A stretch of DNA of 64,000 bases. Source: Kitasatospora sp. SolWspMP-SS2h (GTDB lineage: Bacteria; Actinomycetota; Actinomycetes; Streptomycetales; Streptomycetaceae). Each line of letters opens with the position of its first letter. The first letter of the stretch is position 1. The stretch spans positions 43,281-107,280 of the forward strand of contig NZ_QLLT01000007.1 of NCBI RefSeq assembly GCF_003259315.1, in the 5' to 3' direction. The translations under genes and the position numbers were made by a program. Positions 1-64,000 of the stretch are shown one piece after another. The notes beneath the pieces were generated by a model. That model did not search any database. It was given only the letters and a program-made list of their open reading frames with translations, and was not told the DNA's origin.

Positions 1-3000
1 CTGCCGCTGACCGCGCACGGCAAGGTCGACCGCAAGGCGCTGACGGCCCCCGGCACCCCCGCCCCCGCCCCCGCCGACCTCGCCCGGGGCACCGCCGCCG
101 CACCGGCCGCCGGCCGCCGGCCGGCCACCGAGGCGCAGCGGGTGCTGTGCGAGGTGTTCGCCGAGGTGCTCGGCCTGGCCGAGGTCGGCGCCGACGACAA
201 CTTCTTCACCCTGGGCGGCGACTCGATCAGCTCCATCCAGGTGGTCAGCCGGGCCCGGACCCGGGGCGTCGTGCTCCTGCCGCGCGACGTCTTCGCCCTC
301 AAGACCCCCGCCGCGCTGGCCGCGACCGCCGCCGGCCCCGCCGCCGGGCGGACCGTCCGCCCCGCCGCCGACGCCGAGGACGGCGTCGGCGAGGTCGAGC
401 CGACCCCGATCATCGCCCAGCTCACCGAAGACCTCGGCGAACTCGCGGGCCCGGCCGCCGAGTACAGCCAGTACGTGGTGGTCAGGACGCCGCCCGGGCT
501 GACCGTCGAACGGCTCACCGAGCTGCTGGCGGCGCTGCTCGCCCGCCACGACGCGCTCCGGATGGCCGTCACCGCGACCGCGCCCGGCGTCTGGACGCTG
601 CGCACCCGGCCGCCCGGCGCCGTCGACGCCGCCCGGCTGGTCGACGCGGTCGACGCCGCCGGGGCGCTCGCCGACCCGGCCGCGCTCGACGCGCTGGTCG
701 CCGAGCAGGTCCGGGCCGCCCGCGCCCGGCTCGCCCCGGCCGAGGCCGGGACGCTGCGGGCGGTGCTGCTGGACGGCGGCCCCGCCCGGGACGGCCGACT
801 GCTGCTGCTCGCCCACCACACCGTGGTCGACGGGGTCTCCTGGCGCATCCTGGTCGCGGACCTGGAACGCGCCTGGACCGCCCTCGCCGCCGGCCGCCCG
901 CCCGTCCTGGAGCCCGTCCCGACCTCCTACCGGCGCTGGGCCGCCCTCCTGGGCGAACAGGCCCGCAGCAGCGCCCGCATCACCGAACTGCCTTACTGGC
1001 GCGAGCAGTTGACCGACGACCAGCCGCTCCTCGGGCGGCGCGCCGCCGACCCGGCCCGGGACACCTACGGCACGGCCGGCCGGCTGCGCCTGGAACTGCC
1101 CGCCGACCGGACGGCGGCGCTGCTCACCGCGGTGCCCGCCGCCTTCCACGGCGAGATCAACGACGTGCTGCTCGGCGCGCTCGCCCTGGCCGTCACCGAC
1201 TGGCGCGCCCGGCACGGGGCCGGCGGCGGCGCGCCGGTGCTGATCGAGCTGGAGGGCCACGGCCGCGAGCAGATCGCCGAGGAGGCGGACCTGGCCCGCA
1301 CGGTCGGCTGGTTCACCACCGTCTTCCCGGTCCGGCTGGACCCCAGCCGCCACGACCGCGCCGAGGTCCTGGCCGGCGGCCCGGCGCTCGGCGCCGCGGT
1401 CAAGCGGGTCAAGGAGCAGCTGCGCGCCGTCCCGGACCGCGGCATCGGCTTCGGCCTGCTGCGCCACCTCAACCCGCAGACCGCCCGCCTGCTGGCGGCC
1501 GCCCCCGCGCCCGCGCTCGGCTTCAACTACCTGGGCCGGTTCCGGGTCGACGGCGGCACCGGCCCGTGGACGCTGGACGGCGGCAGCGCGGTGGTCGGCA
1601 CCGGCGTGCACCCCGACATGCCGCTGCGCCACCCCCTCGCGGTCACCCCCGTCACCGAGGACCGCGCCGACGGCCCGCACCTGGTGGCCGACTGGCTCTG
1701 GGCGGACGGCGTACTGACCGAGGTCGAGGTCCGCGACCTCGCCGAGACCTGGTTCGCCGTGCTGCGCGCCCTGACCGACCACGCCGCGACGCCCGGCGCG
1801 GGCGGCCGCACCCCGTCCGACCTGCCGCTGGTGGCGCTCGGCCAGCCCGAGATCGAGGAGATCGAACGGGGCGCGGGCGGCCCGGTCACCGACGTGCTGC
1901 CGCTGACGGCGCTCCAGCGGGGCCTGCTCTTCCAGGCCGAGTTCGACCCGGACGGCACCGACCCGTACACCCTCCAGGTCACCGCCGACCTGGTCGGCGC
2001 GGTGGACCGGACGGCGCTGGAGGACGCGCTGGCCGCCCTGCTGGAACACCACCCCCAGCTGGGCGCGGCCTTCCACCACCGGCCCGCCGGCGACCCGGTG
2101 GCGGTGCTGCGCGCGGGCGTCCGGGTGCCGCTGGCCGCCGACGACCTCTCCGGGCTCGACCCGGCCGGGCGGACGGCCGCACTGGACCGGCTGGCCGACC
2201 GGGAGCGCGACCGCGGCTTCGACCTGTCCCGCCCGCCGCTGATGCGCTGGACGCTGGTGCGCCTGGACGAGGACCGGCACCGGCTGATCTGGACCCTCCA
2301 CCACATCCTGGTGGACGGCTGGTCGATGCCGCTGCTGGTCCGCGACCTGCTCACCTGCTACCGGCACGGCGGCGCGGCCGACGCGCTGCCCCCCGCCGTC
2401 CCGTTCCGCGGCTACCTGGCGCACCTGGCCGGCCAGGACCGCGGCCGGGCCCGCGCCGCCTGGCGCGCCGCGCTGGCCGGACTGGCCGAGCCCACCCTGC
2501 TCCGCCCCGCCGCCCCCGACCGGCGCCCGGCCCCGCCCGCCCGCCTGCCGCTGCTGCTGAGCGAGGAGGAGACCGCCGCGGTCACCGGCTTCGCCGCCCG
2601 CCGCGGCCTGACCGTCAACACCGTCTTCCAGGGCGGCTGGGCGATCCTGCTGGGCCGGCTGACCGGCCGCTCGGACGTGCTGTTCGGCTCCGTCGTCTCC
2701 ACCCGCCCGGCCGCGCTGCCCGGGGTGGAGGAGATCGTCGGCCCGTTCCTGAACACCCTGCCGGTGCGGGCCGTGCTCGACCCCGCCGACCCGGTCGACG
2801 CCCACCTCCAGCGGGTCCAGGACGCGCAGGCCGCGCTCCGCGACCACGACCACCTGGGGCTCGCCGAGATGCTCGACGGCAACCCCGCGCTGGCCGGCCC
2901 CGGCGAACCCTTCGACACCGCCCTGGTGTTCGAGAACTTCCCGATGGACGGGGCCGCCGACGCCGCGGCCGGCACCGGCCTGCGCATCGAGGAGGTCTCC

Positions 3001-5123
3001 GCCCGCGACGCCCGGCACTACCCGCTCAGCCTGGTGGTCCTGCCCGGCCGGCGGCTGGAGGTGCGCTTCGACTACGCCCCCGACCTGCTGACCGAGGACC
3101 AGGTCGCGGTGATCGCCGACCGGTTCCGCCGGCTGCTGCTCGACCTGGCGGCCGGAACCGCCGCACGGCTGGGGCAGCTGGACGTCCTGACCGAGGACGA
3201 GACCGGCCTGCTGCGCAAGTGGAACGACACCGCCCGCCCGGCCACCGGGGCGATCCGCGCCGGAGTGGTCGAGCAGGTGCGGGAGTTCGCGCTGCGCACC
3301 CCGGCGGCGCTCGCGGTGAGTGACGGGCGCACCGCGGCCTCCTACTCCTCGCTGGTCGGCTGGGCCGACGAGCTGGCCGCCGCGCTGGCGGCCGACGGGG
3401 TCGGCCCGGACACCCTGGTCGGCGTCCTGGCCGAGCCCGGGACCGCCTTCGTCGGCGCGGTGCTGGCGGTGCTCACCGCCGGCGCGGCCTACGTGCCGCT
3501 GGACGTGCACGCGCCGCCCGCCCGGACCGCCGCGCTGCTCGCCGACGCGGGTGTCGGGCACCTGCTGGTCGGCCCCGGACAGCGGGCGCTGGCCGCCGAG
3601 CTGACCGACCGGGCCGCCCCGGCCGACGGCCCCGCACCGCACGTCCGTTCGCTGGACGGGGAGTTCAGCACCGGCGCCGTCCCGCTCGACCGGCTGGCCG
3701 AGCCGCTGGGCGGACCGGACGACCTGGCCTACGTGATCTTCACCTCCGGCTCCACCGGCCGGCCCAAGGGCGCGATGGTGCACCGCGACGGCCTGCGCAA
3801 CCACCTCGACGCCAAGATCGACGACCTCGGCCTGGCCGCGGGCGACCGGGTGGTGCAGAACGCGCCGGTCACCTTCGACGTGTCGGTCTGGCAGATGCTC
3901 GCGCCGCTGCTGGTCGGCGGCACCGTCCGGGTGGTCGACCGGGCGACGGCCGCCGACCCGGACGCCCTGTTCGCGGTGGCCGAGGCCGACCGGGCGGCGG
4001 TGCTGGAGGTGGTGCCCTCGCTGCTGCGGGCCGCCCTGGACGCCTGGGACGCGCCCGACACCACCCCCGCCACCGGCCGGCTGCGGCGGCTGGTGGTGAC
4101 CGGCGAGGCGATGCCCCCGGACCTGTGCCACCGCTGGTGGCAGCGCTACCCGGAGATCCCGCTGGTCAACGCGTACGGACCCACCGAGTGCTCGGACGAC
4201 GTCACCCACGCGCTGCTGTGCGCCGGCGACGAGGTCGGCCCGCGGGTGCCGATCGGCGCGCCGGTGCGCAACACCCGCCTGTACGTGCTCGGCGACGACC
4301 TGCGGCCCGTCCCGCCGGGCACCGCCGGCGAGCTGTACGTGGGCGGCGCGGGCGTCGGGCGCGGCTACCTGCACGACCCGGTCAGGACGGCGGCCTCGTT
4401 CGTCGCCGACCCGGACGGGCCGCCCGGGGCCCGGATGTACCGCACCGGCGACCACGTCCGGTGGCGTCCGGACGGGCAGTTGGAGTTCCTGGAGCGGCGC
4501 GACCACCAGGTCAAGGTGCGCGGCCACCGGATCGAGCCGGGCGAGGTCGAGGCCGCGCTGCGCGCCCTGCCCGGCGTCACCGACGCGGCGGTCACCGCGG
4601 TCGGGGACCGGTCGGGGACCACCCGGCTGGTCGGGTACGTGGTGGGCGGCGGCGACCTCGCCGAGGTGCGGGAGCAGCTGGCCCGGGTGCTGCCCGACCA
4701 CCTGGTGCCCACCGCCTGGGTGCCGCTGCCCGCCCTGCCGCTGACCGCGCACGGCAAGGTCGACCGCAAGGCGCTGCCCGCGCCCGACCGGGCCGCGCCC
4801 GCCGCCGGCCGGCGGCCGGCCACCGAGGCGCAGCGGGTGCTGTGCGAGGTGTTCGCCGAGGTGCTCGGCCTGGCCGGGGTCGGCGCCGACGACAACTTCT
4901 TCACCCTGGGCGGCGACTCGATCAGCTCCATCCGGGTGGCCGCCCAGGCCAGGGCCCGCGGCCTCGGGATCACCCCCCGGGACGTCTTCGGGCACCGCAC
5001 CCCCGCCGCCCTCGCGGCGGTGGCCGCCGCCGCGCCGGCCGGAGCGGCCCGCGCCGCCGCGCCGTCCCCGCTGCTGGAGCTGAGCGAGGACGAGATGGAC
5101 GAACTCGACATCGAGCTGGAGTC

Positions 5124-5127
<4 letters not shown>
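1..5127 (+). CDS. Non-ribosomal peptide synthetase, 5'-truncated by the window edge: (A)-T-E-C-A-T
   Basis: The frame is open from base 1, which already encodes the end of an adenylation domain (motif HGKVDRKAL), so the true start lies upstream. Domains in order: carrier T (GGDSI, Ser codon 223-225); epimerization E (HHTVVDG at 814-834, then [16 protein letters not shown] and FNYLGRF); condensation C ([17 protein letters not shown] at 2299-2319), expected to be D-accepting because it follows E; adenylation A ([10 protein letters not shown] from 3742, [20 protein letters not shown]); carrier T (GGDSI, Ser 4918-4920). The pocket read by eye is DVWEVTADDK; its three acidic residues suggest a basic substrate, but no known code was matched. 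The protein ends in an acidic tail ([14 protein letters not shown]) that could dock onto the next enzyme. The stop overlaps the next start as ATGA. Confidence 0.93.
4735..4939 (+). repeat. Copy of the A10-to-carrier segment found at 1-244
   Basis: Bases 1-42 equal 4735-4776, and 121-244 match 4816-4939 with two mismatches. The linker between them is 39 bases shorter in the second copy. Both copies span the end of an A domain and the carrier serine. Confidence 0.9.
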
Positions 5128-12352
<7,225 letters not shown>

Positions 12353-12356
<4 letters not shown>

Positions 12357-13177
12357 GCACTCTCGCCGCAGGACCGCTCGCCGCGGCCCCGCTCGGCGGC
12401 TCCGCCGTCGAGACCCTCGCCCTGGCCGGACGCCGGCTGCGCCACCTGCGCCGGGCCCCCGGCCGGCTGATCGGCGTGGTGCTCAACCCGATGGTCATGC
12501 TGCTGGCCGTCGGCTACCTGTTCAAGAACGCGATCAAGGCCCCGGCCGGGGGCAGCTACCAGGAGTACCTGATGGCGGGCATCGCGATGCAGGTCGGCCT
12601 GGCGAGCATCGGCCCGACCGCGATCAGCGTCGCCCTCGACCTCAAGGCCGGCCTGATGGACCGGTTCCGCTCGCTGCCGATCGCCCGCGCCTCGGTGCTG
12701 GTGGCGCACGCGATCGGCGACTTCCTGGTCAGCCTCGCCGTCCTGGCCGTGGTCGGCGCGGCCGGCCTGGCCGTCGGCTGGCGCACCCACGGCAGCCCGC
12801 TGTCGGTGCTGGCCGGCTTCGCGGTGGCGGCCGGGTTCGTGCTGGCGATGGTCTCGGTCGGGGTCGCCCTCGGCCTGGTGGTCCGCAACGTCGAGTCGAT
12901 CGACTCGATCGGCGCGCTGGTCCTGGTGGTCTGCACCTTCCTGTCGAACGCGGTCTTCCCGGCCGAGGCGATGCCGTCCTGGCTCCACCCGGTGGTCCGG
13001 TGGAACCCGATCAGCGCGGTCTCCGACTCCTGCCGCCGCCTCTGGGGCAACCCCTACGTCCCGGACGGCGGCTTCCCCGGCCAGCACCCCCACCTGGTGG
13101 CGGCCCTCTGGCTGGCCGCCCTGCTGGCCGGCACCGCCTGGCTCAGCCTGCGGACCTTCCGCCGGGCGGCCGTCTGA
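12353..13177 (+). CDS. ABC-2 type transporter permease, DrrB-like (274 aa)
   Basis: This is an integral membrane protein with about six hydrophobic segments and the layout of ABC-2 permeases such as DrrB of daunorubicin export (motifs [14 protein letters not shown] early and [16 protein letters not shown] late). It starts in an ATGA overlap with the synthetase stop, after AAAGGA, so it is translationally coupled to the NRPS and probably exports its product. No matching ATPase (DrrA type) lies nearby in the window. The partner may be encoded upstream of base 1, or be shared. Confidence 0.88.
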
Positions 13178-13205
13178 GGCCGGCCCGGCCCGGCCGACCG
13201 GGACC

Positions 13206-13231
13206 GGCGCCACCGTTCGGGCGGTGGCGCC
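13206..13231. terminator. Hairpin between convergent operons
   Basis: A perfect 10-bp stem, GGCGCCACCG pairing with CGGTGGCGCC around a 6-nt loop (TTCGGG). It lies between the stop of the ABC permease and the stop of the leftward condensation gene, so it probably ends transcripts from both sides. Confidence 0.7.
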
Positions 13232-13243
13232 GAACGCCTCGTC

Positions 13244-13271
13244 GCCGGCGGGCCGCATGCGGCCCGCCGGC
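13244..13271. terminator. Second, perfectly palindromic hairpin between convergent operons
   Basis: A 28-bp perfect palindrome (14+14: GCCGGCGGGCCGCA and its complement). It follows the first hairpin by 12 bases and with it forms a double bidirectional terminator. No T-tract is present, as is usual in these genomes. Confidence 0.65.
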
Positions 13272-13297
13272 CTCCACCACGTCGAAGCCGCCCGCCG

Positions 13298-14683
13298 TCA
13301 GGAGAACTCGGCGTACAGCGTGCGGACGGACGTCGACTCCCCGCCCGCGGCGGCCCGGGCCAGGAGCCGCTCCACGTCGCGGAGGAAGTCGGCGGGGCCG
13401 CGCGGGGCGAAGAACCCGTTCTCGACGTACAGGTGCAGCAGGGCCCGGTCGCCGAGGTCGAAGAGGTCGGCGAAGAAGTTCGCGCCCTTCGGCGTCTTGG
13501 CCATCCGCTCCTCGGTGACGGTGGTGCGGGGGAGGAGGTCGGCGAGGCCCGCGGCGGCGGCGTCGGCGGCGGCCGGGTCGGGGGCGGCGGGGCTGGAGGC
13601 GGCGAACCGGGCGTCATTGAAGAAGCAGTAGCCGTCGGGGGTGATCCCGCGTCCGCCGGCGACGGCGGCCACCATGGATTCGAGCTTGCGGGGGTGGTAC
13701 TCGCTGTGCCAGTAGGCGAGCATGGCGGCCCTGACGCAGCGGCCCAGGAACGCGGTGAAGGGCTCGTCGGTGATGTCGATCCGGAAGAGCGCGTTCTGGT
13801 TGAACGGTGCGACCATCGACCGGCTCCCCGGCTGGAAGCGGGTGGCGACGATCTTCCGCATGACCGCCTCCTGCTCGCCGGTGTAAGCGGCGAGCAGCAG
13901 CGCCACCGCGCCCTGGAGGACCGCGCCGGCGTCGATGCCGCAGCGGATCGCCAGGGAGCGGGTCGCGGCCGCCAGGGCCGGGGAGTCGATGGTCGCGCAG
14001 GTGAAGTCGGGGTCGTTGGCACCGCGCTTCGTGGCGATCATGCGGGCCGGAACGGTCGCCATGTGCCCGGCCCAGAAGTCGAGGGCCTTGGACTCGCGGG
14101 CGATCGCCTGCGCGGACGCCTCGTACTCGGCGCGTTCCAACGGCTGCTGTCCGGGCGGGTCGAGGGTCTCGCCGGCGATGAGCCGCTCGAAGTCGCTCTG
14201 GACGATCGTGAAGCTCCAACCGTCGACGGCCATGTGACTGACCGACAGGAGCAGCAGCAACGGCTCGTCGCCCCTGGTGAGCAGCACGACGCGCAGGGGC
14301 AGGTCCGTGCCGTAGTCGAAGGGGACGTCGTGCAGGGCGGGACCGAGTTCGGCGACTGCGTCGGCGACGGGGCCGGAGCCGAGGTCGTGGACCCCGATGT
14401 CGAACGAGCCCGTGCCGAGCACCCGTTGACGGGGGCCGTCGGGGCCCTCGGATACCAGGGTGCGCAGCGAGTCGTGGCGTTCGACCAGGGTGCGCAGCGC
14501 GGTGAGCACGTCGTCGACGGAGCGGCCGTCGGGGACCGGCCACTCGACGAGGGCGTTGAGGGAGGCGTCGTCCGGCGGCAGCCAGCCGATCACGTCCCAG
14601 ATGGCGATCTGGCCCCAGATGAGGGGCCCGGTCCCGGCCCGATCGGTGTCGAACCGCAGGGGAATGGTGTGACCGCGAAGCAT
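13298..14683 (-). CDS. Free-standing condensation-domain protein (461 aa)
   Basis: The whole protein is one NRPS-type condensation fold with no attached A or T domain. The core motif reads SHMAVDG (Ser149, His150, Asp154): the first His of HHxxxDG is Ser, while the second, catalytic His is kept. ERHDSLRT (68-75) matches condensation motif C2, and FNQNALF occurs near the middle. Such free-standing domains can form amides or esters between a carrier-bound acyl group and an amine or alcohol. It is the last gene of the leftward operon that also carries the carrier proteins and KS, so it may join a phenazine acyl group to a small acceptor; the acceptor is unknown. The ATG at 14683 follows GGAG by 4 nt. 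Confidence 0.85.
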   Translation of the reverse strand: MLRGHTIPLRFDTDRAGTGPLIWGQIAIWDVIGWLPPDDASLNALVEWPVPDGRSVDDVLTALRTLVERHDSLRTLVSEGPDGPRQRVLGTGSFDIGVHDLGSGPVADAVAELGPALHDVPFDYGTDLPLRVVLLTRGDEPLLLLLSVSHMAVDGWSFTIVQSDFERLIAGETLDPPGQQPLERAEYEASAQAIARESKALDFWAGHMATVPARMIATKRGANDPDFTCATIDSPALAAATRSLAIRCGIDAGAVLQGAVALLLAAYTGEQEAVMRKIVATRFQPGSRSMVAPFNQNALFRIDITDEPFTAFLGRCVRAAMLAYWHSEYHPRKLESMVAAVAGGRGITPDGYCFFNDARFAASSPAAPDPAAADAAAAGLADLLPRTTVTEERMAKTPKGANFFADLFDLGDRALLHLYVENGFFAPRGPADFLRDVERLLARAAAGGESTSVRTLYAEFS

Positions 14684-14717
14684 GGGGCTCCATCCTCGGG
14701 AGGGGCAGTGCGCGGCA

Positions 14718-14755
14718 GGGGCGTGGGGCGTGGGGCGTGGGGCGTGGGGCGGGGG
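14718..14755 (+). repeat. Tandem GGGGCGT repeat with G-quadruplex potential
   Basis: Four perfect GGGGCGT units (14718-14745) are followed by GGGGCGGGGG, giving six runs of at least four G separated by 1-3 bases. It lies in the 94-nt gap between the aldo-keto reductase stop and the condensation gene start. The G-rich strand is the template for leftward transcription, so the RNA would be C-rich. Confidence 0.8.
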
Positions 14756-14777
14756 TCGGCGGAGGGGCAGGAGCGGT

Positions 14778-15635
14778 TCAACCCGTCCGGGCCAGTCGTC
14801 TCCTGGCCAGCCAGGCGACGGTTCTCGGATCGTGGTGGTCGAGGAACTGCGGGGTGCCGGTGTCCAGCGAGGCGATCGACGCCATCTGGTCGTCGGTCAG
14901 CTCGAAGTCGAAGACGGCGATGTTCTCCGCCATGCGCTCGGGTCGCACCGACTTGGGGATCGCCACGACGCCGCGCTGGACCAGCCAGCGCAGCACGACC
15001 TGGGCCACCGACCTGCCGTGCTGCCTGCCGATCTCGCCGAGCAGCGGGTGGGTCAGCAGTTCGGCCCTGCCCTCGGCGAGACCGCCCCAGGACTGGAGCT
15101 GTACTCCGCACTCGCGCATGAGCCGCTGGTCGGCGGTGCGCTGGAAGAACGGGTGGGTCTCGATCTGGTTGACGGCCGGCGTCGTGTCGTTGTTGACGAC
15201 CAGGTCGACGAGGCGGTCGGGATAGAAGTTGGCGACGCCGATCGCCGTGGCGAGCCCTTCCCGGTTCAGGTCCTCCATGGCGCGCCACTGCCCGTAGACG
15301 TCGCCGTAGGGTTGGTGCATCAGGTAGAGGTCGAGGTGGTCCAGGCCGAGCCTGGCGAGCGAGTCCTCGGCGGCGCGCCGGGTGTTCTCCTGGGCCGGGG
15401 CGTCCTGCACCCACAGCTTGGTCGTGACGAACAGGTCCGCCCGGGGGATGCCGCTGGCCGCGATGGCGCGGCCGACGGCTTCCTCGTTGCCGTAGTAGGG
15501 GGCCGTGTCCAGCAGCCGGTAGCCGGCGGCCAGCGCCTCGGACACGGCCCGCTCGGTCCGCTCCGGCGGGATCTGGTAGACGCCGAAACCGAGGACCGGC
15601 ATCTGCACGCCGTTGTTCAAGGTCACGTGCTGCAC
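14778..15635 (-). CDS. Aldo/keto reductase (285 aa)
   Basis: An NADPH-dependent carbonyl reductase of the AKR (TIM-barrel) family. The catalytic tetrad is visible: Asp and Tyr in [10 protein letters not shown], Lys in TTKLW and His in YLMHQPYG. The NADP-binding end [14 protein letters not shown] is also present. The frame is open further upstream, but the family N-terminus ([16 protein letters not shown]) and an AAGGG site favour the GTG at 15635, only 11 bases after the preceding gene. In this cluster it is a good candidate to reduce a phenazine aldehyde to the alcohol, or an acetyl group to hydroxyethyl. The substrate is inferred from context only. Confidence 0.9.
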
Positions 15636-15646
15636 GAGGTCGCCCT

Positions 15647-17491
15647 TCAGTTCGTCGGTGCGGGGCGCCCGGTGGAGGCGGGACGCAGGTTGTGGTTGGA
15701 GCGGAACAGGTTGTCCGGGTCGTACCGGGCCTTCAGGCGGGTGAGGCGGTCGTACGCCCCCGGGTCGTAGAACTCCCGCACCTCGTCGGGCGGGGACGGC
15801 CTGCCGTCGCCGTACACGAAGTTGAGGCTGCGTCCGACCGTCCACGGCTCGAAGGCGCGCCGGAGCCGCCGGTGCACGGGGCGGGCGTCGGCGAACGGGT
15901 CCTCACCGGTCGGGCCGACGGCTCCGTTGAGCACGCGCAGCAGGTACTGCGCCGTCCTGCCCCCCACGGCGTTCGGCACGGCCGGGGGGCGCGACATGGC
16001 ACCGCCGAGGTGGCGCAGGTCCACGATGCACCGCGGAACGACGTCCGGGCCGGTCAGGTCCGACAGCATCCGCGGGGCGGAGGAGTCCAGCCCGCGCAGC
16101 AGGATGTTGCTGCCGTAGTAGGAATGGGGGAAGTCCGGGTCTCCGAAGATCGAACCGACCCGGGCGTACGGCATCTCGTCCACGGTGTCGACGAGACGCG
16201 GTCCGACCGCCCGCAGCGGGGCGATCAGCCGTTCGCCCTCCGCGCGGGAGCCGTTGAAGGCGATCCGGATGTGAGCCGCGTACCGCCCGCGCAGCGGTTC
16301 GGGGAAGGCGGGCACGGGCGGGTAGGTCATCAGCCCGATGGAGGAAGTCAGCTGCTCCGGCACGGTGAGCGACCAGTCCGCGTAGGCGCGCAGGATGTCG
16401 GTGGCGTCGTCCGCCGCGTCGAAGAACAGCCCTCCGCCGTACACCCCGGTGATCGGCACGAGCTCCGTCTCGATCGACGTGATCGCACCGAAGTTGGCGC
16501 CGCCGCCGCGCAGCGCCCAGAACAGCTCCGGATCGGATTCCGCGGTGACGCGCCGCGGCGTTCCGTCGGCGAGGACGAGGTCGACGCCGTGTACGTGGTC
16601 GCACGCGTAGCCGAACTCCCGTCCGAGCAGCGGGGTCCCGCCGCCCAGCAGGTAGCCCGCGACACCGACGCCGGGTGACGAGCCGTTGAGGGGGGCCAGC
16701 CCGTACCGGGCCGCCTCGCGCATCACGTCCTTCCACAGGGCGCCCGCCTCCATGCGTGCCGTGCGGGCCCGGGCGTCGACCTCGACGCGGTTCATCCGCC
16801 GAGTGGTGATCAACACCCCTTCCCCCCGGAGCGGCGCGGAGATGCCGTGACCGGTGCCCTGTACCGCGATCGGCCACCGCCGCGCGGCCGCGAAACCCAC
16901 GGCGGCACGCACGTCGTCCGCCGTCGCGGCCCCCACCACGAGGGCGGGACGGTGCCGGTAGGCCGTCTGGAAGCCGGCGCACTCGGTGTCGTAGCCCTCG
17001 CTGCCGGGCCGCAGGACGGGGCCCTGGACGCTCGCGGCCAGGGGCGCGCCCGCGTCACCGGTCGTCCCTCCCCGTGGCGCCTCGCCCCCCTCCGTCCGGT
17101 GCCATTCCAGGACGCGGCGGCGCGGCGGGCCGATCAGAGCCGTGCCGTAGAGCCGGAGCCGGTCCCCTTCCAGGACCAGCTCCCGGACCTGCTCCGTTCC
17201 GATCCAGGCGGGATCCGGGGCGAGCTGGATGGTGTGGACGACGCGGGCCCCCTCCCGCCGCCAGGTCCCCGCGTAGCTGTTGAAGGTCTGGTCGCCCGGC
17301 CGGGCCGGGCCGGTGCGCATCATGGTGACGGAGAGCCGACCGTTCGGTGCGTAGAAGAGCAGACCCTCCGGCGCGGGTCCGAGCGGGCCCTCGTGGCGGG
17401 CGCCGTCCTGGTCCAGGTCGTGGTAGGACGCGAGCCGCCAGACACCGGCGATGCCGTCGCCTGCCGTGGACGGGGCGGTGGGCTGCGGCAC
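15647..17491 (-). CDS. Lipocalin-like domain fused to BBE-type FAD-dependent oxidase (614 aa)
   Basis: Residues about 12-132 match the lipocalin-like family ([42 protein letters not shown]). From about residue 160 follows a berberine-bridge-enzyme type oxidase: [23 protein letters not shown] with His215 for likely covalent FAD attachment, [31 protein letters not shown] and a C-terminal BBE segment ([17 protein letters not shown]). The cysteine used for bicovalent FAD is not evident. The upstream TGA overlaps a GTG at 17500, but the GTG at 17491 lies 8 nt after AAGGAG and is chosen. The role is probably oxidation or aromatisation of a phenazine intermediate, with the lipocalin part possibly holding the hydrophobic ligand. 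Both roles are inference. Confidence 0.9.
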
Positions 17492-17496
17492 GGTCC

Positions 17497-19359
17497 TCAC
17501 TCCTTGCTCTTCGTGACGGGGGCGGCGGGCAGGACCGCGCGGCCGGCGGCGCCGGCGGGTGCCACGGCACCCGCCTCCCGCAGCTCGCCGAGGGTGGATA
17601 GCAGACCGGCCGGCTCGGAGAGTCGGCCGCCGGGATGCGGCAGGGAGGACACGACGAGCAGGTTCGCGGGCAGGCCGGGGCGGCGCTTGAGCAGACCGGT
17701 CAGCGACCGGCCGGGCCCGCATTCCAGCAACACGTCCGGCGAGGAGGCCAGCAGCGTGCCGACCGCGTCGGAGAAGCGCACGGTCTGCCTCAGGTGCCGG
17801 GCCCAGTAGTCGGGGTCCGTCGCCTCCTGCGCGGTGATCCACCGACCCGTGACACAGGAGAGGAACTCCCGGGTGGGCGGGCGGAGGGTCAGTCGCGCGG
17901 CGGCCGCGCGCAGTCGGTCGACGCAGCCCTCCATCAGCCTGCTGTGGAAGGCGTGCGAGACGGGGAGCCGCCGGCCCGGCGTCCCGGCGGCGGTGAGCCG
18001 GGCCTCGATCCGCACGATGTCCCGCTCGGTTCCGGCGAGCACGCAGGACGAGGGGGCGTTGACGGCGGCCAGGTCCGCGCCCAGCTCCAGGAAGGGCGCC
18101 AGTCCGTCCTCCGGCAGCGGTACGGCGAGCATCACCCCGGTGGGGGCCTCCTGCATGAGCCGGGCCCGCAGGCAGACGAACTCCAGGGCCTCGGGCAGCG
18201 GCATGACCCCGGCGAGGGTGGCCGCGACGTACTCCCCCAGGCTGTGCCCGATCAACGCCACGGGTTCCACACCCAGCCGCTGCCAGGTGCGCGCCAGCGC
18301 GTACTCCAGCAGGAAGACGGCCGGTTGGGCGACGACGGTCTGCCGCAGCGCTTCCGCGTCCTCCCCGTCCGGGTCGGCCGGCACCGCGCGGAGGTCCGGT
18401 CCGCCCACCTCCCGCAGCACTTCCAGGCCGTGATCGAACTCCTCGGCGAAGACGGGGAGTTCCTGGCGCAGGGCGACTCCCATGCGGGCGTACTGCGATC
18501 CCTGGCCGGGGAGGACGAACGCCACCCGGGGCCGCTCCCCATTGTTCCGGGGCACGGGCACCGGCGTGGCCGGGGCCGGGGCGGGGGCGGCGTCGGGCAC
18601 CGCCACGGCCTGCCGGATCCGCCGGAGCATCAGGTGCCGCTGCCCCGCGTCCCGGAAGGGGAAGTGACCCCCTGCCAGGCACGACAGTTCGAAGGCGCGG
18701 CTGGTGTGGGCACTCCACCCCGACACTTGCAGCGCGTCGCGTTCCAGGTCGCCGACGAACGCCGTGACGGGGACGTCCAGCAACGGCCCCGGGCGGTACC
18801 GGTAGGTCTCGTAGACCGTGATGTCGGCGCGGATGGTGCCGAGGGCCATCCGCAGCAGCCGGGGATCGGCACGGACCTGGGCGGGCAGTCCGCCCCAGCG
18901 CCGCTCGACCTCGGCCAGCAGCGCGTCGTCGTCCAAGGTGTGGACGGGCTGCCCGCCGCGGTCGAGGGGCGGCGGGGCGCTGGACGACAGGAACAGCCGC
19001 CGCGGCAGCTCCCGCCCGGCGTCGCGGAGCGCGCGGGCCACCTCGAAGGCCACCAGGCCGCCGAGGCTGTGCCCGAAGAGCGCGAACGGCCGCTCGGGGC
19101 GCAGGACGTCCAGGACCGCGCCGACCACCGAATCCATCGAGGTGAGCGGCGGCTCGCCCAGTCTGGACCCCCGGCCGGGCAACTGTATGCCGGACACCTG
19201 GATCTCCGGCAGCTCCTCCTCGAACCGGAGGTACTCGCCGGGCGATCCTCCGGCGTGGGTGAAGCAGAAGAGGTCGGCTGCGGCGTCCGGGCGAGGCCTG
19301 CGGGTGACGATCCAGCGGCCTCCTCGCGCCGGACCGGCACGCCGCGACGTCTTCTCCAT
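17497..19359 (-). CDS. Thioesterase II - malonyl-type acyltransferase fusion (620 aa)
   Basis: Residues 1-250 are a type II thioesterase (FCFTHAGGSPGEY, Ser98 in GHSLGG, His232 in AGGHFPF). After an Ala/Pro linker (about 255-272) comes a full PKS acyltransferase: GQGSQ (285-289), Ser373 in GHSLGEY, HAFHS (469-473, the usual malonyl-CoA signature) and LECGPGRSL. The ATG at 19359 lies 8 nt after GAGGAGG; an in-frame GTG at 19365 sits too close to it. The gene starts 13 nt after the KS-AT-ACP gene, whose own AT is non-functional, so this AT probably loads malonyl onto that ACP in trans while the TE edits or releases. The fusion of the two activities in a free enzyme is uncommon. Confidence 0.92.
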   Translation of the reverse strand: MEKTSRRAGPARGGRWIVTRRPRPDAAADLFCFTHAGGSPGEYLRFEEELPEIQVSGIQLPGRGSRLGEPPLTSMDSVVGAVLDVLRPERPFALFGHSLGGLVAFEVARALRDAGRELPRRLFLSSSAPPPLDRGGQPVHTLDDDALLAEVERRWGGLPAQVRADPRLLRMALGTIRADITVYETYRYRPGPLLDVPVTAFVGDLERDALQVSGWSAHTSRAFELSCLAGGHFPFRDAGQRHLMLRRIRQAVAVPDAAPAPAPATPVPVPRNNGERPRVAFVLPGQGSQYARMGVALRQELPVFAEEFDHGLEVLREVGGPDLRAVPADPDGEDAEALRQTVVAQPAVFLLEYALARTWQRLGVEPVALIGHSLGEYVAATLAGVMPLPEALEFVCLRARLMQEAPTGVMLAVPLPEDGLAPFLELGADLAAVNAPSSCVLAGTERDIVRIEARLTAAGTPGRRLPVSHAFHSRLMEGCVDRLRAAAARLTLRPPTREFLSCVTGRWITAQEATDPDYWARHLRQTVRFSDAVGTLLASSPDVLLECGPGRSLTGLLKRRPGLPANLLVVSSLPHPGGRLSEPAGLLSTLGELREAGAVAPAGAAGRAVLPAAPVTKSKE

Positions 19360-19372
19360 CCTCACATCCTCC

Positions 19373-21853
19373 TCAAGGTGCCGGGACGGTCTGTCCGGTG
19401 ATCAGGGCCGCCAACTCCGCCGGGGTCTGCGCCTCGTACAGGACGGCGGCATCGAGCCGGGCGGCGGCCGGGAAGAATTCGCGGACGCGGCCCAGCAGTT
19501 GGACGGCGACGAGCGAATCGCCACCGAGGTCGAAGAAGCTCTCGTCGGGCTCGACGGCCTCCAGGCCGAGCGTTTCGGCGAACAGGTCCGCGACGGTCCG
19601 GGGGACGGAGTCCTCCGCACGGTCGGACGGCCCCCCGACGGCCGTCCCGCCCGGCGGGTCGGCGGCAGCGGTCGCGGGAACCCCGCCCGGGAGCGGCTCC
19701 ACGACGTACCGCTGCCGTTCGAACGGGTAGGACGGCAGTGGGACCCGGCGCCGCTTCGCTCCCGCGTGGAGCCCCTCCCAGCGCACCGCGGTCCCGGCGA
19801 GCCAGAGGCGACCGGCGGCCTCCAGCAAGGCGGGCAGCGCGTCCTGCCGCCCGCCCTCCGGGAGGACCGGCATCCAGAGGTGGTCGGTCGCCTCGCCGGG
19901 GCCGGGCATCCGGGTGAGCACGGGGAGCCCGGGGGTGCGGGGTTCCGCCACGGCTCCGGTGACGGTCCGGCGGACCGCCTCTCGCACCGTGCAGACCCCG
20001 GCCACGACGTCCGCCACCACGGCGCCGGTACCGCTGCCCGCGACGGCCGCCGCACGCAGGCCCCAGGACTGCCAGAGCCGGGCGAGCGCGAGTTCGGTGG
20101 CCAGGACGTCGACGTCCGCGCGGACGTGCCCGGCGTCCGCGGCGCTCAGGCACTCCTGGTAGGCCCGGACGAACACCGGCTGCGTGGCGTGCAGGTCACG
20201 TGTCCGGGAGGAGTCGACGCTGCCGGGGAAGAAGAGGGCGACCGGCCGTGCCGGGTCCTGCCCGCCGGAGTCGACCAGCCGGCCCGGGGCGAGGCCGGTC
20301 AGGACCCGGAGGGCGTCGTCGGCATCGCGGACCACCGCACATCGGCGCCACGCGTGTTCGCGGCGTCCGGTCTGCAGCGTCCAGGCGATGTCGGCGACCG
20401 GCGACTCCCGGCCGGGCGACCGCAGCCGGGCCGCGAGCCGGTCGGTCGCCGCGTCCAGGGCCGTCGGCGTGCGGGCCGACAGCACGAGCAGGTGCCAGGG
20501 CTGCGCGGGGTCCGCGGGCGCCGGGGCGGGAGCCTGCTCCAGCAGGAGGTGGGCGTTGGTTCCACCGATGCCGAAGGAGCTGACCCCCGCACGGCGCGGC
20601 ACGCCCTCGTCGGCGCGCCACTCCTGCGTGTCGGCGGCGACCACGAACGGGCTCGCCGCGAAGTCGATCCGAGGGTTCGGGACGGTGAAGTTGAGGCTCG
20701 CCGGGATGACTCCGTGCTGGAGGGCGAGCACCGCCTTGATCAGTCCGGCCGCGCCGGCGGCCGCGTCGGTGTGGCCGATGTTCGTTTTGACCGAGCCGAT
20801 CCGGCAGAAGCCGCGGCGGTCGGTGTCCTGGCGGAACGCCCTGGTCAGCGCGGCGATTTCGATCGGGTCGCCGAGCGGGGTGGCCGTGCCGTGGGCCTCT
20901 ACGTAGCCGATGGTCGCCGCATCGACACCGGCGATCAGCTGCGCGTCGCGGATCACCGCTGCCTGCCCCTCCACGCTGGGCGCGGTGAAGCCGATGCGGT
21001 GGGCTCCGTCGTTGTTCACCGCGGAGCCGCGCAGCACCGCGCGCACGGTGTCGCCGTGCGCCAGCGCATCGGACAGGCGCTTGAGCACGACGATCCCGGC
21101 GCCGTCGCCGCCCACCGTCCCGGCCGCCCCGGCGTCGAAGGTGCGGCAGGTGCCGTCGCGGGAGAGGATGCCGCCCTCGACGTAGGGGCTCTCCTTCGCG
21201 GGGACGCGGACCGCCGCACCGCCCGCGAGAGCCACGTCGCAGTCACCGGCCAGCAGTGCCTGCGCGGCGGTGTGGACCGCGACCAGTGAGGTGGCGCACG
21301 CTGCCTGGACCACCACCGCGGGGCCGCGCAGACCGATCTTGTAGGCGACCCGCGAGGCGAGGTAGTCCGGCGCGTTGCCGACCAGGATCTCCATGTCCGT
21401 CAACGGGCCCAGCTCCTCGCGGCGGGACCGGACGACCTCCGCGTACGAGGTGTCGGTGCTGCCCGCGTAGACGCCGATGGCCCCCGGGAAGCGCTCCGGG
21501 TCGCAGCCCGCGTCCTCCAGCGCCTCCACCGCGCACTCCAGGAAGACCCGGTGCTGGGGGCTGATGACGCGGGACTCCCGGGGCGAGAAGCCGAAGTACG
21601 CGGCGTCGAACCACTCGGGGTCCTCGAGCAGCCCCCGGGCCGGAACGTACTCCGCGGCGCCCGCCGGTCCGGCAGGCCCGGGAACGGGGCGAGGGGGAAA
21701 GCGGGTGACGCTGTCCAGGCCCCGGACCAGGTTCTGCCAGAACTCTTCCGGGTCGGCGGCCCCGGGGTAACGGCACGCCATGCCGATGACGGCGACGAAC
21801 GAACCGTCGTCCTCCCGCGGGGCCGTGACGTCGTCGTGGACGCGGTCACTCAT
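19373..21853 (-). CDS. Polyketide synthase KS - vestigial AT - ACP (826 aa)
   Basis: The ketosynthase (about 17-440) is complete: Cys186 in AACATS, His321 in EAHGTATPLGDP and His361 in KTNIGHTDAAAG. The following AT remnant (about 538-700) is half normal length: GQG is replaced by FPGSV, the GHSxG Ser is lost (AGSGTG, 606-610) and no xAFHS box is present. The post-AT linker (LPSYPFERQRY) remains. The ACP ends the protein (GGDSL, Ser780). There is no KR, DH or ER, so one round would give a beta-keto acyl chain, presumably on a phenazine carboxyl starter. The ATG at 21853 follows GGAGGGGG and overlaps the ACP gene by 8 nt. Confidence 0.93.
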   Translation of the reverse strand: MSDRVHDDVTAPREDDGSFVAVIGMACRYPGAADPEEFWQNLVRGLDSVTRFPPRPVPGPAGPAGAAEYVPARGLLEDPEWFDAAYFGFSPRESRVISPQHRVFLECAVEALEDAGCDPERFPGAIGVYAGSTDTSYAEVVRSRREELGPLTDMEILVGNAPDYLASRVAYKIGLRGPAVVVQAACATSLVAVHTAAQALLAGDCDVALAGGAAVRVPAKESPYVEGGILSRDGTCRTFDAGAAGTVGGDGAGIVVLKRLSDALAHGDTVRAVLRGSAVNNDGAHRIGFTAPSVEGQAAVIRDAQLIAGVDAATIGYVEAHGTATPLGDPIEIAALTRAFRQDTDRRGFCRIGSVKTNIGHTDAAAGAAGLIKAVLALQHGVIPASLNFTVPNPRIDFAASPFVVAADTQEWRADEGVPRRAGVSSFGIGGTNAHLLLEQAPAPAPADPAQPWHLLVLSARTPTALDAATDRLAARLRSPGRESPVADIAWTLQTGRREHAWRRCAVVRDADDALRVLTGLAPGRLVDSGGQDPARPVALFFPGSVDSSRTRDLHATQPVFVRAYQECLSAADAGHVRADVDVLATELALARLWQSWGLRAAAVAGSGTGAVVADVVAGVCTVREAVRRTVTGAVAEPRTPGLPVLTRMPGPGEATDHLWMPVLPEGGRQDALPALLEAAGRLWLAGTAVRWEGLHAGAKRRRVPLPSYPFERQRYVVEPLPGGVPATAAADPPGGTAVGGPSDRAEDSVPRTVADLFAETLGLEAVEPDESFFDLGGDSLVAVQLLGRVREFFPAAARLDAAVLYEAQTPAELAALITGQTVPAP

Positions 21854-22244
21854 GCCGTTCCCCCTCCCCGAACGCGGTCGGCCGGCCGATCCGCCCGTTC
21901 CGCCTCCCGGCGAGACGGGCCCGGCCGCCGGCGCGGGAGCCCTCGGCACGACCGGCGCCGGTCCCCGGCCCCGGGACGTGCCCGTCGAGGTAGGCCGCCA
22001 GGCTGCGGACGGTCGGATGGTGGAAGAGTTCGATCAGCGGGGGGTTCGTGCCCAGCCTGGTGGTGATCCGGTCGAGAACCATGTGCAGCAGGACGGAGTG
22101 GCCGCCGAGGTCGAAGAAGTTCTGCTCCACGCTGACGTGCGGTACTTCCAGCACCTCGGACCAGATGGCGGCCAGGGCCCGCTCGGTGTCCGTGAGCGGG
22201 GGGCCGGGGGCGGCGCCGGCGGAGGGCATCGGCTCTGTGCTCAC
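21846..22244 (-). CDS. Stand-alone acyl/peptidyl carrier protein (132 aa)
   Basis: One carrier domain with the phosphopantetheine site in FFDLGGHSVLL and the helix-4 region PTVRSLAAYLDGH. A Gly/Arg-rich basic tail of about 40 residues follows (GRARLAGRRNGRIGR), which is not part of the fold. The GTG at 22244 has a strong GGGAGGA site. An alternative ATG at 22319 overlaps the upstream stop as ATGA and would give 157 aa, but has no ribosome-binding site. It lies directly upstream of the KS and overlaps it, so it is a likely carrier of the starter acyl group, for example a phenazine carboxylate. Confidence 0.88.
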   Translation of the reverse strand: MSTEPMPSAGAAPGPPLTDTERALAAIWSEVLEVPHVSVEQNFFDLGGHSVLLHMVLDRITTRLGTNPPLIELFHHPTVRSLAAYLDGHVPGPGTGAGRAEGSRAGGRARLAGRRNGRIGRPTAFGEGERHE

Positions 22245-22315
22245 GGCTGTCCTCCCGCACGGGCGGGGCACGCCTGGTCCGGCGTCGTCGGCAGGTCGGG
22301 TGTCACGTGTGCTCC

Positions 22316-24115
22316 TCATCGCTGTGAGTACTGGTCGGGCGCCGGCACGGCGGTCGGTGCGTGGAACTGGTACCGGCTGAGCCGGTGGTACTCGCCGCCG
22401 GCCCGCACGAGCTGCGCATGTGTTCCCTGCTCCACGATCCGGCCGTCCCGCAGCACGACGATGACGTCCGCGTCGCGGATGGTGGAGAGCCGATGGGCGA
22501 TCACCAGGCAGGTGCGGCCCTCCCGCAGGCGCGAGGTCGCCCGCTGGAGGAGGAGTTCGGTGCGGGCGTCGACCGCGCTGGTGGCTTCGTCGAGGATCAG
22601 CACGGCGGGGTCGGCGATGAACGCGCGCGCGATGCAGATCAACTGTCGCTCGCCGTCGCTCAGGCGTTCGTCGGCACTGTCGACCACCGTGTCGTACCCG
22701 TGCGGAAGGGCGTGCACGATGTGGCTGACCCCGCAGACCCGGGCGGCCTGCTCGATCTCTTCCGGCGTGGCGTCCGGTCTCCCGTAGACGATGTTGTCGC
22801 GGATGGTGCCGCTGAACAGCCACGGCTCCTGGGGGACGAGCCCGATCTCGGAGCGCAGCGCCTCGCGTGACACCGAGGCGATGTCCTCGCCGTCGATGAG
22901 GATGCGCCCACCGCCGACGTCGTAGAACCGCATCACCAGGTTCATCAGGGTCGTCTTCCCGGCGCCCGACGCTCCGACGATCGCCGCGGTCCGTCCCGGC
23001 TCGATCACCAGGTCGAGGCCCTTGATCGTCAGTTCGCGGCCGTGGCCGAAGGACACCTGCTCGAAGGCGATCCTGCGCGGCCGGACGGCCGGCAGCCGTC
23101 CCGGCCGGTCGGGGGCCTCCTCCGGCTCGTCGAGCAGGGCGAACACCCGGGCGGCCGACGCGATGCCCGACTGGAACAGGCTGGACATCGAGGCGAGCAT
23201 GCCGAGCGGCTGCGAGTACTGCCGCGAGTACTGGACGAACGCGACGACGCCGCCCAGCGTCAACTGCCCGCTGACCACCCGCAGGGCACCGACCACGCAG
23301 AGCAGGACGTACCCCAGGTTCCCGATGAACAGCACCAGCGGGGCGAGCAGGCCGGACGTGAACTGCGCGAGGCGGCTCGCCTCCCTCACCTCGGCGTTCC
23401 GGTGCGCGAACGTCTCGCGGAACGCGCCCGCGCGGTCGAACACGGTGACCAGCTCGTGGCCGGAGTAGGACTCCTCGATGTGCGCGTTGAGCTCCCCGGT
23501 CAGTCGCCACTGGTCGTCGAAGAGCCGTTGGCTCCGCTTCGCCGCCACGGTGCCGATGACGAAGGTCAGCGGCACCGTGACCAGGGCGAGCAGGGTCAGC
23601 AGGGGTGAGATGCCCAGCATCATGACCAGGACGCCGACGACGGTGAGCAGGCCGAAGAGCACCTGGGTCAGTGTCTGGGTGAGCGAGGTCGCGATGTTGT
23701 CGATGTCGTTGGTCATCCGTGACAGCAGCTCGCCGCGCGGAGAACCGTTGAGGTAGCGGAGCGGGAGCCGGTTGAGCTTCTCCTCGACGTCGTCGCGCAG
23801 GGTCTGCACGACGCGGGCGATCGCGCTGTTCTGCAGGTACTGCTGGGCGAATCCCGCCAGGGCGCCGAGGACGTACAGGCCGGCGGCCGTCAGCAGGAGG
23901 TTCTGCACGTGGTCGAAGCCGGTGCCGGCCAGCACCGCGTCGATCGCGCGGCCCCAGATCAGCGGGCCGGCCAGATTGGCCAGCACGCCGGCCACGGCCA
24001 GGGCGAGCGATCCGGCCACCGACACCCGGAGGTGCCGGAACAGACCGGCCAGCCGGCGCGACGTCGCGGCGAAGCCCGCGCCGTCCGCGCCGGGTCCGCG
24101 CTTCCGGCGGCTCAT
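22316..24115 (-). CDS. ABC exporter half-transporter, subunit 2 (599 aa)
   Basis: A type IV ABC exporter subunit: a six-helix membrane domain (about 20-320) followed by an ATPase domain. Walker A is GASGAGKTT, Q-loop LVPQEP, Walker B VLILDEATSAVD with the catalytic Glu, and H-loop VIAHRLST. The signature motif is degenerate: LSDGE instead of LSGGQ. It pairs with the upstream subunit, which has the opposite defects, so the two should form one heterodimeric pump with a single fully active site. Its start overlaps the upstream stop (ATGA at 24112-24115). It probably exports the phenazine product or confers self-resistance. Confidence 0.93.
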   Translation of the reverse strand: MSRRKRGPGADGAGFAATSRRLAGLFRHLRVSVAGSLALAVAGVLANLAGPLIWGRAIDAVLAGTGFDHVQNLLLTAAGLYVLGALAGFAQQYLQNSAIARVVQTLRDDVEEKLNRLPLRYLNGSPRGELLSRMTNDIDNIATSLTQTLTQVLFGLLTVVGVLVMMLGISPLLTLLALVTVPLTFVIGTVAAKRSQRLFDDQWRLTGELNAHIEESYSGHELVTVFDRAGAFRETFAHRNAEVREASRLAQFTSGLLAPLVLFIGNLGYVLLCVVGALRVVSGQLTLGGVVAFVQYSRQYSQPLGMLASMSSLFQSGIASAARVFALLDEPEEAPDRPGRLPAVRPRRIAFEQVSFGHGRELTIKGLDLVIEPGRTAAIVGASGAGKTTLMNLVMRFYDVGGGRILIDGEDIASVSREALRSEIGLVPQEPWLFSGTIRDNIVYGRPDATPEEIEQAARVCGVSHIVHALPHGYDTVVDSADERLSDGERQLICIARAFIADPAVLILDEATSAVDARTELLLQRATSRLREGRTCLVIAHRLSTIRDADVIVVLRDGRIVEQGTHAQLVRAGGEYHRLSRYQFHAPTAVPAPDQYSQR

Positions 24116-25839
24116 GCCGACGCCCCGATCGTGTCCTGCGCGGCCACCAGTTCCTGGTACGTCCGGCAGCTGTCCAGCAGTACCGGATGCGTCCCGTCGC
24201 CGACGACGCCGCCCTCGTGGAGCACCACGATCCGTTCGGCGCCGCTGACACCGGTCGTCCGCTGCGACGCCAGCAGGACCGTCGTGCCGGCCGTGGCCGT
24301 ACGCAGCGCCTCCAGGAGCCGCGCGGACGTTTCGGGGTCGAGCGCCGAGACCGGATCGTCGAGGAGCAGGAGCCGGGGGGCGGCGACGAGTGCACGGGCG
24401 ATGCACAGCCGCTGCCGCTGGCCGCCGGAGACGTTCGTCCCGCCCTGGACGATCGGTGACCGGAGCCCGTCGTCCATCGCGGCGACGAACTCGCGGGCCT
24501 GCGCGACCTCCAGGGCCTCCCACAGCTCGGCGTCCGTGGCGTCCGGCCTGGCCAGCCGCAGATTGCTCGCCACCGTACCCCGGAAGAGCAGCGAACGCTG
24601 CGGGACGATCGCGAGGTGGCCGCGCAGCACGGAGGGATCCACGCTGCGCAGGTCGACGCCGTCCAGCCGGACCGATCCCGAGGTCGCGTCCTGGAGCCCC
24701 GCGACGACGGAGAGCAGGGTCGTCTTGCCGGCGCCCATCGATCCCACGATCGCCACCGTGCTGCCGGGCTCGACCGTCAGGTCGATGCCGGACAGGACGT
24801 CGGCGTCGGCGCCCGGGTACCGCAGCGTGACACCGCGCAACTCCAGCCCGCCGCGGATCGGGACCGAGCCGGTGGGGCGGCCCGGCGGCCGGAGCACGGG
24901 GGCGGCGTCCCGCACCGCCCGGATGCGTTCCGCCGCGACCAGCGCCCTGGGCAGCATCATCAGCGCCCAGGCGGCCGTCATGGCCGCCCCGAGGATCAGC
25001 ACCAGGTAGGTGATGCAGGCGGTCAGGCCGCCGATCGGCAGGTGTCCGGACGTGACCCGGTGGCCACCGAACCACACCACGGCCAGGATCGACAGATCGG
25101 TGACCAGCATGACGGCCGGGACGAACGTCCCGTTCAGCCGCCCCATCGACCGGGTCGCCACGGCCAGTTCCGCGTTCTCGAGCCCGAACCGCTCGGTCTC
25201 GAAGCGCTCGCGGGTGAACGCGCGGATCACCGTGAGCCCCATCAACTGCTCGTGCAGGACCCGGTTGACGGCGTCCAGCCGGTCCTGGATCCGGCGCGAC
25301 ACCCGCGCCGTCCAACGGAGGACCACCCCCAGCACCGCACCCAGCAGGACGACCGCCACGACGACGACGAGGGACAGCCCGGTGTCCGTCCGGAAGGCCA
25401 TCCAGGCCCCGCCCAGTACCGTGAGCGGCGCGGCGGCCGCCACGGCGCCGAAGGCGAGCAGGAAGGTCTGTATCTGCTGCAGGTCGTCGGTGCTGCGGGT
25501 GATCAGCGTCGGCGTGCCGAAGTCCTGGTGCTCCCGGTTGGAGAAGGTCGCGACCTTGTCGTAGACGTCCGACCGCAGGTCGTGCACGACGTCCGTGGCC
25601 GCCCGCGTTCCGGCGTAGGACGACAGCGCCGCCGCGAGCAACTGGACGACACTGGCGATCACCATCCACCCGCCGGCCGTCCAGATGTGTCCGACGTCGG
25701 TGCGCAGCAGACCGTTGTCGATCAGGTCCGCGTTGATCGCCGGCAGGTACAGGGTGGCGGCGACGCTGACCGACTGGAAGGCGATCAGGCCGGCGAACCA
25801 CCACCGGTGCTTGCCGATCCGAGCGTGAACCAGGCCCAT
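24112..25839 (-). CDS. ABC exporter half-transporter, subunit 1 (575 aa)
   Basis: Six membrane helices (about 10-310) precede an ATPase domain with Walker A GSMGAGKTT, Q-loop IVPQRS and an intact signature VSGGQ. Walker B is LLLLDDPVSALD, so the catalytic Glu is Asp, and the H-loop His is Gln (LASQRTTG). These are the usual changes in the degenerate half of heterodimeric exporters such as TM287/288. The ATG at 25839 follows GAAAGG. The FAD oxidase gene ends 31 nt upstream (stop at 25871-25873). A substrate cannot be read from sequence; position suggests the phenazine end product. Confidence 0.93.
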   Translation of the reverse strand: MGLVHARIGKHRWWFAGLIAFQSVSVAATLYLPAINADLIDNGLLRTDVGHIWTAGGWMVIASVVQLLAAALSSYAGTRAATDVVHDLRSDVYDKVATFSNREHQDFGTPTLITRSTDDLQQIQTFLLAFGAVAAAAPLTVLGGAWMAFRTDTGLSLVVVVAVVLLGAVLGVVLRWTARVSRRIQDRLDAVNRVLHEQLMGLTVIRAFTRERFETERFGLENAELAVATRSMGRLNGTFVPAVMLVTDLSILAVVWFGGHRVTSGHLPIGGLTACITYLVLILGAAMTAAWALMMLPRALVAAERIRAVRDAAPVLRPPGRPTGSVPIRGGLELRGVTLRYPGADADVLSGIDLTVEPGSTVAIVGSMGAGKTTLLSVVAGLQDATSGSVRLDGVDLRSVDPSVLRGHLAIVPQRSLLFRGTVASNLRLARPDATDAELWEALEVAQAREFVAAMDDGLRSPIVQGGTNVSGGQRQRLCIARALVAAPRLLLLDDPVSALDPETSARLLEALRTATAGTTVLLASQRTTGVSGAERIVVLHEGGVVGDGTHPVLLDSCRTYQELVAAQDTIGASA

Positions 25840-25870
25840 GGGCCGGCCTTTCGTAGGAGGTGGGAGGTGG

Positions 25871-27187
25871 TCAGGCGATGACGAAGCCGGGGTGCAGCAG
25901 TCCGGCCGGGTCGTGCCTGTGCGCCAGTCGCAGCAGCCGGTCCCGGTGCGCGGCATCGAACCGGTCCGCGGCGGTACGCCGGTCGGGGCGTCCGAAGGTG
26001 AAGTTCGGCGAGCTGCCCAGGGCGTCCGCGGACCAGTCGGCGAACAGTTCGCCGTGCAGCGCCCGCGCCCGCTCCGCGTCCGGCCCGGCCGTCGGGGTGA
26101 CCGCACACAGCAGGTACTGCGCCTCGCGGTGGCTGACCGCGTTCGGCACCTCCGGCGGAGCCGACAGCGCCCCTCCGAGGTGGCGCACCGTGAGGATGGA
26201 GGGGAGCGGCTGGTCCGGCGCCGAGAGGGCGACGGCGTCGCCGAGGCGCGCTTCGTCGACCGCCCGCAGCAGGACGTTGTCGCCGAGATAGGCGTGCGGC
26301 TGGTCCGGCTCACCGAACACGGTGTGCGACTGCTGGTAGGGGATCGTCCGGAGGCTGTCGTGCACGGGCTTCAACGCCCGCAACGGGGCCACGAGTTCGT
26401 CGGCCTCCGCGGGCGAGCCGAGGTAGGCGATCTGGACGTGCGCCAGGTGCTGACCGGGGAACCCGAGCGCGGTCAACGCCGAGGTCATCTCCGGGGGCAG
26501 GGTTGCCGTCCAGCGCAGCCAGGCGGGCACCACGTCGGGCGTCTTGCGCAGGTCGAACATCAGAGCGCCGCCGACCAGTTCGGCGACCGGCATCAGGGCG
26601 ATCTCCAACTCGGTCACGATGCCGAAGTTCCCGCCACCGCCGCGGAGCGCCCAGAACAGGTCCGCCTCCTCGTGTTCCGAGACCGTCAACAGCGAGCCGT
26701 CGGCAGTGACCAGCTCCAGGCGCGTGACGTGGTCGGCGGCGAAGCCGTAGCGACGGGCCATCAGCCCGATGCCGCCACCGAGCGTGTAGGACACGGCGCC
26801 GACGCCGGGCAGGCTTCCGGACAGCGGTGCCAGGCCGTGGGGTGCGGCGGCGTCGATCACGTCGCGCCACCGCGCTCCGGCGCCCACCCGTGCGGTGCCG
26901 GCGTCCGGGTCGACGTCGACGCCGTCCATCCCCCGCGTCGACACCAGCACGCCCGCGCCGGCCAGCGGTCCGGCGAGTGCGTGCCCGGTGGCCTGGACCG
27001 CGATCGGCATGCGGGCGTCCGCGGCGTACCGGACGGCCGCCACCACGTCACCGACGCCCCGCGCCGCCACCACGAGGGCCGGCCGGTGCTGTTCCCGCAG
27101 TTGGAAGCCGGCCCGGTGCCCGTCGTACTCGGCAGAGCCCGGGCGGTGCAGCACCGGCGGTCCGGCGTCGGTCGTGCGGTCACTCAT
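25871..27187 (-). CDS. BBE-type FAD-dependent oxidoreductase (438 aa)
   Basis: A second berberine-bridge-type oxidase, clearly a paralogue of the C-terminal part of the lipocalin fusion: RPALVVAARGVGDVVAAV, ATGHALAGP with the FAD-binding His, [31 protein letters not shown] and LRHLGGALSAPPEVPNAVSHREAQYLL. The BBE end (HRHDPAGLLHPGF) is shorter than usual. It is the first gene of the leftward operon, and the ATG at 27187 has AAAGG 8 nt upstream. The role is probably oxidation of a dihydro- or tetrahydrophenazine or of a side chain. Having two such oxidases suggests two separate oxidation steps. Confidence 0.9.
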   Translation of the reverse strand: MSDRTTDAGPPVLHRPGSAEYDGHRAGFQLREQHRPALVVAARGVGDVVAAVRYAADARMPIAVQATGHALAGPLAGAGVLVSTRGMDGVDVDPDAGTARVGAGARWRDVIDAAAPHGLAPLSGSLPGVGAVSYTLGGGIGLMARRYGFAADHVTRLELVTADGSLLTVSEHEEADLFWALRGGGGNFGIVTELEIALMPVAELVGGALMFDLRKTPDVVPAWLRWTATLPPEMTSALTALGFPGQHLAHVQIAYLGSPAEADELVAPLRALKPVHDSLRTIPYQQSHTVFGEPDQPHAYLGDNVLLRAVDEARLGDAVALSAPDQPLPSILTVRHLGGALSAPPEVPNAVSHREAQYLLCAVTPTAGPDAERARALHGELFADWSADALGSSPNFTFGRPDRRTAADRFDAAHRDRLLRLAHRHDPAGLLHPGFVIA

Positions 27188-27214
27188 CGCGAGCGCCTTT
27201 CTGGATCAGGGGAT

Positions 27215-27232
27215 GGGCGGGAGCACCCGCCC
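27215..27232. promoter_or_regulatory. Inverted repeat in the leader of the FAD oxidase operon
   Basis: GGGCGGG-AGCA-CCCGCCC is a perfect 7-bp stem with a 4-nt loop, 27 bases upstream of the oxidase start and inside the divergent space shared with the WYL regulator. It could be an operator or a leader hairpin. Confidence 0.4.
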
Positions 27233-27279
27233 GGCGGACGGACGGGTCGTCGTCGCGCCGCCACCAGCCTGGCCGGAAT

Positions 27280-27290
27280 ATGCGCCGCAT
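27280..27290. promoter_or_regulatory. Short palindrome upstream of the WYL regulator
   Basis: ATGCG-C-CGCAT lies 15 bases ahead of the proposed GTG start, in a locally AT-richer stretch (GGAATATGCG). It is placed where a divergent regulator could bind to control itself and the leftward operon. No factor is assigned. Confidence 0.3.
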
Positions 27291-27305
27291 CGTGTCGCAA
27301 TTCCT

Positions 27306-28283
27306 GTGAAGATCGAGGACGTGACCCCGGACCGCTTCTTCCACCTGATGCTGCTCCTCGAATCGAGACGGGGTGCCACCACGCAGGAACTCGCCTCCGC
27401 GCTCGGGGTGTCGCTGCGCACCATCACCCGGGACCTCAACTGGCTCCGTGACGCCGGCCTGCCGGTGACCGCGCACCGGGGCCGCTTCGGAGGGGTGACC
27501 ATGGTGCCCGGGTCCGGACTCGACCTCGCGCGACTCACCCCGGACGAGCGTGACCACCTGCTGCTCACCGGGCTGGACGACAAGCAGCGCGCGGAGCTCG
27601 ACGCCTCGGCCGAGAGCCGCCGCGCCCTCTCCAAGATCGCTGCCGGACGGACGCGTCGGGTTCATGAACTCCTGCCGCTCACCGAGGTGGTACACGTGGA
27701 CAGCCGTCCCTGGCGCCAGGCACAGGCATCCGGCACGGCCCCGGCTTCGCTGATCGGCGCGGTGCGGCGGGGCAGCCGGCTGCGGATCGGGTACGACAGC
27801 GCACGCTCACCCGCCCCGCGCGACCTGGTCGTCGATCCCTACGGCCTGTTCGCCAAGGCCGGCGTCTGGTACCTCATCGCCGACTGCGCCCGAGCGCCGC
27901 GGATGTACCGACTGGAACGGATCACGACGTGGACCGAGGTCGGCCGGCCACGACGGCTGCGCCCGGGCCAGACCCTGGCCACCGTCACGGCGGCGCTGAT
28001 GGACCAGTGGGAGCACGACCACTCGGTGGAGGTCAGCGCCACCATCGACCGGCACCAGGTCGGGCGGGCGCAACGCATCTTCGGCCGACGACTCGTCCTG
28101 GGCGATCACGACGACACCTCCGACGGCCACCGGGTGACGATCCGCTTCCTGCACCTGGAAGACGTGCGGGCACTGCTGCCGTTCGGGAGCGCCGTCACCG
28201 TGCACGGCCCCGCCGAAGCCAGGGACCGCCTCCGCGACCTCGCCGCCGAACTCGCCCGCCACCACGCGCCGCCGACATCCTGA
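27306..28283 (+). CDS. HTH-WYL transcriptional regulator (325 aa)
   Basis: The N-terminal helix-turn-helix of the HTH_11 type (TTQELASALGVSLRTITRDLNWLRDAG) is followed by a WYL domain: RIGYDSARSPAPRDLVVDPYGLFAKAGVWYLIADC. A C-terminal segment ends LRDLAAELARHH. The family binds DNA and often senses ligands through the WYL domain. GTG codons at 27306 and 27321 are both possible. The later one fits the family N-terminus but has a GAGGA site only 1 nt away, and the earlier one has no site and may be leaderless. It is the only regulator in the cluster and is divergent from the PKS/export operon, which it most likely controls. Confidence 0.85.
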   Translation: MKIEDVTPDRFFHLMLLLESRRGATTQELASALGVSLRTITRDLNWLRDAGLPVTAHRGRFGGVTMVPGSGLDLARLTPDERDHLLLTGLDDKQRAELDASAESRRALSKIAAGRTRRVHELLPLTEVVHVDSRPWRQAQASGTAPASLIGAVRRGSRLRIGYDSARSPAPRDLVVDPYGLFAKAGVWYLIADCARAPRMYRLERITTWTEVGRPRRLRPGQTLATVTAALMDQWEHDHSVEVSATIDRHQVGRAQRIFGRRLVLGDHDDTSDGHRVTIRFLHLEDVRALLPFGSAVTVHGPAEARDRLRDLAAELARHHAPPTS

Positions 28284-28292
28284 CCGGGACAC

Positions 28293-28308
28293 CGGGGGAG
28301 TGCCCCCG
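28293..28308. terminator. Small hairpin between convergent WYL and phzG genes
   Basis: CGGGGG-AGTG-CCCCCG gives a 6-bp GC stem in the 28-nt space between two convergent stop codons. Confidence 0.5.
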
Positions 28309-28311
28309 CCG

Positions 28312-28962
28312 TCACGGCTGAAGTCTGCGGACGCACCACTGCTCCCCGCTCCACGTGTACTGGAGTCGCCGGTGGAGCCGATCGGAGGCACTCGACCAGA
28401 ACTCCACGTGCGTTCCCCGCAGTTCATATCCGACATACCTGTCCGGTCGTGCCATCGGGGCCGGTCGCCGTGCCGCTCCGGCTTCCAGCAGACGGACCCG
28501 ATCGCGCAGCTCGGCGGGGTCCGCGAGGAGCTCGCTCTGCCGGGACGAGCTGCTCATCGGGTGCAGGGCCGGATGCCGGCCGTGCCACAGCGACTCCGAC
28601 GTCCGACCGTCGACCGGCTCGAAGGTCCCGGCGACGAGCAGCTGCCGACCGATCTCGCGCCAGTAGAACAGGGCGCTGCCGGACTTCGTCGCGCGGATGT
28701 CGTGCGCCTTGCGGCTGGTGGTGTGCGTGGCGAAGACGAGGCCGCGCGTGGTGGCCCCGACCATCGTCATCATGCGCGAGGACAGCCGGAAGCCCTCGTC
28801 GACCGTGGAGACCGCAGCCCCGCGCGGCTCGGCGCAGCCCCGTTCCACGGCCTCGTCGAGCCACCCTGCGAGCAGCTCCGACGGTCCCGGCGGCGGTTCG
28901 CCCTCCCATTCCGGGAAGGGGACGTCGTGCGCTCCGGACAGGCTCTCGTACTGGGCGCTCAC
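28312..28962 (-). CDS. phzG: PhzG-like FMN-dependent oxidase, pyridoxamine-phosphate oxidase family (216 aa)
   Basis: In phenazine pathways PhzG oxidises reduced tricyclic intermediates using FMN. The family is recognised from MMTMVGATTRGLVFATHTTSRKAHDIRATKSGSALFYW (here discontinuous in key positions: TSRK, SGSALFYW), followed by RQLLVAGTFEPVDG and the C-terminal GYELRGTHVEFW and RLQYTW. The GTG at 28962 overlaps the phzF stop as GTGA, so the two are co-translated. It is the last gene of the phz operon, as in classical phz clusters. Confidence 0.9.
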   Translation of the reverse strand: MSAQYESLSGAHDVPFPEWEGEPPPGPSELLAGWLDEAVERGCAEPRGAAVSTVDEGFRLSSRMMTMVGATTRGLVFATHTTSRKAHDIRATKSGSALFYWREIGRQLLVAGTFEPVDGRTSESLWHGRHPALHPMSSSSRQSELLADPAELRDRVRLLEAGAARRPAPMARPDRYVGYELRGTHVEFWSSASDRLHRRLQYTWSGEQWCVRRLQP

Positions 28963-29810
28963 TGGTCCTCCGGGTATTCGAGCGTTCCCCTGCCGACGGT
29001 CACGCACTGGCCCCACGTCCGTGACCGCAGCCCGTCGCCGCCGGGGTCGAGCCGGACGTGCATCTCCGAGAACCGGCCGATCTCGACGCCCTGTTCGATG
29101 CGGCACGGACGACCGGTCGGCGCGTCCCGGTAGGTGTGCGCGTGCGCCAGCAACGGACCCGCGACCGATCCGGTCGCCGCGTCCTCGACGACTCCGTAGG
29201 CGGGGGAGAACATCCGGTTGCGCCACGTCGTCCCCGAGCCGGTGTAGCAGTTGAAGGCGACGTCGGGGAACTTGGCCAGCCTGGTGTGGTCCGGCCGCAG
29301 GTCGCGCAGGGAGTCACGGCTGTCGAGCGCGATCACGAAATGCCGGGCGCCGACGTCGTACAGCTCGATCGGGGCGACGGGTTCGGCACCCAGTGCCGCG
29401 ACGATCTCGGCCGTCGGGACCTCCACCGGGGACGCCCGCGGTACCGGCAGGGTGAATCCGGCCCAGAGTTCCTCGTCCCGGAGCTCCACCCAACCGCGCA
29501 CCTCGCCGCGCGGAACGTGAACCGTGACTTCGCCCGTCACGTCGAACCGGGTGTGCAGGGCAGCCAGGATCCCGATCATCGGATGGCCGGCGAACGGTAG
29601 TTCCCGGGTGGGTGTGAAGATCCGCGCCCGGAAGCGGGCCGGCGAGCCGGTCGGCATGACGAAGGCGACCTCGGACAGGTTGAGTTCGGTCCCGATCGCC
29701 TGCATGACCCCCTCCGACAGGTCGGTCCCGGGGAAGAAGACCGCGACCGGATTGCCGTGGAACGCCGATCGCGCGAAGACGTCGATCAGGAGGTAGGGGT
29801 GCCGGATCAC
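28959..29810 (-). CDS. phzF: PhzF, trans-2,3-dihydro-3-hydroxyanthranilate isomerase (283 aa)
   Basis: PhzF isomerises DHHA to the reactive aminoketone that dimerises into the phenazine ring system. Family marks are the N-terminal IDVFARSAFHGNPVAVF, NLSEVAFV containing the catalytic Glu, FTPTRELPFAGHP, and the C-terminal half repeat FNCYTGSGTTWRNRMFSPAYGVVEDAATGS. Length and both half-domains are normal. The start overlaps the phzE stop by four bases (ATGA, 29807-29810). Confidence 0.95.
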   Translation of the reverse strand: MIRHPYLLIDVFARSAFHGNPVAVFFPGTDLSEGVMQAIGTELNLSEVAFVMPTGSPARFRARIFTPTRELPFAGHPMIGILAALHTRFDVTGEVTVHVPRGEVRGWVELRDEELWAGFTLPVPRASPVEVPTAEIVAALGAEPVAPIELYDVGARHFVIALDSRDSLRDLRPDHTRLAKFPDVAFNCYTGSGTTWRNRMFSPAYGVVEDAATGSVAGPLLAHAHTYRDAPTGRPCRIEQGVEIGRFSEMHVRLDPGGDGLRSRTWGQCVTVGRGTLEYPEDQ

Positions 29811-31684
29811 GGGTTCTCCAGTCGCCTCAGGGCATCCGCCAGGACGGCCGTACCGTCGACGCTCAAGGCGGACTCGGGATGGAACTGCATGGAAACGAAG
29901 GTGTGCCCGACCAGTCCGGTGACGTCACCGGCGGAATCCGTCGTGACCTGGACGGGGTACCGCGGACCGTTCCCGGGCACGGCGGCGAAGGCGTTGTAGA
30001 AGCCGAGGCGTCTGCGGCTGCCGAACCAGTCCACGCTCCTGGCCACTCCCTGGTTCGGCACCGCGAGCCGGCGGACGGTGAGGCCGAGGACGCGGCAGAG
30101 GATCTGATGGCTGAGGCACACCGCGAGAAACGGCCTCGACGTCGCCAGCGCCTGCGTCAGCGCCCGTTCCAGGAGGACGACCCGGGCGTCGCCCCGGTCG
30201 CACGGATCGCCGGGGCCGGGACCGAAGACCACGAGCGCGTCGTCGTCGAGCGCCGTGACGGCGTGCGCGTTGGGCACGATGTCGACGGCGTACCCGAACG
30301 CGCTGAGCTGATGGGCCAGCATGCTGTTGAAGTCGTCCTCGGCATCCACCAGGACCGCCCGCCGGGCGGCGGCGCCGTGCGCCGCGGCGGCCCCGAACCA
30401 CAGCGGGTTGATGTCGGTGCGCCGGTTGCCGATGGCCCGCGCCAGATCGGGATCGTCGGCGGCAGGGGGCTCGGGTGGGCCGAACGGGGTCGGTCCCAGG
30501 TCGCCGGGCACCACCGCCCTGCCGCAGACGGCGCTCAGGACGGCGGCCGCCTTGGCCTGGGTCTCGGCCAGTTCCCGCTGGGGGGACGAGTTGCGGACGA
30601 GGGTGGCTCCGACGTCGGCGCGCATCCGCCACGCCTCACCGTGCCGCCGCACTTGCGCCGAGCGGATGTTGATGGCCGAGTCGAAGGAGCACGTCGAGTC
30701 CCCCGCCGGCTCGAAGAGTCCGAGGTAGCCGGCGTAGTACGACCGTCCGTGCGGCTCGTGCCGGGCGATCACCCGGCACGCGTTGCGGATCGGGCTCCCG
30801 GTCACGGCGGGGGAGAACATGGTGTGCACGAGGACGTCCGACAGCGGGTGACGGGTCCTCCCCTCGATGGTGAACTCGGTGTGCGTGACCCGCGACATGT
30901 GCCGCAGACCCGGCCCGGTCACCGACAGGGAGCCCGGTTCGCACAACGAGGCCAGCATCTTGAGCTCCTCGTCCAGGACCATGGAGAGCTCGTCGGACTC
31001 CTTGGAGTCGCTGAGGAATGCGAGCAGCCGCGCCTTCTCCGCGGCGGAGTCGGCCGCGTCCCGGGCGACCGTCCCGGAGATCGGGTTCATCGTCACCCGC
31101 CGGCCGGTCACCGAGACGTGGCGCTCGGGGGTGGCGCCCATCACGTACAGGTCGCCGGTCCGGACCAGGAAGGTCCAGTAGGCGCCCCGCTCGTTCCGGA
31201 GCAGATCGGCGAACGCCGTCAGCATCGCGAGGTCGTCGACACCGTCCAGTTCGGCGACGTAGGTCCGCTTGATGACGAAGTTCGAGCCGGCGCCCCGGGA
31301 GATCTCGTCCGTGATGATCCGCTGCACCACCGCGCGGTACTCGGCGTCGGTGTCCAGGAACGCGCCGCCGCCGGCCTTGGGCTTCGCCCCGTCGGCCAGG
31401 CCCTCGAAATCGGCCGGCGAGAACGCGTGCACCTCGCGGGCGGTCAGCAGGAGCAGTTCCTCCTCGTCGTCGACCGCGTCGAAGCCGCGCTCGGCCAGCT
31501 GGCGGAACGGGACCAGGAGCAGGCTCGGCAGGTGGTGGGCCTGTGCGGACGACGCGGCGGAGCGCACCGACCCGTACGCGGACGTGCTGCCGATCAGGCA
31601 GGTCACCCGGTCGTGGCCCGACTCCGCCCGGTGCAGGAGCGCGTAGTCGTGCCCGGAGACCAGGCCGGCGATGTCAGGCGGCAC
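29807..31684 (-). CDS. phzE: PhzE, 2-amino-2-desoxyisochorismate synthase (625 aa)
   Basis: PhzE converts chorismate and glutamine to ADIC. The N-terminal two thirds is a chorismate-binding domain (NFVIKRTYVAEL, MGATPERHVSV, MNPISGTVAR, DELKML-type helix, THTEFTIEGR, TMFSPAVTGSPIRNAC). The C-terminal third (from about 425) is a glutamine amidotransferase with Cys in AVCLSHQIL and His in MQFHPES. The GTG at 31684 overlaps the end of phzD by 11 bases. PhzC (DAHP synthase) is absent nearby, so chorismate must come from primary metabolism. Confidence 0.95.
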   Translation of the reverse strand: MPPDIAGLVSGHDYALLHRAESGHDRVTCLIGSTSAYGSVRSAASSAQAHHLPSLLLVPFRQLAERGFDAVDDEEELLLLTAREVHAFSPADFEGLADGAKPKAGGGAFLDTDAEYRAVVQRIITDEISRGAGSNFVIKRTYVAELDGVDDLAMLTAFADLLRNERGAYWTFLVRTGDLYVMGATPERHVSVTGRRVTMNPISGTVARDAADSAAEKARLLAFLSDSKESDELSMVLDEELKMLASLCEPGSLSVTGPGLRHMSRVTHTEFTIEGRTRHPLSDVLVHTMFSPAVTGSPIRNACRVIARHEPHGRSYYAGYLGLFEPAGDSTCSFDSAINIRSAQVRRHGEAWRMRADVGATLVRNSSPQRELAETQAKAAAVLSAVCGRAVVPGDLGPTPFGPPEPPAADDPDLARAIGNRRTDINPLWFGAAAAHGAAARRAVLVDAEDDFNSMLAHQLSAFGYAVDIVPNAHAVTALDDDALVVFGPGPGDPCDRGDARVVLLERALTQALATSRPFLAVCLSHQILCRVLGLTVRRLAVPNQGVARSVDWFGSRRRLGFYNAFAAVPGNGPRYPVQVTTDSAGDVTGLVGHTFVSMQFHPESALSVDGTAVLADALRRLENP

Positions 31685-32294
31685 TGGCGCTCAACTCGTT
31701 CAGGGTGAGCACCCGCCCGGAGTACCGCGCGACGTGGTCGAGTGCGGCGGCGTGGCCCTCGGCGTCGAAGTCGGCGACGCAGTCGGACAGCACGAAGGGC
31801 CGGATGTCCCGGTTGAAGGCGTCGAGTGCCGTCGTGAGGATGCCGACGCTGGCGTACACGCCCGCGATCACCAGGTCGTGGATGCCCTGACGGCGCAGGG
31901 CCCATTCGAGTCCGTTCCCGACGAACGCGCTGTAGCGCCATTTCGTGAAGACCGGCTCGGAGCCGTCGGGCCGGACCCGGTCGACGATCGAGGTGTCGCC
32001 GGCCCGCCGGTCCATTCCGGCCCCCCAGAAGTCCGAGAGGAGCCCGCGCTCGTCCGTCGACATGCTGCCGGGCTGTGCGGTGTACATCACCGGGATCTTC
32101 GCCCGGCGCGCCCAGTCGACCGCCCCGGCGACCCCGTCGACCAGGGCCGTCCGCAGGGGAGGTTCGAACGCCTTGACGAAGTAGTCCTGCATGTCGTGGA
32201 CGAGCAGGGCGGCATTCCGCGGCTCCACCCGCCACCGGTCGCCGGGACCGTCGGGCCGCAGTCGTGGCAGCTCGTAGGCTGCAATGGGTTGCAT
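31674..32294 (-). CDS. phzD: PhzD, isochorismatase-type ADIC hydrolase (206 aa)
   Basis: PhzD hydrolyses the vinyl ether of ADIC to give DHHA and pyruvate. The catalytic Asp is in LLVHDMQDYFV, the Lys in VFTKWRYSAF, and the nucleophile region reads GVYASVGILTTALDAF, with Ser where ordinary isochorismatases have Cys, as known for PhzD. The ATG at 32294 follows AGGGA at 10 nt. It lies between phzB and phzE in the order B-D-E-F-G. Confidence 0.95.
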   Translation of the reverse strand: MQPIAAYELPRLRPDGPGDRWRVEPRNAALLVHDMQDYFVKAFEPPLRTALVDGVAGAVDWARRAKIPVMYTAQPGSMSTDERGLLSDFWGAGMDRRAGDTSIVDRVRPDGSEPVFTKWRYSAFVGNGLEWALRRQGIHDLVIAGVYASVGILTTALDAFNRDIRPFVLSDCVADFDAEGHAAALDHVARYSGRVLTLNELSASAA

Positions 32295-32314
32295 GCTGTG
32301 TAGTCCCTCGTTGG

Positions 32315-32779
32315 TTAGGTCGGGATTCCCGTCCGGACGATCTGCGGTACGGCGATGCCCAGTGCCTCGTACTGCCGCAGCGGGTTCATGAACTCGCGCT
32401 GCCGGGTGATCAAGCCGTCGGCGTTGAATTCGAACGAGTGGAGGAAGTGGTTCTCGTAGTGGCCGTCCGGGTAGCCCTCGAACCGGATGGCGCCGCGCCC
32501 GTCGCACTCGGCCCAGAAGAACGTCGGGTGCTGGGTGTCGAAGATCTGGACGTCGTACCACTCCCAGTCCGGGAAGCACCGGAGGGACCAGACGCCGTGC
32601 TCCCGCAGCCCCTCCCTGCCGTGCGTGGCGATCGGGTGGGGCTTGTCGCTCGTCCAGAGGCCGGCTTGGCCGTCGGCCGCGAACAACTCGTAGCGGGCCC
32701 GCCGCTGCTCCTCGCCCTTGCAGGCGAGGTAGCGCCGTACGACGTCGCGGTTACGGGCACGCTCTTCGTCAGGCAGCAT
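32315..32779 (-). CDS. phzB: PhzA/PhzB-family phenazine ring-condensing protein (154 aa)
   Basis: A small SnoaL/NTF2-fold protein that speeds the condensation of two aminoketone molecules. The family pattern is clear: RNRDVVRRYLACKGEEQRRARYELF, GLWTSDKPHPIATHGREGL, CFPDWEWYDVQIF, FFWAECDGRGAIRFEGYPDGHYEN and FINPLRQ-like FMNPLRQYEALGI. Only one copy is present, as in most clusters outside Pseudomonas. The ATG at 32779 lies close after GAGGA; an upstream ATG at 32818 in the same frame has no site. Confidence 0.93.
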   Translation of the reverse strand: MLPDEERARNRDVVRRYLACKGEEQRRARYELFAADGQAGLWTSDKPHPIATHGREGLREHGVWSLRCFPDWEWYDVQIFDTQHPTFFWAECDGRGAIRFEGYPDGHYENHFLHSFEFNADGLITRQREFMNPLRQYEALGIAVPQIVRTGIPT

Positions 32780-32849
32780 GGTGTCCTCTTTCGTCGGATG
32801 TATCGCACGTCGCAACACGATCGGCTCCCGGACCGGGCCGCCGTTCGGC

Positions 32850-34430
32850 TCATTCGCGGTCGTCGCCGATGAGGTTCGGAGACGCTGCCAGCCGCCGCAG
32901 TTCCAACTTGTTCACCCGGCCGACCGGGGTCAGCGGGATCTCGGCCAGGGGGTGGACCGTCGTCGGGATCTTGTAGCGGGCGGCCCCGGCGGCGACGAGG
33001 AACCGCCCGAGGTCGGACTGGGACAGGTCCTCACCGACGACGAAGGCGACCACGGCTTCGCCGAACCGGTCGTCGGGCGCCCCCACCACGGCGACGTCGC
33101 GGATCCCGGGATGCCTGCGCAGCAGTTCCTCGACCTCGCGTTCCGACACCTTCTCGCCGCCGCGGTTGATCTGGTTCTTGATGCGTCCTTCGAAGGACAC
33201 CGCGCCGTCGGCGTCCAGGCGGACGAGATCGCCGGTCATGTACCAGCCGTCCGCCGTGAACACCGTGGAGTTGTTGGGGTCCTCGCCGTAGTAGCCGCGA
33301 ATCGTGTACGGCCCCCGGGTCAGCAACTGGCCCACCTCGCCGGGCCCGACCGGGTCTCCGGCCTCGTCGATCACCAACAGCTCGTCCAGGGCCGAGAGGG
33401 GAACCCCCTGGTCGGCCAGCATCCGGTCCTGCGGCAGGTCGGGCGGCTGGATGCCGCACAGCCCCTCCGTCATCCCGAAGCCTTGGTGGACGCCGCAGTT
33501 CAGGGCCTTGCCGAAGCCGATCAGCACCTCGGCCGCCGGCGTGCTCCCGCCGATCAGCGCCGTGCGCAACGACGAGATGTCGTGGGGCGTTCCCACCGCC
33601 GCGTCGGCCCACAGGGCCGCCAGGGAGGGGTTGAGGCCGGTGCGGGTGACGCCGTACCGCGCGATCAGGGCGAAAGCCACCGTCGGAGCCGGCGTCGGCG
33701 AGATGACCAGGGATCCCCCCGCGTCGAGGACGGCGAGCAGGTTGCACATCGCCCACCCGTGCGCGAGCGGCATCGCGATCAGGTAGACGCTCCGGGGATC
33801 GAAGCGACAGCGGTCGGCCACGCACCGCCCCAGGTACAGCCAGGCCCGGTGGACCTCCGGAACGATCTTGGGGAGGCCGGTCGTCCCGCCGGAGACGAGC
33901 AGGGCCGCGACCGAGTCCGGCGCGGTGCGCGGGAAGCCGGGTTCCGGTTCGGTGTCCGGGCCTCCGAGCAGCGCGGAGGTGTCCAGGACACGGTGCACGG
34001 CCGGCCTCGCCGCCCCGGCGGTCCGGCAGGTCTCCAGGCAGTCCGGCGTGGCCACCAGCGTGGTCGCACCGGTCCTGTCGATGAACGACAGCAGCTCGTG
34101 GGTTCCGAGCTGGGGGATGGCCAGCAGGGGGACGACGCCGGTCCGCGCGCAGGCGAAGAGGCAGGCCAGTCCGCTGATCTGGTTGGACATCTGTAGCACC
34201 ACGTGCTCGCCGGCCCGGACGCCGGCCCGGTGCAGCGCGTTCGCCATCCGGTCGACGACGGCGACGAACTCCGGTCTCGTCAGCTGCCGTTCACCGTCGC
34301 AGATCAGCGATTCCGGGTAGCAGTCCGCGCCGCGCACCAGCCACTCGTAGAGGTTCTCGTCCCGCCACGCCCCGGCCTTGACGTACTTCGAGGCGACGTC
34401 CGCGGGCCAGTCGACCAGTCCGTTGTCCAT
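32850..34430 (-). CDS. Aryl-acid AMP ligase, DhbE/EntE-like (526 aa)
   Basis: An ANL-superfamily ligase of the type that adenylates aryl carboxylic acids and loads them on carriers. Marks: phosphate loop SGGTTGLPKIVPEVH, core GFGMTEGL, YYMTGD-type segment WYMTGDLVRLDADG, hinge GRIKNQINRGGEKVS and C-terminal Lys in TPVGRVNKLELRRL. The ATG at 34430 follows GGGAGGA. It sits between the carbamoyltransferase and phzB, so a phenazine carboxylate is the likely substrate, with one of the two small carrier proteins as acceptor. A benzoate-like acid remains possible. Confidence 0.88.
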   Translation of the reverse strand: MDNGLVDWPADVASKYVKAGAWRDENLYEWLVRGADCYPESLICDGERQLTRPEFVAVVDRMANALHRAGVRAGEHVVLQMSNQISGLACLFACARTGVVPLLAIPQLGTHELLSFIDRTGATTLVATPDCLETCRTAGAARPAVHRVLDTSALLGGPDTEPEPGFPRTAPDSVAALLVSGGTTGLPKIVPEVHRAWLYLGRCVADRCRFDPRSVYLIAMPLAHGWAMCNLLAVLDAGGSLVISPTPAPTVAFALIARYGVTRTGLNPSLAALWADAAVGTPHDISSLRTALIGGSTPAAEVLIGFGKALNCGVHQGFGMTEGLCGIQPPDLPQDRMLADQGVPLSALDELLVIDEAGDPVGPGEVGQLLTRGPYTIRGYYGEDPNNSTVFTADGWYMTGDLVRLDADGAVSFEGRIKNQINRGGEKVSEREVEELLRRHPGIRDVAVVGAPDDRFGEAVVAFVVGEDLSQSDLGRFLVAAGAARYKIPTTVHPLAEIPLTPVGRVNKLELRRLAASPNLIGDDRE

Positions 34431-34464
34431 CTGCGTGGTTCCTCCCCTGAGCACGGACGGTTCG

Positions 34465-36435
34465 CTAGTCGGCACCGGTCGTTCCCTCCGTCGCGACACC
34501 GGTCCTCACGACGTCGATCCAGCGCAGCCGCCACAACTCCCTGACCTCGTCGGTCACCGGGGCGGTGATCGCCGAGCGCTCCGCGATCACGGCGGCCGTC
34601 TCGGCGCTGATGCGCCGCTGCCGGTGGTAGGTGCGCGCCGCGGTGTCCACCAGGAACCACTGGTCCTCCGGCAGCCGCCGTTCGAGCCGGACCTGCACCG
34701 GAAGGTCGACCGTGAAGTCCGCCAGGCCGGTCGTCGCCGACCGGGTCACGACGAGGTCCCCGAGGACCAGCGCGTCGAGCGAGCTCGTCAGCAGCAGCCG
34801 GATCGCGTCCCCGGGAGTCTCGACCATCGGCTCGTGGCTGTTGTTCATGGAGGTGTTGAGCACGACCGGCACCCCGGACGCCTGTCCGAAGGCCTCGATC
34901 AACGCGTGGAAGCGCGGGTTCTGCCGGGCGTCCACGATCTGCAGGCGGGCGGACCCGTCGATGTGGGTGGTGGCTCCCAGGGATTCCCTGAACTCCGGCC
35001 GGACCTGCACGACGTGCGACATGTAGGCGAAGGACGTCTCGGTCCCGCCGAGGTCGAAGTACTTGTCGCCGCCCTCCGGCGTGGTCGCCGGCGCGAACGG
35101 CCGGTACCCCTCGCGGGCCTTGATCGCGAAGTTGACGCGGTCGCGGTTCGCGGCCGGCCGCGGATCGGCCAGGATGCTGCGGTTGCCGAGTGCGCGTGGC
35201 CCGAATTCGCCGCGTCCCTGGAACCAGCCGATGATCTTGTCGTCCGCGAGGAGCGCGGCCGCCTCGCGCACGGCGTCGGTGGCAGGACGGACCGTGATGA
35301 GCGGGCGGAACGCCTCCACCGCGCGGTCCGTGTCCGCGGCGCCGTACGCCGCTCCGAGGTACGGGTCGAACGGCTTCGACGACGGGGCCCGGAAGTCGCC
35401 CCGCCGGATGAGCGCGGCACCGAGCGCCGCGCCCGCGTCGTGCGAGGCCGGATGCACGTACAGCGCGTCGAAGAGTCCGGAGGCCAGGATCCGGCCGTTC
35501 AGCGTCGAGTTGTGCGCGACGCCGCCGGAGAAGGCCAGGCGCCTCGTGCCCGTCTCGTCCCGCCAGTGCCTGATCAGCCGCAGGGAGTTGGTCTCCAGCC
35601 ACAGCTGCACGGCAGCGGCGAAGTCCTTGTGGATCTGGTCGAACGGATCGTCGGCGGCCCGAAGCTTCCATCCGCTCTCGGACAGCCCGTGCCGGAACGC
35701 TTCGATGTTGAGCCGTACGCCGTTGACGGGATCCGTCGGCGCCACCCTGTCGAGCAGCTTGCCGAACCGCGCCGGATCACCGTAGGGCGCGAGACCCATG
35801 ACCTTGTACTCGTCGCCCCAGCGGTAGCCCAGCGCGTGCGTCGCGTAGGCGTACATCATGCCGAAGGACTTCTCCAGCGGCAGCCGGCCCACGCGGTGCA
35901 GGCCGCCGTCGCGCTGGACGAAGGCGGTCGTCGAGTCCCGTCCGCCGCCACCGTCCATGACGACGACCAGCGAGTCCTCACTCCAACCGGACCCGTGCAG
36001 CGTCGCGGCGGCGTGCGCGGAGTGGTGGTCGACGAACTGCACGTCCGCCGCCGCGACTCCGAAGCCGAGTTCGGAGAGCCGCTCGTGGATCAGTTCGCGG
36101 GCCGTGCGACGGGGTACGTCGGAACGCCAGAAGTAGATGTCGTTCAGGCTGTGGTCGCAGAACCGCTCGTCGAAGTAATAGCCGACCGCGTCGATGTCGT
36201 TCGCGGAGATCCCGAGCGCCCGTAATCCGGCGGCGACCGCTTTCGCCGGGAACCAGGTGGTCTTCTTGACGCGGCTGTGCCGTTCCTCTTCGGCGGCCCA
36301 TAACACCTCGCCGTCCGGGGCCAGGATCACCGCACTCGCGTCATGGAAGTAGATGTCGGGCATTCCGTACGTCTCGTCCCCACGGAATGGGCCGCCGCTC
36401 AACCCAAGGAAATAGCGTGCCATCTTGCCAGTCAT
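34465..36435 (-). CDS. O-carbamoyltransferase, NodU/CmcH family (656 aa)
   Basis: These enzymes make carbamoyl-AMP from carbamoyl phosphate and ATP in a YrdC-like half and transfer carbamoyl to a hydroxyl in a Kae1-like half. Seen here: HDASAVIL, EEERHSRVK, DHHSAHAAATLHGSGW (metal histidines), VMDGGGGRD, FSGGVAHNSTLNGRI, then GRGEFGPRALGNRSILADPR and NTSMNNSHEPMVETP. It is the first gene of the leftward phz operon. Two TTA leucine codons (36223-36225 and 36301-36303, minus strand) suggest bldA dependence. Its codon use is less GC-biased than the NRPS genes. ATGs at 36435 and 36423 are both possible; GGAG is adjacent to the first and 12 nt from the second. Likely target: the hydroxymethyl or hydroxyethyl group of the phenazine (inferred). 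Confidence 0.92.
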   Translation of the reverse strand: MTGKMARYFLGLSGGPFRGDETYGMPDIYFHDASAVILAPDGEVLWAAEEERHSRVKKTTWFPAKAVAAGLRALGISANDIDAVGYYFDERFCDHSLNDIYFWRSDVPRRTARELIHERLSELGFGVAAADVQFVDHHSAHAAATLHGSGWSEDSLVVVMDGGGGRDSTTAFVQRDGGLHRVGRLPLEKSFGMMYAYATHALGYRWGDEYKVMGLAPYGDPARFGKLLDRVAPTDPVNGVRLNIEAFRHGLSESGWKLRAADDPFDQIHKDFAAAVQLWLETNSLRLIRHWRDETGTRRLAFSGGVAHNSTLNGRILASGLFDALYVHPASHDAGAALGAALIRRGDFRAPSSKPFDPYLGAAYGAADTDRAVEAFRPLITVRPATDAVREAAALLADDKIIGWFQGRGEFGPRALGNRSILADPRPAANRDRVNFAIKAREGYRPFAPATTPEGGDKYFDLGGTETSFAYMSHVVQVRPEFRESLGATTHIDGSARLQIVDARQNPRFHALIEAFGQASGVPVVLNTSMNNSHEPMVETPGDAIRLLLTSSLDALVLGDLVVTRSATTGLADFTVDLPVQVRLERRLPEDQWFLVDTAARTYHRQRRISAETAAVIAERSAITAPVTDEVRELWRLRWIDVVRTGVATEGTTGAD

Positions 36436-36517
36436 CTCCGACTCGGATCAGTGGTGAGTGGCACAAAACCACACAACCGGTCACTGAGGGCGTAGCTCGA
36501 CGTGATCACGAGGGGCG

Positions 36518-36546
36518 ACAGTAGTTTTCTTGCACTACAGTGTCAA
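36518..36546 (-). promoter_or_regulatory. Promoter for the leftward carbamoyltransferase-phz operon
   Basis: On the minus strand a perfect -35 TTGACA (36541-36546) is followed after exactly 17 bases by -10 TACTGT (36518-36523), which fits the streptomycete TAnnnT pattern. The start of transcription would be near 36511, leaving a leader of about 75 bases before the carbamoyltransferase start. Confidence 0.7.
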
Positions 36547-36557
36547 GAGGTTGCAAC

Positions 36558-36599
36558 ATGATGCTGTCTCTTGAAGTCCTTGAAGTCGACTAGCATCAT
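36558..36599. repeat. Inverted repeat flanking a 9-bp tandem repeat
   Basis: ATGATGCT (36558-36565) and its complement AGCATCAT (36592-36599) enclose two head-to-tail copies of CTTGAAGTC (36570-36578 and 36579-36587). The arrangement resembles a multi-site operator upstream of the rightward operon. Confidence 0.6.
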
Positions 36600-36637
36600 A
36601 ACGAAGCAAGAATTTGCTTACATCTCGTCAAGGTCTT

Positions 36638-36657
36638 CCACCGCCCGACGGCGGTGG
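36638..36657 (+). promoter_or_regulatory. Hairpin in the rightward leader
   Basis: CCACCGCC-CGAC-GGCGGTGG is a perfect 8-bp stem with a 4-nt loop, ending 52 bases before the small carrier protein start. It may stabilise the leader RNA or attenuate transcription. Confidence 0.45.
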
Positions 36658-36709
36658 GCTAGCATCGCGCCGAGCCGAAGACCGACAGTCGACCGCCCCA
36701 GGAGACCGC

Positions 36710-36907
36710 ATGAACGAGTCGCACGGCCCTGAAACCGCACTCCATCTCGCTCGGCGACTGTTTCCCGGCACCGCCGACAACGACCCCCTCGACTCCCTCC
36801 AGGTGATGGAACTGCTCGCGCATCTGGAACGAAACGGATTCGAAGCGCCCTCCCCGGTCTTCATCACCGACCTGACCATCGCCGGCGTCATCGGCGCCGA
36901 GAAGTAG
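36710..36907 (+). CDS. Very small acyl carrier protein (65 aa)
   Basis: A minimal carrier domain. The phosphopantetheine site is DPLDSLQVMELLAHLE, with Ser in DSL, and the last helix is FITDLTIAGVIGAEK. It is about 15-20 residues shorter than a usual ACP and lacks much of the first helix. The ATG at 36710 follows GGAG by 5 nt. It opens the rightward operon with the YdhR-like and EhpF/EhpG-like genes, so it may carry the activated phenazine acyl group to the reductase. That role is inferred from position. Confidence 0.82.
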   Translation: MNESHGPETALHLARRLFPGTADNDPLDSLQVMELLAHLERNGFEAPSPVFITDLTIAGVIGAEK

Positions 36908-36940
36908 CGGCCCCCGGGCCTCCGCCGAAGGTCACGAGAA

Positions 36941-37255
36941 ATGCAGACCGATGCATCGGGCGACCTGCCGACAATGATCGTGTCGTGGTGGGAACTGGGC
37001 CCGGACGATCCGTCCGTGCAGGACCTGGAGGCGGATCTGTCCCGGGGCGTCGACGACTGGGCGTCCTGTCCCGGCCTGTTGGCCAAGTACTGGCTGGCCG
37101 ACCGCGAACGGAATCGCTGGGGCGGGGTCATGGTGTGGGAGCGCCGTCCGGCGGCTGACCTGCCCGTCAACCGGGCCGCGCAATTGATCGGGCGCCCGGC
37201 CGATGTCCGCACGGAATTCGCGGTGCCCAAGATCGTGCACGGAGTCCCCGCCTGA
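36941..37255 (+). CDS. YdhR-like small protein, dimeric alpha-beta barrel type (104 aa)
   Basis: A short protein resembling the YdhR family (putative monooxygenase, ferredoxin-like dimer): IVSWWELGPDD, LLAKYWLADRERNRWGGVMVWERRPAAD and a C-terminal FAVPKIVHGVPA. The Trp-Gly-Gly turn followed by VWE is the family's best-known part. Members have no proven catalytic mechanism. In this operon it could act as a cofactor-free oxygenase or as a cyclase-like helper on a phenazine intermediate; this is uncertain. It lies between the small carrier protein and the EhpF-like gene. Confidence 0.6.
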   Translation: MQTDASGDLPTMIVSWWELGPDDPSVQDLEADLSRGVDDWASCPGLLAKYWLADRERNRWGGVMVWERRPAADLPVNRAAQLIGRPADVRTEFAVPKIVHGVPA

Positions 37256-37310
37256 CGTTTCCCGGTACCCGGGCGCCGGCCAGGCCCCTACGCCATCCCA
37301 AGGAGAAACC

Positions 37311-38411
37311 GTGTCCACCGCAGCCAACCCGTTACTCGACCTCCCACACGGCACCCGGCCCGACCCGGAGGAGTTCCTCCGGGCCGCCCTGGAGTGGCAC
37401 TTCCACCCGGACACCGGATCGCCCTACTGGATCGACCGGGCGAAGTCACTGGATTTCGACCCGCGTCGCGACATCAAGACCTTCGATGACCTGCGGCTGT
37501 TCCCGAACGTCGCGAACGAGATGCGGAAGGTGCCGGCGCAAGCGCTGGTCCCACGGGGGTACGGGCCGGCCCCCCGCATCGCGGGCGTCTACGAGAGCGG
37601 CGGTACCACCGGGGCGCCCAAGCGCGTGGTGTGCCCCGAGGACTGGTTGGACCGCCTGATCGCCTGGAGCAACGCCAACCTCGACGAACACGGCTTCCCG
37701 CGCGGCGCCGACTGGCTCGGGCTCGTACCGTCCGGCCCTCACATCGTCGGGGAGATCTTCCGGCGCTCGGCGGCGACGCACGGACGGTACGGCTTCCAGG
37801 TCGACCTGGACCCGCGCTGGGTGAAGAAGCTCATCGCGTCGGGCAGGAAGGACCAGGCGGACGCGTACGCGGAACACGTGGTGGACCAGGCGGAGTTCGT
37901 GCTGCGCACCCAGGACATCGGCGTGCTCACCATCACTCCCGCGCTGCTGGAGCGGCTGGTGCGGCGCGAGGAGCTGGTGGCACTCGTCAACGACAAGGTG
38001 CGCGCCATACGGTGGGGCGGTACCCAGCTCGACCCCGACAGCCACCACCTGTACCGCACCGAGATCTTCCCCGGCCTCGCCCTGTACGGCCACTACGGCA
38101 GCACGATGATCCTCGGCATCGCCGGTCAGCGCGTGCCCGCGGCCGACGAGGACAGCTGCGTCTTCGACACGTTCTCGCCGTACGTGACGTTCTCGGTGGT
38201 GGACCCGCGGACCCGCCGGCCCGTGCCGTTCGGGGAACGGGGACAGGTGGTCATGAACCACGTCTCCAAGGCGCTCTTCCTCCCCAACAACCTCGAACGG
38301 GACCTGGCCACCCGCGTCGAGGCGCTGCCCGGACGCATCGGCGACGCCGTCGCCGACGTCGCGCCCGTCACCCACTTCGAGGACCAGGCGGTCGTCGAGG
38401 GGGTCTACTGA
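37311..38411 (+). CDS. EhpF-like phenazine-carboxylate adenylating enzyme (366 aa)
   Basis: A short ANL-type enzyme without a separate C-terminal lid, like EhpF of the Pantoea griseoluteic acid pathway, which activates phenazine-1,6-dicarboxylate. Seen: phosphate loop YESGGTTGAPKRVV, LGLVPSGPHIVGEIFRR, IRWGGTQLDPDS, YGHYGSTMILG and the C-terminal FEDQAVVEGVY. The GTG at 37311 follows AGGAG by 5 nt. Codon 8 is TTA (37332-37334), a rare codon in this genome type. The gene overlaps the EhpG-like reductase by one base, so the two proteins are probably made together and work as a pair. Confidence 0.85.
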   Translation: MSTAANPLLDLPHGTRPDPEEFLRAALEWHFHPDTGSPYWIDRAKSLDFDPRRDIKTFDDLRLFPNVANEMRKVPAQALVPRGYGPAPRIAGVYESGGTTGAPKRVVCPEDWLDRLIAWSNANLDEHGFPRGADWLGLVPSGPHIVGEIFRRSAATHGRYGFQVDLDPRWVKKLIASGRKDQADAYAEHVVDQAEFVLRTQDIGVLTITPALLERLVRREELVALVNDKVRAIRWGGTQLDPDSHHLYRTEIFPGLALYGHYGSTMILGIAGQRVPAADEDSCVFDTFSPYVTFSVVDPRTRRPVPFGERGQVVMNHVSKALFLPNNLERDLATRVEALPGRIGDAVADVAPVTHFEDQAVVEGVY

Positions 38412-39778
38412 TGACGGAGCTGCTCCAGCTGGATGTGCTCGGGCCCGCGGGCCCGTACCGCTCCCGCCGGCGGGTCACGGTGGCGGACGTCAGCGGGCAG
38501 CCCGCGGCCGAGCTGAGCCTGGCGCCGACGGTGTACGTCGACCGTGCCATGTCGGCGCTGCGGAGGGCGTCACCCCTTCCGCTCGACGAGCGGATCGCCG
38601 CCATCACCCGCGCCGGCCGGCTGTTCGCCACCGGCACGATCAACGGACAGACGGTCGGGGAGTACGAGCGCGCGGTGAGCCGGGTGGCCGGCATCCCGGT
38701 CCAGGTGGTGCGAGCCGCCACCGGGACGGCACTGCGCCGCACCGAGCAGCTGTACACCAACCTCCAGCACGCCCGGCCCTCGGGTGCGGTCGGCGACTGG
38801 CGCGACCCGCTCACCCGGGCGGGCCGAGCGGTGTGGTCCCGGCGCGGAGAGGTCTTCGCGGTGCACGCCGCCGGGAACCACCCCGGCACCCACACGCTCT
38901 GGCCGGAGGCCCTGGCCCTGGGCTACCGGGTGGCGGTGCGACCGTCACGACGCGAACCGTTCACCCCGCACCGGCTGGTGACGGCCCTGCGGATGGCCGG
39001 GTTCGCCGACGACCACGTCATGCTGCTGCCCACCGACCACGCCGCGGCCGAGGGCCTGCTGCGGGGGGCCGACCTGGCCTACGGCAGCGACGAGGTGATC
39101 CGCCAGTACGCGGACGACCCGTTCGTCCTGCCCCTGCGGCCCGGCCGTTCGAAGATCCTCCTCACGGCGGGGACGGACTGGCCGGCGCAGCTCGACACCG
39201 TCGTCAGCTCCATCAGCCACCACGGGGGCACCGGTTGCGTGAACGCCACCGCTGTTCTCGTCGAGGGCGACCCGACGCCGGTGGCCGAAGCCCTGGCCGA
39301 CCGCCTCGCCCTCCTGCCGAGCCTTCCCCCCGAGGACGAGAAGGCCGTGCTCCCCGTGCAACCGGCCGTCGCCGCGCGGGCGTTGGAGAAGTTCGTACGG
39401 GACAGGGCGGCCGGGGCACCGGCCCATCTGGGGGGAGGCGGGTTCGTGGAGGAACTCGGTGACGGCAGCGCCGTGCTCCGCCCGGTGGTGCACCGGCTGG
39501 AGAGCCCGGACGACCCGAGGGCGGACATCGAGTTGCCGTTCCCCTGCGTGTGGGTCGCCCCGTGGTCGCCGGAGGAGGGGATCGCCCCCCTGCGCGACAC
39601 GCTCGTCCTGGGCGTGTACACCGAGGACGAGCGACTGGTCGACGCGCTCGTGGACGAGCCGTCCATCGCCAACGTCTACGTCGGCGACCACCCGACCCAT
39701 TGGACGGACACCGGCATCCCCCATGACGGGTACCTCGCGCACTTCCTCATGCGCACCAAGGGATTCATCCGGGGGTGA
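38411..39778 (+). CDS. EhpG-like acyl reductase, aldehyde dehydrogenase superfamily (455 aa)
   Basis: An aldehyde-dehydrogenase-fold enzyme of the LuxC/EhpG type, which reduces an activated acyl group to the aldehyde. Visible parts: VFAVHAAGNHPGTHTLWPEALALGYRVAVRPSRREPFTPHRL (cofactor-binding strand turns), DLAYGSDEVI, and the nucleophile in HHGGTGCVNATAV. The usual ELGGK general-base motif of ordinary dehydrogenases is absent, consistent with a reductase working on acyl-AMP or thioester. The ATG at 38411 shares a base with the EhpF-like stop (TGATG). The pair probably converts one phenazine carboxylate to CHO. Confidence 0.83.
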   Translation: MTELLQLDVLGPAGPYRSRRRVTVADVSGQPAAELSLAPTVYVDRAMSALRRASPLPLDERIAAITRAGRLFATGTINGQTVGEYERAVSRVAGIPVQVVRAATGTALRRTEQLYTNLQHARPSGAVGDWRDPLTRAGRAVWSRRGEVFAVHAAGNHPGTHTLWPEALALGYRVAVRPSRREPFTPHRLVTALRMAGFADDHVMLLPTDHAAAEGLLRGADLAYGSDEVIRQYADDPFVLPLRPGRSKILLTAGTDWPAQLDTVVSSISHHGGTGCVNATAVLVEGDPTPVAEALADRLALLPSLPPEDEKAVLPVQPAVAARALEKFVRDRAAGAPAHLGGGGFVEELGDGSAVLRPVVHRLESPDDPRADIELPFPCVWVAPWSPEEGIAPLRDTLVLGVYTEDERLVDALVDEPSIANVYVGDHPTHWTDTGIPHDGYLAHFLMRTKGFIRG

Positions 39779-39843
39779 GCCGGTGCGGCCCGTGCTCCGC
39801 CCGGCAGGGCGATCCTCCGTACCGCCCGACAACGGCGCCGCTT

Positions 39844-39849
39844 ACCCTT
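39844..39849 (+). promoter_or_regulatory. -10 box of a leaderless gene (HAD phosphatase)
   Basis: TACCCT lies 5 bases before the GTG at 39855, so transcription would begin at or next to the start codon. The context TTACCCTTG is the same as ahead of prfB at 53829. Confidence 0.6.
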
Positions 39850-39854
39850 GGCGG

Positions 39855-40520
39855 GTGCGCACACACATAGTCTGGGACTGGAACGGCACCCTGCTGTCCG
39901 ACATGGCGGCCGTGGTCGGGGCCAGCAACGCCGCGTTCGCGACGGTCGGGCTGCCGCCGCTGACGCTGGAGGAGTACCGGGCGCAGTACGAGATCCCGAT
40001 CCCGCTGTTCTACGAGCGGCTGCTGGGGCGGGCGCCCAGCCCGGCGGAGTGGCTGGCGCTGGACGACGCGTTCCACGTCAAGTACACCGAGCTGTTCCCG
40101 AGTTGCGGGCTGACCCCGGGCGTCGAGGCGCTGCTGGCGCGGTGGGCGGCGGCCGGGCGCAGCCAGTCGCTGCTGTCGATGTACGCGCACGAGCAGCTGG
40201 TGCCTGCGGTGGACGCGTTCGGCCTGACCCCGCACTTCACGCGGGTGGACGGTCGGCGCGGCGAGTCCGGCGGGCGCAAGGCCGGCCACCTGGCGGTGCA
40301 CCTGGACGCGCTGGGCGACGGGATCGACCGCGCGCGGACGGTGCTGATCGGCGACGCGGCGGACGACGCCGAGGCGGCGCTCGCGGCGGGCATCAAGTCG
40401 GTGCTGTACACCGGGGGTTCGCACACCCGGGAGAAGCTGACGCACCTGGGCGTGCCGGTGGTGGACTCGCTCGCCGAGGCCGTCGCGGTGGCGGAGGAGC
40501 TCACCGGGTACGACGGGTAG
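39855..40520 (+). CDS. HAD-family phosphatase, phosphoglycolate-phosphatase-like (221 aa)
   Basis: A small-molecule phosphatase with the haloacid dehalogenase motifs: motif I DWNGTLLSD (nucleophile Asp; the family's DxDGTLxD has W-N here), motif II Ser in LLSMYAHEQL, Lys in GGRKAGHL and motif III GDAADDAEAALAAG. No Shine-Dalgarno site precedes the GTG, which follows a -10 box directly, so the mRNA is probably leaderless. Its base composition returns to the core genome style, marking the right edge of the phenazine cluster. Confidence 0.85.
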   Translation: MRTHIVWDWNGTLLSDMAAVVGASNAAFATVGLPPLTLEEYRAQYEIPIPLFYERLLGRAPSPAEWLALDDAFHVKYTELFPSCGLTPGVEALLARWAAAGRSQSLLSMYAHEQLVPAVDAFGLTPHFTRVDGRRGESGGRKAGHLAVHLDALGDGIDRARTVLIGDAADDAEAALAAGIKSVLYTGGSHTREKLTHLGVPVVDSLAEAVAVAEELTGYDG

Positions 40521-40608
40521 GCGTGTCACGGCGCGCGGCGGGGGCAGGCGCGTCCAGGCTGGGGAGGTCCCAGCAGGCACCAGCACCCTTACGGAGCACC
40601 TCAGCACC

Positions 40609-42246
40609 ATGCCGATCGACGCGGTCACCAACGTCCCCCCGCCCGTCCCCGAGCCGCCGCGCGGGTACGCGGCGGGCAGCGCCGAACGGGCCCGGCTGGA
40701 GCGCAGGACGGCCGAACTGGCCGGGCGGCACACCTCGCTGCCGATGGTGATCGGCGGGGAGCGCCGGCTCGGCGGCGGCGAGCGCACCGAGCTGGTGCAG
40801 CCGCACCACCACGCGGCGCGGCTCGGCGTGCTGGGCAACGCGACGGCCGCCGACGTGCGGGCCGCGGTGGACGCGGCGCTGGCGGCGGCCGAGGAGTGGC
40901 GGCAACTGCCGTTCGACGACCGGGCCGCGGTGTTCCTGCGGGCCGCGGACCTGCTGGCCGGGCCCTGGCGGGAGACCCTGGTGGCCGCCGCCGTGCTGGG
41001 CCAGTCCCAGCCGGTGTGGCAGGCGGAGGCCGACGCGGTGTGCGAACTCGCCGACTCCTGGCGGTTCGACGCGGACCGCGCCCGCCGGCTGCTGGCCGAG
41101 CAGCCGCCCTCCCCGCCCGGGGGCTGGAACCGCGCCGACCACCGCCCGCTGGAGGGCTTCGTCTGCGCGGTCACCCCGTTCAACTCCACCGCGGCCGCCG
41201 GGCACCTGGCCACCGCGCCCGTCCTGATGGGCAACACCGTGGTGTGGAAGCCCGCGCCCGCCCAGACCCTGACCGCGCACCTGCTGGTGCTGCTGCTGGA
41301 GGAGGCCGGGCTGCCGCCCGGCGTGGTCAACCTGGTCACCGGCGACGGGCAGGCCCTCACCGAGGTGGCGCTGCGCGACCCGGCGCTGGCCGGGCTGCAC
41401 TTCGCCGGCTCCACCGAGGTCCTCCAGCGGCTGTGGCGGGAGATCGGCACGAACATCGCCCGCTACCGCGCCTACCCGCGGATCGTCGGCACCACCGGCG
41501 GCAAGGACTTCCTGGTCGCCCACCCCTCGGCCGACCCGGCGGTGCTGCGCACCGCGCTGATCCGCGGCGCCTTCGAGTACCAGGGCCAGCGCTGCGCGGC
41601 GCTGTCCCGGGCGTACCTGCCGCGGAGCCTGTGGCGGCGGATCAAGGACGACCTGCTCGGCGAGGTGGACGCGCTCGCGGTGGGCGACGCCACCGACCCG
41701 GGCAACTTCATGGGCGCGCTGATCGACGCCCGGGCGTTCGCCAGGGTCACCGGTGCGATCGAGCGGGCCAGGGCGGACCCGCGGGTGGAACTGCTGGCGG
41801 GCGGTCAGTACGACGACGCGATCGGCTGGTTCGTGCGGCCCACCGTGCTGCTCGGCGGCGACCGCGACGGCGAGGTCTTCTCCACCGCGTACGGCGGCCC
41901 GCTGCTGGCCGTGCAGGTCTACGACGACCTCCGCTGGGAGGAGGCGCTGGAGCGGATCGGCCGGGGCGCGGCGCAGGGCCTGAGCGGCTCGGTGGTCGCC
42001 CGGGACCGGCGGGCGATCGCCCGGGCGGTGGAGCGGCTGCGGTTCGCCGCGGGCGACTTCCACGTCAACGACGAGCCGGCCGGACCGGCGGGCCGGTGGC
42101 CGTCCGGCGGCCGGTCCGCCGCGGCCGGGGGCGGGACGGGCACCGCCGAGCACCTGCTGCGCTGGACCTCCACCCGCTCGATCCGGGAGACGTTCACCCC
42201 GCCGACCGACTACGTCCACCCGCACATGGAGTGGTCTCCCGAATGA
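40609..42246 (+). CDS. Divergent delta-1-pyrroline-5-carboxylate dehydrogenase, PruA/RocA-like (545 aa)
   Basis: Full-length similarity to the P5C dehydrogenases that make glutamate from proline breakdown: AVTNVPPPVPEPPRGYAPGS-type N-terminus, LPMVIGGERRLGGGE, FDDRAAVFLRAADLL, GFVCAVTPFNSTA, MGNTVVWKPAPAQT and the C-terminal RWTSTRSIRETFTPPTDY. The nucleophile Cys329 is present (YQGQRCAALSRAY). The general-base motif GETGGKDF reads GTTGGKDF (Thr295), so the catalytic Glu is missing. The segment before the C-terminus is also degenerate (GRSAAAGGGTGTAEH). No proline dehydrogenase lies nearby. It may be a paralogue with altered or lost activity. The ATG follows ACGGAG. Confidence 0.85.
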   Translation: MPIDAVTNVPPPVPEPPRGYAAGSAERARLERRTAELAGRHTSLPMVIGGERRLGGGERTELVQPHHHAARLGVLGNATAADVRAAVDAALAAAEEWRQLPFDDRAAVFLRAADLLAGPWRETLVAAAVLGQSQPVWQAEADAVCELADSWRFDADRARRLLAEQPPSPPGGWNRADHRPLEGFVCAVTPFNSTAAAGHLATAPVLMGNTVVWKPAPAQTLTAHLLVLLLEEAGLPPGVVNLVTGDGQALTEVALRDPALAGLHFAGSTEVLQRLWREIGTNIARYRAYPRIVGTTGGKDFLVAHPSADPAVLRTALIRGAFEYQGQRCAALSRAYLPRSLWRRIKDDLLGEVDALAVGDATDPGNFMGALIDARAFARVTGAIERARADPRVELLAGGQYDDAIGWFVRPTVLLGGDRDGEVFSTAYGGPLLAVQVYDDLRWEEALERIGRGAAQGLSGSVVARDRRAIARAVERLRFAAGDFHVNDEPAGPAGRWPSGGRSAAAGGGTGTAEHLLRWTSTRSIRETFTPPTDYVHPHMEWSPE

Positions 42247-42539
42247 CGGACGGCGGAGTGGGCATGCGTTGGACAAGGTGTCCAGGAAGGCTTGATCTTC
42301 CTGCGGGTTTGCTCCTCAGTGTCCCCTGACACCTTCGTTTCGTCAGGCTAGGCTGACGACGTCGCCGGTTATCGGTCAGGCAGGCCAAACGTACTGTCAT
42401 ACCCGGGCGAAACGCGACTCATGCGTGCCGTGAGCGCTTTTCACCCCTCGCGTACGGGAGGATTGCCGACGGGGCCCGGCGGTGCACCCACAGTCATCAC
42501 CGAGTCACGCAACGGCGCGCGACGGGAGCCGAAACAGCC
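42247..42539 (+). promoter_or_regulatory. Intergenic leader of the glutamate dehydrogenase gene
   Basis: This 293-base gap has no gene. It carries the promoter listed below, a small inverted repeat GGACA-AGG-TGTCC (42273-42285) and a transcribed leader of about 180 bases. Confidence 0.55.
42326..42354 (+). promoter_or_regulatory. Promoter of NAD-glutamate dehydrogenase
   Basis: -35 CTGACA (42326-42331), 17-base spacer, -10 TAGGCT (42349-42354). Both boxes fit housekeeping promoters of streptomycetes. Confidence 0.6.
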
Positions 42540-45500
42540 ATGCAGACCAAGCTGGACGCAGCCAAGGCCGACCTGCTCAGGAAAGCAGCAGCAGCCGCTG
42601 AGAACAGCCAGGTGGGGGGAGCGGCGCCGGGGGAGGGCCTGAGCAACGGTGCTCTGGCCGCCTACCTGCACCACTACTACCTCCACACCGCCCCCGAGGA
42701 CGTGGTCCACCGGGACCCGGTGGACGTGTACGGGGCCGCCGCCTCGCACTACCGGCTGGGCCTCAAGCGCCCGCAGGGCACCGCCGAGGTCCGGGTGCAC
42801 ACCCCGAGCGTCGAGGAGAACGGCTGGTCCTGCGGCCACACCGTGGTCGAGGTCGTCACCGACGACATGCCGTTCCTGGTCGACTCGGTCACCAACGAGC
42901 TGACCCGCCTGGACCGCGCCATCCACCTGGTCGTGCACCCGCAGCTCGCGGTGCGCCGCGACATCACCGGCAAGCTGCTGGAGATCCTCGACACCGACGC
43001 GTGCAACCGCGCGCAGGCCGCCGGCACCGAGTGGCCCGCCGACGCCGTGGTCGAGTCCTGGATGCACATCGAGATCGACCGCGAGACCGACCGCGACGAC
43101 CTGCGCACCCTGGAGGCGGGCCTGCGCCGGGTGCTGGGCGACGTCCGCGAGGTGGTCGAGGACTGGTCGAAGATGCGCGACTCCGCGCTCCGGCTGGCCG
43201 ACGAACTCGCCGAGCAGCCCCCCGCGCACCTGCCCGAGCAGGAGGTCGGCGAGGCCCGGGAGCTGATGCGCTGGCTCGCCGACGACCGCTTCACCTTCCT
43301 CGGCTACCGCGAGTACGACCTGGTCGAGCACGAGGGCGAGGACGTGCTGCGCGCCGTCGCCGGCACCGGCCTGGGCGTGCTGCGCGCCGACCCGCTCAAC
43401 CACGACAGCGACCACCACCCGGTCTCCGGGGCGTTCGGCCGGCTCTCCGCCCCGGTCCGCGCCAAGGCGCACGAGAAGAAGCTGCTGGTCCTCACCAAGG
43501 CCAACAGCCGCTCCACCGTGCACCGCACCGCCTACCTCGACTACGTCGGCGTGAAGAAGTTCGACGCCGCCGGCGAGCCGATCGGCGAGCGCCGCTTCCT
43601 CGGCCTGTTCTCCTCCGCCGCCTACACCGAGTCCGTCACCCGGATCCCGGTGGTGCGCCGCAAGGTGCAGGAGGTGATGAACGGGGCCGGCTTCTCCGGC
43701 GACAGCCACGACGGGCGCGACCTGCTCCAGATCATGGAGACCTTCCCGCGCGACGAGATGTTCCAGACCGCCGTCGCCGAGCTCCAGTCGATCGCCACCA
43801 GCGTCCTCTACCTCCAGGAGCGCCGCCGGCTGCGGCTGTTCCTGCGCCAGGACGAGTACGGCCGCTACTACTCGGCGTACGTCTACCTGCCGCGCGACCG
43901 CTACACCACCCGGATCCGGCTCGCCCTCACCGACATCCTCAAGAGCGAGCTGAACGGCGACACCATCGACTACACGGTGTACGCCACCGAGTCGGTGCTC
44001 ACCCGCCTGCACTTCGTGATCCGGGTCGCCCCCGGCACCGAGCTGCCGCAGCTGTCCGACGCCGACATCGAGCGGATCGAGAACCGGCTCGCCGAGGCCG
44101 CCCGGTTCTGGATGGACGGCTTCAACGACCAGCTGCAGAGCGAGTTCGGCGAGGAGCGGGCCGCCGAGCTGTCCCACAAGTACGCCACCGCCTTCCCCGA
44201 CGGCTACCGCGCCGACTTCCCGCCGCGCACCGCCGTCGCCGACCTCAAGCAGATCGAGTCCCTCGCCGGCGAGGGCGACTTCCGGCTCAACCTGTACCAG
44301 CCGGTCGGCGCCGGCGACGACGAGCGCCGCTTCAAGATCTACCGGGTCGGCGGCCCGATCTCGCTCACCGAGGTGCTCCCCGTCCTCCAGCGCCTGGGCG
44401 TCGAGGTCCTCGACGAGCACCCGTACGCGCTGCGCCGCACCGACGGCAGCACCGCCTGGGTGGTCGACTTCGGCCTCCGGCTGCGCGAGGGCACCGACCT
44501 CACCGAGGAGGACCGCGAGCGCTTCCAGGACACCTTCGCCGCCACCTGGCGCGGCGAGGCCGAGAACGACGCCTTCAACGAGCTCGTCCTCACCGCCAAG
44601 CTGACCTGGCGCCAGGCCGTGGTGCTGCGCGCCTACGCCAAGTACCTGCGGCAGGCGGGCTCCACGTTCTCCCAGGACTACATGGAGGACGCGCTCCGCA
44701 ACAACACCCACACCACCCGGCTGCTGGTCAACCTGTTCGAGGCCCGGCTCTCGCCCAGCCACCAGTCCGGCAGCGGCGAGCTCACCGAGGGCATCCTGGA
44801 GGAGCTCACCGGCGCCCTCGACGAGGTCGTCTCGCTGGACGAGGACCGCATCCTGCGCTCCTTCCTGCACCTGATCAAGGCCACCCTGCGGACCAACTTC
44901 TTCCAGCACGACAGCGAGGGCCGGTGGCACTCGTACGTGTCGATGAAGTTCGACCCCAAGGCCATCCCCGACCTGCCCGCGCCGCGCCCCGCCTTCGAGA
45001 TCTGGGTGTACTCGCCCCGGGTCGAGGGCGTCCACCTGCGCTTCGGCAAGGTCGCCCGCGGCGGCCTGCGCTGGTCCGACCGGCGCGAGGACTTCCGCAC
45101 CGAGATCCTCGGCCTGGTCAAGGCCCAGATGGTCAAGAACACCGTCATCGTGCCGGTCGGCGCCAAGGGCGGCTTCGTCGCCAAGCAGCTGCCCGACCCG
45201 GCGGTCGACCGGGACGCCTGGCTCGCCGAGGGCGTCGCCTCCTACAAGACCTTCATCTCCGCGCTGCTCGACATCACCGACAACCTGGTGGCCGGCGACG
45301 TCGTCCACCCGGTGGACGTGGTGCGCCACGACGAGGACGACACCTACCTGGTGGTCGCCGCCGACAAGGGCACCGCGACCTTCTCCGACATCGCCAACGG
45401 CGTCGCCGGGCAGTACGGCTTCTGGCTCGGCGACGCGTTCGCCTCCGGCGGCTCCGCGGGCTACGACCACAAGGGCATGGGCATCACCGCCCGCGGCGCC

Positions 45501-47477
45501 TGGGAGTCCGTCAAGCGCAACTTCCGCGAACTCGGCGTCGACACCCAGACCGAGGACTTCACCGTCATCGGCATCGGCGACATGTCCGGCGACGTGTTCG
45601 GCAACGGCATGCTGCTCTCCGAGCACATCCGGCTGGTCGCCGCCTTCGACCACCGGCACATCTTCCTCGACCCGAACCCGGACGCCGCGGCCTCCTTCGC
45701 CGAGCGCCGCCGGCTGTTCGACCTGCCGCGCAGCTCCTGGGACGACTACGACCGGGCGCTGATCTCGGCCGGCGGCGGCGTCTACCCGCGCTCCGCCAAG
45801 TCCGTCCAGCTCTCCGCGCAGGCCCGCGAGCGGCTCGGCATCGAGACCGCCAAGCTCACCCCCGCCGAGCTGATGAAGGCCATCCTCCAGGCCCCCGTCG
45901 ACCTGTTCTGGAACGGCGGCATCGGCACCTACGTCAAGGCCGCCACCGAGACCAACGCCGAGGTCGGCGACAAGGCCAACGACGCGATCCGGGTCGACGG
46001 CGGCGACGTCCGGGCCCGGGTGATCGGCGAGGGCGGCAACCTCGGCTGCACCCAGCTCGGCCGGATCGAGTTCGCCTCCACCGGCGGCCCGCGCGGCGAG
46101 GGCGGCTGGATCGACACCGACGCCATCGACAACTCGGCCGGCGTGGACACCTCCGACCACGAGGTGAACATCAAGATCCTGCTCAACCAGGTCGTCGCCG
46201 ACGGCGACCTGACGGTCAAGCAGCGCAACGCCCTGCTCGCCGAGATGACCGACGAGGTCGGCCACCTCGTGCTGCGCAACAACTACGCGCAGAACGTGGT
46301 GCTCGCCAACGCCGTCGCCCAGGCCGCCAGCATGGTCAACGTGCACTCCCGCATGATCAACCGGCTGGAGGCCAACGGACAGCTCGACCGGGCCCTGGAG
46401 TACCTGCCCACCGAGAAGCAGATCCGCGACCGCCAGCAGGCCGGCCGCGGCCTGTCCCAGCCCGAGCTGTCGGTGCTGCTCGCCTACACCAAGATCACCC
46501 TGGCCGACGAGCTGCTCGCCACCGACCTGCCCGACGACCCGTACTTCCGGGACGTGCTCCACCAGTACTTCCCCAGCGCGCTGCGGGCCCGGTTCGCCGA
46601 GCAGATCGACCACCACCCGCTGCGCCGCGAGATCATCACCACCCTGATCGTCAACGACACGATCAACCGTGGCGGCTGCACCTTCGCGTTCCGGCTCCGC
46701 GAGGAGACCGGCGCGACCATGGAGGAGATCGCCCGCACCCACGCCGCCGCCCGCGCGGTCTTCGGCCTGGAGCAGATCTGGGACCAGGTCGAGCGGCTCG
46801 ACAACCGGGTCGCCGCCCGGGTCCAGACCAGGATGCGGCTGCACGCCCGCCGCCTGGTCGAGCGCGCCACCCGGTGGATGCTCAACAACCGCCAGCCGCT
46901 GGACATCGCCGACACCATCGCGTTCTTCCACGACCGGGTCAACCAGGTCTGGGACGCGCTGCCCAAGCCGCTGGCCGGCGAGGACCTGGCCTGGTTCGAG
47001 TCCGTCCACCGCGAGCTCTCCGAGGCCGGCGTCCCCGACGACCTGGCCACCCGGATCGCCGGCCTGTCCTCCGCGTTCCCGACCCTCGACATCGTCGGCG
47101 TCGCGGACCGCTCGGACGCCGACGTGATGGAGGTCGCCGAGCTGTACTACGACCTCGGCGACCGGCTCCAGATCAGCCACCTGCTCGACCGGATCATCGA
47201 CCTGCCGCGCACCGACCGGTGGTCCTCGATGGCCCGCGCCGCGATCCGCGAGGACCTGTTCGCCGCGCACGCCGCCCTCACCGCGGACGTGCTCGCCGCC
47301 GGGCCCGCCGGCTCCGGCACCGACGAGCGCTACACGGCCTGGGCCGACCTCAACGCCACCCTGCTCAGCCGGGCCCGCACCACCCTCGACGACATAAGGG
47401 GTTCGGGCACCTACGAGCTGTCCAGCCTCTCCGTCGCCATGCGGGTGATCCGCACCCTGCTGCGCAACGGCAGGTGA
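42540..47477 (+). CDS. Large NAD-specific glutamate dehydrogenase, GDH-180 class (1645 aa)
   Basis: It oxidises glutamate to 2-oxoglutarate and ammonium with NAD in the cytoplasm. The length (about 1650 residues) is diagnostic of the 180-kDa class. Long N-terminal regulatory regions (LYLQERRRLRLFLRQDEYGRYYSAYVYLPRDRY region) precede the catalytic core: GGLRWSDRREDFRTEILGL, VKNTVIVPVGAKGGFVAK and the NAD-binding part GIGDMSGDVFGNGML, FWNGGIGTYVKA. The ATG at 42540 has GGGAG 12 nt upstream. The upstream P5C dehydrogenase relative would make its substrate, so the two might share a glutamate catabolic role. Confidence 0.96.
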   Translation: MQTKLDAAKADLLRKAAAAAENSQVGGAAPGEGLSNGALAAYLHHYYLHTAPEDVVHRDPVDVYGAAASHYRLGLKRPQGTAEVRVHTPSVEENGWSCGHTVVEVVTDDMPFLVDSVTNELTRLDRAIHLVVHPQLAVRRDITGKLLEILDTDACNRAQAAGTEWPADAVVESWMHIEIDRETDRDDLRTLEAGLRRVLGDVREVVEDWSKMRDSALRLADELAEQPPAHLPEQEVGEARELMRWLADDRFTFLGYREYDLVEHEGEDVLRAVAGTGLGVLRADPLNHDSDHHPVSGAFGRLSAPVRAKAHEKKLLVLTKANSRSTVHRTAYLDYVGVKKFDAAGEPIGERRFLGLFSSAAYTESVTRIPVVRRKVQEVMNGAGFSGDSHDGRDLLQIMETFPRDEMFQTAVAELQSIATSVLYLQERRRLRLFLRQDEYGRYYSAYVYLPRDRYTTRIRLALTDILKSELNGDTIDYTVYATESVLTRLHFVIRVAPGTELPQLSDADIERIENRLAEAARFWMDGFNDQLQSEFGEERAAELSHKYATAFPDGYRADFPPRTAVADLKQIESLAGEGDFRLNLYQPVGAGDDERRFKIYRVGGPISLTEVLPVLQRLGVEVLDEHPYALRRTDGSTAWVVDFGLRLREGTDLTEEDRERFQDTFAATWRGEAENDAFNELVLTAKLTWRQAVVLRAYAKYLRQAGSTFSQDYMEDALRNNTHTTRLLVNLFEARLSPSHQSGSGELTEGILEELTGALDEVVSLDEDRILRSFLHLIKATLRTNFFQHDSEGRWHSYVSMKFDPKAIPDLPAPRPAFEIWVYSPRVEGVHLRFGKVARGGLRWSDRREDFRTEILGLVKAQMVKNTVIVPVGAKGGFVAKQLPDPAVDRDAWLAEGVASYKTFISALLDITDNLVAGDVVHPVDVVRHDEDDTYLVVAADKGTATFSDIANGVAGQYGFWLGDAFASGGSAGYDHKGMGITARGAWESVKRNFRELGVDTQTEDFTVIGIGDMSGDVFGNGMLLSEHIRLVAAFDHRHIFLDPNPDAAASFAERRRLFDLPRSSWDDYDRALISAGGGVYPRSAKSVQLSAQARERLGIETAKLTPAELMKAILQAPVDLFWNGGIGTYVKAATETNAEVGDKANDAIRVDGGDVRARVIGEGGNLGCTQLGRIEFASTGGPRGEGGWIDTDAIDNSAGVDTSDHEVNIKILLNQVVADGDLTVKQRNALLAEMTDEVGHLVLRNNYAQNVVLANAVAQAASMVNVHSRMINRLEANGQLDRALEYLPTEKQIRDRQQAGRGLSQPELSVLLAYTKITLADELLATDLPDDPYFRDVLHQYFPSALRARFAEQIDHHPLRREIITTLIVNDTINRGGCTFAFRLREETGATMEEIARTHAAARAVFGLEQIWDQVERLDNRVAARVQTRMRLHARRLVERATRWMLNNRQPLDIADTIAFFHDRVNQVWDALPKPLAGEDLAWFESVHRELSEAGVPDDLATRIAGLSSAFPTLDIVGVADRSDADVMEVAELYYDLGDRLQISHLLDRIIDLPRTDRWSSMARAAIREDLFAAHAALTADVLAAGPAGSGTDERYTAWADLNATLLSRARTTLDDIRGSGTYELSSLSVAMRVIRTLLRNGR

Positions 47478-47496
47478 GGGAACGGTAGTTCGGAGC

Positions 47497-47540
47497 CGGC
47501 CGGGGGCCGGGGGCGGGAGACCGCCCCCGGCCCCCGGCCG
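47497..47540. terminator. Strong terminator between convergent glutamate dehydrogenase and FHA-FtsK genes
   Basis: A perfect 20-bp GC stem (left arm 47497-47516, right arm 47521-47540) with a 4-nt loop GAGA, centred between two convergent stop codons. Confidence 0.85.
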
Positions 47541-47556
47541 TCGTGCCCGGCCGTCC

Positions 47557-50292
47557 TCAGCTCTCCGTCGCCCGGCGCAGGGCGGAGGCCAGCAGCGCCA
47601 GGTCCGTGGGCCCGTTGCCGAGTTCGCGCACCGGGCGGGGCGAGGGCGCGGCGCCGTGGTCCTCCAGGCGCTGGGCGACGACGGTGGGCCGCAGGGTCGC
47701 GGTGCGCGGGATGCGGCCGCTGACCCGGGCGCCCTGGAAGGCGGTGACCGCCCCGTCCGGGCGGCGCAGGTAGCCGCGGCCGGGCGTCGCCCCGGGGAGC
47801 GCGGCGGCGTCGGGCAGGTGGATCAGCAGGTCGGAGTCGCCGGCCTGCTCGGTGCGCAGCGCGATCCGCAGCTGCGCGGCCTCGTCCAGCTCGGTGCCGG
47901 CGGTGCTCTCGGGCGCGCCGGTCGCGGCCACCACGTGCACGCCGAGCCGGGCGCCGTGCACCGCGACGGCGGCGAGGGCGCGGGCGAGCGGACGGCCGCC
48001 GGGGGAGGCCGGGCCGAGCAGCGCGTCGTAGTCGTCGACCAGGACGACCAGCCGGGGCGGTGCCGCGTCGGCCGGGGGCGCGTCGGGGGAGCGGCGGGGT
48101 TCGACCACCCGGGGCGGCGCGGCCGGGTCGGCCGGGCCGCCGACCAGCGCCGGGGTCCGGGCCAGGGCGAGGGCCCGCCTGGTGTGCCAGTCGGTGAAGG
48201 TCAGGCCGTCGAACAGGGCTTCGCGGTGGGCGAGTTCGTCGCTGATCCGCTCGGCGGCGAGCAGCGCGCCGCGCGGGTCCTCGGCGGCGTTGACGTGGCC
48301 GGTGACGTGCGGGAGGTCGGTGCAGGCGGCCAGGCCGCCGTCCTCCGCGCGGTCCCCGTCGACCGTCAGCAGGGCGAGCCGGTCGGGGCGTTCGGAGACG
48401 GCGAGGGAGGCGGCCAGGCTGCGCAGCAGCTCGGACTTGCCGGAGCCGGGGCCGCCGCCGATCAGCAGGTGGTCGCCGTCCTCGGCGAGGTCGACGGCGC
48501 AGTTCTCCTCGCCGCCGGCGCCGCGGGCGGTGCCGAGCAGGGCGGCGGCGCCGCCGGCCCCGGCGGGCAGGGCCTGCCAGCCCTCGGCGAGCCGGGCCGG
48601 GGAGAGCGACTCGGAGCGCAGCAGGTCGAGCAGGCGCAGCGCCTCGGGGAGCGGGCCGCGCGGCGAGGCCCCGGTGTCGGCCTCGGTGAGCGGGGTGAGG
48701 GTGCGGGCGAGGCGCTCGGCCCAGGCCGGGGAGACCGCGTCGAGGGCGATGTCGGTGAGGCGCTCGCGGGCGCCGGCGGCCGGGCGGTCGAGGGTGAGGC
48801 GGGTGGAGACCTCGCCGGTGACGGTGCCCAGCGCGCCGAGGCCGGTGGGGAGCTCCTCGGGGGTCTCGGCCAGGCAGAGGGCGAAGACGCCGGCCGCGGG
48901 GCCCTGGCGCAGCAGCAGCCCGAGGGCGTGCCGGGCGGCCTCGGTGCCCGGGTCGCCGTCGACCAGGACGACGGTGGCGGGCGGGCCGGCGGTGGCGGCG
49001 GCGAGTTCGGTGAGGCGGGCCTCGGCCTGCTCGGGGCCGAGCCCGTACAGCAGGCGGCAGGACTGGCCGTGGGCGGGCCGCAGGTGCGGGAGCCACTGGG
49101 CCCAGGCCCAGTCCTCGGCGGGCCGCTCGGCGGCGACCACGACCAGGGCGAGGCCGCTGGGCGGGTGCAGGGCGGCGAGCTGGGCGAGGGCGGCCCGGGC
49201 CAGGCCGGTGAGGCGGTGGCGCGGGCCGGCCAGGCCGAGGCTGCCGGCGGTCTGCAGGTCGACGGTGACGGGGACGGCGGGCAGCAGGCCGCCGGGGGCG
49301 GTGCCGGGGCCGCCGGGCAGGTCGGCGGTGCCGAGCCGGAGGGTGAGCGCGTCGGGGTGGTCGGGGCCGCGCTCCCACAGCCGGGGGCCGGTGCCGAGCG
49401 CGGTGAGCAGCAGGGCGGCCGGGTCGGGCCAGCGCTCGCGCTGGTGGGCGGCCTGGCGCAGCCGGGCGGCGTCGTGCTGGCGGTCGGTGTCGGCGGCGGG
49501 CGGCTCGTTCCGGCCGCGGCGCAGCCAGCGGCCGCCGCGCCCGGTGGCGGGGGCCGGGGCGGGCTCGGGCGGCCCGCCGGGTGCGGCCGGGCGGCCGGGG
49601 GCGGTGCGGGCGCCGGTGCGCGGGGCGAGCCGGAGGCGGCCCTCGCCGTCGGGCGCGGTGGGCCGGGCCGCCGTGTCCTGGGCGCGGGCGAGCTGGAGGG
49701 TGGACTCGCCGATCCGCAGCAGGGCGCCGGGGGCGACGTCGGCGCTCTCCTCGCGCAGCCAGTGCTCGTCGAGCCGGGTGCCGTTGGTGGAGCCGAGGTC
49801 CTGGACGGTGGCGCGGCCGTCGGCGGCCAGGTGCAGGGCGAGGTGCAGCCGGGAGACGTCGGGGTCGTCGAGCGGGACGTCGGCCTCGGCGGAGCGGCCG
49901 ATCCGGATCCGCTCGCCGTGCAGGCGGTGGACGCCGCCCGCGTCGGGGCCGCCGACCACTCGCAGCTCGGCGGCGGGGCGCCCGTCGGCGCCCTCCGCGT
50001 CCGGGTCGGGCTCGCCGAGGGCGAGCACCGCGCCGTCCACCAGCGGGGGGTGGCCGAGCGGGGTCTGCTCGTCCAGGCGCCGTTCCCCGTCGTAGAGGTG
50101 GACGTGCGTGGCGGAGCGGGGACCGCGGACGCCGACCGCGCCGGCCAGCGCGGCGGCGACGGCACCGAGCGCGGTCCCGGCCGGCGCGGTGACCAGTACG
50201 TCGGCGGAGCTGCCGGAGCTGCCGGAGCTGCCGGAGCTGCCGGGGGCGGCCGGCCCGCTGCGCGGTCGAAGGACGGTGAGCCGGATCTGCAT
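47557..50292 (-). CDS. FHA-domain FtsK/SpoIIIE-type ATPase (911 aa)
   Basis: The N-terminal part contains a forkhead-associated domain that binds phosphothreonine (IRIGRSAEADVPLDDPDVSRLHLAL, LGSTNGTRLDE). After a Pro/Arg-rich linker come FtsK-type regions with a P-loop GGGPGSGKSELLRSLAAS and Walker B-like LVVLVDDYD. A short ubiquitin-like segment may precede the FHA. Residues about 20-30 are a (Gly-Ser-Ser) repeat made by a DNA tandem repeat. Similar proteins are linked with type VII secretion (EccC-like), but no other secretion gene is seen here. It is divergent from two Ser/Thr kinases, which could phosphorylate its FHA ligand. Confidence 0.88.
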   Translation of the reverse strand: MQIRLTVLRPRSGPAAPGSSGSSGSSGSSADVLVTAPAGTALGAVAAALAGAVGVRGPRSATHVHLYDGERRLDEQTPLGHPPLVDGAVLALGEPDPDAEGADGRPAAELRVVGGPDAGGVHRLHGERIRIGRSAEADVPLDDPDVSRLHLALHLAADGRATVQDLGSTNGTRLDEHWLREESADVAPGALLRIGESTLQLARAQDTAARPTAPDGEGRLRLAPRTGARTAPGRPAAPGGPPEPAPAPATGRGGRWLRRGRNEPPAADTDRQHDAARLRQAAHQRERWPDPAALLLTALGTGPRLWERGPDHPDALTLRLGTADLPGGPGTAPGGLLPAVPVTVDLQTAGSLGLAGPRHRLTGLARAALAQLAALHPPSGLALVVVAAERPAEDWAWAQWLPHLRPAHGQSCRLLYGLGPEQAEARLTELAAATAGPPATVVLVDGDPGTEAARHALGLLLRQGPAAGVFALCLAETPEELPTGLGALGTVTGEVSTRLTLDRPAAGARERLTDIALDAVSPAWAERLARTLTPLTEADTGASPRGPLPEALRLLDLLRSESLSPARLAEGWQALPAGAGGAAALLGTARGAGGEENCAVDLAEDGDHLLIGGGPGSGKSELLRSLAASLAVSERPDRLALLTVDGDRAEDGGLAACTDLPHVTGHVNAAEDPRGALLAAERISDELAHREALFDGLTFTDWHTRRALALARTPALVGGPADPAAPPRVVEPRRSPDAPPADAAPPRLVVLVDDYDALLGPASPGGRPLARALAAVAVHGARLGVHVVAATGAPESTAGTELDEAAQLRIALRTEQAGDSDLLIHLPDAAALPGATPGRGYLRRPDGAVTAFQGARVSGRIPRTATLRPTVVAQRLEDHGAAPSPRPVRELGNGPTDLALLASALRRATES
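50206..50241 (+). repeat. 9-bp tandem repeat GGAGCTGCC, four copies
   Basis: Four exact copies of GGAGCTGCC inside the FHA-FtsK coding sequence. They encode Gly-Ser-Ser repeats near its N-terminus. Being a multiple of three, length changes would keep the frame. Confidence 0.85.
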
Positions 50293-50635
50293 CTCGCCCG
50301 GGGTCCCTTCTGCACACGTGTGGTGCGTGCCATCCTGCCACTCGGGACGGACAGTCCGCGCACGGTACCGGATTTGACGATCTTGCGATCATCGCCATGG
50401 TGAATCCGACGGGGAGTCAGGTCAAGGCGCCCCGGGCACCCTCGCCGGCCGACCGCGCGCGCCCCGGCCGGGCAACACCTCGGAAACCCGCTCGGGCACC
50501 GTTAGAGTTGCCGAACACACGGGAGCCCGTCCGCCCGGGCGGACTCCCCAGGCCCCGGCGCCGTTCACGGGAACGGGGGAGTGCCGGAACGCGGCCCCCG
50601 GCAGCGGGCGCCGGGTGACCGAACGGAGTGCACAG
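50293..50635. promoter_or_regulatory. 343-base divergent region between FHA-FtsK and kinase genes
   Basis: No gene is seen. On the plus strand TAGAGT (50502-50507) is a possible -10 for the kinase, with a weak -35. The AT-richer patch at 50370-50400 (TTTGACGATCTTGCGATCATC) contains a TTGACG box and the inverted pair GATC-TTGC-GATC, and may hold the promoters. Confidence 0.4.
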
Positions 50636-52411
50636 GTGCGGCCTGTCGGCAGCAAGTACTTGTTGGAGGAGAGCCTCGGGCGCGGAGCGACCGGCACGGT
50701 CTGGCGCGGCCGGGTGCGCGAGGACGCCGCCGTGCCGGGCCTGGTGCCCGGCCAGGCGGTCGCGGTCAAGGTGCTGCGCGAGGAGCTGGCCGCCGACCCG
50801 GACGTGGTGATGCGCTTCCTGCGCGAGCGCTCCGTCCTGCTCCGGCTGACCCACCCCAACATCGTCCGCACCCGCGACCTGGTGGTCGAGGGCGAGCTGC
50901 TCGCCCTGGTGATGGACCTGGTCGACGGCCCCGACCTGTACCGCTACCTGCGCGAGTCCGGCCCGCTGTCGCCGATCGCCGGCGCGCTGCTGATGGCCCA
51001 GATCGCCGACGCGCTGGCCGCCAGCCACGCCGACGGCGTCGTGCACCGGGACCTCAAGCCCGCCAACGTGCTGCTGGCCACCCTCGCGGTGGACGGCGAC
51101 GAGCGGATGCACCCGATGCTCACCGACTTCGGCATCGCCCGGCTCGCCGACTCCCCGGGCATCACCCGCACCCACGAGTTCGTCGGCACCCCCGCCTACG
51201 TCGCCCCCGAGTCCGCCGGCGGCCGCCCGCAGACCGCCGCGGTGGACGTCTACGGCGCCGGCATCATGCTGTACGAGCTGGTCACCGGCCGCCCGCCGTT
51301 CCAGGGCGACAACCCGCTGGCGATCCTCCAGGCGCACCTCGCGCAGGAGCCGCAGCGCCCCCGCACCATGCCCGAGCCGCTGTGGACGGTGGTCGAGCGC
51401 TGCCTGCGCAAGGACCCGGCCCAGCGCCCCACCGCCGTCGCGCTGGCCGAGGCGCTGCGGGTGGTCGCGGCCGGCGTCGGCGTGCACGCCGCCCCGGCCG
51501 CGGTGGAGGCCGCGCTGGCCGTCGGCGACCTGCTGGTGCCGGCCGCCCCCGCGGTCTCCCCGCACGACGCCACCCTGCCCGGGGTCGGGTACGACCCGGC
51601 CGCCGCCACCCAGGTCATGGCGCACCGGCCGCCCGCGCCCGGCGCCGAGGACCGCACCCAGCTGATCGGCCAGCCGCCCGCCGCCCCGGCCGCGGAGCGC
51701 ACCCGGGTGATGCCCGCGGTGCCGCCCGCCCCCGAGCAGTCCCCCGCGCAGCCGGACGGCCCGCACCCCTGGCAGACCCAGCTGCGCGCCGCCCGGGACC
51801 GCAACGCGCAGACCCAGGTCGGCTGGTTCGAGCCGGACGGCTCCGGCGAGCCGCAGGTCGCCCCGCGCCCGTACCAGGCCGGCCGGCCCCCGCAGCACGG
51901 CGGCCAGCCCCCGCAGCCCCACCAGCGGCCCCCGCAGGACGGTCGCTACGCCCCGCAGGACGGCCGGTACGCCCCGCAGCAGGGCCCGTACCAGGCCCAG
52001 CAGCCGCACCCGCCGCAGGGCGGTCGGCGCTCCCCGCAGGGCTCCGGCGGCCGTCCGCCGGTCGCCCCGCCGCCGTACCAGGCCCAGCAGCAGCCGCCGG
52101 CCGCCTACAGCGGGCAGCCGCAGGGCTACGGCGCCCCGCAGCGCCGCTCCGAGCCGCCGGCCCCGCAGCGCCGCCCGGAGCCGCCCCGCGAGCGGGAGCG
52201 CGAACGCGAGCGGGAGCGCGAGCCGCGGCGGCGCAGCCCCAACCGGATGCGCATCCCCGGCCTGGGCTGCCTGAAGGGCTGCCTGCTGGTGCTGGTGGTG
52301 CTGGCCGTGGGCTGCCTGGCGCTGTGGAACTTCACGCCGCTGCCGCACTACTGGGACAACGTGGTCGGCTGGTACGACACGGCCCGGAACTGGGTCACCA
52401 GCCACACCTGA
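50636..52411 (+). CDS. pkaA: Membrane Ser/Thr protein kinase, PkaA-like (591 aa)
   Basis: The kinase domain (about 5-265) is complete: GRGATGTVWRG, Lys in VAVKVLREEL, HRDLKPANV, DFGIARLADSPG and GTPAYVAPE. A long Pro/Gln-rich linker with tandem DGRYAPQ units and an Arg/Glu-rich stretch (REREREREREREPRRR) follows. One transmembrane helix (about 547-565, CLLVLVVLAVGCLALW) leaves a short outside tail without PASTA repeats. The GTG at 50636 is preferred because GGAG lies 7 nt upstream and the family begins MRPVGSKYLLEE; a GTG at 50615 is weaker. The order kinase-kinase-prfB matches pkaA-pkaB-prfB of Streptomyces coelicolor. Confidence 0.9.
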   Translation: MRPVGSKYLLEESLGRGATGTVWRGRVREDAAVPGLVPGQAVAVKVLREELAADPDVVMRFLRERSVLLRLTHPNIVRTRDLVVEGELLALVMDLVDGPDLYRYLRESGPLSPIAGALLMAQIADALAASHADGVVHRDLKPANVLLATLAVDGDERMHPMLTDFGIARLADSPGITRTHEFVGTPAYVAPESAGGRPQTAAVDVYGAGIMLYELVTGRPPFQGDNPLAILQAHLAQEPQRPRTMPEPLWTVVERCLRKDPAQRPTAVALAEALRVVAAGVGVHAAPAAVEAALAVGDLLVPAAPAVSPHDATLPGVGYDPAAATQVMAHRPPAPGAEDRTQLIGQPPAAPAAERTRVMPAVPPAPEQSPAQPDGPHPWQTQLRAARDRNAQTQVGWFEPDGSGEPQVAPRPYQAGRPPQHGGQPPQPHQRPPQDGRYAPQDGRYAPQQGPYQAQQPHPPQGGRRSPQGSGGRPPVAPPPYQAQQQPPAAYSGQPQGYGAPQRRSEPPAPQRRPEPPREREREREREREPRRRSPNRMRIPGLGCLKGCLLVLVVLAVGCLALWNFTPLPHYWDNVVGWYDTARNWVTSHT

Positions 52412-52427
52412 CCGGGCCATTGACGCT

Positions 52428-52437
52428 TTGTCGACAA
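52428..52437. promoter_or_regulatory. Palindrome TTGTCGACAA between the two kinase genes
   Basis: A perfect 10-bp palindrome directly after a TTGACG box (52420-52425). It could be an operator for the second kinase. A -10-like TAGGTT follows at 52509. Confidence 0.3.
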
Positions 52438-52553
52438 TCCCGCGAAATTCCACCGGATCGGTACCTCGCCGGGGGCCCTCCGCGGCCCCCGCGACCGCCG
52501 CGGGCGCGTAGGTTGTTCGTCGAGCACCGACCTCACGAGCCCACGGAGCAGCA

Positions 52554-53807
52554 TTGGCACGCAAGATCGGCAGCCGGTACACCGTCCACCAGGTGATCGG
52601 CCGCGGCTCGGCCGGCACCGTGTGGCTCGGCGAGGGCCCGGACGGCCCGGTGGCGGTGAAGCTGCTGCGCGAGGACCTCGCGGCCGACCAGGTGCTGGTC
52701 GGCCGCTTCGTCCAGGAGCGCGCCGCCCTCACCGGCCTCGACCACCCGCACGTGGTCGGCGTCCACGACATGGTGGTCGACGGCAGCGACCTCGCCCTGG
52801 TGATGGACCTGGTCCGGGGCAGCGACCTGCGCACCCGGCTGGAGCGCGACGGCGTGCTCAGCCCGCTGGTCGCCGCCTCGGTGATCGCCGACGTCGCCGA
52901 CGGCCTGGCCGCCGCGCACGCGGCCGGCATCGTGCACCGCGACGTCAAGCCGGAGAACGTCCTGCTCGACCTCGCCGCCCCGCCCGGCCCCGGCGGCGCC
53001 CCGCGCGCCAGGCTCACCGACTTCGGCATCGCCCGCTTGGTCGACGCCCCCCGCCGCACCCGGGCCACCCGGATCATCGGCACCCCCGACTACCTCGCCC
53101 CCGAGATCATCGAGGGCCTGGAGCCGCGCGCCGCCGTCGACATCTACGCCACCGCCACCGTGCTGTACGAGCTGCTCACCGGCGCCACCCCGTTCGGCGG
53201 CGGCCACACCGGCGCGGTGCTGCGCCGGCACGTCACCGAGAACGTCCCCCCGGTCGAGGGCATGCCGGACGGCCTGTGGCGGATCATCTCCGAGTGCCTG
53301 GCCAAGGCCCCCGCCTCCCGGCTGCGCGCCGCCGAGCTGGCCGCCCGGCTGCGCGCCCTGCTCCCCGAGCTGGCCGGTCTCGGCCCGCTCGCGGTGCCCG
53401 CCCAGCGCGCCGCCGCCGAGGAGGTGCCCACCCCCGGCGAGGCGGTCTACGCCGAGAGCGACGCGCTCGGCGGCGGCGCCCACCGCCGCCGCCGCGGCCC
53501 CGCCGTCCCGCTGGTGCCCGGCCCGCAGCCCGACTCCACCCGGGACACCCACACCAGCCTGCGCCGCCCCTCCGCCCAGGAGCTGGCCTCCTACGCCGAG
53601 GAGTCCCGGGCCCAGCGCGACCGCCCCGGCTCCGGCCCGCACCGCCGCACCCGGGCCCAGATGATCCGCCGCCGCCGCACCCTGGCCGTGCTGATCGCCG
53701 TCGTCCTGCTGCTGGCGGGCGCCGCCGCCGCGTGGACGGCGTTCGCCGCCGAGCCCCCCGCGGGCCCCTCCGCGGCGGTGCGCACCACCTGGTACCCCCG
53801 GTTGTAG
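52554..53807 (+). CDS. pkaB: Membrane Ser/Thr protein kinase, PkaB-like (417 aa)
   Basis: The kinase domain spans about residues 5-265: GRGSAGTVWLG, VAVKLLREDL, HRDVKPENV, DFGIARLVDAP and GTPDYLAPE. A basic juxtamembrane segment (RRRRGPA, RAQMIRRRR) comes before a single transmembrane helix (TLAVLIAVVLLLAGAAAAW) and a short outer tail. The start is TTG at 52554, 6 nt after GGAG. Its size and position before prfB match PkaB of streptomycetes. It is likely a partner or downstream target of the adjacent kinase. Confidence 0.9.
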   Translation: MARKIGSRYTVHQVIGRGSAGTVWLGEGPDGPVAVKLLREDLAADQVLVGRFVQERAALTGLDHPHVVGVHDMVVDGSDLALVMDLVRGSDLRTRLERDGVLSPLVAASVIADVADGLAAAHAAGIVHRDVKPENVLLDLAAPPGPGGAPRARLTDFGIARLVDAPRRTRATRIIGTPDYLAPEIIEGLEPRAAVDIYATATVLYELLTGATPFGGGHTGAVLRRHVTENVPPVEGMPDGLWRIISECLAKAPASRLRAAELAARLRALLPELAGLGPLAVPAQRAAAEEVPTPGEAVYAESDALGGGAHRRRRGPAVPLVPGPQPDSTRDTHTSLRRPSAQELASYAEESRAQRDRPGSGPHRRTRAQMIRRRRTLAVLIAVVLLLAGAAAAWTAFAAEPPAGPSAAVRTTWYPRL

Positions 53808-53829
53808 CCGAGCCCCCCCGCGGAACCAT

Positions 53830-53835
53830 TACCCT
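53830..53835 (+). promoter_or_regulatory. -10 box of leaderless prfB
   Basis: TACCCT ends 6 bases before the GTG at 53842, and no Shine-Dalgarno site is present, so prfB mRNA probably starts at its first codon. Confidence 0.65.
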
Positions 53836-53841
53836 TGAGGC

Positions 53842-54945
53842 GTGGCAGCCGTCGATCCTTCCGAAGAGCTCAAGAACCTCGACTCGACCATGGCGTCGAT
53901 CGAGGCCGTCCTCGACCTGGACAAGATCCGGGCCGACATCGCGACCCTGGAGGAGGAGGCAGCCGCCCCCACCCTGTGGGACGACGTCGCGAACGCACAG
54001 AAGGTCACCAGCCGGCTCTCCTTCCTCCAGGGCGAACTGCGCAAGTTCGAGACCCTGCGCGGCCGGGTCGAGGACCTGGGCGTCCTGTTCGAACTGGCCG
54101 AGGCCGAGGACGACGCGGACACCCGCGTCGAGGCCGAGGCCGAGCTGGTGTCGGTCAAGAAGGCCGTCGAGGAGCTGGAGGTGCGCACCCTGCTCTCCGG
54201 CGAGTACGACGCCCGCGAGGCGCTGGTCAACATCCGCGCCGAGGCCGGCGGCGTCGACGCCGCCGACTTCGCCGAGCAGCTGATGCGGATGTACCTGCGC
54301 TGGTCCGAGCGGCACGGGTACCCGACCGAGGTCTACGACACCTCGTACGCCGAAGAGGCCGGCATCAAGTCCGCGACCTTCACCGTCAAGGCCCCCTACG
54401 CCTACGGCACCCTCTCGGTCGAGCAGGGCACCCACCGCCTGGTGCGGATCTCCCCGTTCGACAACCAGGGCCGCCGCCAGACCTCCTTCGCCGGCGTCGA
54501 GGTGCTCCCCGTCGTCGAGACCTCCGACCACGTCGACATCGACGAGGGCGACCTGCGGATCGACGTCTACCGCGCCTCCGGCCCCGGCGGCCAGGGCGTC
54601 AACACCACCGACTCCGCGGTCCGGATCACCCACCTGCCGACCGGCATCGTGGTCTCCTGCCAGAACGAGCGCTCCCAGATCCAGAACAAGGCCTCGGCGA
54701 TGAACGTCCTCCAGGCCAAGCTGCTGGAGCGCCGCCGCCAGGAGGAGCGCGCCGCGATGGACGCGCTCAAGGACGGCGGCTCGTCCTGGGGCAACCAGAT
54801 GCGCTCCTACGTCCTGCACCCGTACCAGATGGTCAAGGACCTGCGCACCGAGTACGAGGTCGGCAACCCGCAGGGCGTGCTGGACGGGGACATCGACGGC
54901 TTCATCGAGGCCGGCATCCGGTGGCGCAAGCAGCGCGAGAGCTGA
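53842..54945 (+). CDS. prfB: Peptide chain release factor 2 (367 aa)
   Basis: RF2 releases finished proteins at UGA and UAA codons. The catalytic GGQ loop ([19 protein letters not shown]) and the coiled N-terminal part are complete. The frame is continuous: the in-frame TGA and slippery site of Escherichia coli prfB are absent, so the gene is not autoregulated by frameshifting. The start is GTG with no ribosome-binding site and a -10 box directly before it. Confidence 0.97.
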
Positions 54946-54965
54946 GCGCCCGCGCGGACAGCGAC

Positions 54966-55003
54966 GGGAGGGGCCCCACCGCCACGGCGGTGGGGCCCCT
55001 CCC
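54966..55003. terminator. Terminator after prfB
   Basis: A perfect 18-bp stem (54966-54983 with 54986-55003) around a minimal loop, between prfB and a convergent small gene. It probably serves both. Confidence 0.85.
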
Positions 55004-55023
55004 GTCTCAGCGCTCGGGGTCGG

Positions 55024-55212
55024 TCAGCGCAGCAGCAGGGCCAGCATGAGCACCGCGACGAACAGCAGGCCCAGCAGCACCGCGGGGTTGAGCGTCGCGA
55101 ACGGCCCGTGCGGCTCCTGCTGGAGCCGGGCCCGGTTGGCGCGGCACACCGGGCAGCGGCCGTCGATCACGCGGCCGTTGCAGTTGGCGCACACCAGTTG
55201 GTCGCAGGTCAT
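55024..55212 (-). CDS. Small zinc-ribbon membrane protein (62 aa)
   Basis: The protein starts MTCDQLVCANCNGRVIDGRCPVC, with two Cys pairs (CANC and CPVC) able to bind zinc, and ends in one transmembrane helix (VLLGLLFVAVLMLALLLR). The ATG at 55212 has an excellent AAGGAGGAG site; a longer frame from 55239 lacks one. Function is unknown. It sits between prfB and ftsE, convergent with prfB. Confidence 0.75.
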   Translation of the reverse strand: MTCDQLVCANCNGRVIDGRCPVCRANRARLQQEPHGPFATLNPAVLLGLLFVAVLMLALLLR

Positions 55213-55473
55213 GCGATCTCCTCCTTGCTGCATAGCCAACGCGCCGGAGGCGGATTCGGTTCCGACTGCCTACCACTCTGCCAGGTTCCCTACCCCTCGG
55301 CTCCCGGAGGAGAAGGGTTATCGATCTGTGACGTACCTCGCAATTTCCGGGGCGAACCCGAACAACACCTGACGAAACCACGTTCGGTGCGCGCCCCGCG
55401 ACTGCGGGTGCGGATGGGCATCGCGTAAGGTCACTGGCTCCGATCCACCTAGGATGGCCCCCGTGATGCAGCC

Positions 55474-56163
55474 GTGATCAGATTCGACAACGTCTCCAAG
55501 ACCTATCCCAAGCAGAACCGTCCGGCCCTGGACAACGTCTCGCTGGAGATCGAGAAGGGCGAGTTCGTCTTCCTGGTGGGCTCGTCGGGTTCGGGCAAGT
55601 CGACGTTCCTGCGCCTGTGCCTGCGCGAGGAGCGCCCGTCCACCGGTGCGGTGCACGTGCTGGGCAAGGACCTGGGCAAGCTCTCGAACTGGAAGGTGCC
55701 GCACATGCGGCGCCAACTGGGCACGGTCTTCCAGGACTTCCGCCTGCTGCCGAACAAGACGGTGGGGCAGAACGTGGCGTTCGCCCTGGAGGTCATCGGC
55801 AAGCCGAAGAGCGCCATCAACAAGGTGGTGCCCGAGGTGCTCGACCTGGTCGGCCTCGGCGGCAAGGAGGACCGGATGCCCGGCGAGCTGTCCGGTGGTG
55901 AGCAGCAGCGCGTGGCGATCGCCCGGGCGTTCGTGAACCGCCCGATGCTGCTGATCGCCGACGAGCCCACCGGCAACCTCGACCCGCAGAACTCGGTCGG
56001 CATCATGAAGCTGCTCGACCGCATCAACCGGACCGGCACCACCGTGCTGATGGCGACCCACGACCAGGCCATCGTCGACCAGATGCGCAAGCGCGTCATC
56101 GAGCTCGACAAGGGCCTGCTGGTCCGTGACCAGGCCCGCGGCGTCTACGGCTACCAGAGCTAG
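55474..56163 (+). CDS. ftsE: Cell-division ATPase FtsE (229 aa)
   Basis: The ATPase half of the FtsEX complex, which controls peptidoglycan hydrolases at the septum. Walker A is VGSSGSGKS, signature LSGGEQQR, Walker [13 protein letters not shown] and H-loop MATHDQ. The GTG at 55474 fits the family start [13 protein letters not shown] -10-like TAGGAT lies at 55450. ftsX follows after 11 bases. Confidence 0.96.
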
Positions 56164-56174
56164 AAGAGAGAAGC

Positions 56175-57080
56175 ATGCGCGCCCAGTTCGTTCTGTCGGA
56201 GATCGGCGTCGGTCTCCGCCGCAACCTGACCATGACCATCGCCGTCGTGGTCAGTGTCGCGCTGTCGCTCGCCCTCGCCGGTGCCTCGCTGCTGGTCCGC
56301 GACCAGGTCAACTCCATGAAGGACTACTGGTACGACAAGGTCGAGGTCAGCATCTACTTCTGCACCAAGGCGGAGCACAACTCGCCGCAGTGCGCGGACG
56401 GCGAGGCGACCCAGGACCAGATCCAGGCGGTCAAGGACGGCCTGGCGAAGATGCCGCTGGTGCAGAGCTACACCTTCGAGAACTCGCAGGAAGCGTTCAA
56501 GCACTTCAAGGACAGCAACCCGGACAACCCGCTGCTGGCGGCGGTCGGCCCGGACTCCATGCCGCAGTCCTGGCGGGTCAAGCTGAACGACCCGACCCGG
56601 TTCGACGTGATCCAGAGCGCCTTCGCCGGCAAGCCCGGCGTGAAGTCGGTCGAGGACCAGCGGAAGATCCTGGAGAACCTGTTCGGCCTGCTGCGCGGCC
56701 TGCAGACCGCGGCCTTCGTGATCATGGTGCTGATGCTGTTCGTCGCGCTGCTGCTGATCGTCAACACCGTCCGGGTGTCCGCGTTCAGCCGCCGCCGCGA
56801 GACCGGCATCATGCGGCTGGTCGGCGCGTCCAACTTCTACGTGCAGATGCCGTTCATCGCGGAGGCCGCGTTCGCCGCGCTGCTCGGCTCGGCGCTGGCC
56901 TCGGCGCTGCTGGTGGGCGGGCACTTCTTCGTCCAGGAGTGGCTGGCCAAGAAGGTGGCGTTCATCCACTTCATCGGCCTGTCCTCGGTGTTGGCGGTGA
57001 TCCCGCTGCTGGTCGTGGTCGGCATGGTGATGGCGGGCGTGGCCGCGTTCTTCACCCTGCGCAAGTACCTGAAGGTCTGA
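56175..57080 (+). CDS. ftsX: Cell-division permease FtsX (301 aa)
   Basis: The membrane partner of FtsE. One N-terminal helix (TIAVVVSVALSLALAGASLL), a large outer loop with two cysteines (FCTKAEHNSPQC) and three C-terminal helices show the classic FtsX topology. The motif SAFSRRRETGIMRLVGAS contacts FtsE. The AGAGAAG leader serves as its ribosome-binding site. Confidence 0.96.
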   Translation: MRAQFVLSEIGVGLRRNLTMTIAVVVSVALSLALAGASLLVRDQVNSMKDYWYDKVEVSIYFCTKAEHNSPQCADGEATQDQIQAVKDGLAKMPLVQSYTFENSQEAFKHFKDSNPDNPLLAAVGPDSMPQSWRVKLNDPTRFDVIQSAFAGKPGVKSVEDQRKILENLFGLLRGLQTAAFVIMVLMLFVALLLIVNTVRVSAFSRRRETGIMRLVGASNFYVQMPFIAEAAFAALLGSALASALLVGGHFFVQEWLAKKVAFIHFIGLSSVLAVIPLLVVVGMVMAGVAAFFTLRKYLKV

Positions 57081-57121
57081 CGGGTCGTCGGCGTCACAGG
57101 CCCAACCGCCCGCCGCGGCAC

Positions 57122-57127
57122 TAGAAT
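57122..57127 (+). promoter_or_regulatory. -10 box of leaderless S41 protease gene
   Basis: TAGAAT ends 7 bases before the ATG at 57135, and no Shine-Dalgarno site is present. Confidence 0.6.
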
Positions 57128-57134
57128 CGGGCCC

Positions 57135-58385
57135 ATGCCGACTGCACCGCGGGTACGCCAGGGGATGACGCTGGGCCTGGTGTTCGGCGCGGTGCTGTTC
57201 GCCGGAGCGGCCTCGGGGGCCTGGGGGGAGCCGGACGGCTCGCTCCGGGCCCCCTCGTCGTCCGAGGGACCGCCGCCCGCCGCCGACCTGGCGGGGGCGG
57301 ACCTCACCCCGCAGCAGGCCAGGCAGTTGGTCGGCGCCAGCGGCGACCGCTGGGCGGCCTACCTGAGCCCGCAGCAGTACGCCGACCTCACCGGCGGCCG
57401 GTACGCGGGCGTCGGGCTGAGCGTGGACCGGGAGGCCGGCGGGCCCACCCTGGTCGCCGAGGTGGCGCCCGGCTCGCCCGCCGCCCGGGCCGGCATCGCG
57501 CCCGGCGAACTGCTGGTCACCGTGGACGGCGCCGCCGCCGAGCAGCTGCCGGTCACCGAACTGGTCTCCCGGCTGCGCGGCGGCCCGGCCGGCAGCGCGG
57601 TCGCGGTGGGCGTCCGGGACGCGGCCGGGCCGGTGCGCCAACTCACCCTGACCCGGGCCGAGCTGTCCACCCGGGAGGTCGAGGTCGCGCACCCGGCGCC
57701 CGGGGTGGTCCGGATCGCCGTGCACGCCTTCACCGAGGGCGTCGCAGGCCAGGTGCGGGCCGCCGCGGCCGGCTCCCGGGGCGTGGTGCTCGACCTGCGC
57801 GGCAACTCCGGCGGACTGGTCGGCGAGGCCGTCGCCGCCGCCTCGGTCTTCCTCGACGGCGGGCCGGTGGCCAGCTACCAGGTGCACGGCGAGCACCGCG
57901 AACTGACCGCCGCCCCGGGCGGCGACACCGCCGTCCCGCTGGTGGTGCTGGTCGACGGCGGCACCATGAGCGCCGCCGAACTGCTGGCCGGCGCGTTCCA
58001 GGACCGCAGCCGGGCCGTCCTGGTCGGCAGCCGCACCTTCGGCAAGGGCACCGTCCAGCAGCCCAGCCGGCTCGCCGACGGCTCCGTGCTGGAGCTCACC
58101 GTCGGCCGCTACCAGACCCCGGCCGGCCGCTCCCCGGACGGCACCGGCGTCCAGCCCGACGTGCCGGCCGCCGGCGAGGACCCGCAGGCGCTCGCCCTCA
58201 AGGTGCTGGCCGGGCTCAGCGGCTCCGCCCCCGACGCCACCGGCGCGCCCACCGCCGCCGCGCCCACCCCCGGCCCGGGCGCCACCGCCGGCCCGGGCGC
58301 CACCGTGCCCGCCACCGCCCCCGACGGCCCCCGCCCCGGCCCCGCCGCGGCGCCCTCCGCGCCGCCCGCGCCCGCCGCGCCGTAA
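57135..58385 (+). CDS. Carboxy-terminal processing protease, S41 family (416 aa)
   Basis: A secreted or membrane-anchored protease. An N-terminal signal-like helix ([15 protein letters not shown]) is followed by a PDZ domain ([34 protein letters not shown]) and the S41 core: LDLRGNSGG, nucleophile Ser in [13 protein letters not shown] and Lys in [10 protein letters not shown] Pro/Ala-rich tail ends the protein. It follows ftsEX, an order common in streptomycetes, and may process cell-envelope proteins. Confidence 0.93.
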
Positions 58386-58429
58386 AGGGGCTGCCGCGTC
58401 CGCCGCCGAAGTGCGAGAATGGCCGGGCT

Positions 58430-58912
58430 ATGGCAAAGGAAACGGGCAAGAAGCTGGTCGCGCAGAACAAGAAGGCGCGGCACGAGTACACCATTCTCGA
58501 CACCTACGAGTGCGGCATGGTGCTCACCGGTACCGAGGTCAAGTCGCTGCGCGAGGGCCGGGCCAACCTGGTCGACGGCTACGCGTACATCCAGGGCGGC
58601 GAGGCCTGGATCGACAACGTCTTCATCCCCGAGTACGCCCAGGGCACCTGGACCAACCACTCGGCGCGGCGCAAGCGCAAGCTGCTGCTGCACAAGCTGG
58701 AGATCCGCAAGATCGAGTCCAAGGCGAAGGAGAGCGGCCACACGCTCGTCCCGCTGTCGCTGTACTTCAAGGACGGCCGCGCCAAGCTCGAACTCGCCCT
58801 CGCCGTCGGCAAGAAGCTCTACGACAAGCGGCAGACCCTGCGCGAGCGCCAGGACCGCCGCGAGTCGGACCGCGCGGTGGCGGCCGCCCGCCGCCGCTCC
58901 GGCCAGGGCTGA
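58430..58912 (+). CDS. smpB: tmRNA-binding protein SmpB (160 aa)
   Basis: SmpB delivers tmRNA to stalled ribosomes. Family marks are [45 protein letters not shown] and [16 protein letters not shown], with a basic tail. The ssrA gene lies about 1.5 kb downstream, a common pairing. Confidence 0.97.
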
Positions 58913-58967
58913 TCCGCCGTCAACCGCCTGACGGGGCCCGGCCAACCGGCGGGATGGAGCGTCTCCG

Positions 58968-58973
58968 TATCAT
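58968..58973 (+). promoter_or_regulatory. -10 box of leaderless esterase gene
   Basis: TATCAT ends 6 bases before the GTG at 58980; no ribosome-binding site is seen. Confidence 0.6.
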
Positions 58974-58979
58974 CTCGGG

Positions 58980-60245
58980 GTGGACATCTCGCTGTTGAGT
59001 GGCTGGCTGCCGTGGACCTTCCGAATACTGGCCGTGGTGGCGGTCGTGGCGGCGCTGTTCCGGGGCAGCCCGTTCTGGGTCCGCCGCCGGCTGCCCTGGG
59101 TGGTCGGCGGGGCCGCCGCCGGCACCGGGCTGGCCGCGCTGCTGGTGCTGGCGTTCGGCGACGTCCAGGACCCGCTGCCGCCCGGCCTCTGGCTCTGGGT
59201 CTGCTGCGCCCTACTGGGCCTGGGCGGCCTGGCCGCCGGGGTGCGCCGCTCCCGCTGGTGGAACCTGGCCGCCGTCCCGGTCGCGGTGGCGATGTCGCTG
59301 CTGTGCGCGGCCAACTCGATCAACATCTCCACCGGCTACTACCCCGACGTGGAGGCGGCGGTCGGCGACCTGTCCGACGCCCCGGTGCCGCAGCAGATGA
59401 CCCTGGAGGAGGCCCTGGCCACCGTCGGCCGGGCCGCCGAGGGCCGGGTGGTCGCGGTGGACGTCCCGGCCGAGCCGAGCGGCTTCAAGCACCGGCGCGA
59501 ACTGGTCTACCTGCCGCCGGCCTGGTTCCGCAGCAAGGTCCGGCCCAAGCTGCCGGTGGTGGAGATGATCGGCGGCCAGTTCGCCGCCCCCGACAACTGG
59601 ATCCGGGCCGGCGCGGCGATCGAGACCGCCGACGCGTACGCCGCCGCCCACAACGGCTACGCCCCGGTGCTGGTGATGGCGGACGCCACCGGGAACTTCA
59701 AGACCGACACCGAGTGCGTCAACGGCAAGCACGGCAACGCCGAGGACCACCTGGTCAAGGACATCCCGCCGTACGTCGCCCGGACCTTCGGCACCGCCAC
59801 CGACCCGCGCTCCTGGGCCGTGGTCGGCTGGTCGATGGGCGGCACCTGCGCGGTCGACCTGGGCGTGGCGCACCCCGAGGTGTTCCGCCACTTCGTCGAC
59901 ATCTCCGGCGACCTCGGCCCCAACCTCGGCGGCCGGCAGGCCACCGTCGACGGCCTCTACGGCGGGGACGCCGCCGCCTGGGAGGCCCACGACCCGCTGA
60001 CCGTCCTCGGCCGGGCCGCGAAGGACGCCTACCGCGGCTCCGGCGGCTACTTCCTGGTCGGCGCCGACGAGGGCGGCAAGCACCTGGAGAACGCCCAGGC
60101 CCTGGACCGGGCCGCCCGGCAGGCCGGTCTGGACACCAAGGTCGAGGTGCACCCCGGCAAGCACGACTGGCAGTTCGGCGGCGCGGGCTTCAGGCTGGCG
60201 CTGCCCTGGCTGGCCCAGCGGACCGGCCTGCCCGGCGCGAACTGA
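58980..60245 (+). CDS. Membrane-anchored esterase, antigen-85/esterase D type (421 aa)
   Basis: About three transmembrane helices occupy the first 110 residues. An alpha/beta-hydrolase domain related to esterase D and mycolyltransferases follows: ELVYLPPAWF, VVEMIGGQF, nucleophile Ser in VGWSMGGTCA, then Asp in GADEGGKH and His in HPGKHDWQF. The catalytic domain probably faces outside the cell. The substrate is unknown. It sits between smpB and ssrA. Confidence 0.88.
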   Translation: MDISLLSGWLPWTFRILAVVAVVAALFRGSPFWVRRRLPWVVGGAAAGTGLAALLVLAFGDVQDPLPPGLWLWVCCALLGLGGLAAGVRRSRWWNLAAVPVAVAMSLLCAANSINISTGYYPDVEAAVGDLSDAPVPQQMTLEEALATVGRAAEGRVVAVDVPAEPSGFKHRRELVYLPPAWFRSKVRPKLPVVEMIGGQFAAPDNWIRAGAAIETADAYAAAHNGYAPVLVMADATGNFKTDTECVNGKHGNAEDHLVKDIPPYVARTFGTATDPRSWAVVGWSMGGTCAVDLGVAHPEVFRHFVDISGDLGPNLGGRQATVDGLYGGDAAAWEAHDPLTVLGRAAKDAYRGSGGYFLVGADEGGKHLENAQALDRAARQAGLDTKVEVHPGKHDWQFGGAGFRLALPWLAQRTGLPGAN

Positions 60246-60372
60246 CCGGCGCGGACCGGCACCGGACCCGCGCCGACCGCTAATGCGCTGGACCCTTGAC
60301 GCGCGGGTTGAGTACTATGGCAGCGCACCACCCGGCGGGCCCGCCCGTCGGCGCTGTTTCTCAACACAACAT

Positions 60373-60750
60373 GGGGATGATCGGTTTCGACAGTGACAGT
60401 CGAAACAGGAGAAGCGAGCCGAGGAACGCGGCAATGATCTCGTTAACCACCTGTCGCAAAAAAATAATCGCCAACTCTAAGCGCGATTCCCAGCAGTTCG
60501 CTCTCGCAGCCTGATCTGCGAAAGTGAATGGGTGTCAGCCCGGGGCGTTCCCGACCCGGATCCTGGCATAATCTAGGGAACTCAACCCGCCACCCGGGCC
60601 ACGGGGGTGGTGGGGAAACCAAACAGTGGCTGGGCCTGTTGGCGGCTTGTCCGCGTGACCGCCAGGGCCGAGAAAATCACAGCGGACTGCGCTCGGAGAA
60701 GTCCTGAATCCACTTCACTGGACCCGGGTTCGATTCCCGGCATCTCCACC
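60373..60750 (+). ncRNA. ssrA: Transfer-messenger RNA (tmRNA)
   Basis: tmRNA rescues ribosomes stalled on broken messages. The 5' end GGGGATGATCGGTTTCGACAG and the 3' end GGGTTCGATTCCCGGCATCTCC form the tRNA-like part: GGGGATG pairs with CATCTCC over 7 bp with one G-U. The tag frame begins with GCC at 60470 and reads ANSKRDSQQFALAA before TGA at 60512-60514. The 3' end encodes ACC, then G, so the final A of CCA is added later. A -10 box TACTAT lies at 60311-60316, giving a precursor that is trimmed at the 5' end. Confidence 0.97.
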
Positions 60751-60766
60751 GCCCCATGTGCACCGC

Positions 60767-60796
60767 AGAGCCGCCCTCCGCCCGGAGGGCGGCTCT
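60767..60796 (+). terminator. Terminator after ssrA
   Basis: A perfect 14-bp GC-rich stem (AGAGCCGCCCTCCG with its complement) around a 2-nt loop, starting 17 bases after the tmRNA end. Confidence 0.85.
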
Positions 60797-60939
60797 CGTG
60801 CGTTCCGGGGTGCCCCTCACACCCCCGCCCCGCCCCGGGTGAGAGGACGGTTCCGCACCCTTCACACCGCACAACGGTTCCGAAATCGTGGACTCCTAGC
60901 GTCAGTGGCACAGGGCAACGGAACGCGAAGGAGCAGCCC

Positions 60940-62313
60940 ATGGACGGCACCACCACGCGCGGCAGGACGGGCGGCCGCTGGATCCGGCACTGGGACCCGG
61001 AGGACACCGCGTTCTGGGAGGCCACCGGCCGCCGCACCGCCCGCCGCAACCTCGCCTTCTCGGTGCTCTCCGAACACGTCGGCTTCTCGATCTGGAGCCT
61101 GTGGTCGGTGATGGTGCTCTTCATGGGCAAGGAGTACGGCATCGACCCGGCCGGGAAGTTCTTCCTGGTCGCGATGCCCACCCTGGTCGGCTCCTTCGTC
61201 CGCATCCCCTACACCGTCGCGGTCGCCCGCTTCGGCGGCCGGAACTGGACGGTGGTCTCCGCGCTGCTGCTCCTGCTGCCCACCCTGGCCGCCGGGTACG
61301 TGATGCACCCCGGCACCTCGTACACCGCGTTCATGCTGGTCGCGGCGCTCACCGGGTTCGGCGGCGGCAACTTCGCCTCCTCGATGACCAACATCAACGC
61401 CTTCTACCCGGCCCGGCACAAGGGCTGGGCGCTGGGCCTCAACGCGGGCGGCGGCAACATCGGGGTGCCCGTCATCCAGCTGGTCGCGCTCGGCGTGATC
61501 GCCGGGGCCGGGGCCGGGCACCCGCGGATCGTCCTCGGCGTCTACCTGCCGCTGATCATGCTCGCCGCGCTGTGCGCCGCCCTGTTCATGGACAACCTGG
61601 CCCCGGTGCGGGCCGACACCCGCTCGCTGGCCGCGGTCGTCCGGGAGAAGCACACCTGGCTGATGTCGGTGCTGTACGTCGGCACCTTCGGCTCCTTCAT
61701 CGGCTTCTCCTTCGCCTTCGGCCTGGTGCTGCAGAACCAGTTCGGCCGCACCCCGCTCCAGGCCGCCCAGCTCACCTTCCTCGGCCCGCTGCTGGGCTCG
61801 GTGGTCCGCCCGGTCGGCGGGAAGCTCGCCGACCGGTTCGGCGGCGCCCGGATCACGCTGTGGAACTTCGCCGCGATGGCCGCCGCCGCGAGCGTGGTCA
61901 CCTACGCCTCGTCGATCCGCTCGCTGCCGGTCTTCCTGGCCGGGTTCGTCGCCCTGTTCGCCCTCGCCGGGCTGGGCAACGGCTCCACCTACAAGATGAT
62001 CCCCGGCATCTTCGACGCCAAGGCCCAGGACCGGATCGCCGCCGGGGCCACCGCCGAGGAGGCCGCCGCCTGGTCCCGGCGGATGTCCGGCTCCGCGATC
62101 GGCGTGATCGGCGCGGTCGGCGCCCTCGGCGGGCTGTTCATCAACCTGGCCTTCCGGGAGTCCTTCCTGGTCGCCGGGTCCGGCACCCCGGCCTTCGCCT
62201 CCTTCCTGGCCGCCTACGCGGTCTGCTCCGCCCTCACCTGGACGGTGTACCTCCGCCGCCCCGCCGGCGCCCCCGCCGTCGCCGGTGACGGCGCCGCCCT
62301 CGCGCGGGTCTGA
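60940..62313 (+). CDS. narK: Nitrate/nitrite transporter, NarK family (457 aa)
   Basis: An MFS transporter with 12 predicted helices and both nitrate signatures: GFGGGNFASSMTNINAFYP, then GWALGLNAGGGNIGV, and later GLGNGSTYKMIPGIF. The MFS loop motif GGKLADRFGG is also present. It moves nitrate in or nitrite out. The ATG at 60940 has GAAGGAG 7 nt upstream. It precedes the nnaR-like regulator, as in S. coelicolor. Confidence 0.94.
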   Translation: MDGTTTRGRTGGRWIRHWDPEDTAFWEATGRRTARRNLAFSVLSEHVGFSIWSLWSVMVLFMGKEYGIDPAGKFFLVAMPTLVGSFVRIPYTVAVARFGGRNWTVVSALLLLLPTLAAGYVMHPGTSYTAFMLVAALTGFGGGNFASSMTNINAFYPARHKGWALGLNAGGGNIGVPVIQLVALGVIAGAGAGHPRIVLGVYLPLIMLAALCAALFMDNLAPVRADTRSLAAVVREKHTWLMSVLYVGTFGSFIGFSFAFGLVLQNQFGRTPLQAAQLTFLGPLLGSVVRPVGGKLADRFGGARITLWNFAAMAAAASVVTYASSIRSLPVFLAGFVALFALAGLGNGSTYKMIPGIFDAKAQDRIAAGATAEEAAAWSRRMSGSAIGVIGAVGALGGLFINLAFRESFLVAGSGTPAFASFLAAYAVCSALTWTVYLRRPAGAPAVAGDGAALARV

Positions 62314-62320
62314 ACCCCCG

Positions 62321-62377
62321 CCCCGGGACCGCCCCGCCCCCGGTACCACCCGCCCCCGGGACCGCCCCGCCCCCGGT
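62321..62377 (+). repeat. Two 24-bp direct repeats after narK
   Basis: The 24-mer beginning CCCCGGGACCGCCCC occurs at 62321-62344 and 62354-62377, 33 bases apart. It is C-rich on the plus strand. It may act in termination of narK or may be simple-sequence drift. Confidence 0.7.
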
Positions 62378-62384
62378 GCCGCTC

Positions 62385-62422
62385 CGACCAGCGGCGAAAC
62401 ACGCCGGTAATCGGAGCGACCC
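62385..62422 (+). promoter_or_regulatory. Possible GlnR-type box upstream of nnaR
   Basis: Half-sites CGACC, GAAAC, GTAAT and GACCC are each separated by exactly 6 bases, which matches the 11-base periodicity of GlnR sites (consensus gTnAc-n6-GaAAc). Only the two middle half-sites are close to consensus. Confidence 0.35.
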
Positions 62423-62519
62423 GGGGGTGACACCGCGACCGGACACGATTGATCACCCACCCGACCGCGGCCCGTCCCCAGCCAGGACACCCGGGCCGCG
62501 CAGCTAAGGACGACACCGC

Positions 62520-63692
62520 ATGGCCGACCCGAACCGACGCCAGCCGGACGGACCCGGGACCGCCGGGACCGCCGGGAGCACCGAGAGCACCGAGGCCGGC
62601 CCGCTCGCGGGCTGGACCGTCGGCATCACCGCCGCCCGCCGAGCCGACGAACTCGCCGCCCTGCTCCAGCGCCGCGGCGCCAGCGTGCTGCGCGCCCCCG
62701 CCCTGCGGATCGTCCCGCTCGCCGACGACACCGAACTGCACACCGCGACCCGGGCGCTGATCGCCGACCCGCCCGACCTGGCGGTCGCCACCACCGGCAT
62801 CGGCTTCCGCGGCTGGCTGGAGGCCGCCGAGGGCTGGGACCTGGGCGACGAGCTGCGCGGGGCGCTCGGCCACGCCGCGGTGCTCGCCCGCGGCCCCAAG
62901 GCCAAGGGCGCGATCCGGGCCGCCGGGCTGCGCGAGTCCTTCTCCGCGGCCACCGAGTCCTCCGCCGAGGTGCTCTCCCACCTGCTCGACCAGGGCGTCG
63001 ACGGCCGCCGGATCGCCGTCCAGCTGCACGGCGCCCCGCTGCCCGGCTTCGTCGAGTCGCTGCGCGCCGCCGGGGCCGAGGTCGTCGAGGTCCCGGTCTA
63101 CCGCTGGCTCCCGCCCGTCGACCTCGGCCCGCTCGACCGCCTGCTCGACGCGGCCTGCGCCGGCGCGCTCGACGCCGTCACCTTCACCTCCGCCCCCGCC
63201 GCGATCAGCCTGCTGGAGCGGGCCGCCCAGCGCGGCCGCACCGAGGAGCTGCTGCACGCCCTGCGCCGCGACGTCCTCGCGGTCTGCGTCGGCCCGGTCA
63301 CCTCCGCCCCGCTCGACGCGCTCGACGTCCCGACCGTCTGGCCCGAGCGGATGCGGCTGGGCGCGATGGTGCAGACCCTCACCGCGGCGCTGCCCGGCCG
63401 GGCCCGCCCGCTCCGGGTGGCCGGCCACCTGCTCGAACTGCGCGGCCAGGCCGCCCTGGTCGACGGCCGGCTGCGTCCCGTCCCCCCGGCCGGCATGGCC
63501 CTGCTGCGCACCCTGGCCCGCCACCCCGGCTGGGTCGTCCCCCGGGCCGACCTGCTGCGCGCCCTGCCCGGCAGCGGCGACGACGAGCACGCCGTGGAGA
63601 CCGCGATGGCGCGCCTGCGCCAGGCGCTCGGCGCGCCCCGGCTGATCACCACCGTCGTCAAGCGGGGGTACCGGCTGACCCTCGACCACTGA
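62520..63692 (+). CDS. nnaR: NnaR-like regulator: uroporphyrinogen-III-synthase-like domain plus winged helix (390 aa)
   Basis: The first 260 residues follow the HemD fold (GWTVGITAARRADELAALLQRRGA, TTGIGFRGWLEA, FTSAPAAISLLE). The last 90 form an OmpR-type winged helix (PPAGMALLRTLARHPGWVVPRADLLRALP, VETAMARLRQALG, VVKRGYRL). This fusion next to narK is the layout of NnaR, a nitrate/nitrite assimilation activator in streptomycetes. The HemD part is thought to help regulation rather than make haem. An AAGGA site lies 10 nt before the ATG. Confidence 0.92.
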   Translation: MADPNRRQPDGPGTAGTAGSTESTEAGPLAGWTVGITAARRADELAALLQRRGASVLRAPALRIVPLADDTELHTATRALIADPPDLAVATTGIGFRGWLEAAEGWDLGDELRGALGHAAVLARGPKAKGAIRAAGLRESFSAATESSAEVLSHLLDQGVDGRRIAVQLHGAPLPGFVESLRAAGAEVVEVPVYRWLPPVDLGPLDRLLDAACAGALDAVTFTSAPAAISLLERAAQRGRTEELLHALRRDVLAVCVGPVTSAPLDALDVPTVWPERMRLGAMVQTLTAALPGRARPLRVAGHLLELRGQAALVDGRLRPVPPAGMALLRTLARHPGWVVPRADLLRALPGSGDDEHAVETAMARLRQALGAPRLITTVVKRGYRLTLDH

Positions 63693-63698
63693 GGCCCG

Positions 63699-63771
63699 GG
63701 CCCCCGCCCGCTCCCCGTCCCCGTTCCCGTCCCCGCCCCCGCCCCCGTCCGCTCCCGCTCCCCGCCCCGCC
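63699..63771 (+). repeat. Polypyrimidine tract of CCCCG(T/C)-like units
   Basis: A 73-base stretch of nearly only C, with regular G or T every few bases (CCCCGTCCCCGTTCCCGTCC pattern). It gives a G-rich, quadruplex-prone minus strand just after nnaR. Confidence 0.6.
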
Positions 63772-63772
63772 G

Positions 63773-63802
63773 TTCGGAGCGGCCCCCGGTTCCCTGTAGG
63801 AT
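63773..63802 (+). promoter_or_regulatory. Promoter of the helicase gene at the window end
   Basis: -35 TTCGGA (63773-63778), 18-base spacer, -10 TAGGAT (63797-63802); the start codon lies 38 bases further. Confidence 0.5.
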
Positions 63803-63840
63803 CTTCCGTCCGCCTTTTTCTCCGCACCTTTGGGGGCTCC

Positions 63841-64000
63841 TTGGGCGCGCACGGTTCTACCGAGCACCGATCCGACACTGTCCGCGACCGCGAGATCGCC
63901 GGGGAGCAGCGGCACCTCGACACCGTCTACCGGCGGTTGGAGGAGAAGCTGGCCGAGGCCGAGTACATCCTGGAGGACGCCGCCAAGCGGGTGCAGGTCG
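63841..64000 (+). CDS. HelR/UvrD-like helicase, N-terminus only (cut by the window edge)
   Basis: From TTG at 63841 the frame is open to the end of the window and reads RDREIAGEQRHLDTVYRRLEEK, then AEYILEDAAKRVQV. This is the typical N-terminal coiled-coil start of actinobacterial HelD/HelR proteins, which recycle RNA polymerase and can protect it from rifampicin. The ATPase motifs lie beyond the window. The start codon rests on a GGGGG site just upstream and is tentative. Confidence 0.65.
   Translation, partial: MGAHGSTEHRSDTVRDREIAGEQRHLDTVYRRLEEKLAEAEYILEDAAKRVQV

Follow-up and report, generated by a model that had tools for sequence, protein, structure and literature searches.

A KS-AT°-ACP polyketide synthase adjoining a thioesterase-acyltransferase fusion in a phenazine cluster of Kitasatospora sp. 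SolWspMP-SS2h

The PKS and TE-AT genes and their cluster

The stretch of DNA analysed here (the window, 64,000 nucleotides) contains a phenazine-PKS-NRPS hybrid cluster at 13298-39775, in which a minus-strand gene (19373-21853, start ATG at 21853) encodes a polyketide synthase (PKS) of 826 residues. The order of its domains is KS (20534-21811, Pfam ketoacyl-synt N and C), KS-AT linker (20249-20533, PF16197 / PF22621), a short AT remnant (AT°, 19859-20248), post-AT linker (VPLPSYPFERQRY, 19694-19858) and ACP (19388-19612, PF00550, with the serine in GGDSL), all on the minus strand; both linkers are kept in the alignment with intact relatives. A Pfam scan of the 826-residue protein detects the KS and PP-binding domains and no AT domain. 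The residues of the KS and ACP are kept, as the earlier note had proposed: Cys186, His321 and His361 of the KS are invariant in an alignment of 28 homologues, and the ACP serine is present. The AlphaFold model of the whole PKS has a mean pLDDT of 83.6, and its best Foldseek match is OzmQ KS1 (4OQJ).

The remnant, which has no Pfam AT match and was delimited by alignment with intact ATs, comprises approximately 130 residues (536-665). In the alignment with intact relatives, Gly608 (codon 20030-20032) occupies the position of the nucleophilic serine, so that GHSLG becomes GSGTG, and the GQGGQ loop is replaced by GSVDSS; the central subdomain is deleted, and with it the catalytic Arg (ARGxL) and His (xxGHS / HAFHS). 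The claim that the AT has lost its catalytic serine and about half of its length is thus borne out. A cis-AT module carries a functional AT in the same chain, and with the catalytic residues and the central subdomain absent the cis AT of this PKS is, as judged from sequence, dead. In the AlphaFold model, AT° nevertheless forms a compact small alpha/beta unit, with pLDDT values mostly of 80-95 over residues 536-630.

Eight bases past the PKS stop begins a second minus-strand gene (17497-19365), which encodes a protein of 622 residues (TE-AT) in which a type II thioesterase is fused to a malonyl-type AT. Both domains are recognised by Pfam and all their catalytic residues are kept, in agreement with the intact AT behind a type II TE that had been described for this gene. 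The TE half (18631-19320, PF00975, E 1e-41) aligns with RifR over its length and retains Ser100 and the GGHF His; the GHSxG Ser and GGHF His of a type II TE are therefore present, here in a domain that is fused to an AT instead of free-standing as in the RifR type. The AT half (17566-18531, PF00698, E 7e-44) retains Q288, S375, R400 and H474, the last within the malonyl-type HAFH motif, and contains GHSLGEY; in terms of sequence motifs alone, all the features of a malonyl-CoA AT (GHSxG, GQGxQ, Arg, HAFH) are found. The two halves are joined by a short linker defined by alignment (18532-18630), which is longer in the homologues from Streptomyces sioyaensis DSM 40032 (L030) and Streptomyces sp. 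Y2F8-2 (L031). AlphaFold predicts two well-defined domains and a low-confidence linker (mean pLDDT 83.2, pTM 0.65), and a Foldseek search with the AT half, which adopts an AT fold, matches PKS AT structures, the best being the SpnD AT (5YDA).

Directly upstream of the PKS lies a gene for a separate carrier protein (21850-22260, minus strand, PP-binding); in most of the AT-null clade described below, a homologue of it is encoded next to the KS or is part of the same chain. Downstream are genes for a lipocalin-like protein and a BBE-type FAD oxidase (15647-17452, minus strand), which are syntenic with L030, L031 and L096 (a Burkholderia ubonensis plasmid), and for an aldo/keto reductase (14778-15845, minus strand, PF00248). 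The phenazine core (28312-32767, minus strand), recognised by Pfam and by tblastn with B. ubonensis proteins, comprises PNPOx/PhzG-like, PhzF, PhzE, PhzD and PhzA/B genes, the PhzA/B match being to PF03284 with an E value of 7e-65. A carbamoyltransferase is encoded at 34465-36435, and an AMP-binding protein and an aldehyde-dehydrogenase-like protein at 37323-39775 (plus strand) are 65% identical to a B. ubonensis pair. Among the other genes of the window are those for NRPS, an ABC transporter and free carrier proteins.

At least 12 proteins of the B. ubonensis MSMB2035 cluster, including PhzA/B, D, E and F and the AT-null PKS, have counterparts in the window. L096 is the conjugative plasmid pMSMB2035, and it bears a cluster syntenic with the actinobacterial window, AT-null PKS included, suggesting that the cluster may have been transferred between phyla.

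Relatives and descent of the module

The PKS/TE-AT pair is kept in the same order in L030 and L031, with identities to the window of approximately 64% for the PKS and 61-70% for TE-AT, and its flanks are also as in the window: the carrier protein gene precedes the pair, and the genes for the aldo/keto reductase and the lipocalin-FAD oxidase follow it. The remnants of these two species read GHGAG (L030) and GHGTG (L031), the same Ser-to-Gly change as in the window; because both this change and the TE-AT neighbour recur in S. sioyaensis and Streptomyces sp. Y2F8-2, neither is attributable to chance or to a sequencing error. These remnants reach only sub-threshold Pfam AT scores (29.2 bits in L030 and 26.8 in L031, with a cut-off of 32.7), and the remnants of the relatives match the AT profile weakly and only at about positions 1-124 and roughly 206-325. 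In L031 the AT-null PKS (7122-9926) carries a tandem duplicated ACP at its C-terminus.

Comparison of the other loci reveals a graded series of AT states. L023-L026 and L029 encode intact KS-AT-ACP proteins with a separate TE. L022 combines a KS-AT°-ACP (GTGVG) and a TE with a KS°-AT protein; in the latter (4004-6289) the KS Cys is replaced by Gly, the AT is intact and an ACP is absent, so that it and the adjoining KS-AT°-ACP are each half-dead and complementary in what they keep. Two Streptomyces plasmids (L094 and L095) carry a KS-AT°-ACP, a TE and a free linker-AT protein. The B. ubonensis plasmid L096 has a KS-AT°-ACP and a TE, and L019-L021 have a carrier-KS-ACP and a TE with the AT almost wholly deleted; at these four of the ten AT-null loci, no AT gene is found within the 18-26 kb examined. 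In the other six, a dedicated AT (TE-AT, KS°-AT or free linker-AT) lies at most approximately 6 kb from the AT-null PKS. The same kind of AT remnant is present in seven independent loci. More distantly, and outside the AT-null clade, Actinokineospora bangkokensis (L089) has a KS-KR-ACP protein with its AT deleted and a separate linker-AT.

Full-length TE-AT was detected in one of 395 genomes of the family, a rarity that is approximate since three candidates were scored per genome, and a class-wide search with the PKS at E 1e-185 gave no match beyond the window. On a plasmid of Azospirillum argentinense (L097, 12007-14709), an unrelated TE-AT-AT fusion, annotated fabD, lies beside large PKS genes.

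The descent of the module was examined in an IQ-TREE phylogeny of 42 KS domains, in which support is given as bootstrap/SH-aLRT and the values are rough, the bootstrap being not fully settled. The ten KSs whose AT is dead or deleted form one clade (100/99), and the sister group is formed by five KSs of intact KS-AT-ACP proteins (100/99). Ten of the 11 reference trans-AT KSs (thiomarinol, Bacillus velezensis) constitute a separate clade (100/99), and the eleventh is a long branch that likewise falls outside the AT-null clade. OzmQ KS1 and OzmN KS2 are placed elsewhere, with a cis-AT KS (95/86). The KS of the window therefore lies among cis-AT KSs and outside the clade of classical trans-AT systems, and the earlier proposal of an origin apart from those lineages is upheld by its position in the cis-AT KS-AT-ACP lineage. 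It is the KS phylogeny that carries this conclusion; the cis type of the post-AT linker, from which the earlier note had argued, is a weak argument, since the same linker is retained by AT-less KSs from the trans-AT system of oxazolomycin. The tree supports a single secondary loss of the AT within cis-AT PKSs, separate from the classical trans-AT PKSs.

Selection was assessed from dN/dS among the window, L030 and L031. In the PKS the values are 0.21-0.23 (KS), 0.24-0.33 (ACP) and 0.46-0.59 (AT°); in TE-AT they are 0.32-0.37 (AT half) and 0.41-0.47 (TE half). From these ratios both the PKS and TE-AT look functional. The ratio for AT° is relaxed without being neutral, and the remnant may therefore retain a structural role.

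Origin and role of the replacement AT

In the AT tree, the ATs of the three TE-AT proteins cluster together (100/100) but are not placed firmly beside any other AT, the AT of L022 joins the cis ATs of the sister group (98/92), and the ATs of L094 and L095 are placed elsewhere. An AU test does not reject a grouping of TE-AT with the sister-group and L022 ATs (p = 0.352), nor one with the L094/L095 ATs (p = 0.089). The AT of TE-AT may thus descend from the AT of this same family, and the "capture" that the earlier note suggested, understood as one from another PKS, is a possible origin. Traces of a KS-AT linker persist in the TE-AT linkers of L030 and L031, most plainly in L030, and suggest that the AT of TE-AT was once part of a KS-AT protein. 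A derivation from an L022-type KS°-AT is unsupported, given the separate positions of the L022 and TE-AT domains in the AT tree; a link to Corallococcus ATs in a FastTree analysis (0.904) disappeared in the more careful tree.

The PKS may be trans-AT in the functional sense, having no working cis AT and an adjoining TE-AT gene whose product would supply one. The locus is probably best read as a single-module PKS of cis-AT descent whose built-in AT has decayed and whose acylation has moved to the neighbouring TE-AT. That TE-AT would load the ACP of the PKS is inferred from three features: the genes adjoin, the pair is kept in three genomes, and the catalytic residues are intact. An acyl starter, probably phenazine carboxylate, would be loaded onto the separate carrier protein; the AT half of TE-AT would transfer malonyl from malonyl-CoA in trans to the ACP of KS-AT°-ACP; the KS, given its intact residues, would extend the starter once; and the TE half, by analogy with its family, would either hydrolyse mis-loaded acyl groups or release the product. 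In esmeraldin biosynthesis, phenazine-1,6-dicarboxylate is extended by a net one carbon, and one malonyl extension by the PKS followed by decarboxylation would fit an extension of this type.

A different division of labour, in which the ACP is charged by FabD or the AT of another cluster, leaving TE-AT to act on a different carrier protein of the cluster or just to edit, is considered unlikely. Since four of the ten AT-null loci have no AT nearby, such a module can apparently be supplied by a general malonyltransferase, and a housekeeping enzyme of this kind may be able to load it. The genome of the window encodes 16 AT domains, including short free-standing ORFs that could be FabD, and the window itself encodes several NRPS proteins and free carrier proteins. 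Against this stand the eight-base spacing and the retention of the pair in three species, as well as the stronger constraint on the AT of TE-AT than on AT°.

It is somewhat less probable again that TE-AT loads a starter or an unusual extender unit in place of malonyl. In L094/L095, the genes beside the free AT encode an acyl-CoA dehydrogenase, a 3-hydroxyacyl dehydrogenase and a carrier protein that is likewise free, a combination suggestive of an unusual extender unit there, but TE-AT has the malonyl-type HAFH and GHSLGEY motifs, and no extender-unit genes adjoin it. Its compact predicted fold notwithstanding, a remnant that is still catalytic through a displaced nucleophile is highly improbable, as AT° lacks the Ser, Arg, His and oxyanion loop and nearly all of it is deleted in L019-L021; self-loading by AT° was rejected on the grounds of the missing catalytic residues. 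That the PKS is a decaying pseudogene or an assembly artefact, as its partly missing domain might imply, is scarcely credible and is contradicted by conservation, given the open frame, a KS dN/dS of approximately 0.21, the intact KS and ACP residues and the like remnant in seven independent loci.

With acylation by the neighbouring TE-AT as the preferred reading, a broader history can be sketched tentatively, at somewhat short of even confidence: the cis AT may have been inactivated once, in an ancestor, after which dedicated trans ATs would have been recruited independently at least three times within this small clade (fused to a TE, carried on a KS-dead partner, or freed with the linker), with TE-AT as a combined load-and-edit enzyme.

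Comparison with known systems and implications

The closest published arrangement is that of OzmQ KS1 (oxazolomycin, S. albus JA3453, PDB 4OQJ) and its orthologue PtxC (phthoxazolin), which are KS-partial AT-ACP proteins supplied by a separate AT, OzmM/PtxA (PMC5764310). Like the PKS of the window, OzmQ KS1 carries a partial AT in an AT-less system, and its remnant is of similar length; unlike it, OzmQ KS1 groups with OzmN KS2 in a different region of the KS tree (95/86), so that its AT loss looks independent and that of the AT-null clade was probably a separate event. The partners also differ, the AT of OzmQ being a tandem AT protein with an oxidoreductase domain and that of the window being TE-AT. 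Classical trans-AT PKSs likewise lack a working AT of their own, the AT being carried by another protein, but the KS of the window is outside their clade. Secondary displacement of ATs from cis to trans has been published for algal PKSs (PMC4661987, in the portion available); these PKSs are eukaryotic and multimodular, and that portion describes neither a remnant nor a TE fusion.

For the cluster as a whole, a 48% similarity to esmeraldin has been reported for the B. ubonensis MSMB2035 cluster (PMC10232511). A possible likeness of the window to the esmeraldin cluster (MIBiG BGC0000935) runs through this B. ubonensis cluster, with at least 12 genes common to it and the window, whereas NRPS and carbamoyltransferase genes are added in the window. 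An AT° PKS/TE-AT pair like that of the window could already be present in the esmeraldin cluster.

Partial-AT KS proteins (OzmQ KS1, 4OQJ) and the supply of acyl groups by a trans AT are thus already known. A literature search, mainly of open-access papers with few subscription papers covered, found nothing relevant on TE-AT fusions, and as far as the open literature shows, the TE-AT partner and the graded AT series within one clade are new.

The route from built-in to separate ATs is a matter of debate, and in bacteria the cis- and trans-AT PKSs are generally regarded as distinct lineages. Across the AT-null clade and its sister group, ATs range from intact through Ser-to-Gly and half-deleted forms to ones that are almost fully deleted, beside different replacement ATs, and several of these loci are in culturable Streptomyces. 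The TE-AT protein could be useful in PKS engineering, and the loci provide a natural series for testing how far a module tolerates loss of its AT, as well as a record of built-in loaders turning separate.
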